Below are positions 1 to 64,000 of a DNA stretch of 64,000 bases, one piece after another. Within the stretch, counting starts at the first letter, position 1. Each line of letters opens with the position of its first letter. The stretch covers positions 1,116,001-1,180,000 of the forward strand of contig JAMXDE010000004.1 of NCBI GenBank assembly GCA_026770025.1, written 5' to 3'. Position numbers and translations under genes: made by a program. The DNA is from Craspedostauros australis. Taxonomy: Eukaryota; Bacillariophyta; Bacillariophyceae; Mastogloiales; Achnanthaceae. Below the pieces are notes generated by a model. It made no database searches. It was given only the letters and a program-made list of their open reading frames with translations, and was not told where the DNA came from.

Positions 1-3000
1 CAAACCGTGCCAGCCAACACAGTGGTGCAAGCAACCGTTGCGGAAGTGCCTGTGCCAGCTGTGGCGGCCGTTGCAACAGCAACAGCAGCGCAACCTGCCG
101 AGGCTACTCCAGTCGCTACCGGCGTAATTGCGCACGCGCATGCGCAGCCACATGGCGAGGTTCAGGTGGTACAGGCATCAGTTCCGCTGCCACAAGAACA
201 CCTGCAAGTGACAGTGCCGGCAACAGCGACAGCGGTAGCAGCAGCACCAGGACAAGAGCCAGTCGTTGTGCCGGTTCAAGCAACTGCTGGCACTCAAGTC
301 CCAGCCCAGGCTGTGGCACATGCGCCAGGTCAGCTACACATCCCAGTTCAAGCGCAGGCGCACACAAACGCAGCACCGACCACTGAGCAAACGGTGGTCC
401 TTGTCGTTGCGCCTGGCCACGCACCGCATGCAGTCCCCATGAACGCAGCTGGCGGAACTGTCGTTCAGCAATACATGCATGTCCCAACCCACGGTGGAGT
501 GGTCGTACATCAAGTGCCAGCGGCAGTGCCCGTCACAGCTGCCGCCCCTGTGGGCAGTCCGGAAGCTGCTGCTGCAGCGGCCGCGGCAGCTGCCAGCGCT
601 GCTGTCGCAGCACAGGGCGTCGTCGATCCCACCGCGGTTGCACACCAAGTCACCATGCAACATCAAACCGATGGCATGGTCACCGTTGCTGGTACCTCCA
701 AGGATGGCGCGAAGCAGGCTGTGGCCATGGCCGTGGACGAATCGAAGAAGCACGATGTGATGGCGGCTGCCACAGCTGCCGCGGTGGCCGCCACTGCTGG
801 CATTCCAGCGCAGGCCGCCATCCAAGGCGAAGCACCCGCCGGTCTCCAGCCTGGCGCAATCTGGGATCCCAAGGATCCGGATGTGCTCTCTGGTCGTGGC
901 GCCTCTGTGAATGCGCATCAAGGCAACAAGAAGTTCCGTGCCTTGTGCTTCTCGCGCAAGCCTGAGTTTGAGGCTGGGAACCATGCGGCTAAGCGTCGTA
1001 TCGCCACGGAGTAAGTCATCATCGTTCGTGTCGGCGCATGCTGGTTGTTGGTTGTCGGTTGTTGTTTTTGAAACGTGTGTTCCACTTTATCACACTGTTC
1101 AATTCTGTTGGTCGCATCGTTCATGTGATCGGTTTTCGACTCCTCTCACGAATACTAACCTGCCATGTTGCTTCTCCAATTTTGAAACGCCTGCTCCACT
1201 CATATATATCTTCGATTTGTACAACCGGAAATACTTACATACACTTATGGTACAATCGCATCTACTCTACGACTTGTTGCAGGATCGTGGACGCTGTCGT
1301 GGATGGCCACGGGGCTCGATTCTTGCGCCGCAAGGACGACAAGGGGCCATGGTTCCAAATGACGCATAACCAGGCCATCCTCAAGGCGTGTCAGGTCATG
1401 CGTGATTACAAACGCCCGGACAGAATGGCGTTGCGAGAAATGATGGTGCAGAACGGCAGTGCCCGCAAGAGGCAGCGCAGTCAGGAGTCGACGCCCATGG
1501 ACGGCGTCCCGCTCCCAGCGTCCACCCCGCTCGAGCCAATCATCGAGAATCCATACGGAGTCCACGATCATGACATCCTGTCAGGACGAGGAGCGTTCGT
1601 CAACGGCCACATCGGCAACAAGCGTCTGCGCAAGCTCGCGCTGGAACGCAAGCCGGCGTTCGATACGGCCAACTACACCGAGAAGCGCGCGCTCGCGACT
1701 GAGATCGTCAACAACATCAAGTCGCTGGACCCGCCTGGTCGTTTCTTGAAGCTCGTTAAGAACAAGAAACCTGAAGATGTATCCGGAGGCAAGGCGACTG
1801 CGTCGGAGACGTGGGAGGAGCTGTCCGATGAAAAGGCCATTCACAAAGCCTGCCAAGTGATGCGTGACATCGACCGCCCCGACCGCAAGGATCGAGAAGA
1901 GAGGCGCCAAGCGAAGAGGCTGAAGTCGGACCCTGCTCACGTAGTTATGAAGATCGACGGCGTCCCGGCTGCTGCCGCCGTCGCGATCAACGAGCACGAG
2001 GCCAAGAAGGACACAGCGGAATCGCTTGCAGTGCTGGCCGAGTCGACCGTGGCAGAGAAGGCGGCCGTCGACGAGGCCGTCGCAGCAACTGAGGAGGCGC
2101 TCGACCAGGCCAGGGACCCGGCCGCCCAAGCCCAAGTCCAGCATGTTGTCGCGGCAGCAGCTGCAGCTGCCGTCGCTGCCGCACCTCATGGGCAACCCGA
2201 CATGCACGCCCAGATGCATGTCCAGGGGCAGGCTCCCGCGACGGCCCACGCCCACGTGGCGCACGATCCAAACCAGGTCCAAGTCCAGGCTCAGCCTGCA
2301 GTTCAGCACCAAGTCCATGCCCACGCTCATGTGCAGGAACAGGTGCAAGTGCAAGGTCATGCGCAAGGCCACATGCAACCTCAGACTCATGTCCAAACGC
2401 ACGTGCAGGCACATCCGCACGCGCATGTGGACCCTCATGCTCCTGTCCAAGCACAGGTCCACGTGCAGGAGGCAGTGGCCCATCACCATCCTCTGGTCCA
2501 AGCACAACCTGCTGTCCAGGTTCAAGCACACGCTCCGGTGGCACAGACCACCGTTCATGACCCCAACCAAATGCAGGTTGAGGTCCAGCCGCATGCACCA
2601 AGTGCGGCGCCTGCGGACGTCGAAATGCAAGTTGTGCAGGCGCAGGTTGGCGCCCCAGTTCAGGCCCAAGTCCAGCCCCCCGTCCAAGTGCAAGCATCCG
2701 TGCCTGTGGCGGCTGTCGCACCACCTCCTGTCCAGACTGAGACCCAGATCGCTGCTGCGCACAACCCAGCGCAGGATGAGAGCCAAATGCAGGTTGAGAT
2801 GCATGCGCAGCCACACGAGCAAGCTCCAGCACCTGCACAACCAGTGGCGCAAGCACAGGCTCCACCACAAGTTCACGCTGAAGCGCCCGTTCCAGCAGTC
2901 CAAGAACCAGCAGGTGTCCCTTTGCAGGAGACAGGCCATGCCGAAGTGCAGGCCCCGGTGGCACACGAACAGCCGCAAGCTGTGGCTGTGCAGACGGCCG

Positions 3001-3332
3001 GCCATGCGCCTGCGCCTGTCACCGCTGCTGCGGAAGCCGTTCAAGCGTTGGCCCCGACCGAGCCTGCGGTTGCGCCTGCCGCTGCTGTCGCAGAGGTTGT
3101 ACAAGCTGTTGCCCCAACTGAAGCTCTGACTGTTCCCGCTCCCGTTCCCGTCGCAGAGGCTGCACCAGCCGTTGTTCCGGCTCAGTCTGCAGCCGCCGCT
3201 GCAGAGCCTGCTGTGCCTCAACAAGAAGTCGCTGCACCTGAGGCTGTCGCTGCTGATGATGATGATGATACTGCCATTGCATCATCCGAAGCTGAGGCAG
3301 CCCAAGCGATGGTTGAGACCGGCTTCATCTAG
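1..3332 (+). CDS. Protein with two DUF6824-like domains and a long Q/A/V/H-rich tail (5' partial)
   Basis: The reading frame is open from base 1, so the true start lies upstream. Exons are 1-1010 and 1283-3332; the intron 1011-1282 has a GTAAGT donor and a TTGTTGCAG acceptor, and splicing restores the conserved ATEIV text. 1,019 codons are visible. Two domains with the signature D-x-[VI]-L-S-G-R-G, then N-x-H-x-G-N and a distal KACQVMRD, lie at about 873-1420 (interrupted by the intron) and 1567-1890. I match this to DUF6824, expanded in diatoms and other stramenopiles; its biochemical role is not established and a regulatory or nucleic-acid role is only a guess. Both the segment before the first domain and about 450 residues after the second are low complexity, rich in Ala, Val, Gln, His and Pro with an alternating pattern such as VQAQVHVQ. 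The C-terminus has a short DDDDD run. The domain family is fairly sure, the function unknown. Confidence 0.85.
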
Positions 3333-5028
3333 ACTCTGGATACTCGTGGAGCGCAGCGACAGGAACAAGCTCCAAAGTTAGCGTGCTGGGACAGCTAGTC
3401 GTACAACACAGCAACAATGCCAGTACGAACATGACGAGACTTCCAGCCGCAAACCAATTAGATGGGCGGAGTACTCCACAGATGCTCCTACTCAAATCAA
3501 CTCCAAAAGTAATCCCTTTCATGTTTCCACTTTCTTTCAGAATGTTCCATAACACGACTATGACCTACTCGACTCCAGATTGCAGCGCTATGTGCCAACA
3601 GCGAGAACATGAGTGGTTGGAGTCACGGGGACAACTACGAGTAAGTACAACGACAAGCATGTCGACGATTAGGACAAGGAAGAGTGATGATGTTGAAGCA
3701 CGTTCACGTTCACGTCCTCTCCTCGCTGCCTTTCTCTCCTTCTCTGTCTCTTCCTATCCGTCTAGTCAGAGAGGCGTACTAATAGATCCCACCCCACTCG
3801 TTGTGTTTTCGTGGGAAACGCGGTTACGAATTATCGCGTTTTCCACCACCAACTTCCACGTCGTGTCATGTCCCAGGTGACGACTCGATGAGAATCGCAC
3901 GTCGTCATCGCATCACGGCGTTGGTCCATAAATAATCCATCCACGAATGATTTGGTCCCGGGTCAATCGACCAACCTCACATTTTTTCGTACGTCAACAC
4001 AGCCACACACACGCCCATGTGACATCAACGACGTCTCGAATCCAGAGAGAGCCCTGTTCGAGTACGTACCATTGTGCATCACAAAGAGCACGAGAAGATA
4101 CCGTACCGCAAAGCGCGAGCGACAATCCCCGACGCACAAGACTTCGTGGAGGCAGATCGCAATCGATGTGACATCCAACAAAGACAACAACAAAGACAAC
4201 AAACAAGCAACAAGAGTTGCCATACTAAGCGGACGATCGCCATTTTACGAGTATCAAGTTTGAGAGAGAAAGGAGAGGCCTCAGCTCACATCATCTTGAT
4301 TTGCCTTCCTTGGCCTTGACTTGACTTGACTTGACTTGACTTCATCTCCCCAAGAGCAACGAGAGAGATTGGATCGGCCTGGCTTGACATTTGCATTTGA
4401 TTGCATTGGATACAGTGTGAGTTGATCACGACCTTGGTTGGAGGGTGATTGGATGTTGGGATGCAATCTTTGGGTTCAATGGCATCAGTATTGATGTCAT
4501 TACCTTTGGTGCCACGATTGATGATGTGGGGTTTATCCCAATCCTGCAGTCCATCTCCAGTGTGATGGAAATGGCGACGATGACGGTGATGGCAATGATT
4601 TCGATCGCTCAGACGAACGAAAATGCGATCCGTCATGCGATGCAACGTGATGTCATCTCAAGCCACGACACAGCATGGTGGTGTCATGCACCGAAGTTTG
4701 GTGCTCTGCACCGCTTGATACTCATCACACCAGAACACAGCAAAGCACATCAACATGGCACACGCAAGTGCAAACGCCATTCACGGAGTCTTTCAATATG
4801 ATTTGCACAGAACACATGATGGAATCAGCATTGCGTTGCGTTCTATCCATGTGCTGGAGGCTTCGAAATTGGATTCCTTCTCACCTAATCCTTCCCTTCA
4901 TTTCAATTCAATCACTCATTCCTTTCGCATTCCATTGCTTCCATCTCATTGTCATCATCACCATCATCATCATTGTGACAATCGGCGCAACAGCAGCACA
5001 ACCCACGCTTACCAAACACGCAGCCAAC
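3333..5028. other. Intergenic region and leader of the carboxylase gene
   Basis: No convincing gene. It should hold the 3' UTR of the DUF6824 gene and the promoter and leader of the carboxylase gene. It contains three copies of the recurrent octamer TACTCGTR/YACGAGTA (3341, 3636, 4246), a CTTGA pentamer array near 4315 and a CAT-rich microsatellite at 4952-4973. From 4675 the carboxylase frame is open without a stop. Confidence 0.6.
4315..4341. repeat. CTTGA pentanucleotide tandem repeat
   Basis: About five head-to-tail copies of CTTGA, roughly 700 bp upstream of the carboxylase start. Simple sequence; no function can be read from it. Confidence 0.85.
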
Positions 5029-8000
5029 ATGGCGGAAGTCGACATTCAATTCTCCAGCCCGTCGGGCGCTGCCAAGTCGCGCAATGCGGGAGCCGTATCG
5101 CAGACATCGCACAGGAGGTTTCCAAATGTCGGAGCCTTCGTGAAGGAGCTCGGTGGCAACAAGGGATTTCCAATCGAAAAGGTTCTCATTGCGAATAATG
5201 GAGTTGCCGCCGTTAAGGCGATTCGTTCCATCCGAAGATGGGCCTACGAGATCTTTGGAGATGAACGTGCCATCAAATTCGTCATCATGGCGACTCCCGA
5301 GGATATGAGGTATGTGCGAGTGCGCGAATGTGCGTGATTTGTGGTTCCTTTTTCTGTATTTATTGTGCAATTCCATTTCAATTCCTCTCGCTCTCTCTCG
5401 TCCAACAATCATCGGTTTGCAATCGTAGAACGCTGTCAAATGAATCCACACTCAATGCCATTCACCCACGCTCACACATGTCCCATCCATCCATCCATCC
5501 ACCTCCCAAACACATCAATATTACCAATATCACCATGATCAAACAATATCCAACTGCAGAGCCAACGCAGAATACATTCGAATGGCGGATGTCATCGTGG
5601 ATGTGCCAGGAGGTTCCAACAATCACAACTACGCCAACGTGACCCTCATCGTCGAACTGGCGCGATTGCACGGAGTCAACGCAGTCTGGGCCGGATGGGG
5701 GCACGCCAGCGAAAACCCGCTGCTCCCCAGCACCCTCGCGAGCAGTACCCCGCCCATCAAGTTCATCGGTCCGGCAGGACCCTCCATGCAGGCGCTGGGT
5801 GACAAGATTGGCAGCACCATCATCGCCCAATCCGCCGGCGTTCCTTGCATCGCCTGGAACGGTTCCGATGTCACGGCCGAGTACGACATTCACAAAGGAA
5901 GCCTGCCCGATGGCGTCTTCGACGAGGCCACCATCCATTCGGCCGAGGAGGCCAGCGAAGCCGCCAAGAAAATCGGCTTCCCCATCATGATCAAGGCATC
6001 CGAAGGTGGCGGCGGCAAGGGTATCCGCAAGGTAGAAAAGCTGGAGGACGTGCCAAACGCCTTCCGTCAGGTCTGCGGCGAAGTGCCCGGCAGCCCCATC
6101 TTCATCATGAAGCTGTCGCAGGGAGCGAGGCACTTGGAGGTGCAGCTCATGGCCGACGAGTATGGAAACGCGGTGGCCTTGAACGGACGCGATTGTTCCG
6201 TGCAACGACGCCATCAAAAGATCATCGAGGAAGGACCGCCCGTCGCAGCAGCGCCGGATGTCTGGTTGCAGATGGAGAAGGCAGCCGTCGCGTTGGCCAA
6301 GGCCGTCGGCTACGCCAACGCTGGAACCGTGGAGTACCTCTACTCCGAAAGCGAGGCCAAGTTCTATTTCCTCGAGCTGAACCCGCGACTGCAGGTGGAG
6401 CACCCCGTCACGGAAATGATCACCGGCGTCAACCTCCCCGCCTGCCAGCTGCAGGTCGCGATGGGAATCCCGCTCAACAACATCCCGGAGATCAGAGAGA
6501 TGTACGGCAGAAACCGATTCGAGGAAGCCCCGGATCAGGCTGACACCATCATCGATTTCGACACGGCACAACGCCGTCCAGCAAACGGCCACTGCATCGC
6601 CGTGCGTATCACAGCCGAGAATGCTGCCGCCGGTTTCAAGCCCACCAGCGGAGGCATCCAGGAACTCAACTTCCGGTCGACTCCCAGCGTCTGGGGATAC
6701 TTCAGTATGGACAGCTCCGGCTCCATCCACGAATTCGCCGATTCGCAGTTCGGCCATCTCTTCGCCAACGGCGCGGACCGTGAACAGGCACGCCGCAGCA
6801 TGGTCCTGGCGCTCAAGGAGCTTTCCATCCGTGGTGATATCAGCACGACGGTCGACTACATATCCAAGCTCATCGAGCTCGATGATTACGTCGGCAATTG
6901 CATCGACACCTCCTGGCTGGATGGCATCATCATGGCCAACGTCGACGGGTTGGGATCGGCAGCACCCGGGGGACTGGGCCGATGTCAATCCCTTTCGAAG
7001 ATTTCGGATGCCGAGAATCACATGTACGTCGTCATGGGCGCAACCGTGGTGGCCTACGAGGTCTGCATCGAGGGCGAGAAGCAATTCACCGACCTCCTGG
7101 GCAAGGGACAGCTCCCACCGCGTTCCTTGCTCAAGATGCAGCACGACGTGGAGCTCATCCTGTCTGGTGTCAAGTACAGACTCACGTGCACGCGCCATGG
7201 ACTCCACAGATTCTCCATCGCCTTGCAGGGCCGAGACAACGAGTCGGTGCAAGCCAATGTGCGCGTGCTCAGCGATGGCGGGTTCTTAATTGAGATTGAT
7301 GGAACCAGCCACGTCGTGTACCTCACCAGCAAGAGCGATGCCGCCACGGGCATGCGTCTCAGTGTTGCCGGCAGCGACGTCGCATTCTCTCCGGACTACG
7401 ACCCAACGTCCCTCCGTACCGATGTGGCCGGCAAGCTCGTCAAGAAGCTCGTGCCGGACGGTGCGCACGTGAAGAAGGGTGAGGCGTACGCCGAGATTGA
7501 AGTGATGAAGATGTTCATGCCTCTCAAGGTCGAGGAAGCCGGCATCGTGCAATGGTGCTCCAACGAAGGTGCCTCCCTAGGAGCAGGCGATCTCCTGGCC
7601 AACCTCGTGCTTGACAATCCCGACAACGTCACGATGGTGGCCATCTTCGACAAAATGTTGCAGGTCCAGGACGGTGGATCACCCGCCAACGAGACGTGGC
7701 GACCGCATCTGGCGCTGCGCTCGTCGTTGGATAAATTGAACGGCGCCCTCTCCGGATACGCCGTGAGCGTCCAGGATGTGGAGAAGGCATTAGACAACGT
7801 CACCAAGGCTGTCACCGATGCTTCCCTTCCAGCGTTGGAAATTGATGAGCAGCTGTCCGTGCTGAGTGGCAGAATCCCAGCACCGCTATTTCAAAGCATC
7901 AACGAGTTGGTGACCCCCTTCCGTGAATCCATCGCATCGCACAGCGGCGAGGCCATCCTTCGGTACGTCATGGTTTGAATTTGTTGATGCGAATTGGGGA

Positions 8001-11000
8001 TCGGCAAAGAAGCTGCCTGCCTTTCAACCATTGTGGTTCGCTCTATGTGCTGTATCAGCGGTATCATCATCATCATCATTCGCACCTCGGGATACTTTTG
8101 GATGAAATTGGCAAGCTAACCAACTCATTCTCCATTCCTCCTTTCACAATCACCATCCTTGACACTTATTCGCTTGGCGCAGATTCCCATCGGAGCATGT
8201 GCTCAGGTTGATTGACGAAGCCACGGACGCCATCTCTGACCAATCGGAAAAGACCGCGTTCATGTCATTGACAAGCTTGCTGAGAGCCACCGTTCTGCCG
8301 TACACCAGAAGCAAGGCCCAGGGCGTTCCTGGAGCCGAACGCGCGCTGTTGGCCTTCATGGACATCATCCGTAACTGGATCAACGTCGAGCGTTGGTTCT
8401 GCGATGGTCGTTCGTACGCGGATTGCCTGGACAGCGTGCGAAAGGGTCACAAGGACGACCCCAACACCGTGCTGACGATCTGCCGCACTCACGAGCAGCT
8501 CCCCACAACATCTCATATCATTTCCCAGCTGATGCAGGCGATTGGAGACGGATCTCGCATCGACCCCACCACGAGCACATCGTCACCCATCGGCAAACGC
8601 GTTTCCTGCGTCGCAGGTGCAGAGGGATTGTCGAATGCCATCCCAGCAATCACAGAGATCGGGTCCATGGGACACACGGAAGGGCATGCCAAGACGGCCC
8701 TGCTGGCCAGAAAGATCATGATGCAGGAGAGCATGCCAAACCTCGACCAGCGCAAGCAGCAGGTCCTCGACGCAGCAAGCAAGCTCACCTCCGGCCAATC
8801 CTCGACTGAAGCCGATCGTTTGCTAGGTGATCAGGTGCCGCTCCTCGACATCTTCTACCCGCTGCTCACCAGCGTCGCATCAACAAAGAATGAAATCGGT
8901 CTCCTCGAGCTGTACGCGCGTCGGTTGTACAGAACCTACACACTGATGGACATCAATCAGAAGTACGACAACCGATCCATCGTCTTCACCTTCCTGAACA
9001 AGCCAGCCGAACGAGTTCTGAACAGAATGACATCCGTCAACAGCATGAAGGATCTGACCCGCATCGTCAGCAGCTCGAGCTCGTTGAACAAGCTGGGTGA
9101 AGGGTCTGAGAGCGACAATGACAGCACCAGCGCCACCCTCCTGCCCGTGGAAAACAAGGAGAAGATTTCCTCCCAAACCGTCCGCACGGGCGTGTTCGCC
9201 CTGGTGGACTCCATCGAGGACCTGACGGATGCAAACAAGATGGAGAGCATCCTGTCTCAATTTCCAAGCGGCGCCAACGCACCAATCAACGTGCTGAACG
9301 TCGTGGTCGTCAATGACACCATTGGCATCGAGGAATCTTCCAGCGACGTCATGGCTGAGCGATGCCACGGTATCTTGGGCAGTGTGAAGGCGAGCATCGA
9401 AAAGAGCGCCATCCGACGCATCACGTTTTCCTTCAGGCGCAACCAAGGCGACGACTTCAATGAGTACGTCGCGCCAGCCACATTCACCTTCAGCACTCCA
9501 GAGCTCAAGGAGGAGTCGCTGATCCGAGGCATCGACCCAAGCCATGCCATCCACCTCGATCTTCCACGCGCCGCTGCAAATTTCAAGATCCGCACCCGTG
9601 GCGTGACCCATACCTCCATCTCTCACACCCACCTGTACGAGTGCACGCCGAAGTCATCGGCATTGGAGAAGGACAAGAAGGCGAACAAAGCGCCGCGCAT
9701 CTTTGTGCGCGCCGTCAGCTTCTCGCTTGAATTCTCGTCTGCCAACTACGAACGCATTCTGGTCGATGCGCTCAATGCGATCGACCTGTGTTCCCAAAAC
9801 AAGCGGTCGGACAATCACCTCTTCATCAACCTGGTCAGCGACTTCGAGAAGTCCGTGCTGGACCCAGTCGTCGTGGAGCAAGTGATCATGGACATCCTGA
9901 AGCGCCACGGACACCGCGTCCTGTCGCTCGGAATCGTCGAAGTGGAGACCAAGATCGTGTGCGCGTTGAGCGCTGATTCGCCGCCGCTTGCGTTGCGTCT
10001 GGTTGCCAGTAACCCCACGGGATACGTCCACGTCATGAACACGTACGTCGAAGCAGCCGACGAGACCAGCGACGACCGAGTGTTCAAGCTCATCGGTGGT
10101 ACCAAGGCAAGCCTGGCATCCACCGGAGACAGTTCGTGGGAGGGATTGAGCGTCAACACGCCATACCCTCTCACCAGACCATTCGATGCGCAACGAAAGA
10201 CAGCAGCGCGGTACTCCGACACCCTCTATTGCTACGACCTGCCAGCTCTCTTCGAGACTGCCGTCGAGCAGCAGTGGGCCGAGGCAGCAGGCAAGGGTCT
10301 TGGTCTAGGTTCGCGTCCGTTAATGGTCATGTACACCACAGAACTGGTGGTCAAACTGAAGGACGCATCGGTGAGCGCGCCATGGACCATGAAGGACTAC
10401 CTCGGTGGAAACCTGGAGCTGGTCCAGATGAACCGCGGTGCGGGCGCCAACGATGTCGGCATGGTGGCATGGCTGATGTCCCTGAAGACTGTGGAGTATC
10501 CAGAAGGCCGACAGGTGATTCTGATTGCTAACGACATCACCTTCAAAGCCGGTAGCTTTGGAACACGCGAAGACGTCGTGTTCAAGCTTGCGTCCGAATA
10601 CGCCAGAGACAAGCGCATCCCGCGCCTGTTCGTGGCTGCCAACTCCGGTGCCCGCATCGGCCTTGCCGACAGCGTAAAGAAGGTGTTCAAGGTGGCATTC
10701 AAGGATACTTCGAAGCCTGAGAATGGATTCGACTTTCTGTACGTCACCAAGGACGACTACGACACCCTCACGACCGACAAGCAGCGTCTCATCGCGCAGC
10801 CAGACACCTTCAACGGCCAGGACATTTACAGAATAACGGACATCATCGGCTCCGAACCAGACCTTGGTGTGGAGAACTTGAAGGGATCCGGTCTCATTGC
10901 CGGCGAAACCAGCGCCGCCTACGAAGACATCTTCACCATGACGATCGTGCTGGGCCGCACCGTCGGAATCGGTGCCTACCTCGTACGTTTGGGACAGCGC

Positions 11001-12545
11001 ACCATCCAGAAGACTTCCTCATCGCCAATCATCCTGACAGGATACCAGGCCTTGAACAAGCTGATGGGAACTGACGTGTACTCCACCAACGACCAGCTCG
11101 GAGGGCCGGGAATCATGTATCCCAATGGAATCTCTCACATCATCAAGCCAGATCATCTGAGCTCCGTCAAGGCATCCATTGAATGGTTGTCCTACGTCCC
11201 ATCCGCGAGAGGCGGGCTCTTGCCGATCACTGACATTCGCGGCATCGACGAGATCGAACGTCCCATCGCCTTCTCTCCATCGGCAGGGACGCCGTACGAT
11301 CCTCGCATGTTGATCGCGGGCGGCGAAGACGACATGGGAGTTTGGAAGAGCGGTTTCTTCGATCGTGGAAGCTTCAGCGAGACTCTGTCTGGTTGGGCCA
11401 AGACGGTCGTCGTCGGTCGCGCCAGGTTGGGTGGCATCCCGATGGGTGTCATTATCACGGAGAATCGAACGGCCGAGAATGTGAAGCCGGCCGATCCAGC
11501 AGATCTGAAGGCATCCGAAGCGGTCATCCAGGAGGCCGGTTGTGTCTGGTTCCCCAACAGCGCCTACAAGACCGCGCAGGCCATCAATGACTTCCGCACG
11601 GAGGACCTGCCGCTCATCGTGTTCGCCAACTGGAGAGGATTCAGCGGTGGCCAACGTGATATGTTCGACGAGGTGTTGAAGTACGGATCGCTGATCGTGG
11701 ATGCCTTCGTGGCGTACGAACAGCCCGTGTTTGTGTTCATCCCGCCGTTCGCGGAGATCCGCGGTGGTGCATGGGTGGTGCTGGATGCATCCATCAACGC
11801 CAACGTGATGGAGATGTACGCAGCCAAGGGCAGCGCTCGCGGAGGTGTTCTGGAGGCCAACGGAGCTGCCTCCGTGAAGTACCGCACGAAGGACCTCATC
11901 ACAACGATGCACCGATTGGACGATACCTTGGTGCAGCTCGATTCGCAGCTCGAGGTCGAGGGCGACGCCGAGAAGCAGGCTGAGATCAAGCGACAGATCG
12001 CGCAGCGAGAAAGCGCCCTGCTACCAGTATACGAGCAGATCTCCGTGCAGTTCTGCGAGTTGCACGACACCCCAGGACGTATGCAGGCCGTGGGCGTGAT
12101 CGAGAAGCAGGTGGAGTGGGAGCACTCCCGCACGTACTTCTACTGGAGGCTGCGTCGCAAGCTCGCCGAGTTCGACCTGCGCAAGAAGATTGTGGACGCA
12201 TCCAGTGTGGGGCGTGGCATCAAGGCACCGACGCCATTGGAGGCGACCGACCGAATCAAGACGTGGTTCGTGAACACGGGCATGGACGAGGCGCAATGGA
12301 AGGACGACAAGGAGGTGCTGATGTGGATGGGCCAGAACAACGCGTTGTTGGAGCAGAAGGTAGTCGAGTACACCAAGAACTGCGTCGTCCAGGAAGTGTT
12401 CCAGGTCATGACTGCCGGAGGCGGAACGGCCAAGGTCGGTACCAACGGCATCGTGGAAGGCATCACGAAGGCGTTCGCCACCTACGACGACCAGCAACAG
12501 GCAGAGCTGCGTGCCATGCTCAGCAAGGCGCTACAACTGAACTAG
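5029..12545 (+). CDS. ACC1: Acetyl-CoA carboxylase, multidomain eukaryotic type
   Basis: Makes malonyl-CoA from acetyl-CoA, bicarbonate and ATP, the committed step of fatty acid synthesis. Exons are 5029-5309, 5560-7962 and 8183-12545 (2,348 aa, normal for the family). Junctions restore [15 protein letters not shown] and [17 protein letters not shown]. In order: biotin carboxylase (about residues 45-540) with the ATP-grasp loop [10 protein letters not shown] and [16 protein letters not shown]; biotin carrier with EVMKM, the biotinyl lysine near residue 744; the central region; and the carboxyltransferase (about 1480-2250) with [30 protein letters not shown] and SARGGVLE. The start chosen is the ATG in AACATGG that gives MAEVDIQF. 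This suggests a cytosolic enzyme, but the frame is open upstream to 4675 and passes through a hydrophobic stretch, so a longer targeted form is not excluded. No broken motifs seen. Confidence 0.96.
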
Positions 12546-13047
12546 CATCGGCCACGTTATGGTCGTAGCATGAAACGGCAGCAGTGTATCAGGATGCCGT
12601 CGCAATACGCGCACCTCCGAGATGAGGTGGCGGTGTTGATCCGACTTCCCTGCCTGCCATGAACACAGAAAGAAAAAAGAAAGAAATAAAAGACACAATA
12701 GATGACATTGCAAGAACGAACAAGCGAACAGATAGAGTGCCACATACGGGTACTCAGCAGCAGGAAGGGCTCGACCACACGATGCACTATCAGTACAATA
12801 GTACGACACTCTAGAGGGAGGGAGAGAGAGGAGTTGCAACGAGGTAGCTAGCTAGCTAACGAAAAGACGTAAGAAGAATAGCATGCCATGCTGTTTGAGT
12901 GCTGCAGGATAAACTAACGGAGCAGTTTGTGTGGGCACGGTCTACTCGTGCGAATACTATTGAAGAGTCTGTACCTACTCCGTTGTTGTGGGTGGACTTA
13001 GATTGGGATACGCACGATCTATTCGTGCGAGTAGTAAGTAAGCACCC
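12546..13047. other. Convergent intergenic region, carboxylase / transporter
   Basis: Lies between two genes that converge. An AATAAA hexamer near 12685 could serve the carboxylase transcript. TACTCGTG at 12943 and the variant TGCGAGTA at 13026 face each other about 80 bp apart. No gene seen. Confidence 0.5.
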
Positions 13048-14676
13048 TCACCACCGCAAGCCCGTGGAATTGGAGGCATCTTCCGCATCCGTAATGTTCG
13101 CCACGATATCCACATGCAACTCCTCGGGATGCAGCATGGCCATGAAGCTGTTGTACGTGCCGACGATGCCGAAGAGGACGCCGCCGATCATGAGGAAGTA
13201 ATCCAACGCAGCCTGCGTGTACGTGACCTCCTTGCCAAAGACGCGCAGGTGGAAGTAGCAGGGCAGGATGAATCCGAGGACGTTGCAGATGGAGGAACCG
13301 ACCAAGGACAGGAACTCTCCGAAGTTGGGCACGAGCCACGCGACGCAGACGGACATAAGGACGAGGAGGCCACGGAAGGCGATGCGCAGGGAGGTGCTTT
13401 CGGACAGAACCGGATAGATGGTCTCGCTGATGGACCAGATGGGGAACATCATGATGGGGTAGGTGAGGTAGAGTCCGAGGGAGAGCGCCAGCTTGACAAC
13501 GGTGGAGGACCAGTGGCCGGTGAGGTTGCCGGTGATGGGCGCCTCGGTCTGGTCGCCGAAGGCCCAGTATCCCATGGTGCCGAAGAAGGCCATGAAGATG
13601 GATATGCAGGTGATGACGCTGGTGAGCGTGGGGTTGAATTTGGATTGGTTGGCTGCCGAGGATTGAAGAGAGAGGATGAGGCCGATACCTTCCATACTGT
13701 AGAGCGTGACAGCGACAACGTAGATGAATCCCTTCCACTTGACGGGGTGTATGGTGTCGTTGTGCGGTTCGTAAGCTTCGAAGTCATGGAAGAGCACCGC
13801 CGAGAGCGCCAGAAAATTGGAAACGTTGGCCAGCAATGAGAACGGCGCCAGCTGCGTCATGGAACGGAACTGGACGAGACCGGCCAAGCCCGGTATGCAG
13901 GCCGCGCAGACCACGCTGCGCGGCAGGCCACAGATTTTGTGTATGTTGGCAGCGATGAAGATGACGTAGGCCGTCGCGAATCCGGCCTGCGAGATGCCTA
14001 GGCAGACATTGACGAAGGTCTCTCCTCTGGGTCCCAGCAAACACCTGCCGACGTCACCGTAGGTGTGGACGACTTGGGCATCGACGGTGCCCCTTCCGGA
14101 CATGATCGCGGCCTTGATTTGCGGCAGCAGCAGCATGGCGTATAGATTGAGAGCGGAAATGACGAGCAGAGTGATGGATCCCAGCAGCCATCCGGCCTGT
14201 CGCATCGCGTACGGTATCCCCAAGATGCCCGCCCCAATGAAGCTGATGACGATGTTGATGATGAGCTGCGTCGTCGATGCGCTGCCTGGCGGGAGGCTGC
14301 CGTGCCCGTCCTCCTTGTGCTGATGGTGGCGGTGGCTGTCGTCATGCGACTTGCCGTTGTTATTGTCATCATCGTCGTCGTCCAAATCGATGCCAAGGGC
14401 GCTGTTCGGCGACAGAAGCTTCTCGTGCAGATTCTCTTCTCCCTTGTCATTGTCCGCTACTTCATGATCGAGTCCATTGTGTCCACTGTGTCCATTGTGT
14501 CCGTGCTGCTGCGAATGCTGTCCATTCGGCAACCTCGTCAACTCGATCGCGTTGGACGACGGGACGTCCTCCAGATCGGCCGCAGATGGTGCCGATACTC
14601 GATGGTGGATGTGGTCATCTCTCGTCATGACTCCTGCGTCTCCTTCTGTCGGTATGTTCGACTTGGTCTCGGGCAT
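13048..14676 (-). CDS. Amino acid transporter, AAAP family (SLC36/SLC38/AVT-like)
   Basis: An intronless 542-residue membrane protein. The first 130 residues are hydrophilic, with His-rich and Asp/Asn-rich runs (DDDDDDNNN), and are probably a cytosolic regulatory tail. The core begins with ISFIGAGILGIPYAMRQAGW, the typical first-helix signature of the amino acid/auxin permease family, and continues through about 11 hydrophobic segments. MEGIGLILSLQ and FGTMGYWAFGD match helices 6-7 of SLC36/38 and fungal/plant AVT vacuolar transporters. Members move neutral amino acids with H+ or Na+ across the plasma or vacuolar membrane; substrate and membrane cannot be told from sequence. The ATG at 14676 begins MPETKSN. 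The gene converges on the carboxylase gene. Confidence 0.9.
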   Translation of the reverse strand: MPETKSNIPTEGDAGVMTRDDHIHHRVSAPSAADLEDVPSSNAIELTRLPNGQHSQQHGHNGHSGHNGLDHEVADNDKGEENLHEKLLSPNSALGIDLDDDDDDNNNGKSHDDSHRHHQHKEDGHGSLPPGSASTTQLIINIVISFIGAGILGIPYAMRQAGWLLGSITLLVISALNLYAMLLLPQIKAAIMSGRGTVDAQVVHTYGDVGRCLLGPRGETFVNVCLGISQAGFATAYVIFIAANIHKICGLPRSVVCAACIPGLAGLVQFRSMTQLAPFSLLANVSNFLALSAVLFHDFEAYEPHNDTIHPVKWKGFIYVVAVTLYSMEGIGLILSLQSSAANQSKFNPTLTSVITCISIFMAFFGTMGYWAFGDQTEAPITGNLTGHWSSTVVKLALSLGLYLTYPIMMFPIWSISETIYPVLSESTSLRIAFRGLLVLMSVCVAWLVPNFGEFLSLVGSSICNVLGFILPCYFHLRVFGKEVTYTQAALDYFLMIGGVLFGIVGTYNSFMAMLHPEELHVDIVANITDAEDASNSTGLRW

Positions 14677-15866
14677 GTGCTCTCACGCCTGCAGACAGGG
14701 TGAGCTCTCTTGCTTGGATACGCACGCAGCAAAGGTCCAATGCAGCACAATGCTTGTTCCCCCTTCCAACACAGAATAGCGAAGCACAGTTACTGGCACA
14801 ATGCTCTCTTGAGAGAAGTGTGCATTTTTGTGAGCAGGTAGGTACGATGGTTCAAGTGGCATCCGATGCATCAACGGTGGCATGACTCGTTGAGTTTTTG
14901 CTCCTTTTGGTTGGTGGTTTGCTCCGTTTTGATAGCCGTTGGGAGCATCGGCGATTGCGTATTCATGTCTATTTCATGCTTGATGTCCACGATCCGTCTT
15001 CTACGTCACTATGTTGCGTCGTGACGTGCGTTATTAGCTTGTCCGTGTTGGTGCATATTGATTGTGTTTTCGCGGATGACCGTGAAGGTCATTGGATCGT
15101 TGAAGAGATATGATCGTTAATACAAATAGGACCGTGGATACAGACGGTCCATTCTGCTGTTCGTTGCAAGATCCAATCACGAACAATTTCAACACGGAAC
15201 AGTCGGACTCTCTAGATGTGACGTATATAGACAGTAGCAGACTAGAGTGCTCTGCTTCACCCGGGAGAGGATAATACGGAATGAGTTCAGCGAAATAAGT
15301 ACTTGGTGGAAAGATTTTTATATGCACTAGTACCATGCACCGGTTCGGTAGAGAAGGTTGTGGATCAGCAGTATTGGAGGTGGGACGATGAAATATTTGT
15401 TGGAACTGCGATCACTGTTACGGTTGCCGATTGCAGAAGGGGGGACACTGAGAGGAACGAGATGGTGACTACAGAGAGAATGCGCCCCATCGATATGCGC
15501 TTCACTTCATCCGTTTCGTCGCAAGCTCTCTCTGTGTGTTCAGCGGATGCGACGTTGTTTGAGATCCCAAGCAGTCCAAGGACGTACTGCAGTTTGAAAG
15601 GATTCACATGATCAGCAACAGAATTGTTCATGAAGAAATTCAGGATTTTGCACCGTGCCGTGATTACGATTGACGGAACTGCAGATGGACTATTCACCAG
15701 GTCTATGTGCTCTACCACATTCCGAACATTGCGTGCACGAACCAATCGCAGGAGCAAAGGAGCCCAGAGCAGAATCGCACTGACTGCACAGATCGCAAAC
15801 AGTGCACAGCCGAACCATGTTGTACACAAGAGCAAACTTGGTATTGTAATTTCCAAGTTTACCCCG
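14677..15866. other. Intergenic region with one hydrophobic open frame on the minus strand
   Basis: Should hold the transporter promoter and the 3' region of the next minus-strand gene. A minus-strand frame running from about 15870 to 15365 reads through a strongly hydrophobic stretch (CTTWFGCALFAICAVSAILL) followed by a mixed segment. It begins inside the neighbour's acidic tail in another frame and has no convincing start, so I do not call it a gene. Confidence 0.4.
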
Positions 15867-16430
15867 CTACAGATCTTGTTCCTCCTTCTCCTGTTCTTCT
15901 TCGTCGCCATCATCGTCACCATCATCATCATCAGTATTATCATCATCATCGCCCAAACTGAGAACGGACGTCAATTTGACAGCTTCATGGCCCACCGCCC
16001 AACCTGCCAGTATCCTCGTGGGACTCCGCAGCAGCACATCCACGCCTGCCCGGTTCCTGCCCACCGCACGCCTCTTGTCGTCACACATCCCATGTGCGAA
16101 TTGCGCCGTCGGCGATCCGAGAATATCCGCAACGTACTGCAGATCCACGCTGGCATCGGCCAACTGCAAGCGTATCTGCAACGCGGTGGGGTACGAGTCG
16201 ATGGGCACGGCTGTATCCGCCGTCACCGTTCGCCACGCGTCGTCGGCATCGAAGCGTATCTGCCACAGCATGGTCTCCTCAACATCCTGGAATGGGACGA
16301 TGTACTGATTCATGATGACTTCCTCCACGTCCAGCTCGACGTAGCACTTCAACCATGCCGCGAATGCGCGCGCCGGTGTCACGAGACAGAGCGACAGCAG
16401 CGCTGTGAGGCGCAGCGACGATCGTATCAT
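15867..16430 (-). CDS. Secreted protein of unknown function with acidic C-terminal tail
   Basis: 187 aa, intronless as modelled. The ATG at 16430 was chosen because it gives a clean signal peptide: MIRSS, a hydrophobic core ALLSLCLV, then a TPARA cleavage site followed by FAAWLKCYVELD. The mature part is about 130 residues with two or three Cys, the phrase EVIMNQYIVPF, and near the end ILAGWAVGHEAVKLT. It closes with an unusually acidic run of Asp and Glu. I do not recognise a named domain. The Phe after the cleavage site recalls heterokont plastid presequences, but the residues after it are acidic rather than basic, so ER, secretion or cell surface is more likely. The frame is open further upstream, so the start is inferred. 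Confidence 0.65.
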   Translation of the reverse strand: MIRSSLRLTALLSLCLVTPARAFAAWLKCYVELDVEEVIMNQYIVPFQDVEETMLWQIRFDADDAWRTVTADTAVPIDSYPTALQIRLQLADASVDLQYVADILGSPTAQFAHGMCDDKRRAVGRNRAGVDVLLRSPTRILAGWAVGHEAVKLTSVLSLGDDDDNTDDDDGDDDGDEEEQEKEEQDL

Positions 16431-17176
16431 GATTGCTTTCTGCGTGTGCGTTGTGATGTGAGGTGTTCTTTGTGATGGAAGGAAGACGAGCAACATCGAA
16501 TTGGGTTCGATTTGTGAGCGTTCACATTTTTTGTCGTGTGGGTCATCGTCAATGACCATGGGCGTCTGGCATGCGACCGACATCAGACTCAACGCACACT
16601 GCGTTGTCGACGCGTGTGCGACAATGATCATGGCGGTGGATCCTCCGATGGGCAAATCTGTTGAGCCAACGGCCACTTGGATGAATTGGGAGTGGGTGCA
16701 GATCGTGGGTCGCAACGCAGCATTGCAGATCCACCAAGCGAGAGAGAGAGAGAGAGACACCACAACCGCTCCCTCCACTACCCGACTCCACAAGACAAGG
16801 CAAGACAAGACAAGACAAGACAGGACAATAGAAGAAGAGAAGGCAACTCGCTGTCGTGCACAAGTCCCACACACTCCATCACCAACGAGGAAGACCAGAC
16901 GTGAAACAAGACAGGGTTGATCATCATCATCGTTGTCATTTGTCATCATTGTCATCAACGCAACAAGCAGAAGCAAGAGACAGAGCAAGAAACAGAGCAA
17001 GAAAGCGAATTTGCGCCAAGAAGAGTCACAAAAGACAAGACTTCGCACCATAAAGACCCTCCGACGAAACTAGTGGTAGCAGTAGCATAGACAATACGAC
17101 TACCACTGACAATACCACTAGCAAGTAGCAAGTAGCAACCAACCAACCACTAGCAACAAACAAACAAGTAGCAACA
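16431..17176. other. Divergent promoter region, secreted protein / SEC23
   Basis: Lies between divergent genes. It contains an (AG)8 run at 16741-16756, a CAAGA pentamer array at 16791-16824 and an A/C-rich stretch up to the SEC23 start, typical of leaders in this window. No gene seen. Confidence 0.5.
16791..16824. repeat. CAAGA pentanucleotide tandem repeat
   Basis: About six imperfect copies of CAAGA in the SEC23 upstream region, preceded by a short (AG)8 run. Confidence 0.8.
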
Positions 17177-19627
17177 ATGCAAGAAGGATCATGGGACGTC
17201 GCAGCGCTGGAGGAGCTCTCCGGCACCCGGCTGAGCTTCCACTGCTGGCCATCGTCGCGGTTGGAGGCCACGCGATGCGTCGCGCCCATCGGAGCCTTGT
17301 ACACTCCGCTGAAGCAGCTGCCGTCCGCTCCCACGCTGCCGTACGACCCCGTGCGCTGCGCCTCCGCCAACTGCCACGCCGTGCTGAACGCGTACTGCCA
17401 GGTGGACTTCCTCTCCAAGCTGTGGACGTGTCCGTTCTGCCTCACGCGCAACCACTTCCCGCCGCACTACGCGGACGCCATCTCGGAGACCAACCTGCCG
17501 GCGGAGCTCATCTCGCAGTACACCACCATCGAGTACGAGCTGCAGACCGTGCCGGACCAGGGCCCGCCCTGCTTCCTCTTCGTCATCGACACCTGCTCCG
17601 GGGCCAAGGAGGAGCTCAGCGAGCTGGCGGACTCCCTCACGCAGGCCCTCAACCTCATGCCGCCGGATGCGCTGGTTGGCCTCATCACCTTCGGCACCAA
17701 CGTCAGCGTCTACGAACTGGCCAGCGAGTCCATCTCCAAGGCCTTCATACTGCGCGGCAACAAGGAGTACGCGCCTGCCAAGGTCGGTGAGCTCCTGGGG
17801 TGTTCGCCGCGTGCCATGCAGCAACAGCAACAACAACAGCAGCAGCAGCAACAACAGCAGGGACCACCAGGCCCAGCCCAGGAAGTCCTGGAGCGCTTCC
17901 TCCTGCCGGTGGCGGACTGCTCCTTCGTGGTCGAGAGCATCCTCGAGGACCTGCGCAAGGACCCGTGGCCCTGCTCCAACGACAAGCGGCCCGCCCGCGC
18001 CACCGGCTGCGCCCTCTCCGTCGCCACCTCCCTGCTCCACATGGCCATCCCGCGCCGCGGTGCGCGCATCATGCTCTTCACGGGCGGTCCCTGCACATCC
18101 GGACCGGGCGCCGTCGTCTCGCGTCTCAAGGAGGACGACATGCGCTCCCACGCGGATCTCGCCAAGAAGGCGGAACCGCTGCATCAGCCGGCCTGCGACT
18201 ACTACACCAGCCTCGCGACTCCGGGCGCCAACGCAAACGCCGCCAATACCAAAAAGAAGCCCGCCAAGTCGGCCAAGCAGCAACAGCACACCGCTGCCTA
18301 CCACGTCGTCGACATCTTCGCCTGCTCCCTGGATCAGGTCGGATTGCTCGAGATGTCAAACCTCGTGCAGGCCACAGGCGGTCTCATGGTGCTCGGTGAC
18401 TCATTCGGACAGTCCGTCTTCAAGGAGTCCCTGCGTCGCGTCTTCAACCGTTACCCCGAGGACCCGCAGAATCCGCAGGACCCAAACACCGGCAAGATGT
18501 CCATGGTCTTCGGCACCTCCCTCGAGGTCTTCTGCTCCAGAGAATTCAAGGTCTCCGGTGCCATCGGACCCGTCACCTCCCTCAACAAGCGCGGCCCCAA
18601 CGTCAGCGACATGGAGATCGGCACCGGAGGCACCAGCGCCTGGGGATTGGGCGGTGCGGACCCAAACACCACCATCGCCATCTACTTCGACGTCACCAAC
18701 CCAGGCAACACGCCCTTGCCGGAAGGCAAGAGACGTTACATCCAATTCCTCACCAAGTACCAGCATTCCTCGGGACGCACCAGGCTGCGCGCCACCACGC
18801 TCTGCGGTCCGTGGCACAACCCTCCCGCTGGTCCCAAGGACGGCGGCCCTTCCAATGCTGGCATGATGCACAGCCCGGTCCGGGCCTCCTTTGACCAGGA
18901 GGCGGCCGCGGTGCTCGCCGCCCGCATGGCCGTGCAGCAATCGCACAACGACGACGTCGCCGACATCCTGCGATGGCTCGATCGATCCCTCATCCGTCTC
19001 TGCGCGAAATTCGCCGAGTACAACGTCGACGATCCAAACTCCTTCCGACTCCCACCCGAGTTCTCCCTCTACCCACAGTTCATGTTCCACCTGCGTCGAT
19101 CCCAATTCCTCCAGCTCTTCAACTCCAGTCCAGACGAGGCCATCTACTACCGCTACATCCTCTCGCGCGAAAACACGACCAACTCGCTCGTCATGATCCA
19201 ACCCACCCTGCTCTCCTACTCCTTCAACGGACCGCCGCAGGCCGCCTTGCTCGATTCCGAAAGCGTCCGCGCGGACACCATCCTCCTCCTCGACACATTC
19301 TTCCACGTCGTCGTCTTCCACGGCGAGACCATCGCGGCATGGCGCGAGCAGGGATACCACGAACAGGAGGAGCACGCGGCCTTCCGTTCCCTCCTCGAGG
19401 CACCGCAATCCGACGCCCAGCTCATCATGGATGCCAGGTTCCCCGTCCCGCGTTACATCGTCTGCGATCAGCACAAGTCCGAGGCGCGTTTCCTCATGGC
19501 CAAGCTCAACCCCAGCACCACGCACAACAGCAACCTCGATGGCGTCACCGGCACGCAGGTCAACACCGACGATGTCTCCCTGCGCGTCTTCATGGAGCAT
19601 CTCATGAAACTCGCGGTTCAGCAGTGA
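17177..19627 (+). CDS. SEC23: Protein transport protein Sec23 (COPII coat)
   Basis: Intronless, 816 aa. Sec23 is the GTPase-activating subunit for Sar1 in the inner COPII coat, pairs with Sec24 and buds vesicles from the ER. Features in order: an N-terminal beta segment; the zinc finger with RCASANC and TCPFC (about residues 56-85); the Sec23/24 trunk (vWA-like) with [10 protein letters not shown]; the beta-sandwich and helical regions; and a C-terminal gelsolin-like domain containing [18 protein letters not shown]. The phrase [15 protein letters not shown] is strongly Sec23-like rather than Sec24-like. Oddity: 14 consecutive Gln plus GPPGP are inserted in the trunk near residue 215, with another Asn/Lys/Gln-rich loop near 350. 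Start MQEGSWD lies in AACAATG context. Confidence 0.96.
17819..17860 (+). repeat. CAG/CAA tract encoding 14 glutamines in Sec23
   Basis: Mixed CAG and CAA codons, in frame, inside the trunk domain at about residues 215-228. Probably a tolerated loop expansion. Confidence 0.9.
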
Positions 19628-19958
19628 GCGGTCGTAGTATTCACTTTCAAACAAGCACTATGTAAAACAAAACAGACAGACAGACAAGCAACACTCAACC
19701 AACAACAACGATGGTAGAGTAGTACATCAAGTTAAATCACTACTATATGCTCTTCCAGCGTCACTACAAAGCTCTCTGGAGAATTCTTGTCCAACAAACA
19801 ACTCCGAATGAAACATGTGTCTATGTTCTCGTTGTTAGAATTTTGCTATTGATTGAATGATTGATCGAATGCAGTCGCCAGCCCAAGGCAGTTGCGTCAA
19901 CGATCAGACTCGTGCACTGCACCCGCGCGAACATGCCGTGCGGAGTACATGGCCATGC
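19628..19958. other. Convergent intergenic region, SEC23 / nucleoporin
   Basis: 330 bp shared by two 3' ends. A/C-rich just after the SEC23 stop. Nothing else recognisable. Confidence 0.5.
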
Positions 19959-22900
19959 CTACCCAGTGCGCCCGGGACGCTTGGCCCGAATGACGCGGCG
20001 ACCGCCGCTGGCAGGCGTTCGTCGAGTTCTGACTCCGGAGCCCACACTGAACATTGCCCCGCCGTTTGCTGGCGGTGCTGCAGGAGTGCCAAAGCTGGTG
20101 CCTCCCGCGGGTGCAGCCCCGAAACCACCACCCGGCGCGGGCTGTCCGAAACCTCCTGCCGCTGGCGCTGCCGGTGCTCCGAACCCACCTCCAAATCCAG
20201 AAGTCGTCCCGGGAGTTGGCGCTGCGGGGGCTCCAAATCCACCTCCAAACCCGGGTGTGGAGGGCATGGGTGTCTGTCCCCCGAATGGCGTTCCGGCAGC
20301 TGATGCCGAAGCACCGAAGGCTCCTGGGGTCGTGGCTGGAGGAGCGGGCGTCGACGCTCCGAACGTGAATGCTGGAGTACCAGTCGCTGCTGGCGTCACG
20401 GCGGGGGCGGAACCAAACATGCTTGTTGGATTCGCCGCTGGTGTCGCGGCACTACCGAAGGCCGGAGCTGGTGCAGGTGCACCGAACATGGACCCCGAAG
20501 ATGTCGATGACCCAAATGCAGGCGCCGCAGGAGCAGCTGGCGTTGGAGCGCTGCCGAAAGAGAAGCCACTTCCTGCAGGAGCGACTGGTGCCGGTGCAGG
20601 TGTCGACCCAAAGGAGAAGGCTGGCTTGGAGGCACCATCTGTGCTGGGGGCGGGAGTGGGAGCGCCGAACATCCCCGTTCCAGGTGCTGCTGCTGGCGGA
20701 GCAGCAGAACCAAAGCTGAAAGCCGGAGTTCCGTTGGTTGTGGCAGGCGCCGGAGCTGGAGGTGCTGGCAGCGAGCCGCCGAATGAAAATCCAGGTGTTG
20801 ACGCCGGCACAGGCGCAACAGGAGCCATTGAGGTCTGCGCTGATGATGCCGCTGCCCCCAATGCAGCCATGCCAGCACCTGATTTCCGTCTCTTGGAATT
20901 GTCGCTCGCATCTTGGCCGCTTGCACCGGAGTCTGCGCTTGCAACGCTTCCGAAAGCAATCTTTGCCGCGGGCACGACCCTCGAGGAGGAGGACGACGAC
21001 GGCGTTGTCGTGGACGCTTTGTCGCCGCTTGCACCGAAACTGAACTTCGGTGTTGGTGTTGGCGCTGGAGCCGGTGCTGAAATTTGGCTGCTCGATGGTG
21101 CTGATCCAAACGAGAATGTTGGTGCAGAAGTCTTGGCTTGTGCCTTGTCGTCAGTCGCAGGCTTCTGAATCGCGGATCCAAACGAAAAGCCTGTTGCAGG
21201 CGCAGAAGTGGCGCTACTGCTACCACCGTTCGCACCTCCGCTGTCATCACGGGATCGCTTCGATTTCTGCGTCGCGAGGCCCTCTGTTGGAGCAGGAACA
21301 GGAGGCGTCTTTGTGCCTCCACCGAACTGGATGGCTGGCGTCTTCTTTGCTGCATCGCTGGATGCGGCTGTGCCTCCAAAGCTGAACCCGGATGTTTTGG
21401 CTGAGCTGTCTTTCGGTATTGCTGCATCGCTGGATGCGGCTGTGCCTCCAAAGTTAAACCCGGATATTTTGGCTGGGCTGTCTTTCGGTGTTGCTGCATT
21501 TCCTCCTGCCGGCTTCGTGGCGCCAAACGTGAAGGCTGGCTTGGTTGTTTCCGTTGCCACTGCCGGCGACTTCGCGCTGGGTGCAGAAGATCCGAACTGG
21601 ATGGCTGGCGTTGGCTTCGCCTTGTCGCCATTGTCCGTTTTGCGTGCTGCGCTGAAAGTGAACCCTGCAATAGACTGTGCTTCCGTCTTCGATGAGGAGG
21701 AACCAAAGGAGAACTGGAATGACGAATCTGCAGGCTGGGTGGTTGGCGATTTCGAAGACGGTGCCGTCGCTGCTCCACCAAAGGTGAATCCACCTGTCTT
21801 CGCTGGTGCAGGAGAAGATGACGACGATGCAGCGGCTGGTGGTCGACCGAAGCTGAAGGCTGCCTTGCTGGTGCTTGAGCTAGCACCTCCAAAGCTGAAC
21901 CCGCCCGATCCAATGGAACCTGGCGCTGCTGCCGCAGGCTTCTGCGATGGTTTGGACGCGCCACCCCCGGCTTTCTTGCCAGATGCCTTGCTGGGACTTT
22001 CCCCGGTGGCCCTGGGCGTCTCACACGATGCACACTTGTCCAAGTTGTCATCATTGTGGACACCGCACGCATCGCATCTCCATTTGCCTGCGTACATATC
22101 TGCGAATAGATTTCCCCAACCCTGCGGAGCCTTCGGCTTCGGGCGGCCAGATTTGCACTTGACACATCGAGACTCGTCATCCGGATTCATTGTGTTGCAA
22201 GGGACGCCATCCGTTTCCTTGGTGCATTTCCACATGGTCGGAGCGGGACTGTCTTTGCGTCTCGTTCGCTTGGGTGCTTGCGTACCGCCCTGATCGGCTC
22301 GTGCGAATCCAAATTCAGCGGTCTTGTACGTTGGTTCGGATGACTTGTTGCTCTCCGCCTTGCGTCTGGACTCGCTGACGATCTGCTCGTACTCGTTTTC
22401 ATCAAACGTATGCGTTGTGCTTTCGGCTTGCTGGGCACGACGAACCAAGCGGATGGGGTTGGGTGGGAATATGCCCTTTCGGATATTGAAGAGAGTTTCG
22501 AGCTCTCCCATTTCTTGCGGTGCGTCAACGGCATCGTCACTGAGGAGTATCCGCTTTTCCACTGGTGGGAGTGGGGCGAATTTCTGCCCTGACTTTTGCG
22601 AATATGCAGAGCTGTTGTATGGAGAGCTGTGGCTGCCGATGGTTCGGGGCGACGTGATGGAAGTGCTGTCGGCTCCTGCTGGTCTGTAGGGAGTGCCTGT
22701 AGCTGGAAGATGGCGTGTCTTTGGTGTCTTATCGACCGCCATGATGGTTTCGTTGCGTCTAGTTGCGAAGCCGACCGACGGTGCCATGCGCACGCCTCCT
22801 CCATTGGCGCTCGATCTTGCGCTGGGTTGCCGCTGCTGCTGTCGTGAGACTCCCGCCGCTGACTTGCGTTTTGCTTCGCCGTTGATGTCTGTTGCCACTG

Positions 22901-23915
22901 GCACGGAGGAGGACGATATCATGGTCGACGAGGAAGCTGCGGTTGCATTGTTGTGCGTGAGTCTCGATTGTTGCTGTTGCTGGTGCTGATTGTGGTGCTG
23001 CGAAGGTGGAAGAGCCGGTGGCAACCGCGAACCGCCAGTCTGGTTGGACCCCAGGATCCTGTCGCCTGTCCGCAAACGCAGCGCGGTCATTTGTTGCTTC
23101 GTCTGATTCGTGCGTTGCACCTTCCGCGAAAGGAGAGGTCCAGTCTGCTGCAGCGCCTGCAGTGCCTTGGAAACGTTGAGGGGCGTATCCACCGCACGGG
23201 CCCCGCGTTGCAAAAACATGCAATTGGCTCTGTACTTGGAATGCCGCGACTTGAGCTTTGCCACGCCACTACCCTGCAGCGTGGATCTGGTTTGGCGCGG
23301 TCGGGCCCCACGCTGGCTGGATCGTTGCTTGGCTCCCAGAGAGAACTGCATGGGATTGCGAGCCTGAGACTTCCACGGCGATCTGAAGCTGTCGTTGGAC
23401 TGCTTGGCGCGCTTGTTGGGGCCGAGGCCGGTTGCGTTGCTTCTGTCGTTGTCGCCACCCATCGTGTCGTCGCTGAAGGCCACAGCGGAGTTTTCCCTCT
23501 TTCTCCAGCCTTGCGGCGCAGGCGACGGTCCAGGGTTCATCGTCGCAGAGAGGTCGAACGAGGCTCCCTGGCTGCTGCGGTTGCTTCGGTTGCTGCCCCC
23601 GCTTCCAAATCTGACAGAGGTTCCGCCGGCCAGCGGACTGGTGATCTGATGCGGCGATGGCGCCGTTGCCGCTCCGAAGTCGATCCTCCCCGGGTGCCTT
23701 CCGTTGCGACCTCCGTTGATTGCCGATGGATGCGGGGTGGAGGATGCCGGCTTTCGTCTTGGACGATCCTGCGTCGCGATGGGATCGATCTCTCTCTCCT
23801 GCGGCGATGGCTGCGGTCGCTCCTTCTTGGCGGTGCTGAAGGGAAACAGCATGGCCCCCCACCCGGGGGTCTTTGCCGGCGTGGATGGCTTCGATGCTCT
23901 GGCTGGTGTGCTCAT
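19959..23915 (-). CDS. FG-repeat nucleoporin with two RanBP2 zinc fingers (Nup153/Nup1-like)
   Basis: 1,318 aa, intronless. The N-terminal 550 residues are basic and Ser/Thr/Pro-rich, starting with STPARASKPSTPAKTPGWG. Two RanBP2-type zinc fingers follow at about residues 560-640: the first, with WKCTKETDGVPC, has a wider first Cys pair; the second, WRCDACG then CASCE, is canonical. From about 650 to 1285 the protein is packed with FSFG, FTFG and FGAP repeats separated by Ala/Ser/Pro linkers, the disordered FG mesh that binds transport receptors. The last 20 residues include FSVGSG then RRVIRAKRPGR, matching the basic extreme C-terminus of Nup153/Nup1-type basket nucleoporins that binds importin. 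The placement at the nuclear basket is inferred from zinc fingers plus C-terminus. Long antisense frames over the FG region reflect codon bias only. Confidence 0.92.
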   Translation of the reverse strand: MSTPARASKPSTPAKTPGWGAMLFPFSTAKKERPQPSPQEREIDPIATQDRPRRKPASSTPHPSAINGGRNGRHPGRIDFGAATAPSPHQITSPLAGGTSVRFGSGGSNRSNRSSQGASFDLSATMNPGPSPAPQGWRKRENSAVAFSDDTMGGDNDRSNATGLGPNKRAKQSNDSFRSPWKSQARNPMQFSLGAKQRSSQRGARPRQTRSTLQGSGVAKLKSRHSKYRANCMFLQRGARAVDTPLNVSKALQALQQTGPLLSRKVQRTNQTKQQMTALRLRTGDRILGSNQTGGSRLPPALPPSQHHNQHQQQQQSRLTHNNATAASSSTMISSSSVPVATDINGEAKRKSAAGVSRQQQRQPSARSSANGGGVRMAPSVGFATRRNETIMAVDKTPKTRHLPATGTPYRPAGADSTSITSPRTIGSHSSPYNSSAYSQKSGQKFAPLPPVEKRILLSDDAVDAPQEMGELETLFNIRKGIFPPNPIRLVRRAQQAESTTHTFDENEYEQIVSESRRKAESNKSSEPTYKTAEFGFARADQGGTQAPKRTRRKDSPAPTMWKCTKETDGVPCNTMNPDDESRCVKCKSGRPKPKAPQGWGNLFADMYAGKWRCDACGVHNDDNLDKCASCETPRATGESPSKASGKKAGGGASKPSQKPAAAAPGSIGSGGFSFGGASSSTSKAAFSFGRPPAAASSSSSPAPAKTGGFTFGGAATAPSSKSPTTQPADSSFQFSFGSSSSKTEAQSIAGFTFSAARKTDNGDKAKPTPAIQFGSSAPSAKSPAVATETTKPAFTFGATKPAGGNAATPKDSPAKISGFNFGGTAASSDAAIPKDSSAKTSGFSFGGTAASSDAAKKTPAIQFGGGTKTPPVPAPTEGLATQKSKRSRDDSGGANGGSSSATSAPATGFSFGSAIQKPATDDKAQAKTSAPTFSFGSAPSSSQISAPAPAPTPTPKFSFGASGDKASTTTPSSSSSSRVVPAAKIAFGSVASADSGASGQDASDNSKRRKSGAGMAALGAAASSAQTSMAPVAPVPASTPGFSFGGSLPAPPAPAPATTNGTPAFSFGSAAPPAAAPGTGMFGAPTPAPSTDGASKPAFSFGSTPAPAPVAPAGSGFSFGSAPTPAAPAAPAFGSSTSSGSMFGAPAPAPAFGSAATPAANPTSMFGSAPAVTPAATGTPAFTFGASTPAPPATTPGAFGASASAAGTPFGGQTPMPSTPGFGGGFGAPAAPTPGTTSGFGGGFGAPAAPAAGGFGQPAPGGGFGAAPAGGTSFGTPAAPPANGGAMFSVGSGVRTRRTPASGGRRVIRAKRPGRTG
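21348..21497 (-). repeat. 72-bp direct repeat inside the nucleoporin gene
   Basis: Two nearly identical 72-bp units (starting at 21348 and 21420) and the start of a third at 21492, encoding a 24-residue FG-containing unit with AASSDAA. A recent in-frame duplication. Confidence 0.85.
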
Positions 23916-25054
23916 GGTGAGTGATCGTAGCTCGCACTATGCTATTGTACTATACTGCACTATACTGTACTTGTCTGCGATTGCGATGATGGTCGTTGTC
24001 AAATTTGAATCGTCAATGGCGCCAAATCAGAAGGAGGATCCGGTGGATGCCTGTTTGGGGTCACCTGCGTTGCCGAATCTTCGCTCTCTCCTCTTACATA
24101 CAATACACAGTACTACTAATATGTTGCGGATGTGGCGTCAGGAGACTGGCAGGAATGTGATGGTTCGTGACTATCGGTGCTTGGGAGTGTGCTGGGCACG
24201 AGTATGAGGACGTTGGTACGTATTATAGTAATAGCTGTCAGGATACAGATGCTATCGTCCACCTGTACGACTACATGTACGATCTATTCGGTGTTCGTCT
24301 TGCCAACCGATGCCCCTGACTTTGGTGGTTGTCTTGCTCTTGTCGCGCTCTTGGTTTGTCGTGGCCTCTGTGTTGATCGGTGTGGATGCTGTGGGTGCTG
24401 CTGTGTTGTCCACGCTCCTCACAATCAGCGTGCAATGCGGGTTTGGTGGATGTCTTGGTTCAAATCATTGGACCGCGGACGACGCACAGGCCGTTTGATT
24501 CAACAGACTCAACATGCCGCAACAACGACATTTGGTTCATGTGGTCAAGGTCATCACACATGGTACGACCCAATCGAGCTCGACGCGCTCTTCGTGAAAC
24601 AACGGTTTTCCAAGGTCCACTTAACAACATCCACGTGCCGGCGTGCAACAACGAGCAACGGTCACCTTCCGCCCGTCACATTTTCGGAACGTTGACATCA
24701 GCCACAACAACGACCAATTCCTGTTTCGTGGTGCCATTCTCACGACCACCGCGTCCTTCTTCCTTGCCAGATTGATCGACATCGACATCCTCCTACTCCT
24801 CACAACAAGCAGCAACCACACAAGCAGCAACCACACAAGCAGCAACCACACAAGCAACGAGCATCAAGCATCAAGCACACAATCTTCCCGGTCTGCAACC
24901 GAGAAGACAAAGAAGAACAACAACAACAACATCACACAAGAAACAAGCGTTCTGCACAGCAACCCTTCCGACATTCACACAACACCAGTACGAACATCGT
25001 TTGAAGCTTCCTCCCTCATACGTGGTTTCTTGCACATCACACCGCATCTTCATC
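23916..25054. other. Divergent promoter region, nucleoporin / disordered protein
   Basis: About 1.1 kb between divergent starts. It holds CACGAGTA at 24198 and a 15-bp tandem repeat at 24807, then an A/C-rich leader. Several short frames here show no domain. Confidence 0.5.
24807..24857. repeat. 15-bp tandem repeat in a 5' leader
   Basis: Three exact copies of AAGCAGCAACCACAC plus a partial fourth, about 200 bp upstream of the ATG at 25055. Confidence 0.9.
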
Positions 25055-28000
25055 ATGGGCAGCGACACCTCCAAACCGGCGCGGGAGCATCAGCGACAAG
25101 CGGATGAGTATTCCCACCATGACCCAAACGAGTTCCGCATCATCTCGCCGACCTCCGACCTTTCCAACCCCTCCGACTTTCACCATGTCATCCGCCCGCA
25201 GCCGCAGCCCAGCAAGAAGAACAAGCGGCGTGGCAACGGTGGCAAGAACGGATCCAAGTCCAACAGGAGACGCAACCAGCAGAAGGTCACGGTCCCCACC
25301 TCCGCCCAGGACAGACGTCGCACATCCCGCGTCATCACCAAGTCCATTCCAGACATGAAGCAGCGCCACAAGAATCAGTTCGCATCCAACGGTGTGAAAC
25401 AGCACAATGAGCAGCAGCATCAGAAGCAGCAGTCGGGCGGATCCGGCAAGGGCGGACGCACCAAGAACGGCAGACAGCGCCAAAAGCGTGCCAACCACAA
25501 GCACGCGAATGACGGCATCGACAATCTCCAGAGCATCAGCTTCGACAAGGAGAACCAACAGGCCAACGCCGATCCCGACATGTACTTCGAGGAGGACAGC
25601 AAGGGCTTCCGCAAGGTCAAGCAGATCTTCGGCCAGTGCATCTCCAAGGACGTCGATGGCGGTCTCCTCGAGCCCATCATGGAAGAGCGCAGCAAGAGAC
25701 GCTCCAACAACAGCAAGGCCAGCCGCAAGAAATCGCTCGAGGAGCGCAAGGCGCAGAGGCCACTCGCGGAGCTTGCCGAGGACAACGCCTTTGGCGATTT
25801 CAACAACGCCAACGCCAAGTCCAAGGCCAACGCCGGCGATGATCGTCGCAAGAGCCGTGGCTCGGATACCGCCCAGAACAAGGACGCCGCCCAATTCAAC
25901 GACGAGAACGAGGATCTGCAGCAGATGTGGATGCAGAACATGCCATTCGCGTTCAAGGAGGACGTCCACGAGCTCGTCATGCCCAAGATGGCCACCGACG
26001 CTCCGCAATCCACGCCGCACCACATGATCTACTCCAACGGTGCCGTGCACCAGGCCGACGAGTACTTCGACCGCCTCGCGCAGAATGGATTCGTCAGCGC
26101 CACCAAGCAACCGCACCCTTCGCCGTACGTTGTGGCCAAGGAAGGGTCCATCTCCTCCTACTCCACCCTGACGCAGGAGCATCTCGAAGCCAACCAGCCC
26201 AAGGCAGCGACTCCGATGCAAAGCGCCACCCTCCTGGCACCAGCTCACTTCAACACCAAGGCAGCAGCAGCAGCGCCACCAACCATGCTGGGTGATGTCG
26301 GTGACGAGTCCAGCAACATCTCCCTTGACCTCTTCAATATTGCTTCAACCGCCACGAACAACAAGCCTGTGGAGGAGGAACCAAAGGCCGACGGACCCCC
26401 AGCGTCCCTGCCATTCAGCTCGCCTATGTTCGAGCCGATGGTGGGAGATATTGACAAGTCCGACGATGTCGAAGTCTTCCAGGATGAGGCATCCACCGAT
26501 GACATCGAAGAGTCGGAGGCCGACGACGTCGTCGGCGAGCTGCCATCGTCCAAGAAATCCATCGAGCATGTCATGGCCAACCTCGACACCCTCCTGCCGA
26601 AGACAAGGGTCTCGCTCGAGTCCAACGATGCATCCAGCGCCAGCCGCAGCGTGGGCAGCCAATCCGCCAGCAAGCCCGAAGAGCAGGAGGAAAGCCAGCT
26701 GAAGCTGTCCGCTCTGACTCTTGGCAGCTTCGCCATCCAACAGGCCTTCAGTCATGATGACTCCCACCTCCAGCAGGCGCTCGCCGTCGGAAACCACAAC
26801 CTCGATGATGAATCCGATGCGGAATCCGATGCCGAAAGCTACTTCAAGCCAGAGGAGGTCAAGAAGCGCCAGTCCACAGCAGTGGCCAACATGCCCCTCA
26901 ACCCCATCCAGCAGGTGGCCAGCCTCAAGATCAACACGGGAGGACCGCAAAATGACAAGCGCAGCAAGCTCGAGTCGCTCTTCCGCCCAATCCTCCCCAC
27001 CATGTCCGCCGACGATGCCGAGAGTCTCGGCAGCTTCGACCCGTACGAGATCAAGGTCACTGAGAGCGCCCCAAGCATGATGGAGTCGCAGAACTTCGAG
27101 CGCATCGCTTGGGATGCGGACTCCCCAGCCAACAGCCTTCGATTGGCAAACAGCAAGAACATCACGGCCATCATCCCGCTCATCAGCCCATCCATGATGT
27201 CCATCGACTCCCAGGCACCGGCACCATCCTCCACTATCAAGGGACCCGTGTCCGGACAGGCCATGACCAACGGCGCTTTCCTGTTCCAGGAGAAGTACGC
27301 CGAGGCAGACCCAACCTTCCTGCTCGAGGCCTTGCAACAGAAGAAGGCGAAGACCAGCCGACGACGCGACAGCGACATCTTTTCCATCGCCACCATCGCG
27401 TCGCGAACCGTGGTGTCATCTCGTTCCGAGGCCGCCAAGATCCCTGTCAAGAAGCAGCTGATCGACTACCGCGCCCCGAGCCCGCAGTCGTCCGCCCACG
27501 ATGAGCTCGCGGACCGTGTCGAGCTCCTGACTCTCGGACAGGGTGAGCACTACGGATCCAGAACGACCAGCAAGGTCCAAGCAACGGCAACAGGATCCAC
27601 TCTCGAGATCCCAGGCATCGAATCCAAGATGTCTGACCTCACGGATACCTTCAGCCTGACGAGCCTTCCAACCAGCAGCATTGCTCATCACCATGCCAGC
27701 ACGTTGGTCGAACCACAGGAAATCATCGAAGAGATGGTCAACGAAAGTACCTATTTGGACGACAACGAGGATGCAACTGTCACCGGCGCTGGCACATCCG
27801 TCGACAAGATCGATCAGCCAGTCGAGGACGATGAAGGAAATGAAACGGTGTTGGCAGAGGACATGCGCAGCTTGAATGAAGCGCTCAAACGCCAGTCCAG
27901 AGTTCATTTTGCTCCAACCAACAGCCCGCGTGAACAGGACTTCGTGATCATCCCTGAGGAGGGAGAATCAGCGACGCAATCCGTCAACCGTGAATCATTG

Positions 28001-29512
28001 GAGAGCGCCAACTCTGGAGCAAGCGGCACCACCAACAGCTCCGAGCAAACCTTCCACTGGGTGTACCGCAAGGATGGTGATCAGGTCACGGCTACACCAT
28101 TCGGCAAGGGCAAGAAGTCCCAGTACCAGCCCACCGCGAACGCAACCAACTCTCCGTTCCTCCGCTTCAAGGCGGCCAAGAACATCTTCAGCGACGCTAC
28201 GGCCCCGGCACCTGCTGCTGCTGCTGCTTCTGTGGAAGCTGCTCCAGCACCTGCCCCTGTCGTGCAGGCACCGAGCTTCGGCGCAGACAGCGTCAGCAGC
28301 CACAGCCGCAGCAGCTTGAAGAAGCAGAGCCAGGCCAAGGCTGCCATGGGCAAGAAGGAGAGCCCTGTCGTGGCAAAGAAGAGCAAGGCGCAGGTGAAGA
28401 GAAAGAACCGCCGCACCAGCTCCAGCAGCGCCGCATCCAGTGTCGTCTCTACCCGCATCTCGGAGCTCAACAAGCGCGTGTCCGACATGCGCAAGCTGAG
28501 ACGCAAGCGCCATTCGTCCACCGGAGTGGAGCAGAACGGTTCCTGCATGAACCCCCCGCTCATCCGCACCCAGGTGATCATGAACTACAAGATCGACGCC
28601 TTGGCTACGGGAAGCTTCGGCATGTCGTCGCAGGATGACTCCATCTCCGTCGACGAAGAATCCTGCGCCTCGTCGCAGCATTCTCGCTCTCAGTTGCAGT
28701 ACCTGGGACACACCAACGCGCAAGACATCTCCGTCATGTCGGCCGCATCCGACATCTTGTACCGCATCAACAGCATCCCAGAATCACCAGAGGCTGAGGA
28801 TGCCGAGGTCGAGAACTCTCACTATGTGGCTGGGCACAGCGTGCTCATGGATACCGAGGGCGATTTCAGCGACGACCACACCCGTTCGTCCCACGCCACC
28901 ATGTCCACTGTGTCCACCATCCGCCAGGACCGAAGCAGCGCCTTGAACGCTCGCTTCGCAGGCCACCGCGAGAGCACCGGATCCGTGTCCACCATGGCAT
29001 CGTCCAGAATCAGCAGCCTCCGCAACGATGTCTTCCGTGACAGAAGAGAGAGCAGCGATACCTTGGCCATGATCCAAGGCACCTACTCCACCGGAGCATC
29101 GACCCGCTACTCCCTCGCGTCCTCCGGAGAGAGCACGACCATGTCCGCCATCTTGGACAAGGAGAATGCCAACGCCATGCCATTCCGCCAGAGCAACAAG
29201 ACCGTGAAGCCGGTGGAGCAGATGCAGCGCTTCCACTCCAACATCCACCAGGACGGCGAGAACCAGGCCCCAGCCCAGAACACGCCAGGCGAGGCGCGCA
29301 AGTGGCGCCAGCTCGCCGCAGCGGCGAAGGAGAACGACTCTGCCCGCAAGCCAAACGGCAAGGGATTGTCGGCACAGAAGAGTCGCGGATTGTCCGTGCG
29401 CAACTTCAACACCATGAACAACAACAACAACAACACCAACAGCCTCAACAAAGGCACCACCAAGGGATGGAATCCATCTGGTGCCCGCACCGGGCTGTCC
29501 TTCGTCCAGTAA
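25055..29512 (+). CDS. Large disordered protein with N-myristoylation motif and KEN boxes
   Basis: 1,485 aa, intronless, no domain recognised. The frame is open a little upstream, but the first ATG is at 25055 and gives MGSDTSKPAREHQ, a consensus N-myristoylation signal (Gly2, Ser6, basic Lys7). It is followed within 100 residues by a polybasic stretch, SKKNKRRGNGGK then NRRRNQQK; together they predict membrane attachment. The rest is mostly acidic/Ser-rich and low complexity, with a basic block KKSKAQVKRKNRRTS near residue 1110 and an Asn run near the C-terminus. KEN degrons occur at about residues 165, 1369 and 1425, suggesting possible turnover by the anaphase-promoting complex (inference only). 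It converges on the next gene. Confidence 0.8.
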   Translation: MGSDTSKPAREHQRQADEYSHHDPNEFRIISPTSDLSNPSDFHHVIRPQPQPSKKNKRRGNGGKNGSKSNRRRNQQKVTVPTSAQDRRRTSRVITKSIPDMKQRHKNQFASNGVKQHNEQQHQKQQSGGSGKGGRTKNGRQRQKRANHKHANDGIDNLQSISFDKENQQANADPDMYFEEDSKGFRKVKQIFGQCISKDVDGGLLEPIMEERSKRRSNNSKASRKKSLEERKAQRPLAELAEDNAFGDFNNANAKSKANAGDDRRKSRGSDTAQNKDAAQFNDENEDLQQMWMQNMPFAFKEDVHELVMPKMATDAPQSTPHHMIYSNGAVHQADEYFDRLAQNGFVSATKQPHPSPYVVAKEGSISSYSTLTQEHLEANQPKAATPMQSATLLAPAHFNTKAAAAAPPTMLGDVGDESSNISLDLFNIASTATNNKPVEEEPKADGPPASLPFSSPMFEPMVGDIDKSDDVEVFQDEASTDDIEESEADDVVGELPSSKKSIEHVMANLDTLLPKTRVSLESNDASSASRSVGSQSASKPEEQEESQLKLSALTLGSFAIQQAFSHDDSHLQQALAVGNHNLDDESDAESDAESYFKPEEVKKRQSTAVANMPLNPIQQVASLKINTGGPQNDKRSKLESLFRPILPTMSADDAESLGSFDPYEIKVTESAPSMMESQNFERIAWDADSPANSLRLANSKNITAIIPLISPSMMSIDSQAPAPSSTIKGPVSGQAMTNGAFLFQEKYAEADPTFLLEALQQKKAKTSRRRDSDIFSIATIASRTVVSSRSEAAKIPVKKQLIDYRAPSPQSSAHDELADRVELLTLGQGEHYGSRTTSKVQATATGSTLEIPGIESKMSDLTDTFSLTSLPTSSIAHHHASTLVEPQEIIEEMVNESTYLDDNEDATVTGAGTSVDKIDQPVEDDEGNETVLAEDMRSLNEALKRQSRVHFAPTNSPREQDFVIIPEEGESATQSVNRESLESANSGASGTTNSSEQTFHWVYRKDGDQVTATPFGKGKKSQYQPTANATNSPFLRFKAAKNIFSDATAPAPAAAAASVEAAPAPAPVVQAPSFGADSVSSHSRSSLKKQSQAKAAMGKKESPVVAKKSKAQVKRKNRRTSSSSAASSVVSTRISELNKRVSDMRKLRRKRHSSTGVEQNGSCMNPPLIRTQVIMNYKIDALATGSFGMSSQDDSISVDEESCASSQHSRSQLQYLGHTNAQDISVMSAASDILYRINSIPESPEAEDAEVENSHYVAGHSVLMDTEGDFSDDHTRSSHATMSTVSTIRQDRSSALNARFAGHRESTGSVSTMASSRISSLRNDVFRDRRESSDTLAMIQGTYSTGASTRYSLASSGESTTMSAILDKENANAMPFRQSNKTVKPVEQMQRFHSNIHQDGENQAPAQNTPGEARKWRQLAAAAKENDSARKPNGKGLSAQKSRGLSVRNFNTMNNNNNNTNSLNKGTTKGWNPSGARTGLSFVQ

Positions 29513-30197
29513 GCGACGACGGATCGCACAGCCCGTGTGAACGGGCGATCATGAAACCAGACTGGATTCCATCAAGAGGGAGTGATGGCACGAGTACCCA
29601 ACTGTACTCTGCGAGTCCACCCCATCACAAATCATTTTGAAACTTGAACACCTCCAATCGTGAGGAGGTGCATCAAACAGCGGAGATGCGACGACGTCAA
29701 CGACGAACGGTAAGTTATTGCAGAAACGAACCGCGCAAGTCCATCGACCGTACACACGTATTCTTATGAGCACAACGCAGCACAACGCAGCGCAGAACAG
29801 CAAAGAACAGAACAGAGGGATGCATAGCAGCAAGAGCGCAGCGCACCCAGAGATGGTCATGTTGAGAATGATCACGAGAGCTCGTATCCATGCGGAGTTG
29901 GCGCCAGATCGTTTGTCGACGGCAGCCGCCCGCACTCTCAGAACGAGAAGTTGGATTCATGTCAATGGACCTGTGAGGATTATCGCATGAAACAAAATCC
30001 AACCAGATACGATGCAACAACACACCCATAGCAAGATGAGGACGAACGAACCACCCACCTATCAAATCTAACATCAAATAATCCAGAACGGTGGTATGCA
30101 ACATAAAACACACTCTTCTGCAACTCTGTTTCACTCTGGTTTATCCATGATCGTCACTCCATGTTGGTGTGTATGGACCACGTTCGTACGAGTATCA
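29513..30197. other. Convergent intergenic region
   Basis: Shared 3' region of two long genes. It carries CACGAGTA at 29589 and TACGAGTA at 30187, the latter three bases beyond the stop codon of the minus-strand gene. No gene seen. Confidence 0.5.
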
Positions 30198-33100
30198 TTA
30201 TTCAGCACTGTCGTCATACGAACCGTCGCCGAGGGTGTCGCTGGAGAAGTCGTCGGCATGAAAGTCCGATTCCATTGTGGGGAAGTCATTGTCGAAGTGA
30301 TGTTGACGGATCGGTTCGTGTTGGCTGGCACCTTCAATCACTGTGGGAACATCCGAGTATCTGGCCCGGCCACTTCCATTTCCTGCTCCCCCATCTTGTC
30401 CTGCTCCGTTCGTCGTTGGGATGTCTGACGTGGATGGCAGATGGAATCGATCCGATGAAGAGTTCCAACTTGACAGCGGTTCCGTGAAGCTGCCAACTCC
30501 ACCGTGATGAATCTGATACCCACCGGTTCCTCCGATGATGGAATTCGTATCCGGCAGCGTCGTGGCGATTGACCCAATGTCATCAATCACACCTTCCGAA
30601 AAGATGCTGCCTCGACGTTGCCGCAACAATCGCGTTGGCATGGATTGCATGTCGTCAACTTCGTGCGCACCCGTGCGGCTGTCACCGCCACCGTCGTTGC
30701 CGTCGCCACTGCCATCATCAGAGCGGCTCGGACGAGTACTGGGACGGACAAAGTGCCCATTCGTTGCCGCTGTTGATGGTGGATGCCCAAACAGCAACAG
30801 CTTCCGCCGTGCCAAGATCGTGTTTTGCACGGGCCGATCCATGATGGAATCCGTCCTGTCTTGAAAGATGTGACGGCACGTAGGGCAGGTGTCGTCCAGA
30901 CCGATGTGACGCAACGCGTGACATTCCTGTATCGCTTCGTCACGTTCGATCTGCACAACCTTCAAGCGATCTTCCATCCTCGACTCCGTCTCATGGACCG
31001 CTTGCATCATCCTGAGCTCGACGCTCTTGTGGTTCAGGATCGCCTCGCGCTGCAGGAAAGTGTTCTCCACCTCCAGATTCTGAACGAGCGCCTGGCTCAG
31101 CGCGAGCTTGCGCTTGAGTTCCAGGATCTCGCTCTCGTCATCCATGGATTTGCGTTTTGAGGTTTCGAACATGGACGTCAACGCGTCTCGACGCTTTTGC
31201 ACGCGGCGCTTTAACTCGCTCGCCCTTCTGCCTTTGGGCGTCGTCAGCATGGAGTTACGATCCATCGACCTGGTCGACAAATCACAAGGTGCGGCAGCAG
31301 CTTCGGTTGAAGTGAAGGAAGTTCTGTCGTGTCCATTTTCGCCACTGTTCCTTCTGGCTACGGGCACGTCGTCCCCGTCGTTATTATTCTGCAGTGGTTC
31401 TTCGTGATCGTGTGATAAAGCCTTGATTTCTGTTGAGCTTCGATGGGAAGACATCATCGAGTGTTCTGCATCACGCAGCACATCAGTTCCGTGTTCCAGA
31501 TCGCCATGTCCAACCTGCACGATGTGACCATTGGATTGCTTTGCGCTTGCGCTTGTGCCTGCGCCATTCATCTTGCCATCATCATGATCATCATTTTCAG
31601 CAGCAGTTGAACCATTGCCAATCACCTTCTGCGAAGCCGATCCATCGATCACGCCATCACCTGATGTCCCTGTGGCGTGCTTGTTGATACTCTCATTCTC
31701 AATCCCCCTGTCACCTGTGTTCGCCTTTCGTGGCGTGGCGCCTTGTGGAGACAGCTGCCGACTGCTCTCGATGCCATTCTCAGAAGCATTTCCACTCTGG
31801 TGTGAGCGTTCGGAATGCGCACTCGTATTACGTTGCGATTGAGGCTTCTCCGGCAAAGGAATGGTTTGATCTCCATTGTTATGAGGGTGCGGCGTGGTTG
31901 TTCCATTTGATTCATGCATGTCGTCGTGCGGATCCACACCTTCATCGACCGGCCCAAGTTTCGCACCAAATCCTCGTGTCGCCATTTCATCAAGAATGGA
32001 TCGCATTCCATTCGTTTGTCTTTCTTTTGCTTGCTTGTACATTGGGGTCGTATCATTTTTGTTCCACGCATCTGACGCTGTCTGGTGGAACGAAGCGCTC
32101 CGATGTTCCGAACCGTCTTCTTCCGTAACCACAGGCAACCCCATGGACGTCAAACGGTTGGAAGTGTCGTCGATGCGAGAGCTGCCCTCGAGATTGGAAT
32201 CGTAGGAATGCAATGAATCCTCCGACAACTGTTGCTTCGCAACGTGACTATCCAGAGAAGGGGGTTTCTTTTTGACGATCATTGTCTCTTGTTTCGCTGG
32301 ACGATGTTGCGAATGGAAGAGTGTGGCAGAAATGTTTGGTTTCGAACCCGCCGAGTTAACATCGGACATTTCGCTCATGATGCTTTCGCCAGGTGAATTC
32401 TCGAGGGACGGATGGATGGCAGTGTGCAAATTGCCGCGGTCTCGACTCGACTGAGCGATGCTTCGGGCCTTGCTCCAATCCATTTTCACCGGTGATAGAA
32501 ACCCCAACTGCTGTATGTGTCCTTGCTCTTGCCCTTGACCATGAGCGCCGTGATTGTTGTCGCTGTTGCTGTTGCTGTCATGAGCATGGTTGTACATGTG
32601 GATGTCTCCTAGGTTTTCATGGTCTCGCATATCATCGTCTTCAACTTCCTCTTCCGACATGACTTCGTAATCAGAGTCCTCGAACTGACCTACATGCGGC
32701 TCATGCCATGGACCCTTGTGGCTAGCGCCGCCGCCTTCGGCTTCGGAGGATGACGACTCTTCTTCGTACGCCGACTCTGTCGTGTCATGCTGCGAGGCGT
32801 ATTCAGTTCGTGATTTGGTGGAACTTGGCATTGCCTTTGGATGAGATTCATTCACATTCGCATGCATGTCATCGCTCTCGCCATGGTGTTCGTCTTCGTT
32901 GTGAGTCACAGAATGCATCACGGTCGATGCTATGCTATCATCTTCTGAATGCAAAGACTTGGTGCCTAGCTTTGCCTTGAGATGGTGGCGTTGTCGATGT
33001 TGATGCTGCTGCTGGCGTTGCGTAACTCCATTGCCATGATTCGTTCTGATATTCGAGCTGTTATGGCCGGCTTCCATCATTGTTTGGTTTGCATCCTTGT

Positions 33101-35849
33101 TGTCATCCTGTGCGCGTTTGTGAAAGGTGTCCAATTCATTCCCAAAATCCAGCCCCGCCGGAGACGGCCGTCGGCTCCTTCGAGACTTGGACAGCGATCC
33201 AGTCGGTGACATCAGGGCTAGGCTAACGGGGCGGCTGCTGGAACTGTGATTCTCTGCAATCGGCGCGATGGGCTTGCTCGTGGATAGCGTGTGCATCTTG
33301 TTGTGGGTGGGAACGCGGCACCATTGGACCGAAGGTGACACCGGTGCGTCCAGGTCGTGCGGTTGAGATAGATTGAAGTTACTCATGTTGCTTTCAGAAG
33401 AATCGAAGGAATGGATCTGAGGAAAGTTGGGCGAAGAATCGTTATTTTCGCCGTCATTGTCGTCGTCATCGTCGTTATTATCATCAGCAAGGCGTGGAAT
33501 GGCTTGTCCTTCTTGTCCAATGCGGAGAGATGTGTTATTCTTGTGGTTGAATGACTTGTGAGGATCGACTGCAACTTTTTTAATCTCCATCCGCACACGA
33601 GAGTGTCCCGTGGTGGACGGGGTGCGTGTATTGGAGGATAATGAATCACCGGATCCGCGTCGTCGAGAATCCATCTGCGGCGTCATAACCGGTGGCGGCG
33701 GTGCGGGATCTGGGATGATCTCGAACGAAGTTGCCGCACTCTGTCTGCCACCAGAGTGGCGCCTGGATCCCACAGAGGCAGCAGCGTCAACACCGCTGGT
33801 GACGCTTGCTGTCGACCCGTTGGCTCTCGAGGCCAGGAGGCTCCGCTTCGATGAATTCGGTCGAAATCTGGTGCTGGGCTGCGATTGCTTGGGCGTGTCC
33901 AAATTCTTTCGAGCCTGCGCTCTGGCCTCGTGGCTTCTGAGACTGCGTTGCTTTGGTGGGGCTGTGTGCGTCGAAAGTCGCTTGGGCCTCGACGAACGAG
34001 CGCTGGATGATTTCGTGATGCCGCGAACGGGGATCGGTTTTGGGTTGTTCTTGCGATCGTTCTGGTGCGGGCTGGTTCTTTGCTTGTGCAATGCGTCTGA
34101 GTGATTCATTCGATATGAACTCGCTGCGTGCTGTTGTGTTTGTCGTCTTGGATGTTGCCGTCGTTGATCGATATCCTGGCTTGCTGATGAGGATGGTGGC
34201 GACGACGATGACGATGTGGATGAATATTCTGCTGACGAGGAGGAGGAAGAAGAGGATGATGAGTGCTGCGATGTCGACGCGCTGTCAATGTCATCGAAAG
34301 CAGGCTGGGTATGGGCGTGGTCGTCATGAAGCGCTTGTGCCGGTCTGTTCGGTGCATGACGCTGTCCATTGGATTCGAACTGAGAAGGAGGATTAGTGGG
34401 AGACGAATATGACGGAATGAACATATCATCGTATCTGTTTCCATGGGAAGGAGACACGGACGGAGCCGACTTTGCTGTAGTCGTCTGTTTCGTTGTCGTA
34501 GGTTTGGCGGATTCGTGCGAGTGGACGTCTCTTCGTTTGCTGCTGGTGGAACCATTGTGCGTGCTCGCACTCCCGTCTCTCGGCGATTGCGCGGGCGGTG
34601 CACTTTCATTTGTATTGTGGGTGGATGTTGTGGTCGGCGTGCCGATGGGCGCAGCGGCGTTTGCTGCATTGGATTGAGATGTTTTGAATACTTGGTTTTG
34701 GGGAGATGGCTGCGGTATCTCGATGTTCGATTGTTGATTGGGACCTGCATACATGTCCTGATCCTCATGCTCGTTCATTCCATCATCCTTGCCATTTGTC
34801 TTCTTCTTGGATGATGACCTTTTGTCTTTCTTCGACTTCTTCTTTGATGTTGATTTTGATTTCCTGCTCGTTGACTTCGCCACACTACTTGGGGGACTCT
34901 GGATGTCCTTGTCCTTGTGACTTTGGTGATGATTGTGATTGTCTTTGTGATGATGAGCGGCCGTATTCCCATGATCATTTCCGGTTTGACTTGGGCCAGC
35001 GCCACCGCCAGCATTAGCGCTAGCATCTTTGTTGTTGTCATCGTCCGTGAGCAGCTTGGGACGCACGTCGTCAAACCGCGCCCAGGCCAAGAGAGACGAT
35101 GCCGATGCGGACGCATGCTGCGGGTGGTTGACAGATGATCCTGGCGAAAACATGGACGCGGATGCCGCCCGCTTCTTCTGAGGACTGACCGAGGTCGTGG
35201 TGCGGGTATCCTTGATCTTGGAGACAGGGACGGCCTTGCCACCATGCTGCACGATATCCACCATCTGCGATTGCTTGATCTTGGACTTTTTCTGAATCTT
35301 CTTCATCTGCTTGGACTTGAGCTCACCTACGTGGCCGGCATTGGGGTCCTTGGCGGAACTGCCCCTCCCGAAGATGGAGCGAATGCCGGAACCGAGGATG
35401 GATGATGAGACAGACGTGACCGACGTTGACTTCGCCGGTGGACCAGAGGGACCCTCATTCGTTGGCGAAGCGAGATGGCCTTCATTGCTACCGCGACGCT
35501 GAGAGGATTTGGGGCGAGACCTGGTTTGTGATTGCGACGCGGCGCCTGGGGAAATCATTCTGGACGGAGAATGCGGAGCGTTGTGGGCCCTGCCTTCGCC
35601 GTTGTTGTTGTCGTTGCTGGTGCGACGTGAAGCTGATCGTCTGCCTCTGCCACTCGCGCTGCCGCTCTCACTTCCACTGTTGTTGCCATTGTTGTTGCCA
35701 TTGTTGTTGCCATTGTTGCTGCCATTGTTGCCGGCATTGTTGCTGCTGCTGCTTCGTTTGCCTCTCATGGACGATCTGCTCGTATCTGCGGACAGCCTCC
35801 TTGAGCCTGACCGAGGTGGGCGCGTCCCGTCATGCTCATCCGCTGCCAT
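30198..35849 (-). CDS. Very large disordered protein with C-terminal coiled coil and CPTC motif
   Basis: 1,883 aa, intronless as modelled; the first ATG of the frame, at 35849, gives MAADEHDGTRPP. About 1,500 residues are low complexity: Ser, Asn, His and Asp rich, with an Asn-Gly repeat near residue 40, a Lys-rich patch (STSKKKSKKDKRSSSKKK) and a long Ser run near residue 540. The only ordered part I can see is a coiled coil at about 1540-1645, beginning ELKRRVQKRRDALTSMFE and containing LVQNLEVENTFLQREA, followed at once by HALRHIGLDDTCPTCRHIF. The Cys pair resembles half of a RING- or rubredoxin-like zinc site, but no second pair follows. No family recognised. Function unknown. Confidence 0.78.
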   Translation of the reverse strand: MAADEHDGTRPPRSGSRRLSADTSRSSMRGKRSSSSNNAGNNGSNNGNNNGNNNGNNSGSESGSASGRGRRSASRRTSNDNNNGEGRAHNAPHSPSRMISPGAASQSQTRSRPKSSQRRGSNEGHLASPTNEGPSGPPAKSTSVTSVSSSILGSGIRSIFGRGSSAKDPNAGHVGELKSKQMKKIQKKSKIKQSQMVDIVQHGGKAVPVSKIKDTRTTTSVSPQKKRAASASMFSPGSSVNHPQHASASASSLLAWARFDDVRPKLLTDDDNNKDASANAGGGAGPSQTGNDHGNTAAHHHKDNHNHHQSHKDKDIQSPPSSVAKSTSRKSKSTSKKKSKKDKRSSSKKKTNGKDDGMNEHEDQDMYAGPNQQSNIEIPQPSPQNQVFKTSQSNAANAAAPIGTPTTTSTHNTNESAPPAQSPRDGSASTHNGSTSSKRRDVHSHESAKPTTTKQTTTAKSAPSVSPSHGNRYDDMFIPSYSSPTNPPSQFESNGQRHAPNRPAQALHDDHAHTQPAFDDIDSASTSQHSSSSSSSSSSAEYSSTSSSSSPPSSSASQDIDQRRQHPRRQTQQHAASSYRMNHSDALHKQRTSPHQNDRKNNPKPIPVRGITKSSSARSSRPKRLSTHTAPPKQRSLRSHEARAQARKNLDTPKQSQPSTRFRPNSSKRSLLASRANGSTASVTSGVDAAASVGSRRHSGGRQSAATSFEIIPDPAPPPPVMTPQMDSRRRGSGDSLSSNTRTPSTTGHSRVRMEIKKVAVDPHKSFNHKNNTSLRIGQEGQAIPRLADDNNDDDDDNDGENNDSSPNFPQIHSFDSSESNMSNFNLSQPHDLDAPVSPSVQWCRVPTHNKMHTLSTSKPIAPIAENHSSSSRPVSLALMSPTGSLSKSRRSRRPSPAGLDFGNELDTFHKRAQDDNKDANQTMMEAGHNSSNIRTNHGNGVTQRQQQHQHRQRHHLKAKLGTKSLHSEDDSIASTVMHSVTHNEDEHHGESDDMHANVNESHPKAMPSSTKSRTEYASQHDTTESAYEEESSSSEAEGGGASHKGPWHEPHVGQFEDSDYEVMSEEEVEDDDMRDHENLGDIHMYNHAHDSNSNSDNNHGAHGQGQEQGHIQQLGFLSPVKMDWSKARSIAQSSRDRGNLHTAIHPSLENSPGESIMSEMSDVNSAGSKPNISATLFHSQHRPAKQETMIVKKKPPSLDSHVAKQQLSEDSLHSYDSNLEGSSRIDDTSNRLTSMGLPVVTEEDGSEHRSASFHQTASDAWNKNDTTPMYKQAKERQTNGMRSILDEMATRGFGAKLGPVDEGVDPHDDMHESNGTTTPHPHNNGDQTIPLPEKPQSQRNTSAHSERSHQSGNASENGIESSRQLSPQGATPRKANTGDRGIENESINKHATGTSGDGVIDGSASQKVIGNGSTAAENDDHDDGKMNGAGTSASAKQSNGHIVQVGHGDLEHGTDVLRDAEHSMMSSHRSSTEIKALSHDHEEPLQNNNDGDDVPVARRNSGENGHDRTSFTSTEAAAAPCDLSTRSMDRNSMLTTPKGRRASELKRRVQKRRDALTSMFETSKRKSMDDESEILELKRKLALSQALVQNLEVENTFLQREAILNHKSVELRMMQAVHETESRMEDRLKVVQIERDEAIQECHALRHIGLDDTCPTCRHIFQDRTDSIMDRPVQNTILARRKLLLFGHPPSTAATNGHFVRPSTRPSRSDDGSGDGNDGGGDSRTGAHEVDDMQSMPTRLLRQRRGSIFSEGVIDDIGSIATTLPDTNSIIGGTGGYQIHHGGVGSFTEPLSSWNSSSDRFHLPSTSDIPTTNGAGQDGGAGNGSGRARYSDVPTVIEGASQHEPIRQHHFDNDFPTMESDFHADDFSSDTLGDGSYDDSAE
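35679..35738 (-). repeat. 12-bp tandem repeat encoding Asn-Asn-Gly units
   Basis: About five units of a 12-bp repeat (TGTTGTTGCCAT on the plus strand) inside the N-terminal coding region of the minus-strand gene. Confidence 0.85.
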
Positions 35850-37359
35850 CCTGCCGTTGGCTTCTGCCGACAATGATGGGGCTTCGCTCCTCTCAGTGCT
35901 TCATGCACAATCAGTATTATTGTGTGTTGCCGTGCGACCGGGATTTTAGCACACATGCACCTCTCTTTGTTGCCACCAACAGCACATGGGCTGAATGCCC
36001 AACTGATGAACTGCCTGACTTGCGGTTTTCGTGTGGAGTATGATCGGATGTTCGATTGGTTGGCTGCTTGGCTGGCTGCAAGAGCAACTGCTTGAAGGCT
36101 TGAATGGTTGGATGCTTGAAGTGTACACGTACGGGTGGGTACTCGTACGACTATGCTGAAGGGTATAGTATGGTAGCTCACACGTCGTCACTGGTGCAGA
36201 CATCGCATGGTTGAAGTGCTCTGCTTCTCTCTCTCCCTGTCTTGCTTCTGAGATTGTGGTGGCAGACCGTCGTCTGGTTGTTGTCTTTGTTCCCCTGTTG
36301 TCTCGTTCGTCAGCGCGCTATTCGTGTCATCGTTGGTGGGTGGTGGCGCTGATTCTCTCTTGATTCGGCACTGATTTACGAGCTGGACTGCTCATTTTAC
36401 TTGTGTCATGCCTTTTCATCTCGTGTCTTGTGTTTCCCGTCGCGACAGAACGTCGGCGCGATTGATATTTTCTGCAGTCTGTATGTTAGTCGTGCATGCG
36501 AATGGTACATCGGGCATTCGAGAATGGTACTGTCATAATACTACCAAGCCGAACGTAGTATCCCAACCGTGTTCAACGACATCACCATCGGAAATCTGCC
36601 ATCTGTCTGAGTACCTTTCATTCGTCGAACATGGGTCATTGCCGTTACGCATAACCGTAAACAGAAACTACTTTGTCGAATTCGTGATTGTATTTTTGTG
36701 GAAACGAAATCAGAGTATCTTTGTGTCGTGTTGTGTCGCCTTGGGGCTTTGTGTGTGCATTCGTGTCCTAGTCGAACACCGTGCGTTCTCGTGTTGTTAC
36801 GCGATTCCGTGTGTTGACATGACTGCGGTCGCAGAGAGAACACGAGCAGACAACAATCGTGATGTTGCAGCGCGAAAAGATGCGGATCTGGTGGACTCGT
36901 GTGGAAGCCGGATGGAGTGCGAAACCACCAACAGAGAGAGAGACATCAAGGGGAGAAAAGGGTAGCCCATGACCAAGGGGAGAGAACACACCGCAATCAG
37001 CAGACAAAGGTCAACAGCAACAGCTACAAGCACAACAACAACAAAAGCTGCGCCGCTAACACAGTGGTACACGCCGCAACAACACGCTTCACACTGCACA
37101 GCCGACGTCTACGACGACAGGTACCAAGAGAAGCAGCACCGAATCACATCACCTCTGCCTCTATCGCGAGTGTCATCAACATCACAGACGAGGATCCATC
37201 AGAGCAGCACCATTGTCAGCACCATTGTCAGCACCATTGCCAGCATCACCAACGACCCCAACAACTCCAACAGCAGCAGCACTGCAGACCAACAGAGAAG
37301 GTGAAGGAAGAGAAAGCCGAAATCGGAACCACCTCCAATCCAAACCATCCACAACAAAC

Positions 37360-37414
<55 letters not shown>

Positions 37415-37515
37415 ACACAGCTCTCGTATCAACAATCTGTCGCGCACTGAATCTTTGAACCAAGTACTCCCTGTCCAGAAGTAAAACAACAACTACAACA
37501 ACAACAAGACGAATC
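35850..37515. other. Divergent promoter region with long AC-rich leader of the kinase gene
   Basis: About 1.7 kb. TACTCGTA at 36140 sits within the palindrome-like TACTCGTACGA. From about 36900 to the kinase ATG the plus strand is rich in CA and CAA, including the (CAGCAA)9 array. A 183-codon frame at 36899-37450 is dominated by this repeat; I regard it as leader sequence. Confidence 0.5.
37361..37414. repeat. (CAGCAA)9 microsatellite
   Basis: 54 bp of perfect CAGCAA hexamers about 100 bp upstream of the kinase ATG, probably in the 5' UTR. Confidence 0.9.
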
Positions 37516-39640
37516 ATGGGTTGCGGCAGTTCGAAGGAGGACGCGGAACCAGTCCAGTCACAGTCCCAACCTGCATCTGTAAGCAAAGCACAAGCACGCG
37601 CGCAGATACACGCACACATACACGCACACATACCAATACAGTTGATCGTCTCTGCGCGCCAATCTTGACCTGACTGTGGGCCATCGCCTTGAAAGATGCC
37701 GAAGCGGTTCAGCCTCTGGCGATTTCGGAGCGTGACTTTCCATACAGAGATGGATACTACGCATCAGCAATAGCGGTGAACGTGCCTGTCAATTGGCGAT
37801 GTTGTGCCGAATCCATCGTTGCCGTCTTGTTCGCATTTCTGATCGCGCTCTTTTTCCAATCTTTCTCTCTCTCTCTTTCCGTCTCCCCATTTGGTATCCG
37901 TACCCACACGCATCGGCTTCGATTTCAACTTCGTCACACCAACCCTGATACGCATACGCATACACACACGCATACGCACATGCACAATTCTATATCCATA
38001 GACGAAGGAGACCAGCAAACAGGCCAACAGCTCTTCTGGAAAAGAAACCAGCCAAGCAACGAAGTCATCGCCCAAGCATGCCTCCTCCAAGCCATCATCG
38101 AAGCCATCTTCCAAGCCATCGTCTTCGGGTGGTGCACCAGGACGAAAGGTCGAAGATTCCTCCAGCGGAAAGAGCTTCAACGAACTCTACAAATTGGGCA
38201 AGAAGGTGCGTTCCCTCGTTTCCATTCTGCCCATCAAACCGCATCCATGCGCTTCTTACCTGTATTCCGCCTGGAGCACTTGGCTGCGTGCTTAGGTCCA
38301 CGTTCGGTATCTCACCCTTCCTTCGTCATCCTTTCATGCTTCCACCTTTGGTCACACTATCTTCCTCCTCCTCCTCCTCCATATTCGGCCACTCTTGTCA
38401 ACGATACCAATCATGCAGTTGGGTGAAGGTGCATTCTCTATCGTGAAGGAGGGAAGCCACAGGCAGAGCACCGAATCCTTCGCCATCAAAATCGTCACCA
38501 AGTCCAAGCTCTCCAAGGAGGACGAGGTGGCGCTCAAGGATGAGATCGATGTGCTCGCGGAACTCAAGCACAAGCACATCATCCGTCTCTACGATGTCTT
38601 CGACGAGTCGCAATTCTACTACCTCATCACAGAGAAGATGATGGGCGGAGAACTCTTCGATCGTATCGTCCAGAAGAGTTACTACAACGAGAAGGAGGCG
38701 CGCGACGTCTGCAAAATTCTGTTCCAGGCCATGAAGTACTGTCATGATCATCAGGTCGCGCATCGCGACTTGAAGCCAGAGAACTTGCTGCTCACGGTGC
38801 GTACCAATCATTCCGGCGATTCAACTTGATTCACAATGATGCAGCCTCAGTCGATAACCTTTGTTGCAGGACAAAACTGCGTGTCTTGCGGTGATGCTCA
38901 AACCAAAATCAGAAGAGGATCATCATCGAGCGGAACATATCATCCTCATTGTCATGATTCACTCACACACACACATGCACGTATACCTTGTCTTATTCCA
39001 ATTCCTATTGCCACATTACCGATGCCCAATTGCCTTCATCGTCATTACCACCACCACCACCATTATCACGACAACGACAAACTTTTGCAAATGACAGAGC
39101 GAAAATGATGATTCCGACATCAAGATCGCTGATTTCGGTTTCGCCAAGAAGTGCAGAGAGCCGAATTCGCTATCGACGCAGTGCGGGACACCAGGCTACG
39201 TCGCTCCGGAGATCCTGGAGGGCAAGAAGTACGACACGCAGGCGGATATGTGGTCGCTGGGTGTGATCGTGTACATTCTGCTCGGTGGATACCCGCCCTT
39301 CATCGAGCAGAACCAGCGGGAGCTCTTCCGAAAGATCCGCAAGGGTCAGTACGAGTTCCACGACGAGTACTGGGGTCAGGTGTCCGATGATGCCAAGAAC
39401 CTCATCTCCAGACTGCTGACTGTCTCCCCCACCAAACGATACACAGCCAAGGACGCGCTGAGAGACACGTGGGTTGTGGCAGACGACAAGAAGTTGCTTG
39501 CCAACGACCTTGGAGTCAACTTGGAGCAGTTCAAGAAGTTCAACGCCAAGAGGAAATTCAAGGCTGCCGTGTCCACTGTCATCGCCGCCAACAAGCTCAC
39601 GTCGTTAGGCGAATACTTCAGGAAGGATGTCAAAAACTAA
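37516..39640 (+). CDS. Calcium/calmodulin-dependent protein kinase, CaMKI-like, acylated N-terminus
   Basis: My model has four exons, 37516-37578, 38002-38205, 38419-38796 and 39098-39640, all phase 0, giving 395 aa. Exon 1 encodes MGCGSSKEDAEP: Gly2 and Ser6 fit N-myristoylation, Cys3 palmitoylation. Exon 2 is a Ser/Lys-rich linker ending FNELYKLGKK. The kinase domain (about residues 84-345) has the glycine loop LGEGAFSIVKEG, FAIKIV, HRDLKPENLLLT, ADFGFAKK, GTPGYVAPEIL and a GGYPPF loop; every catalytic residue is present. The splice at 38796/39098 gives LLLTSENDDSDIKIADFG, exactly as in CaMK/CDPK kinases. After the kinase, FKKFNAKRKFKAAVSTVI resembles the autoinhibitory, calmodulin-binding helix of CaMKI. 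There are no EF hands, so it is not a CDPK. An acceptor-like TTTGTTGCAG inside intron 3 (ending 38870) could give a premature-stop isoform. Confidence 0.9.
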
Positions 39641-40391
39641 AGCCCGTGGAGCTGCGATCTTGTCCTCGCAGTCGGCCATGGCTTTGTTTTCTGGATCAGG
39701 CAGGCAGGGCGGTGGGAGGTTCCTGCATCAACAGCACATGGCGCACAGCGCACAAAGTCGAAGAAGGAAGAATCATAGAACGAGAGAGAGAGAAAGAAAG
39801 AACAAAAAGAGATAATGAAGGAATGGATGAAAGACAGAAAGAGGGAGCGAGAGAGAAACGGACGAGGCAGAACAGAAACAAAAGGCTCCATATGCGACGG
39901 CACGTCCAGATGCGCACTGTGTATTCTTGTATTTGTACAGCGTCATTCTGAAAAAGGGAGATACCCTCTCTTTGTGCGTGCTGGCTCTTCTGCTCTTGCT
40001 ACGCTCGGGGAAACGGGGCAATCCGTCGCAGCTGGATGGCAATGGCCAAACGAAGAAGATGGGCAGTTTTGGCCCTGAAATCCATCCAACGTGTCGCGTC
40101 GCGAAAAAACACAACGGGCAGGAGGTGGAAAAATGGATGAAAATGAAATGATAACATGGATGGCAAGACAGCTTGATGTAAACAATGTGAAAAACGAAAA
40201 TTAAAACGCATGACGGCGTCGCGATTCTGCTGCGGATCTCCTTGCTGATTTTCTTTGTCAGCAACGCACGAGTATGGTATGCGGGGCCCACATTGAAAAG
40301 TCTCTGTCTACGTTGTAATCGCTACATTCATGTACTATCCATAGCTAAGGTTGTTCTAGAGAGGTCTCTCCAGAGTGCTTGTGAGCTTGTT
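39641..40391. other. Convergent intergenic region, kinase / plastid protein
   Basis: 750 bp of shared 3' sequence, purine-rich at 39765-39870, with CACGAGTA at 40267. No gene seen. Confidence 0.5.
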
Positions 40392-40856
40392 TTAGAGAAG
40401 ACCGTTGCTCGCCATGAAGCCGAGAAAGAGCACGGCGAGACCAACTGCGAAACCTCCTCCCAATTTCAGAGCCTGCTCCAGCCCATCACCTCGCTGCTCC
40501 TCGACCGGCGTGGATAGGAAGCCTTCAAGATACTCCTTCGATCCCACCTCCACGTTGTTGCCGGTGCTCTTCTCATTCTCCGCCGGAGGCTGGTCTCCAC
40601 CTCCCGGTGCGGCGAACCGCATCGTCCCAACCCCATGCAGAAGGCCTGGACTGTGTGTTGTTCGGACGCCAAATCCCTTTGTGCTGCCAACTTGGAATCC
40701 GGAGGTGCTGTCGCACAAGATCGCAACGCAGATCAGAAGCAAGGACAAATCCTTCGTCCAACAAAACCATCTCGTACTCGTCATCATCGCTGTCGATTTC
40801 CTCATCTTCGTGCACATCTTGTGTGCGTCTCCGTCAGCATCAGCACCTCTCCTCAT
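40392..40856 (-). CDS. Small one-TM protein with bipartite plastid presequence
   Basis: 154 aa from the first ATG (40856). Later in-frame ATGs at 40817, 40805, 40787 and 40784 are possible; the one at 40784 gives the cleanest signal peptide, MTSTRWFCWTK then LSLLLICVAILCDSTSG. The predicted cleavage is directly before FQVGSTKGFGVRTT, so the signal peptide is followed by Phe and a Ser/Thr/basic, acid-poor segment. This is the bipartite ASAFAP-type presequence of plastids with four membranes. The mature protein has an acidic stretch, KEYLEGFLSTPVEEQ, then one C-terminal helix, KLGGGFAVGLAVLFLGFMAS. I do not recognise a named family; a thylakoid or inner-envelope location is likely. It converges on the kinase gene. 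Confidence 0.7.
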   Translation of the reverse strand: MRRGADADGDAHKMCTKMRKSTAMMTSTRWFCWTKDLSLLLICVAILCDSTSGFQVGSTKGFGVRTTHSPGLLHGVGTMRFAAPGGGDQPPAENEKSTGNNVEVGSKEYLEGFLSTPVEEQRGDGLEQALKLGGGFAVGLAVLFLGFMASNGLL

Positions 40857-42279
40857 GTGGGAAGCGTCCTTGGTGATACGGTTGCCTCCGACGAAGTTGC
40901 TGATCCACTCTTGATTTTCTGGCGCCAATCCCCCAAATGCTTCAGATCCAGAACACTACCCCCTTTACTTAGGGGGCATATGCGACATTTCCCCAAATAG
41001 TACCCCAGATATGACAACACACCCCTTTGAACGACTGCCAGACACCATGAACAACAAACTAGACACAATATCTAGAATTCAAGCCTCCCCAAACGCGCTA
41101 TTTTGTGTGCATTCGGAGGGCAAATCAAAGCTTCATTCCAACCTCAACCAGTTCACCCTATCCATACCTACTCGCACTTATGATTGCAGGCGCATAGCAA
41201 CAGCCAAAGGAGATCACGCGTGAAATGCAGACTGCACTGCATGGCAATCGTGACGTCTGGTGTCAACAGATGCGCCATCACCAATCGTGCGAAAGGTTGC
41301 ATGCAGCGGTATCTTGCGAAGGATTCACGATCTTTTCATCCATTCTGCATCTTCCCCATAGCCTACTGTTATGCTATGTATCGTGCATGTCGTACTCGTG
41401 CATGCTATTGTATGCTGTGGCATGCTGCGGGATGCTTGCACTTGTGCTGTGCATCTCAATGTTGGGAACCAATTGTGCACGATCGTTTGGATTGGTAACA
41501 TGAACTCGAGGGGGTGCGATGCATACAGAGGGGCCAGATCGTGTCAAGATGGAAGACTACAGACCAGTGTGGAGTGGCGTCACGTAGACAGCAGGGAGAA
41601 GCAGAACGGAGGGTACTCACACCACAAGTATTCACCTCAGACGGTGCAGATTGGTGCGCGATCGGTGTTAAATCTCCTGGTCCTGCCTATCTGTTCCGTA
41701 GAGTAGTCGTAAGTACACGTACCGGTGCTCTCACTTCTTGACTTCTACCCGAAGAGAAGCGATTTCTGGAGTCTCAACGAACGGCCCTCTGCGGTGAGAA
41801 TTGTGCGGATCGTGTGTCCTCACCATGTGACGACCATCTCGGATTAGAACGCATCCATGCAGTGCGGTTATCGCACGACCAATGCGTGGAGATAGTACCT
41901 CTCGCATGAAGTCGAAACATGACGTGCGACATTCCAGCGACATCAACATAGGCAACTCTGGAATCGTGCCAAATGGGTGACCATGAACATCAAATGATCC
42001 CACATCATGAAGCCACAAGCAACGAGCAGAACGCAGAATGTGGGACGACTCCGAGAAGAGGCACACACATGAGAGGAGAGGGCGCCTCCTCCGCCCCAAA
42101 GAGCTGTTTGATTTGGTTCCGTGTCGGTCTTGTTCAGATTTGTTCACAAAATCACGCTGGCATCACAACCAACATCGACATCGACACAAAAGGAGCACAT
42201 AAACCAGCAACGACAGCAAGCCTCTCCGCTTTGGCAACCTCCATCACGACTGCAATCCACAACCATCAGCAATCACCAG
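40857..42279. other. Divergent promoter region, plastid protein / DUF6174 gene
   Basis: 1.4 kb between divergent genes. TACTCGTG at 41393 and the variant TACTCGCA at 41167 occur here. The last 150 bases are rich in CA and CAA, like other leaders in the window. Only short frames without domains. Confidence 0.5.
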
Positions 42280-44061
42280 ATGAAGGTATCGAAGCTCTTC
42301 CTCCCGCTGCTCTCGGCGTCTTGGGGCGTTGCAACGGCCTCCCGCGTCGCTGCAGACGCTCGCGAACACACCAACCTCCGTTTCCTCGGCGCTGCCGACC
42401 AGACCACCACCACGTGCCTTTCCGATGCTGACTGCAACACATCAACCGAGTACTGCGCGCAGGGTGTCTGCCTGGAGCAAAGCAAGTGCATGACCAGGGC
42501 GGATTGCTTCAACCCATCCAACAGCTACGGAATCATCGAATGTGAAGGACCCATCGATTGCGATGGCGGTCAGTGCACGAGGTACTGCAGACCATACTCG
42601 TGTCTGGATGGCACGGACTTCGTCAATTGCTTCAATGCTCCATGTCAAGGCGACCTATGCGAAGGAGCCGTGAGCTGCGTCGACGAGTACTGCGGTGGGT
42701 GCAACGCGTTGCACTTCGATGCGGCCGGGCACAACATCTGCAAACCAGGTACCTTCGATGACGGCCAATCGAGCGCCGGCCCTGCTGATGGCACCTGCCT
42801 CAGCAACGGCGACTGTCTCGAAACCCAGTACTGCGGCCAAGGCAAGTGCCACGAGAAGGGCGGCTGCTCTTTGGACGTCGATTGCTACAACCCCTCCAAC
42901 GATTACCCATCGGTCGACTGCTTGGGCCCTCCGACCTGCAACGCAGAGGGAAAGTGCGAAGTGGAATGCGGCTCGTCCATGTGCCCCGCAGGCCTCGAAC
43001 GCGTGCAGTGCGATGTGGAGCCATGCAATGCGAGGGTGGCCTGCATCGGAGGCCCCGTCTGCGTCAATGACTACTGCGGAGGCTGCAAGCGAATCTACTT
43101 CGACACGGCTGGATTCCAAACCTGCAAGGATGATGGCATCCACAACTCCAAGACACCTCAGGAGGCGTTGGACGATGCCAAGGCGCTGTGGACATCTTTC
43201 GGACTGACGACGTACGACTATGGCTTTGCCAAGTCATGCTTTTGCACGGAAGAGTTCAGACAGCCGCTTGTCGCTCGCGTCGAAGACGGTGCGCTCAGCA
43301 AGGTCACCACACAATACGGCGAGGATGTGTCAGATGACGTCAAGGCCAGCGTGCTGACTGTCGAAAGTCTGTTCGACCTCATCCAGGCGCAAATCGACGA
43401 CTCTGCTGCTTCCATTAGCGTGAGGTACCACGAACTATACGGATACCCCAAGTACATCTTCGTGGATGAACGAGAAATGGTGGCGGACGATGAAGCAACC
43501 TACGACGTTCGTTTCCTCGTGCCAGTTACCAAGCTCCGCAACGAACACGCTGTGAAGAAGAAGCAGTGGGCTGATACCCAGATCGGAAGGTACACGTACA
43601 GCTTCGTCCAGTCCTGCGAATGCGCTCATGACGGTGTCCCGTACGACGTCACGGTGAGAGATGGCGTGGTCATCAGCGCCACCCCAGATTCGGCCGTGTC
43701 CGTCTCTTCCTCGAAGACGGCAACACTGCAACTGCAGCCATCATACTTCCCAACCCTCGATGATCTGTTTGGCAAGATCGAACAGGCCATGAACGACGGC
43801 TCCGTTTTCCTTGGAGTCACGTACGACGCCGACTATGGATACCCCAAGGGCGTGAGCATCAGCGACAGCGAAGTGATCGCCGATGGTGCTTACAACGTCG
43901 CCGCAACTTTGAAGCAATTCCCCGTTCCAGAAAATGGCAGGGACAAAGACACCTTGGAGGAAGCCAGCGACGAAGATGATCCAAGCGGAGCCGGGGCAGC
44001 TCAATCCAAATGCCTGCTGTTGTTGGCTGCCGTGACATTCTTGGTCTCGCACTTTGTTTGA
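42280..44061 (+). CDS. Secreted Cys-rich protein with two DUF6174-like domains, copy 1
   Basis: 593 aa, intronless. The ATG at 42280 gives a signal peptide, MKVSKLFLPLLSASWGVATA. Two Cys-rich modules of about 110 residues follow (about 45-150 and 170-280), each with a DADC or NGDC start, a CFNPSN/CYNPSN core and an ending of the type EYCGGCNALHFD. Two copies of a domain I match to DUF6174 come next (about 305-425 and 435-555), each starting Y-x-Y/F then a C-x-C pair (CFC or CEC) and containing a GYPK motif after a tVe/tld-LFd/g-I helix. The C-terminus, KCLLLLAAVTFLVSHFV, preceded by small residues, looks like a GPI-anchor signal. Probably a cell-surface or wall protein; role unknown. A paralogue lies 540 bp downstream on the same strand. 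Confidence 0.85.
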   Translation: MKVSKLFLPLLSASWGVATASRVAADAREHTNLRFLGAADQTTTTCLSDADCNTSTEYCAQGVCLEQSKCMTRADCFNPSNSYGIIECEGPIDCDGGQCTRYCRPYSCLDGTDFVNCFNAPCQGDLCEGAVSCVDEYCGGCNALHFDAAGHNICKPGTFDDGQSSAGPADGTCLSNGDCLETQYCGQGKCHEKGGCSLDVDCYNPSNDYPSVDCLGPPTCNAEGKCEVECGSSMCPAGLERVQCDVEPCNARVACIGGPVCVNDYCGGCKRIYFDTAGFQTCKDDGIHNSKTPQEALDDAKALWTSFGLTTYDYGFAKSCFCTEEFRQPLVARVEDGALSKVTTQYGEDVSDDVKASVLTVESLFDLIQAQIDDSAASISVRYHELYGYPKYIFVDEREMVADDEATYDVRFLVPVTKLRNEHAVKKKQWADTQIGRYTYSFVQSCECAHDGVPYDVTVRDGVVISATPDSAVSVSSSKTATLQLQPSYFPTLDDLFGKIEQAMNDGSVFLGVTYDADYGYPKGVSISDSEVIADGAYNVAATLKQFPVPENGRDKDTLEEASDEDDPSGAGAAQSKCLLLLAAVTFLVSHFV

Positions 44062-44601
44062 ACGCGATGTGGTTCATGCTCGTAGCGTGGCGCTCAATTC
44101 ATACATTACCACCTATAATTTCATTTCTCACGAAGAGGTTCTGGATAGCTGACGCTTGTATAGTTCTAGTCTCCATCGATAGGATGGAGGGTTCAGCTCG
44201 TGATTTGTTGGTTTGATCCAATCGTCATCGTTCCCAGACATGGCAACGACATCGCAATTAGGGCCAACCCGTGAATAGATCGTCATTGATTTAAGCGCAT
44301 CGTGTCACAGAGTGAATGATCGGACCATTTGAATGTCGTTTTGGTGACACAGGAGGTTCAAATCACGAGGTGCTGACCAGCAAAGGAGTAACAATTCCGA
44401 TTGCGGACTGGTGAAAACACTGCACAGACACCACACTCGTCGCCTACCGAAAGCCACGCTCTGCGCAGTACAATCCATCAACCTTCGGCCTCTCATTTGG
44501 CGCCAGCATCATCGTTTTTGTCGTTGTTGTGCCATAGCACGTCCTCACGCGGAGAGGTTCATCATTGCAAACAGACAAACAGCACACAAGAATCGCAGCG
44601 A
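44062..44601. other. Spacer between tandem DUF6174 paralogues
   Basis: 540 bp holding the 3' end of copy 1 and the promoter and leader of copy 2. A GGTTCAAATC string at 44355 resembles a tRNA B box but has no matching A box or cloverleaf. Confidence 0.5.
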
Positions 44602-46458
44602 ATGCTGCCGTTCAATGAAAAGATGGTGCAGATTCGAATGCAAAGACACGCTCAGATGATGGCGTTGCTCTTCTCGGCTTCTGCCTTTGCGTTCCTTTTC
44701 GGTGCTGAGGCAGCGGGGGCTTCCGCAACGTCGGCAATGCCACTGCCACTCCCACAGCCATCATCAATGGCACAGACGCGACGATTGGAGGGAGAAGCGT
44801 GCGGCAGCGATCTGGATTGCGTCCAGGGTCAGGAGTACTGCGGCCACGGCAAGTGCATGCCGCACGGTGACTGCGGGAACGACTACGATTGCATCAACCC
44901 CTCCAACGACTACATCACCGGCAGCACCTGCTTCGGACACCGCACCTGCGAGAATGGCAGCTGCTTTTCGAACTGCGGCGAGAAGTGCCCCGAAGGCCAG
45001 AAGGTGATCGACTGCTTCATCGCGCCCTGCGTCTTGCAGTCTTGCGCCACCGCAGTCAACTGCGCCAACATCTACTGCGACAAGTGCCAGGCCGTGCACT
45101 TCAGCGTTGGTGGTTTCGGAGGCTGCGAGAACTTCCCCGACGAAACGACCGTCGATCCAGATCCGGACACCGCGGCATGCTCCAGCGATGCCGACTGTTC
45201 GAACGGAGTGAACGGCGACGGCAAGCCGGCCTACTGCGCTGCCGGCACATGCATGGGACTCTCGCAATGCCAGACCCGGTACGACTGTTTCAACCCATCC
45301 AACGAGTACAGCGTTGATGATTGTACGGGTCCCATTGACTGCGTCGCCGGCCTGTGCATGAGAGAATGCACGGGCAGGGATTGCCCCGACTCGTCCAACT
45401 TCGTCACATGCCGGGAGAGCGCCTGCAACATGCTGCCGTGCCCTTCGAGCCAGCGATGCACCAACTATTACTGCGGTGGATGCGTCGCCCTTCACTTTGA
45501 CGCGCAGGGCGAACGGGTCTGCGAAGCAACATCGCGGCTGTCAGATTCCAGCATCGTCAAGCGGTACCAGGTGGAGAGACGGCAGATGGAGGACGCCAGA
45601 GAGCTGTGGGAATCGCATGACATACACACGTACGACCTCGGCTTTCAGAACCAATGCCGATGCTTTGCGGACTTCGTCGTCCAGCTCACCGCGAGTGTGG
45701 TGGACAACACGGTTGGTGATGTCAAGGTTCGGTCATCCGGAAACGATGCCGCGAAGGACGTGGCGAACGTAGTCAAAACCATCGATGAGCTCTTCCTCAT
45801 CATCGGGTCCGCCATCGATCGCGAAGTTAACGAGCTGTCGATCAAATACCACAGCACGTTCGGGTATCCCACGAAGGTTTACATCGATGAGCAGTACACG
45901 AAGGCGGATGATGAGATGACCTACCTGGTCGACTTTCTCGTCCCTTTCACGGCGATTCAGCAAACTGCGGAAGCGAAGGAGAGTCAGTGGACTGCCAATG
46001 CGTTTGATACGTACACGTACACCTTCCGACGAACGTGCCAGTGCATCGACTCCAACCTCCCCTATGAGGTCATTGTCACGAATGGCGTCGTCACTTCCGT
46101 CAACGGCGAAGAACCGGAATCAGTCTCGGTTTCCGCCGCGTCTACCGATGGCACGCTGCAGAAGATCCCCACGGTAGAGGAGCTCTTCGCCTTGATCGAC
46201 GACGCCGTCGCGCGCAAGGCTTTCAACATTGACGTGAAGTACGACAGCGTGCATGGTCACCCGTACGACATCTTCATTGACTACGACGAGAAGATAGTGG
46301 GCGACGAGATCGATTATTCCGCCAAACTTCAAACGGACATGCAGACGTTACCTCCCACGCAGTCGCCGGCCGAATCGCGGTCTTTCACGCGCACAACTAT
46401 TGTCGCGAATGTTGCAGCCGTGTTGTTCACATTGCTGGGGACAGCGTCGATCCTGTAA
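44602..46458 (+). CDS. Secreted Cys-rich protein with two DUF6174-like domains, copy 2
   Basis: 618 aa, intronless, same layout as the upstream gene. The ATG at 44602 gives MLPFNEKMVQIRMQRHAQMM before the hydrophobic core; the ATG at 44659 (MALLFSASAFAFLFGAEA) would give a more usual signal peptide. Two Cys-rich modules (about 70-175 and 195-305) share CINPSNDY / CFNPSNEY and YCDKCQAVHF / YCGGCVALHFD. Two DUF6174-like domains follow (about 340-460 and 475-590), with QCRC and TCQC pairs and the GYPTKVYIDE / GHPYDIFIDY motif; the second has His in place of Tyr. The C-terminus, TTIVANVAAVLFTLLGTAS, is GPI-signal-like. Clearly a diverged tandem duplicate of the preceding gene. Confidence 0.85.
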   Translation: MLPFNEKMVQIRMQRHAQMMALLFSASAFAFLFGAEAAGASATSAMPLPLPQPSSMAQTRRLEGEACGSDLDCVQGQEYCGHGKCMPHGDCGNDYDCINPSNDYITGSTCFGHRTCENGSCFSNCGEKCPEGQKVIDCFIAPCVLQSCATAVNCANIYCDKCQAVHFSVGGFGGCENFPDETTVDPDPDTAACSSDADCSNGVNGDGKPAYCAAGTCMGLSQCQTRYDCFNPSNEYSVDDCTGPIDCVAGLCMRECTGRDCPDSSNFVTCRESACNMLPCPSSQRCTNYYCGGCVALHFDAQGERVCEATSRLSDSSIVKRYQVERRQMEDARELWESHDIHTYDLGFQNQCRCFADFVVQLTASVVDNTVGDVKVRSSGNDAAKDVANVVKTIDELFLIIGSAIDREVNELSIKYHSTFGYPTKVYIDEQYTKADDEMTYLVDFLVPFTAIQQTAEAKESQWTANAFDTYTYTFRRTCQCIDSNLPYEVIVTNGVVTSVNGEEPESVSVSAASTDGTLQKIPTVEELFALIDDAVARKAFNIDVKYDSVHGHPYDIFIDYDEKIVGDEIDYSAKLQTDMQTLPPTQSPAESRSFTRTTIVANVAAVLFTLLGTASIL

Positions 46459-47174
46459 GATCGATCAGGTGACAGCATACCAGGAAATGCTTTTCAACTC
46501 GAATGAGCGATACAGCATTAGCTGGACACACGCAGAGAGAGAGAGAGAGCCTTAGTCTCCGTACTAATATGTTACATGTGTGTATTTTACATAAATAGCC
46601 ACGATCTTAGTTTGGTTAGCCAGTACAAGCAAGTATATGTACATGCGACGGCATAGCAATGCGGTTGTGTCCAGCATCGTGCTGCAGAAGTGAGAGTCAG
46701 TGCCCGTCGCTGATGTTTGATTCATCTTGTCATCGATCCCCATGTCTTCTTCTGCGAGGCAAGCCACCCCATGACACTCTGCCATCAGGCGTCCGATGTA
46801 TGGTCACAACACACCATCCGACGTTCACCAAACGAAGACAAAGGCATCGGCACAGACAAAGTCGCAGACAACAATAAGAACAATAACAATAATGGTCCTC
46901 TATTGAGTGTTTAGCTGTAGGAGTACCATACGCACAGAAATGAAGAGTCGTTCGTTGCTTGCCTCGGAAACATGTCTGCAGCCCAAAACGGCGATATTCC
47001 CAGTCCATCATGTTCCGCAAAAGGTGTCAACATGGTAGCCTACATATAATACGTACGAGCAATGTTGCGTAGTTTTCATCGGCATAGCTTCGTTCATCCT
47101 TCCCTTCCATCCCCCTTCCAATGCCAAATTTCAGTATCCAACGCGCCCGTCCATCATGACAACAACAGATGTGA
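46459..47174. other. Convergent intergenic region
   Basis: About 700 bp of 3' sequence shared by copy 2 and the BTB gene. It has an (AG)n run near 46540. Nothing else seen. Confidence 0.5.
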
Positions 47175-48203
47175 TTAAATCTGGTAGGCAATGTCTGTGA
47201 TCTGGATCTGCCCCTTGACGGAGATGGTCGGCTTTTTGTTTTTGGTGTTGTAGGAGGATGGAATCTTGACCGCCATCTCATCCTCCTCCTTGGGATCCAG
47301 GGAAGCCACGAGGAGGTCGTCGACGAACCAGGTGGACCCGAATTCTTCCGAACGCACGACAGTTCTGGTCCCCTTGAGCTCCAGCCCATTGATCTCCAAG
47401 AACTCTCCGCCGATGATGATGCCTCCGCGGATAAAGTCGAGGGAGATGGTGTTGCTCACATCGCCCACCCCGGAACCGTTGTTGCCAAGCTCCGTGTTCT
47501 TTGGGTTGGCCCAGCCGATTTGGATGCGCTCCGCGTCGATGATGGTGACTTCGAAGGAATTGATGACGCGCTTATGCCCCTGCTGCTTGATGTCGATCGT
47601 GGCCCATTCCTTGGCAGCCACCATTCGATCGTCGCTGACCGTGACAGTGTCTGGGTTGCCAACAATGGTGTCGATCTGCACGGGATACATGCCGAGCGTC
47701 ATGCCGAAGTATTCCACCATGCGATTGAAATCATCCTGCTTGCGCTTCTCGTCAAAGATGGGAGGCAGGACAGGCGCTGCACGAGCCGTCTGACATCGCT
47801 TGGCCCGCAAGAAATTGACGAGAGGGGCAAATAGCTCAATGGGATGCTCGATGAAGAATCTGCCCTGCGCGTCCTTGACCATGGTGGAGTCGAAGCGTCC
47901 GGAGAAGCGGCTGGCCAGCATCGATCCAGGAATGCTGGTGATGGTCTGTCGCAGAACGGCTATATATGTGCCACCAACATTGAGATGGATGATGTCGCCA
48001 GGATCTGCGGCACCAATCAGCATCTTCTTCTCTCTCTCCAGCGCCTTGAGCGCTCGTTCCAGCTCCTTCTCTCTCGCATCCAACTGACGCTGGCGCTGCT
48101 TGAGGAGCTTCGGGAGGTTCTCGACCTGCGCGTACAGGTCCACATCGAACGCTTCGCTGTTCCCGCCGATCGATCCGATATCGTTGCTCTGTGCTGATCC
48201 CAT
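47175..48203 (-). CDS. BTB/T1 (KCTD-like) protein with myristoylation motif, coiled coil and SPRY-like tail
   Basis: 342 aa, intronless. It begins MGSAQSND, a consensus N-myristoylation signal (Gly2, Ser6). A coiled coil follows at about residues 25-63 (LPKLLKQRQRQLDAREKEL). Then a potassium-channel-tetramerisation-type BTB domain (about 70-165) with IIHLNVGGTYIAVLRQTI, GSMLASRFSGRFD and FFIEHPIELFAPLVNFLR, the characteristic KCTD signature. The second half contains IQIGWANPKN, then VGDVSNTISLDFIRGG, which resembles the IGWA / GDD / SW pattern of SPRY domains. KCTD proteins often act as Cullin-3 adaptors and oligomerise; SPRY domains bind protein partners. An adaptor role at a membrane is a reasonable inference. 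No transmembrane segment, so it is not a channel. Confidence 0.88.
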   Translation of the reverse strand: MGSAQSNDIGSIGGNSEAFDVDLYAQVENLPKLLKQRQRQLDAREKELERALKALEREKKMLIGAADPGDIIHLNVGGTYIAVLRQTITSIPGSMLASRFSGRFDSTMVKDAQGRFFIEHPIELFAPLVNFLRAKRCQTARAAPVLPPIFDEKRKQDDFNRMVEYFGMTLGMYPVQIDTIVGNPDTVTVSDDRMVAAKEWATIDIKQQGHKRVINSFEVTIIDAERIQIGWANPKNTELGNNGSGVGDVSNTISLDFIRGGIIIGGEFLEINGLELKGTRTVVRSEEFGSTWFVDDLLVASLDPKEEDEMAVKIPSSYNTKNKKPTISVKGQIQITDIAYQI

Positions 48204-49540
48204 TTTGCAAAGATGTCTACTCTAGAGAGATATAGAGTGGTGTGCTGCTCGTGTACTCCTCGGATGTATGGTGTGAATGTGTCAGAGCGAAGTGAGTAAT
48301 CAAGAGCTTACCAATGATGTGCTGAATAAGCAATGCAAATAATGCAAGCAATGCAAGGAATGAAATGGATGCGAGTTTGTGTGTTCGTTCAGTCTTTGCC
48401 TCTGCCTCTTTGTGCTGTCGCTGTCGCCGTCCTCGACAAGTGTGTGCAGTCGTGTAGGGATGTGCGATGTGGACGCGGATCTGGATTGGTCGTTGCTTCG
48501 TTATTATTACGAGTATTGCGTCGGCTGTTGGCGCTGCCTCCTGACAGGCTCCGGTTGCGCCGGAGAACCGTTTCGCTGTTGTTGTGGCGTTCTGTGCTTG
48601 GCTCTGCCAATGCGCTTCATTCATTTCCTCGGCTGGAGGTTCGTCACTCGTCCGAGAACGGGGAGGGTGCTTCGTCAGTGATGCGTTGATGCGAGGTGCG
48701 AAAAGATTGAACACAAATTCAGCGAGATTCTTGGGCACTTTGGTGGTGGAGAGATCCGGACACACAGCACCATCTCCCGGTCCAGAGAGGTGCTGGGCGA
48801 AGCAGGCTTGTGTGGTACCAACAGGCTTTTTGATGCCGTTCGTGTGCGAGAACGCAGCGTCCCTTTTTTGTTGTTGGTTGCATTTGCCCCATCACGCGGT
48901 TGATGTCTCGTGTCGTTGTTGATGTTCTGTTGATTGTCACGACCCATCACATGTGTTCTCGTTCGCGCACGCCAGCCTGTTTGCAACTGAAAATGTCACG
49001 AACTTTGATGAGTGGCACGAAATTCAGAAATCGAGAACCTCAAACTGTCGATTAAGGACTAATGAAGGTTTTTATACGGGATCGATGTCATCGTTGTTGT
49101 GAACATGACATGTTCGTGATTGATTCTCCACCACCAATTTGGTCTAGTTTGAGGATACAGCGTTCGTGATGCCTGTCGGTTGGATTTGTCACGATGTTGC
49201 TGGTTGCATGTTGTGCGTGTCAACGACGCAATCCACCAATTCCACGAGCTTCGCTTCTGCGGAGCCACCACTGCCACCACAAAAACACGCACAGGTGTAT
49301 CCGTGTCGGCACGCATCATGAACACATCACTGGTTCGATCCATGATCACGACGATCCACATCAGCACCATGGCAACAGTTCACACTGAACGCAGGGCGCT
49401 CAAGGGCAGAAGGTGACCGTCTTCCAAACAACGTACCCTACTCCATCACAACCACAATCGCACAGACCTCACCACAACTCCCTTCCGTTAGTACCGTTGT
49501 GATACACGCTTGCTGCGACTTTGCAGCTTGTCCCACCATC
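48204..49540. other. Divergent promoter region, BTB protein / hemerythrin-like gene
   Basis: 1.3 kb between divergent genes with TACGAGTA at 48508. No open frame with a recognisable domain. Confidence 0.5.
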
Positions 49541-50789
49541 ATGTTGTCAGGCCGCCGCCTTCTATCGCTATGGTCTCTCTTCTGCGTAGCTGCAGTAGTC
49601 TCCGCAGGCTTTCCGAAACTTCGACTTATCCCTGCGTGTCTGGCAAACCTGGATAAGGACCATGGTGAGGGTGTCGCAACCGCTGCAACGGCAGCAAGAT
49701 CAGCATCGGCAGATGGGGCTCAATCGAAGCCCATCGAAGACGCCTCGTGCGATGCCATCCGCGTCAGTGGTGGTTTCGTGTCCGATTGGGCAGAGGACAG
49801 GATCCGAACCTTCCTTGCGTCGCCCAAAGCATCAATCGGCAACTTCCACATCCAAGGCTGGAGATGGCACACCTTGTCCTTGGTGCGGGAGTCCCAGAGA
49901 TTGGATGCGCTGGTGCAGTCCCAATTGCGCAATCCAAAGCAGCCAGACGCGGCGGCCAAGCTGCAACAGGCAAGTGATTACGTCATCGGATTCAACCTCA
50001 AGGGTCTGCACCGCATTGAGGAGCACACCTTCTTTCCATGGGTGAAGAAGAAGCTCACAACCGCCCGGCATCCAAGCGGCGACACGCAACAGCAGGAACA
50101 ACTGAGGGAGGCGTACGGCCATGTCATGGAGCGTTTGGAGGAACGGAGGCGGGAGGTATCCAACCTTGGGAATTCCATTGTAAGTCTATGACTGCTTCGA
50201 GCATCGGCGTGGATGATGCGAAAGGCTACCAACTGCGCGCCTCGCTTTGCTGTGCCACAGGGGTGGAATCCAGAGCATTCGCTTCTTTGAATCAATGCTC
50301 AGTCAACTCACGCGGTATCTTTGCACTTATCGTACCGCCGTACCAAACCATCCCTCAATGTGCCATACGCGCTGGCCATTGCGTGTCACAATGATGCAGG
50401 CCAAGAAGGTGGAACGTCTCTCCAGCATGTCTGATAGCAAGGCAGACGACCAGTACCGCATCATCCAAAGCATCGCCGTGGACTCATCAGCGCTCGTCGC
50501 AAACACGAGTTGGATGATGGACACGGAGAACCGGCTGCTGGTGCCATCCATCGCGGAGGTTGTCGATTCCAAGGAACAAAAGTCCTTCAGCAACAAGATC
50601 CTCATGAATTTGGGGCTCTTCGACTCTCGTCTCCATCTGGTGGGCATGCACGAAGCCGTCAGCTCCCAACCGAAAGAGTACGACCTCTTTCAGCAGGAGA
50701 TCCCTTACATCCCACGCATGATGATCCCGCGATGGAAGAGGAGTCTGTACGACCCCAAAGTTGCAGCTCTTGACGCCGTTGCTAATTGA
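49541..50789 (+). CDS. Secreted hemerythrin-like (HHE) protein
   Basis: Two exons, 49541-50179 and 50400-50789, phase 0, 342 aa. The donor is GTAAGT and the acceptor ATGATGCAG; the join gives LGNSIAKKVERLSSM, continuous helix. The ATG at 49541 opens a signal peptide, MLSGRRLLSLWSLFCVAAVV. A four-helix hemerythrin-type bundle spans about residues 85-270, with HIQGWRWHTLSLVRE in the first helix and LHRIEEHTFFPWVKKKL carrying an H-x3-E plus a further His. After the bundle, NLGLFDSRLHLVGMHEAV and IPRMMIPRWKRSLYDPK form a well-ordered C-terminal motif. Hemerythrin domains bind a di-iron centre for O2 or redox sensing; whether all ligands are present needs alignment. The next gene on this strand also ends in a hemerythrin domain. 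In-frame, coding-like sequence continues past the TGA to a GTGAGT donor at 50884. Confidence 0.78.
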
Positions 50790-53492
50790 TTTGATGATAC
50801 CCACCTTCTCGAGGAGCTTGGCATTGGTGGTGGTGCTGCTGCTGCTGACGATGATATTGATATTGCTTCCACGACCATTCAAGGTGAGTTAACCAATTCC
50901 ATGGACCTGATTGAACCGCATGTTCTATCCTTGCCTTATCTTGTCCGATGTGATGCATACGTGCATGACATACATGCACACACGAGCCGGACCTGCGAGC
51001 GTACACTGCATTCACAGTGTGTGCGCATTTCAGCAGCGTCCTCCGCACCTCGCGCCGACCACCTGGCATCTACCGGGTGGATATCTGACGTATATGCGAC
51101 TGCAAAAGGCTCCAGATTACAAGAGGGGAGTTGAGGGGCTTGCTCGGGTTCGTCCTGACGTTTCTCCTCCTCCTCAGAGCTACATTCCCACTCCTTGGCG
51201 AGCGCTCTGGCGCTATTACGTGTTGGGAGATAACCGTAGCACGCACATTCTTTCATCACTCCACAATGTGGATGGTGGTGGAACAGCAGCGACATCAGCA
51301 CATATGATGGTTATCAGCCCTGTGCTTCAGAGCATCCAAACATGAATGACTCACAGAGCTTGTATCTCTCTCTCTCCGTTCTGTTGTGCTCTAACCACTT
51401 TTGTTCAGCTGATTTCTCAACACAACGAATGCACATTAACCGCGATTGCATACAGACTGGGATAGACCAGTCCGATCTGCTCCACAAGTACTCTGCCGTC
51501 GAGTGGTGTCATGGGATCAATCGATTGTTGGGTAAATAGTCACCACAAGCTACCAGAATGAAAGTCTCTACTTCATGTCACGTTTGACACATACATGCGC
51601 ATGCGGTGTGCGTTTCATGATAGTCCATGTTATTCAACAGAGTGAGGTACCTCTTGATCTGTACTCGCATCTTTGATACTGCACATGGACGAATCCATGA
51701 TGCTATCCTCTTTCTCTCTCTCTAGATTTGAGTTCGTAGCCGGTTCTTGATGTCATGATCAAACCGACCACAATCATTCCACTCTCACAAAGCTATCATT
51801 TATGTGTGAAATGAATATTTTACACGAACTCCGTTGCGTCTCCGACATCTCCGACGTCTCCGTTTCACGCATGAGAACGCACTTCATGACTGCGACGAAC
51901 AATCTGGTCGAAATCTTGTATCTGGTGGATTGTGCAGCCAACAACACGGGACGTTCTCTCCTTCCTTGTGTCCCCACTGTTCTTGTTCCTTGTTCCTTGT
52001 TCCTTGTTGTTCCCTCGTGATGTCGTGATGTCGTGATGTCGTGATGTCGTTGTGTTCGGTGGGTCTCATCGTTTCTCTTCGTCCTTCTCTACATGGGATC
52101 TTGCCGCCCTTCCGCGCTCTTGGGTGCAGAAGTGTGGAGTGTGGAGACCAAATTTGTCTTCGAGAACCGAGACAGAGCAAGAGTGGAGTATCACCTCTTG
52201 TTAACGTCCATTGGTCATGAATCGGTCAGCTCACTGCATGCAACTGTGCTGAAACTTCATGTGATGCCGATCCCCACGCACAACTGGTTCGTGTGCCATG
52301 CAATTCCATGCAGGAATGGCCAAGTCCCATAACCATGCGATACTGCTTGGAATGTCACGATCACCAAGAGATAAAACTCACGTTCCGCAACATGGTGACG
52401 TGATACAATCCATTGTATCGTTTCGGCTGCGACATCTGCCCTGTTCTCTCTGTGGCGACTGTCGACTTCAATTTCGCCAATTGTGGCCACGAAACAACCG
52501 CTCGGAAGTTGGCACACGCCCGCGCAAACACAGAGAGAGAGAGGGAACCAAGGCTCTTTGAGCGCCCGAACGCCACCAAGTAACCGGCAAAGCGCATCGC
52601 AACAGGCCAATTCCGTGCAACCACAAGAAAGGAACACTTCTTTGACACTTGAAAATGTTGACACCCACAACACCAACGACATCAACCAGAACGGTTGACG
52701 CTGTCTTCCTCTTCCTGTGGGAATGGAACACGCAGACCGACGCCTGAATTCCCAAACACGCGGAGTCACAACCACGAAGGAATGATCAGCTTTAAAGATT
52801 CGCTGCGTGGTTGCAGTGTTGATGTTGCGTGTTTCAAGAGGGCATGAGAACACTGTCTGCCTTGCGGTGATGTTACCGCAACCACGATACCAACATCAAC
52901 AAACATCGCGCTGACAAACATCAAGCAACTCACCCAAAGATCTCATAATTTCGACATCGACCTCGACTGCGAAGCAACAGTTCCGTGTCACATCAAATCA
53001 GAATAGTCCGGCAATACGAAGACTTTACTCTGCGGGTGAGTATGGTGACAACGCACAGCTTGGATACGATTGCTCGCTTTGCTGTCAGGCAGTACTCCTG
53101 CTTGCGCTTCGTCTTGCAACCAAGGGCAATGGCCAACACTTTGCTGGCGGCAACGACGGTGGCGATGCTGACAATGGTGACAATGTGACAATGGCGGGTT
53201 ACGGTGGCTCCTGAATCTCGGTCGTTGCTTTGTGTCTTCGTTGAGAGTTCCACGCGCAGCAACGAAGGCCTCGATCTCTTCCAAACTAAGTACCTCAAGG
53301 CATCCACTCGTATTGCGATGAAGCCACTCACCGATCCCTTCTCATGCCATTGTCGTGCCATCCTCATCGATCCATGCCTGCCTATTGTGCACTCCTGCCA
53401 ACAATTGCCGCCCAACACAGACTCAATACATACCCATCAAGGCAACAGCAACAGCAGCAACAAGCCCATAGGCAACCAAGTGATCGTCCAAG
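50790..53492. other. Long intergenic region
   Basis: 2.7 kb, the longest gene-free stretch. The first 95 bases continue the preceding frame in coding-like style. A frame at 51036-51345 (GYLTYMRLQKAPDYKRG) is not tied to any gene. TACTCGCA at 51662, TTCCTTG repeats near 51985 and a TCGTGATG array at 52015 occur. A strong GTGAGTATGG donor at 53036 and CCCAACACAG at 53411-53420 could bound a 5' UTR intron of the next gene. Confidence 0.45.
52015..52052. repeat. TCGTGATG octamer tandem repeat
   Basis: Four copies of TCGTGATG and a degenerate fifth, directly after a short TTCCTTG tandem array (about 51985-52007). Confidence 0.85.
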
Positions 53493-56477
53493 ATGACCAC
53501 TTATCCAGATCCCGAAACGGGCGGCGTGGAAGCCGACCTCGAAGTCGAAGGACCGCAGGTCACGACCACCGGAGGCAACACCCGGGGCGAATCCTCAGAC
53601 TCCAAAAATGTGACGGTCCTCAACGATCTCTCCGCGTACAAGGGAGCTTCGCTGGAGGAGCAGGTCGCTTCGATCATCGAAGACCACGACGTCGTCATGT
53701 TCTCCAAAACTCACTGCCCCTTCTGTCGCGATGCCAAGGATCTCCTGGCGGTGCAGCTGGGCGTGCCTGTTCACGTTGTCGAGATCAATGAACACCCTGA
53801 TGGGGCATTGATCTTCGAGCATCTGCGCGAGCAGACCGAGCACAAAACGGTCCCCATGATCTACATCAAGGGCAACTTCATCGGCGGGTGCGACGATCTC
53901 AAGGGACTCCATGCCAAGGGAACATTGGAGCAGACCCTCCTCAAGGGAGTCGAACACACGCGCCCCCGCTTCGAAGGCACCGACCAGCTGGAGACGGCCC
54001 GTCTCTTGCCACCTCCGCGAAGCCGCGCATGCCACCCGCTCTTCTTCTTCCCCAACGTCGTCAACAACTACGCGGTTCGCGTCATCGGCTTCCAAACCTT
54101 CGTCCTGTCCATCCTTTCCGCGGCCTTTTGGAACAAGAAGTGGGGACGATACACTGCGGCATTCGTGCTCGCGGACTTCTGTCTTCGATTCGTCGCGGGA
54201 GCGTCCGCATCCGCCTGCGGCATGATCGCCAATGTCGCCACATCCAAGTTCAAGCCACAGTTCCGTCCCGGCCCACCCAAGCAGTTCGCCTCCTTCTGCG
54301 GCATCATGTTCTCTGGCTTCGGAACCCTTTTCTACTTCGTGGACTTTGACGGGCATGAATACCTGGGCATGGTCTTCATGATCGGCCTGGCCGGTGCCTC
54401 GTTCCTCGAATGGGCATTCGACTTCTGCCTCGGCTGCGAGTTCTTCGCCATCGGCATCTATCTTGGCCTCATCCCCGACCACGTGTACCGCATCTACACC
54501 TCCACACGTCAGGAGGTGGAGGAATCGTGGGAGTACAAATTCACTGATAGCAACGCCCCGGAACCGGTCAAGGTCAACACCGACCCCAGCTCCGCCATCG
54601 CTCTCAAGTACAAGAAGAAGAGCGACGAATGGACCAAGGATGACTTCCACCTCATCCGGAACATGCAGGTCTCCTACTTCTCCATGCCGCTTGCCATCAA
54701 CGGACTTGCCGTTGCATTCAAGATGGCCTCGTCTTGGTCCACGTCGCGCTTCTCTCCTCTCGTTTTGGGACTCGGAACGCGCAGCATCATCGTCGATGAC
54801 AGCTGGCACCACGTGATCTCGTTCTTTGGTGCCATGATCTTCCTCGCCTTCCTCGCGCTCTACGCCGCCCGCGCCGTGTTCTATTTCCACAAGGTCCAGC
54901 TCGAATGGGACAGCCCATTGGCATCACCCTCCTTCGGCATGATCACCATCACGATCATGCTCCTCGCCTTCTTGCTCTACGACGAGGTTGAATTCAACAA
55001 CAACTACCCAAGCCTCGACGAAGAGCCCGCGCAGAAGGCTGCCAGAGTCTTCTTCTGGATGGGGTCCATCCTTCACGTCATCCTGACGGTTACCAAGTTC
55101 GGCGAATGGATCGGCCGCCGCATGGAGATGGAGCACGTTCACGCTCACTGGCTGATCCTCCCAGTCGGCCTCAGCGTCGCCGCGCTCGTCGCTCCCGTCA
55201 TCCCATTCTTTGCTGCCGACAACAGCGACATCGTGGGACTCGTATTCGTCGGCACGTTCTTCCAGTCATTCGCCCAGCTAATGTGGCTGGTCCTGTTCAC
55301 GATCACATTCTTCAAGACCGTCACCACGCACAACTCCGACAACCGCGTGCGCCACGGCATCTGGGTTTGGCTGGCAGCCCCATGCGTCGTGGGACTTGCG
55401 GACTTCCCCATCTGCATCGCGGGCGCCGGCTTCAGCAACGACGAGTGCGCCATCCGATTCTCGAGCTACTACTTCGCCGGCATCTTCATCTTCTTTGGCA
55501 TCGTCGTTTCGTCGCTGCCACACCTTGCCTTCATGGGCAACGATTCATGGGGCATGCACTACTGGATCGGTTGCTTCTCGCTGGACGTGCTGGCGGCATG
55601 TGGTGCGGCGTTTTACTCGTTGACGGGATTCCGCTCCGCAGAGACCCTGTCCTTCATGTTCCTGGTCATCGCGAGCTTCGCCACGTTCGTCAACTTCCTC
55701 CACACCATGTTCGGCATGCTGAACCGCCGCACCGTCTTCACTCCGGAAGTCAAGTGGGGACCACTGTCCTTCATGAAGCTGACCCACGAAGCATTCCGGG
55801 GCAACATGGAGACGATGAGGATCTCGTTGGAGGTTCTCGATGTCAACACGGACAGCGCCGAGATGCGCGACAACCTCTCGCTGTTCGCCGTCCATCTCAA
55901 CCGCTTCTCCATCCTGCACGACGAGCACTCCAAGCACGAGGACGAAGTCATCTTCAAGATGTTCAACGACTGGTTCCCGGAGCACGCCAAGAAGTACAAC
56001 AACGACCATGATGGATACCACCGCGTCTTCGAGGAGGTGAACCAGGCCGCCAATCAGCTTCTGGACAGCTCGCTGAGCCTTGGCGTGCGCCAAGACGCCC
56101 TCGACGTCCTCAAGCGCATCCTGCCACCGTTCTTCGATGACTTCGAGGAGCATCTCCGCGGCGAGGAGGACAACCTCGTGTGCATCGGACGCAAGCACAT
56201 TCCGCTGGAGCTGCAGAAGCAGATGTCGCGCAAGGTCTTCGAGATCACAGAGGCCGAACGGTGGAACATCATCATCCCGTTCGTGCTGCAGAACCTGACC
56301 CGCCACCCACAGCGCGTCCGGTACCTCAAGGTGTTGATGTGGGCCCTGCCCGAGCGCGCCCAGCAGATCGGAATGATCGTCTACCGCAACGTCGACGCCG
56401 TCATGTGGGAACGCCTTCGCGTCCAGGTCCCAGAGATGATCCCTCGCGGAGCGCACAACTGGATGCGTTACTATTAG
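53493..56477 (+). CDS. Glutaredoxin / DUF4395 / SLAC1-TDT transporter / hemerythrin fusion protein
   Basis: 994 aa in one exon, start MTTYPDPETG. Four units can be read. (1) A soluble glutaredoxin, about residues 45-150, with the dithiol active site C75-PFC and the glutathione-site text TVPMIYIKGNFIGGCDDL. (2) A membrane segment, about 185-330, starting VNNYAVRVIGFQTFVLSI and ending FDFCLGCEFFAIGIYLGLIP; the CLGC pair is typical of DUF4395. (3) About ten membrane helices, about 385-710, starting VSYFSMPLAINGLA, matching the SLAC1/TehA (TDT) family of anion channels and dicarboxylate or sulfite exporters. (4) A C-terminal hemerythrin-like bundle, about 765-900, with HDEHSKHEDEVIF, then HDGYHRVFEE and FEEHLRGEEDNL (two H-x3-E motifs). 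The tail, from LTRHPQRVRYLKVLMWALPE to IPRGAHNWMRYY, is of unknown role. A redox- or O2-regulated anion transporter is the natural inference. No stop or frameshift separates the parts. Confidence 0.88.
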   Translation: MTTYPDPETGGVEADLEVEGPQVTTTGGNTRGESSDSKNVTVLNDLSAYKGASLEEQVASIIEDHDVVMFSKTHCPFCRDAKDLLAVQLGVPVHVVEINEHPDGALIFEHLREQTEHKTVPMIYIKGNFIGGCDDLKGLHAKGTLEQTLLKGVEHTRPRFEGTDQLETARLLPPPRSRACHPLFFFPNVVNNYAVRVIGFQTFVLSILSAAFWNKKWGRYTAAFVLADFCLRFVAGASASACGMIANVATSKFKPQFRPGPPKQFASFCGIMFSGFGTLFYFVDFDGHEYLGMVFMIGLAGASFLEWAFDFCLGCEFFAIGIYLGLIPDHVYRIYTSTRQEVEESWEYKFTDSNAPEPVKVNTDPSSAIALKYKKKSDEWTKDDFHLIRNMQVSYFSMPLAINGLAVAFKMASSWSTSRFSPLVLGLGTRSIIVDDSWHHVISFFGAMIFLAFLALYAARAVFYFHKVQLEWDSPLASPSFGMITITIMLLAFLLYDEVEFNNNYPSLDEEPAQKAARVFFWMGSILHVILTVTKFGEWIGRRMEMEHVHAHWLILPVGLSVAALVAPVIPFFAADNSDIVGLVFVGTFFQSFAQLMWLVLFTITFFKTVTTHNSDNRVRHGIWVWLAAPCVVGLADFPICIAGAGFSNDECAIRFSSYYFAGIFIFFGIVVSSLPHLAFMGNDSWGMHYWIGCFSLDVLAACGAAFYSLTGFRSAETLSFMFLVIASFATFVNFLHTMFGMLNRRTVFTPEVKWGPLSFMKLTHEAFRGNMETMRISLEVLDVNTDSAEMRDNLSLFAVHLNRFSILHDEHSKHEDEVIFKMFNDWFPEHAKKYNNDHDGYHRVFEEVNQAANQLLDSSLSLGVRQDALDVLKRILPPFFDDFEEHLRGEEDNLVCIGRKHIPLELQKQMSRKVFEITEAERWNIIIPFVLQNLTRHPQRVRYLKVLMWALPERAQQIGMIVYRNVDAVMWERLRVQVPEMIPRGAHNWMRYY

Positions 56478-57327
56478 AGGTCGTCAGCGTACCACACAGT
56501 CCCCTAGTATCCGTCCAACATTTCAGCGAGGACTGCCGCGCTCACGCGCAGGTATCCCCAGCCGCCAAGGCGATCCTCGGCAACCCAAATTGAGAAAGAT
56601 GACGAGCCCCGGACTCCATGGGAGATGAGAGAAGTCAGGGTGTCATCTTCATGCATGTGATTTTCCATACTGTGAGCATCACGCTCTTCACAAATATATT
56701 TCCATACTATGCTTGCGAGCACAAGTACAAACTAATCCAAGTTCAATAAGTCACCATGATCCGTACACCAAAGGACAATGCTCCTGCCAGCCAGCATGAT
56801 AGTTCCGATAGCACCACGTGTCCACGAGCAGGACAAATGGACTCGTTGTGCGTTGGCGAAGTCTCCAGTTTTTCTGTTTCTTGTCTCTAGCTTAGAATGC
56901 GTAGTGCAATGGAGGCGGACAGACCTCTCGCTGAACGTCGCGCCAAAAATCAAACACACGTTGACAATAACAAGACGACACAAAACTTGCTTCCACACTG
57001 ACCACGAACCCAACGAATGCTCCCACATACTCCTTCGTCATCCCGTACTCTGCTGGTACCAGCCAATCGAACACCAGAGGGGTGTTGTACTGTGTCGTGT
57101 TGTGGCAGTCGGAGGAGCTGGTGGGAGGCAAGGAACGCGGGATGTTTCGGTTGGAAGTGGTGAAGGATCATTGAGGACAGGCAGACACATCAGCAAAAGG
57201 GACAACAACGGCAACGACAACGACAACAATAAGAACAACTGAGCAAGAAGACCAGCGTGTTGGGGAGAGACGATACCAACCACGCGAATCCCAAGGCGAG
57301 GAAGGCAGCGCAGCCACTGCGTCGGAA
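56478..57327. other. Intergenic region upstream of the FANCM-like gene
   Basis: 850 bp between co-directional genes. The helicase frame is closed by a stop at 57172 and open from 57175; the first in-frame ATG is at 57328. The last 150 bases are CA/CAA-rich. No separate gene seen. Confidence 0.5.
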
Positions 57328-60300
57328 ATGAAGAGACGCGCGGCGGCGACGGGATCAAGCGCAGCAGCGGCACGAAGCACCAGATCCCAGCAGTTCGAGT
57401 GCCAGACGAAGAGGCCCAGACAGGATGGTGCAAGCCATTCGGTTGCGTCTTCCCAATCGTCCGCATCATGCTCCCAGAAGCCGTCGTTGATTGCGTGGAG
57501 CTGCCACGAATGCACGTTTCGACACAGCGTCCCAGGCAACCGATGCGTCATGTGCAATGCCCTGCGCACAGCATCGCGTCAGGAGATGCACGACTTTGTG
57601 CTCGGGAAGCCCGTGCGTTCGCGGCATGAAGGCAACGTCGTCAATCTCCTGGAGGATGATGCGGACGGCAATGGCACGAAGGGCAATGCGCCGAGCACAA
57701 ACGCAGGGCCAGCGCAACAACAGCAGCAGCAGCCTAGATCAAAGCCAGCAAGAACCAATCCATACTTGAAGCCGACCTCGTCTTCGAAACTTCGCACAAA
57801 TACAAGCACAAATACGGGGGCAAGTAAGGGCGCAAATACGGGCGCACACTCCAAAACTTCACCAGACAAAAGCAGCACCACAAGATCACTCCATGATGCG
57901 ATCAACCTCACGATGGCAAGAGAGGCATTGGGAATGGCTGCTGCTTGCGATTCACAAGCCAATCCATCAGCAGTTCAAACAAACACTGGCCAAACATCAG
58001 GGATCGCAGCAGGAGCAGCAGCGACAGCAACAAACACAGCGGAATCTGCCTCCGACCAACACAATCACGACGCTAGCGCAAGCACAAGTGTGCACGCGCC
58101 AGATCAACCGTTGCGGCGTGTACGGACAATGGGGTCGTACCGTCCGAGCTGGGTATCGGCCTCTGCTGCTTTGCCAGCCAAGAGGCCGCCATCACAAAGC
58201 AGAACGCCATTCGCTCGCAATCCATACGCCAGCAAAGCAAAGAAACCACCACCAAGCAGCAGCGACAAGAAACCTGCGGCAACGAAACGAGTCGCACCAC
58301 CGTTGCCATCGCAATCGTTAAACATGGCAATGTTCGCAGCTGGAAAGTCACCCGATCGGCCTCGGGGATCAGCCGTAACGGCCACAACACCTACACCAGT
58401 CGCAACAGCTGCACCGACCAATCCATTCCAACGCTTCCAATCATCCTCCGTCCATCGACAATCATCTGCAACGGCACCCGCGACCGCCCATCCATCCAAA
58501 ACTGTCGATTCAAAAACACCAAAAGCTCTATCAACTACCACCAACGACAACAACAGTATAGCCAAGAATGGCAAGCCTGCAGCCAAGCCAAAACCAAGGC
58601 CCAAGAGGGTGCCTGATTCACCGACCAAACGACATCGCGTGGCCATGCTCAATGTGATATCCAAGTTGCCAACAGAACAAGGCGCAATTCCGTACGATCC
58701 AGCAACCATCAATACGTGGGTATACCCAAAGCACGACGACTTCCCAGTCCGAGACTACCAGCTGGAACTGGCCGAAACCGCGTTGTGGTCCAACACGCTC
58801 GTCAGCCTTCCCACCGGACTGGGCAAAACGCTCATCGCCGCCGTCGTGCTATACAACTTCCACCGTTGGTTCCCAACAGGAACCGTCGTATTCCTCGCTC
58901 CCACTGTGCCCCTCGTCGCACAACAGGCACAGGCCTGCTCCAAGATTCTAGGTCTGTCCCTGAATGACACCGCCGTCGTCACTGGCAAGTCGTCGCCTGC
59001 CGAACGCTCTCGGTGGTACCAAACCAAGCGCATACTCTACGGCACGCCGCAAACGCTGGCGAATGATCTGGCGTCAGGCATTTGCAGTCCCAAGCGCATC
59101 GTCTGCCTCGTGCTTGACGAAGTGCACAAGGCGCGCGGTGACTACGCCTACATGAAAGTCGTCCACTCCTTACGCGATGGCGAATCCAACTTCCGCCTCG
59201 TTGGGTTGAGCGCCACGCCGGGCACGTCCATCAAGGCCATCCAGGAAATCATCGATCGCCTGCACGTCGCCCAGCTCGCTGCCCGGACCGAAGACGATCC
59301 CTCCGTCGAAAAGTACGTCCACCAACGTCACATCGAGGTCGTCATCGTCGAGCCCAATGCGCTGCAATCAGAAATCGATCGCATCATCAACATGGACCTG
59401 ATCGGTCCAATTCTGGCCAATCTGCGGCGCTTTGGCGCCCTCCCCAAATCCATGGATATCGTCGCCTTGAGCCCCAACGCGCTGTTCCGATTCATGGAGC
59501 AGTACAAGAAACGACCAAGCTCCAACAATGGCATGATCCACAACTTCCTCACCCTGCAGAAGCTGGTGTCGTTGCGAGGATCCGCGCGTCAATCGATCGG
59601 GCTGGTGCGGCAGAAGATGATGGAGTACAACCAGCTGGCGCACTCCAAGGGCAAGGCTTCATCCAAGCTGGGTTCGCTCAAGAAGATCATCCTATCCGAT
59701 GAATGGAAGCAGCTGTGGGACAAGATCCTGAGCGCCTCCGCCGCAGCAACGTCGACGGAAGCCAGCACCAGCACCAACGGAAGGTTCCAATCTCCCGTCA
59801 AAGCCAGGATCCTGCAATCCCCCAAGCTGAAAAAGCTCGTCGATTTGCTGCGGGAGCACTTTGCACGTTCTCGTGCAGTCGGCAAAGAAGCATCAACACG
59901 GGCCATCGTCTTTTCACATTCAAGAGACTCCGTGGGTGAAATCACCAAGGTGTTGCGCAACCTGGACGATGTCAACCTCCGACCGCGTCACTTCGTGGGT
60001 CAATCGGAAGCAGGAACTGCAGCATCATCATCGTCATCGACAACCAATGACACTTCGGCTGTCGGTGGGCCATCAACTGCGAAGTTGCAGACGTATCGAC
60101 CATCCTACGCCACGGGTATGGTGAAGGCAAAGCCGCCACCACGATCAGCTCAAGGAGCCGCAATGGGCCAGCTCACGATATCCGGCACCCCCTTGCGAGG
60201 AATGAAGCAGGCGGAACAGCAGCAGGCGTTGGCAGAATTTCGACGAGGTACTTTCAACGTCCTCGTATGCACTTGCATAGGCGAGGAGGGGTTGGATATT

Positions 60301-63300
60301 GGCGATGTCGATCTCACAATCAACTACGACATCCTGAGGTCACCCATCCGATCAATCCAACGCAACGGGCGGACAGGGCGCAAACGAGATGGGCGTGTGA
60401 TTTCGCTGATTGCGAAAGGTTTGGAGGAGACAACGTACCACAAGCAGATCAACGACCAGAAGAGACTGAGCCGGGCCTTGCAACAGCCTGCTAAATTCAA
60501 GATGGTGATTCCGAAAGCCAACGTACTGCCCCTTAATCCGCTGCCAAAGCGCATCGATTTGCAAGTCAGCATTCCCGAGTCGTACCCGCTCTCGCAGGTC
60601 GCCGGTATTGGAAAGACTTCCAGCAGGGGCAAAAGTGGTGGCGGTGGTGGTGTTGGGGATGGGAACGCAGGAAGTCGACGGCATCGACGGCGCCCCTGGA
60701 AGTTGGATGAAGACACGCAGCTCCGGCGTCGATTCTTGCTGGGAATCACCCAGCGCCAAGAGGAAGACAATCCGTTGCCAGACCCTGCCTCGATGTTCCC
60801 GGATCCATTGCGCAGGCATTTCCTGCGAATAAGCACTGCCATGGGGAATGCCGACAGCAAGACAGATTGCAATCTGGACAATCGTGGTGCAGCGAAGATG
60901 CCAACGAGAGGATCGTCCATGATCGCGTTGCAGGCTGTGATTGCGTGCAACTTCGTGGACGCGGGGTTGGGAGATCAAGCAGCCGCCTCGACGAAGAGCA
61001 GGAGGTCGCACGGAAGAGTTTCTGGTCGTCCGCGGATTTCACACAGAGGAGCGGAAGAATGGCTCTCCACGTTTCCTTGTCATGACATCGAGAGCGCAGA
61101 CAAGCTGAATGAAGCCAACAAACTTGCTGCTTTCTCAGCGTCAACCACGCAAACTGAACAAGACTTGACACCAGCAGATGCGACGTCAAAGCTCACGGCA
61201 GCTACGAAAGTACGGATGATCAACCAACCACCGTCAAATGCACGACCTGAACAAGCTCATCGTACGAGTCACCAAACAGACCACGAAGCAAACAAAAGCC
61301 AGCATCGGCAGCAGCACCGACAACATAATCAGACCGCTTCAGCATCGGACAGTGCAAGAGACGGACCTGTCCTTAACGCTCATGTCAACGATTCTTCTAC
61401 AACAACTACCGCACACGAAATTGGACAACACCAGACGCAAAAGGAATCTGTTACGAGTGCACCCATCCAGGCGAAGGAAGTAAGGCAAGTGCAAGTGCAA
61501 GTGCAGGAAACGGCGCAGAACACAACTCGCGCACAGGGTCAGTCAAGCGACAAGCCTGCGGAAGACAAACGACCGGATCCACCGGACGAAGGCCTTTCAC
61601 AGTCCGGATATGCTGAATTCGATTATGCGGACGAAATATCAGACCCTGTGATCCCAGTAGTCAACCACGACACTGGGCTCCAGAGTCGTCGTGAAAACAG
61701 TGCGGGGGCAGGTCCTGGTCATGATAATGGTGTTCGTGATGGTACGCATAAGTGTCCCGGTATTGGCGATGGCGGTGGCGACGGTGCTGGTGTTGAACAG
61801 CAGCACGGAGTCGTTCCAACATCGATAGAGCAACCGCGCACAGAACAAGTTCCAGCATTAGAGCCTGAAGGTCGTTTGAGTATTCTGCGCAGCGAGGACA
61901 TCCCAAACACCAGCGAAGCATCACCCCTAAATCAAGCAGAATCGAATGAAGACGCTGAAGTCCCATCGAATCAACATGATGTGGATGAGATGAACATTGA
62001 TGAAGGAATGATGGGGATCTACTTTGATGCCCCCGTCGCCTCCTCGTCCAGCAGCAGCAGCGACGGCGAAGATGAAGACAGCTACAACGACGAAAATGGC
62101 TTCATCAACCACAATGCCAGCTTTGGCATCGATGGAGAAGGCGCGATTAATGGTGGAAAGGATGGAGGGCCACCCCAAAATATTCAACTTCCAATCGAAG
62201 AATCGCCTTCCCAAACCGATGGCATTGTGTTGTCGATTGCCGCCAACCAACCCACTGAAATGTCGCCACTGTCACCAGCCCCACCACCACCAACAACAGC
62301 AATAGTAGCAACAACGGCGCAATCGGATGCTGGTGGAATCGATGATTCGAATGGCACCATGATAGAGCAAGGCGCCGACAAAGCTCAGCATGAAAAGGAA
62401 GAGAAGAAGGTGAGCAACCAGGTCCCGCCTACGATGCAAAACGACACCGTCTACGAGGACGCCAACGATCTAAGCCAACCCGATTTCCCTTTGATCGAGC
62501 TGCGGGAAAAGTTGGCGAAGCACAAACCAACACCGAAACAGCTGCAACAGAAGAGACAGAAACAGCGTGATGAAGAAAAAGGCCAGTCTGCGAGTGCACG
62601 AACGAACCTGCGTCTGCTGCGTTCATCGCCCGTGCAATCGGAAGACGAAGAAACTCTGATGTCGTTGGTTTCACCCAAGCGAGCCAAGGCAGACTACGAC
62701 CCACCAATCATCTCCTTGCTATCCCATGGCCCAAACAAAAAGGATATCAAGAGGAAGGACCCGCCTGACTCATTCGAAGATTCACCAACGACGGTGGTGC
62801 ATAACCCAACGACGACGGCGCTAGCAGAAGAGCGTAGCATCGCAAGGGATGACAACGCCGAGAACGGTGGTATTGATGATTGTGGCGACATTGACGGCAA
62901 CAACTGCGCGTCCATCTCTCACCCAAATGCTGCCGCCAGCATCGGTAGCGGCAACATTAACAACAACAACAGCAGCAACAACAGCAAGAGTCCTCCAGAG
63001 TCGCCTTCGCCATTTACAACCCAGGCAGATCCTGGCAAACCACCGCTGGTGCCCAACGGAATAGTCGGCAAGCCAAAGTCGACAGTCGGTCTTCAGGCAA
63101 ACGAGAATCTTGGAAGTCCAAGCCAGCATCAAAGCCAACACCAAAGTCTATCCCCGGCACCATTCAACCCATCGCCATCACAAGATTCGGGCATTGTCGT
63201 TGTCAGGAGACCTGCCAAGCGACGCATGGTCATCGATGAAACACCAGACAAGACAAACGACTGCCAATCCAGCATGTCCATATTCGCAACCCCCACGAAG

Positions 63301-64000
63301 AGTCCATCGAGACGGAGCCACCCAGCAGCATCTCAACTGCTTCTTGACACCCAGATCAGCGACGCCAAACAGACGCCAAGCGATGATGTTGTATCTCAGT
63401 TGGGCAGTCCGCAACACCCCAGTAGCATGGGTCCCAGCCAATTTTTGCTGGACACTCCACCCCGGATATTCCCGCAGAACCGGCAGGCACACGCCCCATC
63501 CACAATGACATCGCTGGACATCGACGATATATGCTGCGCTGTCTGTTTTGAAAAGACTTCGACCGATTCTGATCCCATTGTCCTGTGTGATGGAACGTGC
63601 AACCTTGGTTTCCACATGTCATGCTACAATGACAAGGCTGATGTATCATCGGATGAGATTTGGAAATGCGCCGAATGCAGCTACAAGCCATCAAGCCCGG
63701 GATCGTCGGAGCTCCTCTGTGCCAGCTGCAAACTGAGCACAGGGCCAATGAAGCGATCCATGAACGGCATGTGGAGACACACGACATGCAACACATGGCG
63801 TTGCATCGACCCGACCACAAAGTGCGTTCTGTGCTCAGAGTATGATGCCACGCAGTGCCATTCATGTAAAGTGGCAGCACACCCACACTGCGCGTTGCAT
63901 GATGCATCCCGGGGATGCTGGTCGTTGGTTCGTGTTCAAACCGATTCTGCGGAGAACGTGCAAAACAACAAATCGCATCCCTTGGATATGACCACGATGG
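57328..64000 (+). CDS. FANCM: FANCM/Mph1/Hef-type DNA helicase with RanBP2 zinc finger and PHD-ePHD module (3' partial)
   Basis: A single frame runs from 57175 through the window end without a stop; from the first ATG (57328, MKRRAAATG) 2,224 codons are visible. A RanBP2-type zinc finger sits at residues 57-76 (WSCHECTFRHSVPGNRCVMC). After a 400-residue disordered linker the SF2 helicase starts at FPVRDYQLELAE: Walker A LPTGLGKT (near 495), LVLDEVHKARGD (near 597), LSATPG (near 628), and a C-terminal half with VLVCTCIGEEGLDIGDVDL and IQRNGRTGRKRDGR (near 1012). This order and wording is FANCM: a DNA translocase that remodels stalled forks and crosslink lesions. About 1,000 low-complexity residues follow. 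From residue 2067 a PHD finger (CCAVCFEKT, IVLCDGTCNLGFHMSC, WKCAEC) runs into an extended PHD (LLCASCK, MWRHTTCNTW, CVLCSEYDATQCHSCK, HPHCALH). No ERCC4 nuclease is visible so far. The PHD module is unusual for the family. Confidence 0.9.
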   Translation, partial: MKRRAAATGSSAAAARSTRSQQFECQTKRPRQDGASHSVASSQSSASCSQKPSLIAWSCHECTFRHSVPGNRCVMCNALRTASRQEMHDFVLGKPVRSRHEGNVVNLLEDDADGNGTKGNAPSTNAGPAQQQQQQPRSKPARTNPYLKPTSSSKLRTNTSTNTGASKGANTGAHSKTSPDKSSTTRSLHDAINLTMAREALGMAAACDSQANPSAVQTNTGQTSGIAAGAAATATNTAESASDQHNHDASASTSVHAPDQPLRRVRTMGSYRPSWVSASAALPAKRPPSQSRTPFARNPYASKAKKPPPSSSDKKPAATKRVAPPLPSQSLNMAMFAAGKSPDRPRGSAVTATTPTPVATAAPTNPFQRFQSSSVHRQSSATAPATAHPSKTVDSKTPKALSTTTNDNNSIAKNGKPAAKPKPRPKRVPDSPTKRHRVAMLNVISKLPTEQGAIPYDPATINTWVYPKHDDFPVRDYQLELAETALWSNTLVSLPTGLGKTLIAAVVLYNFHRWFPTGTVVFLAPTVPLVAQQAQACSKILGLSLNDTAVVTGKSSPAERSRWYQTKRILYGTPQTLANDLASGICSPKRIVCLVLDEVHKARGDYAYMKVVHSLRDGESNFRLVGLSATPGTSIKAIQEIIDRLHVAQLAARTEDDPSVEKYVHQRHIEVVIVEPNALQSEIDRIINMDLIGPILANLRRFGALPKSMDIVALSPNALFRFMEQYKKRPSSNNGMIHNFLTLQKLVSLRGSARQSIGLVRQKMMEYNQLAHSKGKASSKLGSLKKIILSDEWKQLWDKILSASAAATSTEASTSTNGRFQSPVKARILQSPKLKKLVDLLREHFARSRAVGKEASTRAIVFSHSRDSVGEITKVLRNLDDVNLRPRHFVGQSEAGTAASSSSSTTNDTSAVGGPSTAKLQTYRPSYATGMVKAKPPPRSAQGAAMGQLTISGTPLRGMKQAEQQQALAEFRRGTFNVLVCTCIGEEGLDIGDVDLTINYDILRSPIRSIQRNGRTGRKRDGRVISLIAKGLEETTYHKQINDQKRLSRALQQPAKFKMVIPKANVLPLNPLPKRIDLQVSIPESYPLSQVAGIGKTSSRGKSGGGGGVGDGNAGSRRHRRRPWKLDEDTQLRRRFLLGITQRQEEDNPLPDPASMFPDPLRRHFLRISTAMGNADSKTDCNLDNRGAAKMPTRGSSMIALQAVIACNFVDAGLGDQAAASTKSRRSHGRVSGRPRISHRGAEEWLSTFPCHDIESADKLNEANKLAAFSASTTQTEQDLTPADATSKLTAATKVRMINQPPSNARPEQAHRTSHQTDHEANKSQHRQQHRQHNQTASASDSARDGPVLNAHVNDSSTTTTAHEIGQHQTQKESVTSAPIQAKEVRQVQVQVQETAQNTTRAQGQSSDKPAEDKRPDPPDEGLSQSGYAEFDYADEISDPVIPVVNHDTGLQSRRENSAGAGPGHDNGVRDGTHKCPGIGDGGGDGAGVEQQHGVVPTSIEQPRTEQVPALEPEGRLSILRSEDIPNTSEASPLNQAESNEDAEVPSNQHDVDEMNIDEGMMGIYFDAPVASSSSSSSDGEDEDSYNDENGFINHNASFGIDGEGAINGGKDGGPPQNIQLPIEESPSQTDGIVLSIAANQPTEMSPLSPAPPPPTTAIVATTAQSDAGGIDDSNGTMIEQGADKAQHEKEEKKVSNQVPPTMQNDTVYEDANDLSQPDFPLIELREKLAKHKPTPKQLQQKRQKQRDEEKGQSASARTNLRLLRSSPVQSEDEETLMSLVSPKRAKADYDPPIISLLSHGPNKKDIKRKDPPDSFEDSPTTVVHNPTTTALAEERSIARDDNAENGGIDDCGDIDGNNCASISHPNAAASIGSGNINNNNSSNNSKSPPESPSPFTTQADPGKPPLVPNGIVGKPKSTVGLQANENLGSPSQHQSQHQSLSPAPFNPSPSQDSGIVVVRRPAKRRMVIDETPDKTNDCQSSMSIFATPTKSPSRRSHPAASQLLLDTQISDAKQTPSDDVVSQLGSPQHPSSMGPSQFLLDTPPRIFPQNRQAHAPSTMTSLDIDDICCAVCFEKTSTDSDPIVLCDGTCNLGFHMSCYNDKADVSSDEIWKCAECSYKPSSPGSSELLCASCKLSTGPMKRSMNGMWRHTTCNTWRCIDPTTKCVLCSEYDATQCHSCKVAAHPHCALHDASRGCWSLVRVQTDSAENVQNNKSHPLDMTTM

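Follow-up and report, generated by a model that had tools for sequence, protein, structure and literature searches.

The 64,000-nucleotide stretch of Craspedostauros australis DNA that was analyzed, hereafter the window, contains an open reading frame that joins a glutaredoxin domain, a DUF4395 membrane domain, a SLAC1/TDT-type channel domain and a hemerythrin domain, in this order, and ends in a conserved helical segment. An in-frame TGA at 53481-53483, four codons upstream of the ATG at 53493, precedes the coding frame, and the stop-to-stop frame comprises 997 codons. An earlier note on this DNA had described a single uninterrupted frame with four parts. The 994-residue ATG frame confirms this description, and all four parts were found, with the addition of a fifth conserved segment behind the hemerythrin that the earlier note had missed. 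A whole-protein search of the genome (74.8 million bases on 90 contigs) returned one full-length place for the fusion, and the remaining matches were to its glutaredoxin part. The coordinates of the features are collected in Table 1.

Several other frames were observed in the window. Two consecutive plus-strand frames at 5582-12545 jointly encode the domains of a eukaryotic acetyl-CoA carboxylase; they probably belong to a single gene that is interrupted by an intron between 7978 and 8199. Two adjacent plus-strand frames (42121-44061 and 44401-46458; 646 and 685 aa) form a tandem pair with two DUF6174 stretches each, and two long open frames at 25001-29512 (plus strand, 1503 aa) and 30198-35873 (minus strand, 1891 aa) had no Pfam match at E≤1e-4.

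Table 1. Features of the four-part fusion (positions in the window; residues of the 994-residue product) and of the second DUF4395 fusion (positions in loci L009 and L010).
Feature	Position	Strand	Basis
Whole coding frame, 994 aa + stop, Grx-DUF4395-SLAC1/TDT-HHE fusion	53493..56477	+	ATG frame, Pfam, alignment, genome search
N-terminal tail, residues 1-50	53493..53642	+	Poorly conserved, mostly low model confidence; residues 1-36 pLDDT <50
Glutaredoxin domain, residues 51-155; cis-Pro 121, GGC 131-133	53643..53957	+	
Glutaredoxin active site CPFC, residues 75-78	53715..53726	+	Residue conservation in family
DUF4395 membrane domain, residues 185-325	54045..54467	+	Pfam and model, pLDDT 91.2
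CLGC pair, residues 312-315, directly behind the fourth long helix	54426..54437	+	Conservation
Linker, residues 326-384	54468..54644	+	Model, pairwise identity
SLAC1/TDT domain, residues 385-750, ten long predicted helices	54645..55742	+	
Phe695, ninth SLAC1 helix, presumed TehA/SLAC1 gate position	55575..55577	+	hhalign, conservation
Hemerythrin HHE domain, residues 755-896	55755..56180	+	Pfam, ligand pattern, four model helices
C-terminal conserved helical segment, residues 897-994	56181..56474	+	Pairwise identity 58.3%, model helices
Nucleoredoxin-type DUF4395 copies	L009 1450-2763; L010 799-1983	-; +	

The four domain names given in the earlier note are supported by Pfam, the hemerythrin by way of its family. 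The Glutaredoxin profile (PF00462) matched residues 67-130 (E 1.3e-13; 51.3 bits against a cut-off of 22.9), and the CPFC motif, the cis-proline P121 and the glutathione-site residues G131 and G132 are in place. A glutaredoxin domain is present in the fusion, yet it is not filed as the eukaryotic equivalog GRX_euk of NCBIfam (TIGR02180), for which it scored 79.8 bits against 87.25. DUF4395 (PF14340) matched residues 190-319 (E 8.8e-18; 65.3 bits against 24.5). The single-chain structure model of the fusion was confident, and the four long helices that it predicts in the DUF4395 part were taken as membrane helices. With these four and the ten helices of the SLAC1 part crossing the membrane, the glutaredoxin, the CLGC pair, the hemerythrin and the tail would all be cytosolic.

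The claim of a TDT/SLAC1-type transporter was borne out by the SLAC1 profile (PF03595), which matched residues 390-738 (E 6.2e-24; 85.2 bits against 27.9), and by an invariant phenylalanine. Phe695 was aligned by hhalign (probability 98, E 1.3e-13) to the last phenylalanine of the FWSFSF motif of E. coli TehA, is present in 38/38 members of the family described below, and falls within the ninth SLAC1 helix of the predicted model, in which this part of the chain has the SLAC1/TehA fold. By its place, the matched TehA residue would be the published gate. The pore phenylalanine of the family sits in the ninth helix according to two papers (PMC3509319, PMC6765260), one of which gives F329 as the conserved pore phenylalanine of Mae1 (PMC6765260). 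The tellurite-resistance/dicarboxylate transporter subfamily of NCBIfam (tdt, TIGR00816) gave 57.9 bits against 237.25 (E 1.1e-15); the channel part is related to this subfamily but is not filed there. The only other SLAC1 match in the genome, on contig C11 at 118063-119280 of the plus strand, is part of a 1441-codon open frame that has no DUF4395 match.

Di-iron hemerythrins carry the ligand pattern H-HxxxE-H-HxxxE, and the earlier note had placed a di-iron hemerythrin bundle at the C-terminus. In the C. australis protein itself, the Hemerythrin profile (PF01814) matched residues 759-896 with E 7.6e-4 and 20.4 bits, below the cut-off of 25.3, so that of the two folds for which the earlier note had asked for a profile match, the channel exceeded its threshold and the hemerythrin did not. 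Across the family, the pattern stands: 34 of the 38 members matched the profile at E≤1e-3 (best 6.3e-10), the precomputed annotation of 24/38 includes PF01814, and the six ligands (H765, H812, E816, H839, H887, E891) are complete in 37/38, the protein P0079 lacking one. The domain is therefore hemerythrin-like when this protein is taken alone, and hemerythrin by family. Four long helices are predicted for it; among the best 50 structure matches to the whole-protein model there was no solved hemerythrin fold. The fusion shares with HHE hemerythrins the six-ligand pattern and, in the model, the four-helix bundle, and differs from them in its weak profile score, in being joined to a membrane channel and in the 98-residue conserved segment that follows. 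This segment matched no family in the Pfam scan of the fusion and is its most conserved part, with a mean pairwise identity of 58.3%, followed by the DUF4395 part with 48.7%. It is helical in the model, and its majority consensus ends in NWRRYY or a similar sequence.

The homology search returned 79 proteins, from which an alignment of 38, including the C. australis protein, was made with a criterion of at least 94% query coverage, plus the protein of Capsaspora owczarzaki (83%); the other 41, with lower coverage, were left out. At E≤1e-3, SLAC1 and DUF4395 each matched all 38 members and glutaredoxin matched 37. All four parts align in 37/38, and their order is constant. Among the named sources are the diatoms Stauroneis, Epithemia, Seminavis, Fistulifera, Helicotheca and Amphiprora, a pelagophyte without further classification, a red alga (Porphyridium purpureum), a green alga (Chlamydomonas sp. 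UWO 241) and Capsaspora. The earlier note had pointed to stramenopiles and haptophytes as groups in which to look for the same order; the stramenopile part held, with members well beyond it, and no haptophyte was found among those of the 79 homologues that carry an organism name. The contigs that encode the proteins of Porphyridium, UWO 241, Epithemia and Capsaspora are 0.4 to 5.7 Mb long, which argues against contamination. A transcriptome protein of Stauroneis constricta has 77% identity to the fusion over 100% of its length and a colinear start, which shows that the fusion is neither a chance product nor two genes and contradicts the possibility, raised earlier, of a frame split in two. The relationship to Stauroneis would also place the source of the window among the pennate diatoms. 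The pairwise distances of the parts correlate across the 38 members (r 0.69 to 0.92); this indicates common inheritance as one unit and nothing more. The Capsaspora protein has no glutaredoxin and keeps the CLGC pair, the channel and the hemerythrin ligands, so that the core shared by all 38 is DUF4395-SLAC1-hemerythrin. In summary, the fusion is real and is conserved across very different algae and protists.

Residue conservation bears on the chemistry of the glutaredoxin. The N-terminal cysteine, Cys75, is kept in 37/37 members that have the domain, along with the cis-proline and the GGC, and the resolving Cys78 is kept in 34/37, being replaced in three (CPFS twice, CPFT once). Since loss of the resolving cysteine leaves the N-terminal one and the residues of the glutathione site in place, glutathione-type monothiol chemistry would fit these sequences better than a strict dithiol mechanism. 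The dithiol glutaredoxin of the earlier note is thus correct for the motif, the cis-proline and the GG(C), and has to be amended in that the resolving cysteine is optional. The domain shares CPFC, cis-proline, GGC and fold with class I glutaredoxins such as yeast Grx1, human Grx2 and plant GrxC/S12, at an identity of at most 38%; it differs from them in its optional resolving cysteine, its score below the NCBIfam eukaryotic cut-off and its tethering to the membrane via DUF4395.

The CLGC pair noted earlier was found again in the family, where both CxGC cysteines are invariant (38/38). The same holds in DUF4395 alignments that combine bacterial and eukaryotic members; one of the surveyed bacterial frames, L175, has no recognizable CxGC. 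The same genome encodes a second fusion, of 394 residues, in which a nucleoredoxin-type thioredoxin domain (Thioredoxin_8, YCPHC) is joined to a C-terminal DUF4395. It occurs on the contig of the window as two nearly identical copies in inverted orientation, separated by about 74 kb. This type is common in diatoms, with 147 proteins at E≤1e-3; among the matches listed (the best 120 of the 147), most are annotated with both a thioredoxin-type domain and DUF4395. Adjoining each copy on the opposite strand is an apparent tetrapyrrole methylase exon (PF00590; L009 1-717, plus strand; L010 2712-3431, minus strand), with a match of E 1.5e-9 in L009 and the L010 counterpart assigned by its like sequence. 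It is perhaps from a uroporphyrinogen-III methyltransferase of siroheme synthesis, and its adjacency to the DUF4395 fusion may be due to chance.

In bacteria, DUF4395 was found in 63/198 genomes of a phylum sample and in 48/149 of an overlapping set. Of 60 loci surveyed, 50 distinct ones remained after removal of two without a usable frame and eight repeats; they are a non-random set of best-scoring rows and 18 chosen places, nearly all from the one phylum sample. A thioredoxin match within 1.5 kb only was found at 21 loci, a second CxxC in the DUF4395 tail only at 12, both at two and neither at 15. The opposition of tail and thioredoxin (Fisher p 0.01) follows clades and so does not represent 50 independent observations. 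On closer inspection of the 15 loci with neither, a more distant CxxC was seen in six (one of them L175) and a thioredoxin neighbor in two; all eight thioredoxin neighbors checked with Pfam, including these two late finds, scored over the thioredoxin cut-off. The tail CxxC was present at 80/80 loci of the Tsukamurella/Gordonia/Arthrobacter type, where no thioredoxin match was found within 1.5 kb of any (0/80) or anywhere in the 965 kb examined. Three plasmid loci from three phyla had the tail in one case and an annotated thioredoxin within 6 kb in none. The tail pair starts 20 residues past the CxGC in 11 of the 12 sequences read, the diatom nucleoredoxin-type fusion included, and is absent from the four-part proteins of the 38-member alignment, which have the glutaredoxin (37/38). 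The simple reading of this pattern is that the membrane dithiol of DUF4395 acts together with another thiol centre, a soluble one, which is supplied in one of several ways.

Four of the 50 loci (L132 to L135) have the gene order thioredoxin-DUF4395-rhodanese-DUF1416, checked with Pfam on one of them, and are likely a sulfur-handling cluster with a membrane CxGC protein; this order is a weak pointer to sulfur. The rhodanese there is of the two-domain type, and an LmeA-like gene precedes the cluster in L132.

The reading that we prefer, at roughly even odds (a probability of about 0.5), is that the protein is an anion channel or carrier of the SLAC1 type whose regulators, a CLGC thiol switch and a di-iron input, are built into one chain. 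The protein is probably a channel under the control of the redox state of the cell. The glutaredoxin would draw on glutathione and then reduce or glutathionylate the CLGC pair, with glutathionylation and its removal taking place on Cys312/Cys315. The pair would act as a thiol switch at the membrane face and shift the pore, with its presumed gate Phe695, between conducting and closed. The di-iron hemerythrin would provide the second input, for oxygen, NO, peroxide or iron. The cargo would be a small anion, for which sulfite or another sulfur anion related to it is the first guess; nitrate, chloride and malate are other candidates.

The alignment of all four parts in 37/38 members, their correlated distances, the invariant CxGC cysteines and Phe695, the near-complete set of hemerythrin ligands and the confident single-chain model count in favor of this built-in regulation. 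So does the switching of plant SLAC1 channels via their cytosolic N-terminus (PMC3509319). The proposal in the earlier note that the glutaredoxin serves the CLGC pair has gained support, as DUF4395 accompanies thiol partners elsewhere, both at bacterial loci and in the nucleoredoxin-type fusion of the same genome. Those pairs and that fusion likewise combine a thioredoxin-fold protein with a CxGC DUF4395, but they have no SLAC1 and no hemerythrin, and their thioredoxin-fold subfamily differs from glutaredoxin. Several observations count against the preferred reading: the Capsaspora protein without glutaredoxin; the bacterial DUF4395 that is closest by its N-terminus (an FPNPVNE-like start), which is of the tail type and has no thioredoxin neighbor (0/80 loci); the clade-bound contrast of tail and thioredoxin, drawn from one phylum sample, together with the three plasmid loci; and the scores of the C. 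australis protein below the Pfam hemerythrin and, by far, the NCBIfam tdt cut-offs.

The glutaredoxin may instead act on the cargo. At the membrane it would handle sulfur bound to glutathione, as persulfide or S-sulfonate, and the TDT part would export sulfite or a similar product, so that the protein would be a metabolic export machine resembling a self-contained Ssu1. Ssu1 is a sulfite-exporting member of the TDT family, and to our knowledge neither it nor the malate carrier Mae1 has fused domains. This yeast sulfite pump is a predicted ten-helix channel that also exports selenite (PMC10269739). The guess of a sulfur cargo, a thin one, rests on this sulfite export and on the four bacterial loci with the rhodanese-DUF1416 order. 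The fusion resembles Ssu1 and Mae1 at the level of the family and shares their ten-helix plan, a likeness drawn from their descriptions. The SLAC1/TDT fold, the export of sulfite and selenite, the bacterial gene order and the dispensable resolving cysteine (3/37) all suit this cargo-handling role, but sulfur enzymes occur at only 4/50 loci, the fusion contains none, and the hemerythrin is left unexplained; we regard it as unlikely. Another reading, improbable to a like degree, takes the protein chiefly for a sensor of oxygen, NO or iron. The channel would then be under the control of the hemerythrin, and the glutaredoxin would serve only to deliver or repair iron or a cluster, or would be a passive leftover. 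The ligands that are complete in 37/38 and kept where the glutaredoxin was lost, and the high conservation of the segment behind the hemerythrin, speak for such a sensor, but the invariance of the CxGC cysteines matches that of the ligands, and the N-terminal cysteine of the glutaredoxin is kept throughout. An artefact of annotation or assembly, with two or more adjacent genes read as one, has the weak hemerythrin score of the C. australis sequence as its sole point and is extremely improbable, given that the same chain is found at full length in 38 members, from both transcriptomes and genomes and from several groups.

Each of the domains is already known, and what appears to be new is the combination of the four. 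A literature search of titles and the first parts of abstracts, outside which most subscription papers lay, returned no description of it, and DUF4395 appeared in two papers of the literature searched, in both within lists of proteins or domains. We know of no SLAC1/SLAH or TehA member (PF03595) with fused redox or iron domains; compared with the slow anion channels of plants and with bacterial TehA, the fusion carries such domains at both ends. Plant SLAC1/SLAH channels are opened by separate kinases.

A wider interpretation, which is possible although doubtful, is that DUF4395 is an unrecognized membrane thiol-switch module whose partner may be a CxxC tail in cis, a neighboring thioredoxin, or a fused nucleoredoxin-type or glutaredoxin domain. 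The fusion would then be a one-chain sensor-actuator in which glutathione redox, acting via DUF4395, and O2, NO or iron, acting at the di-iron centre, jointly gate an anion channel. DUF4395 would gain its first functional hypothesis, in which its membrane dithiol partners thioredoxin-fold proteins. The opening of plant SLAC1 channels depends on separate partners. If the preferred reading is true, this conserved SLAC1 relative would be a direct, testable system for the thiol gating of an anion pore, in algae with a major share in ocean production.
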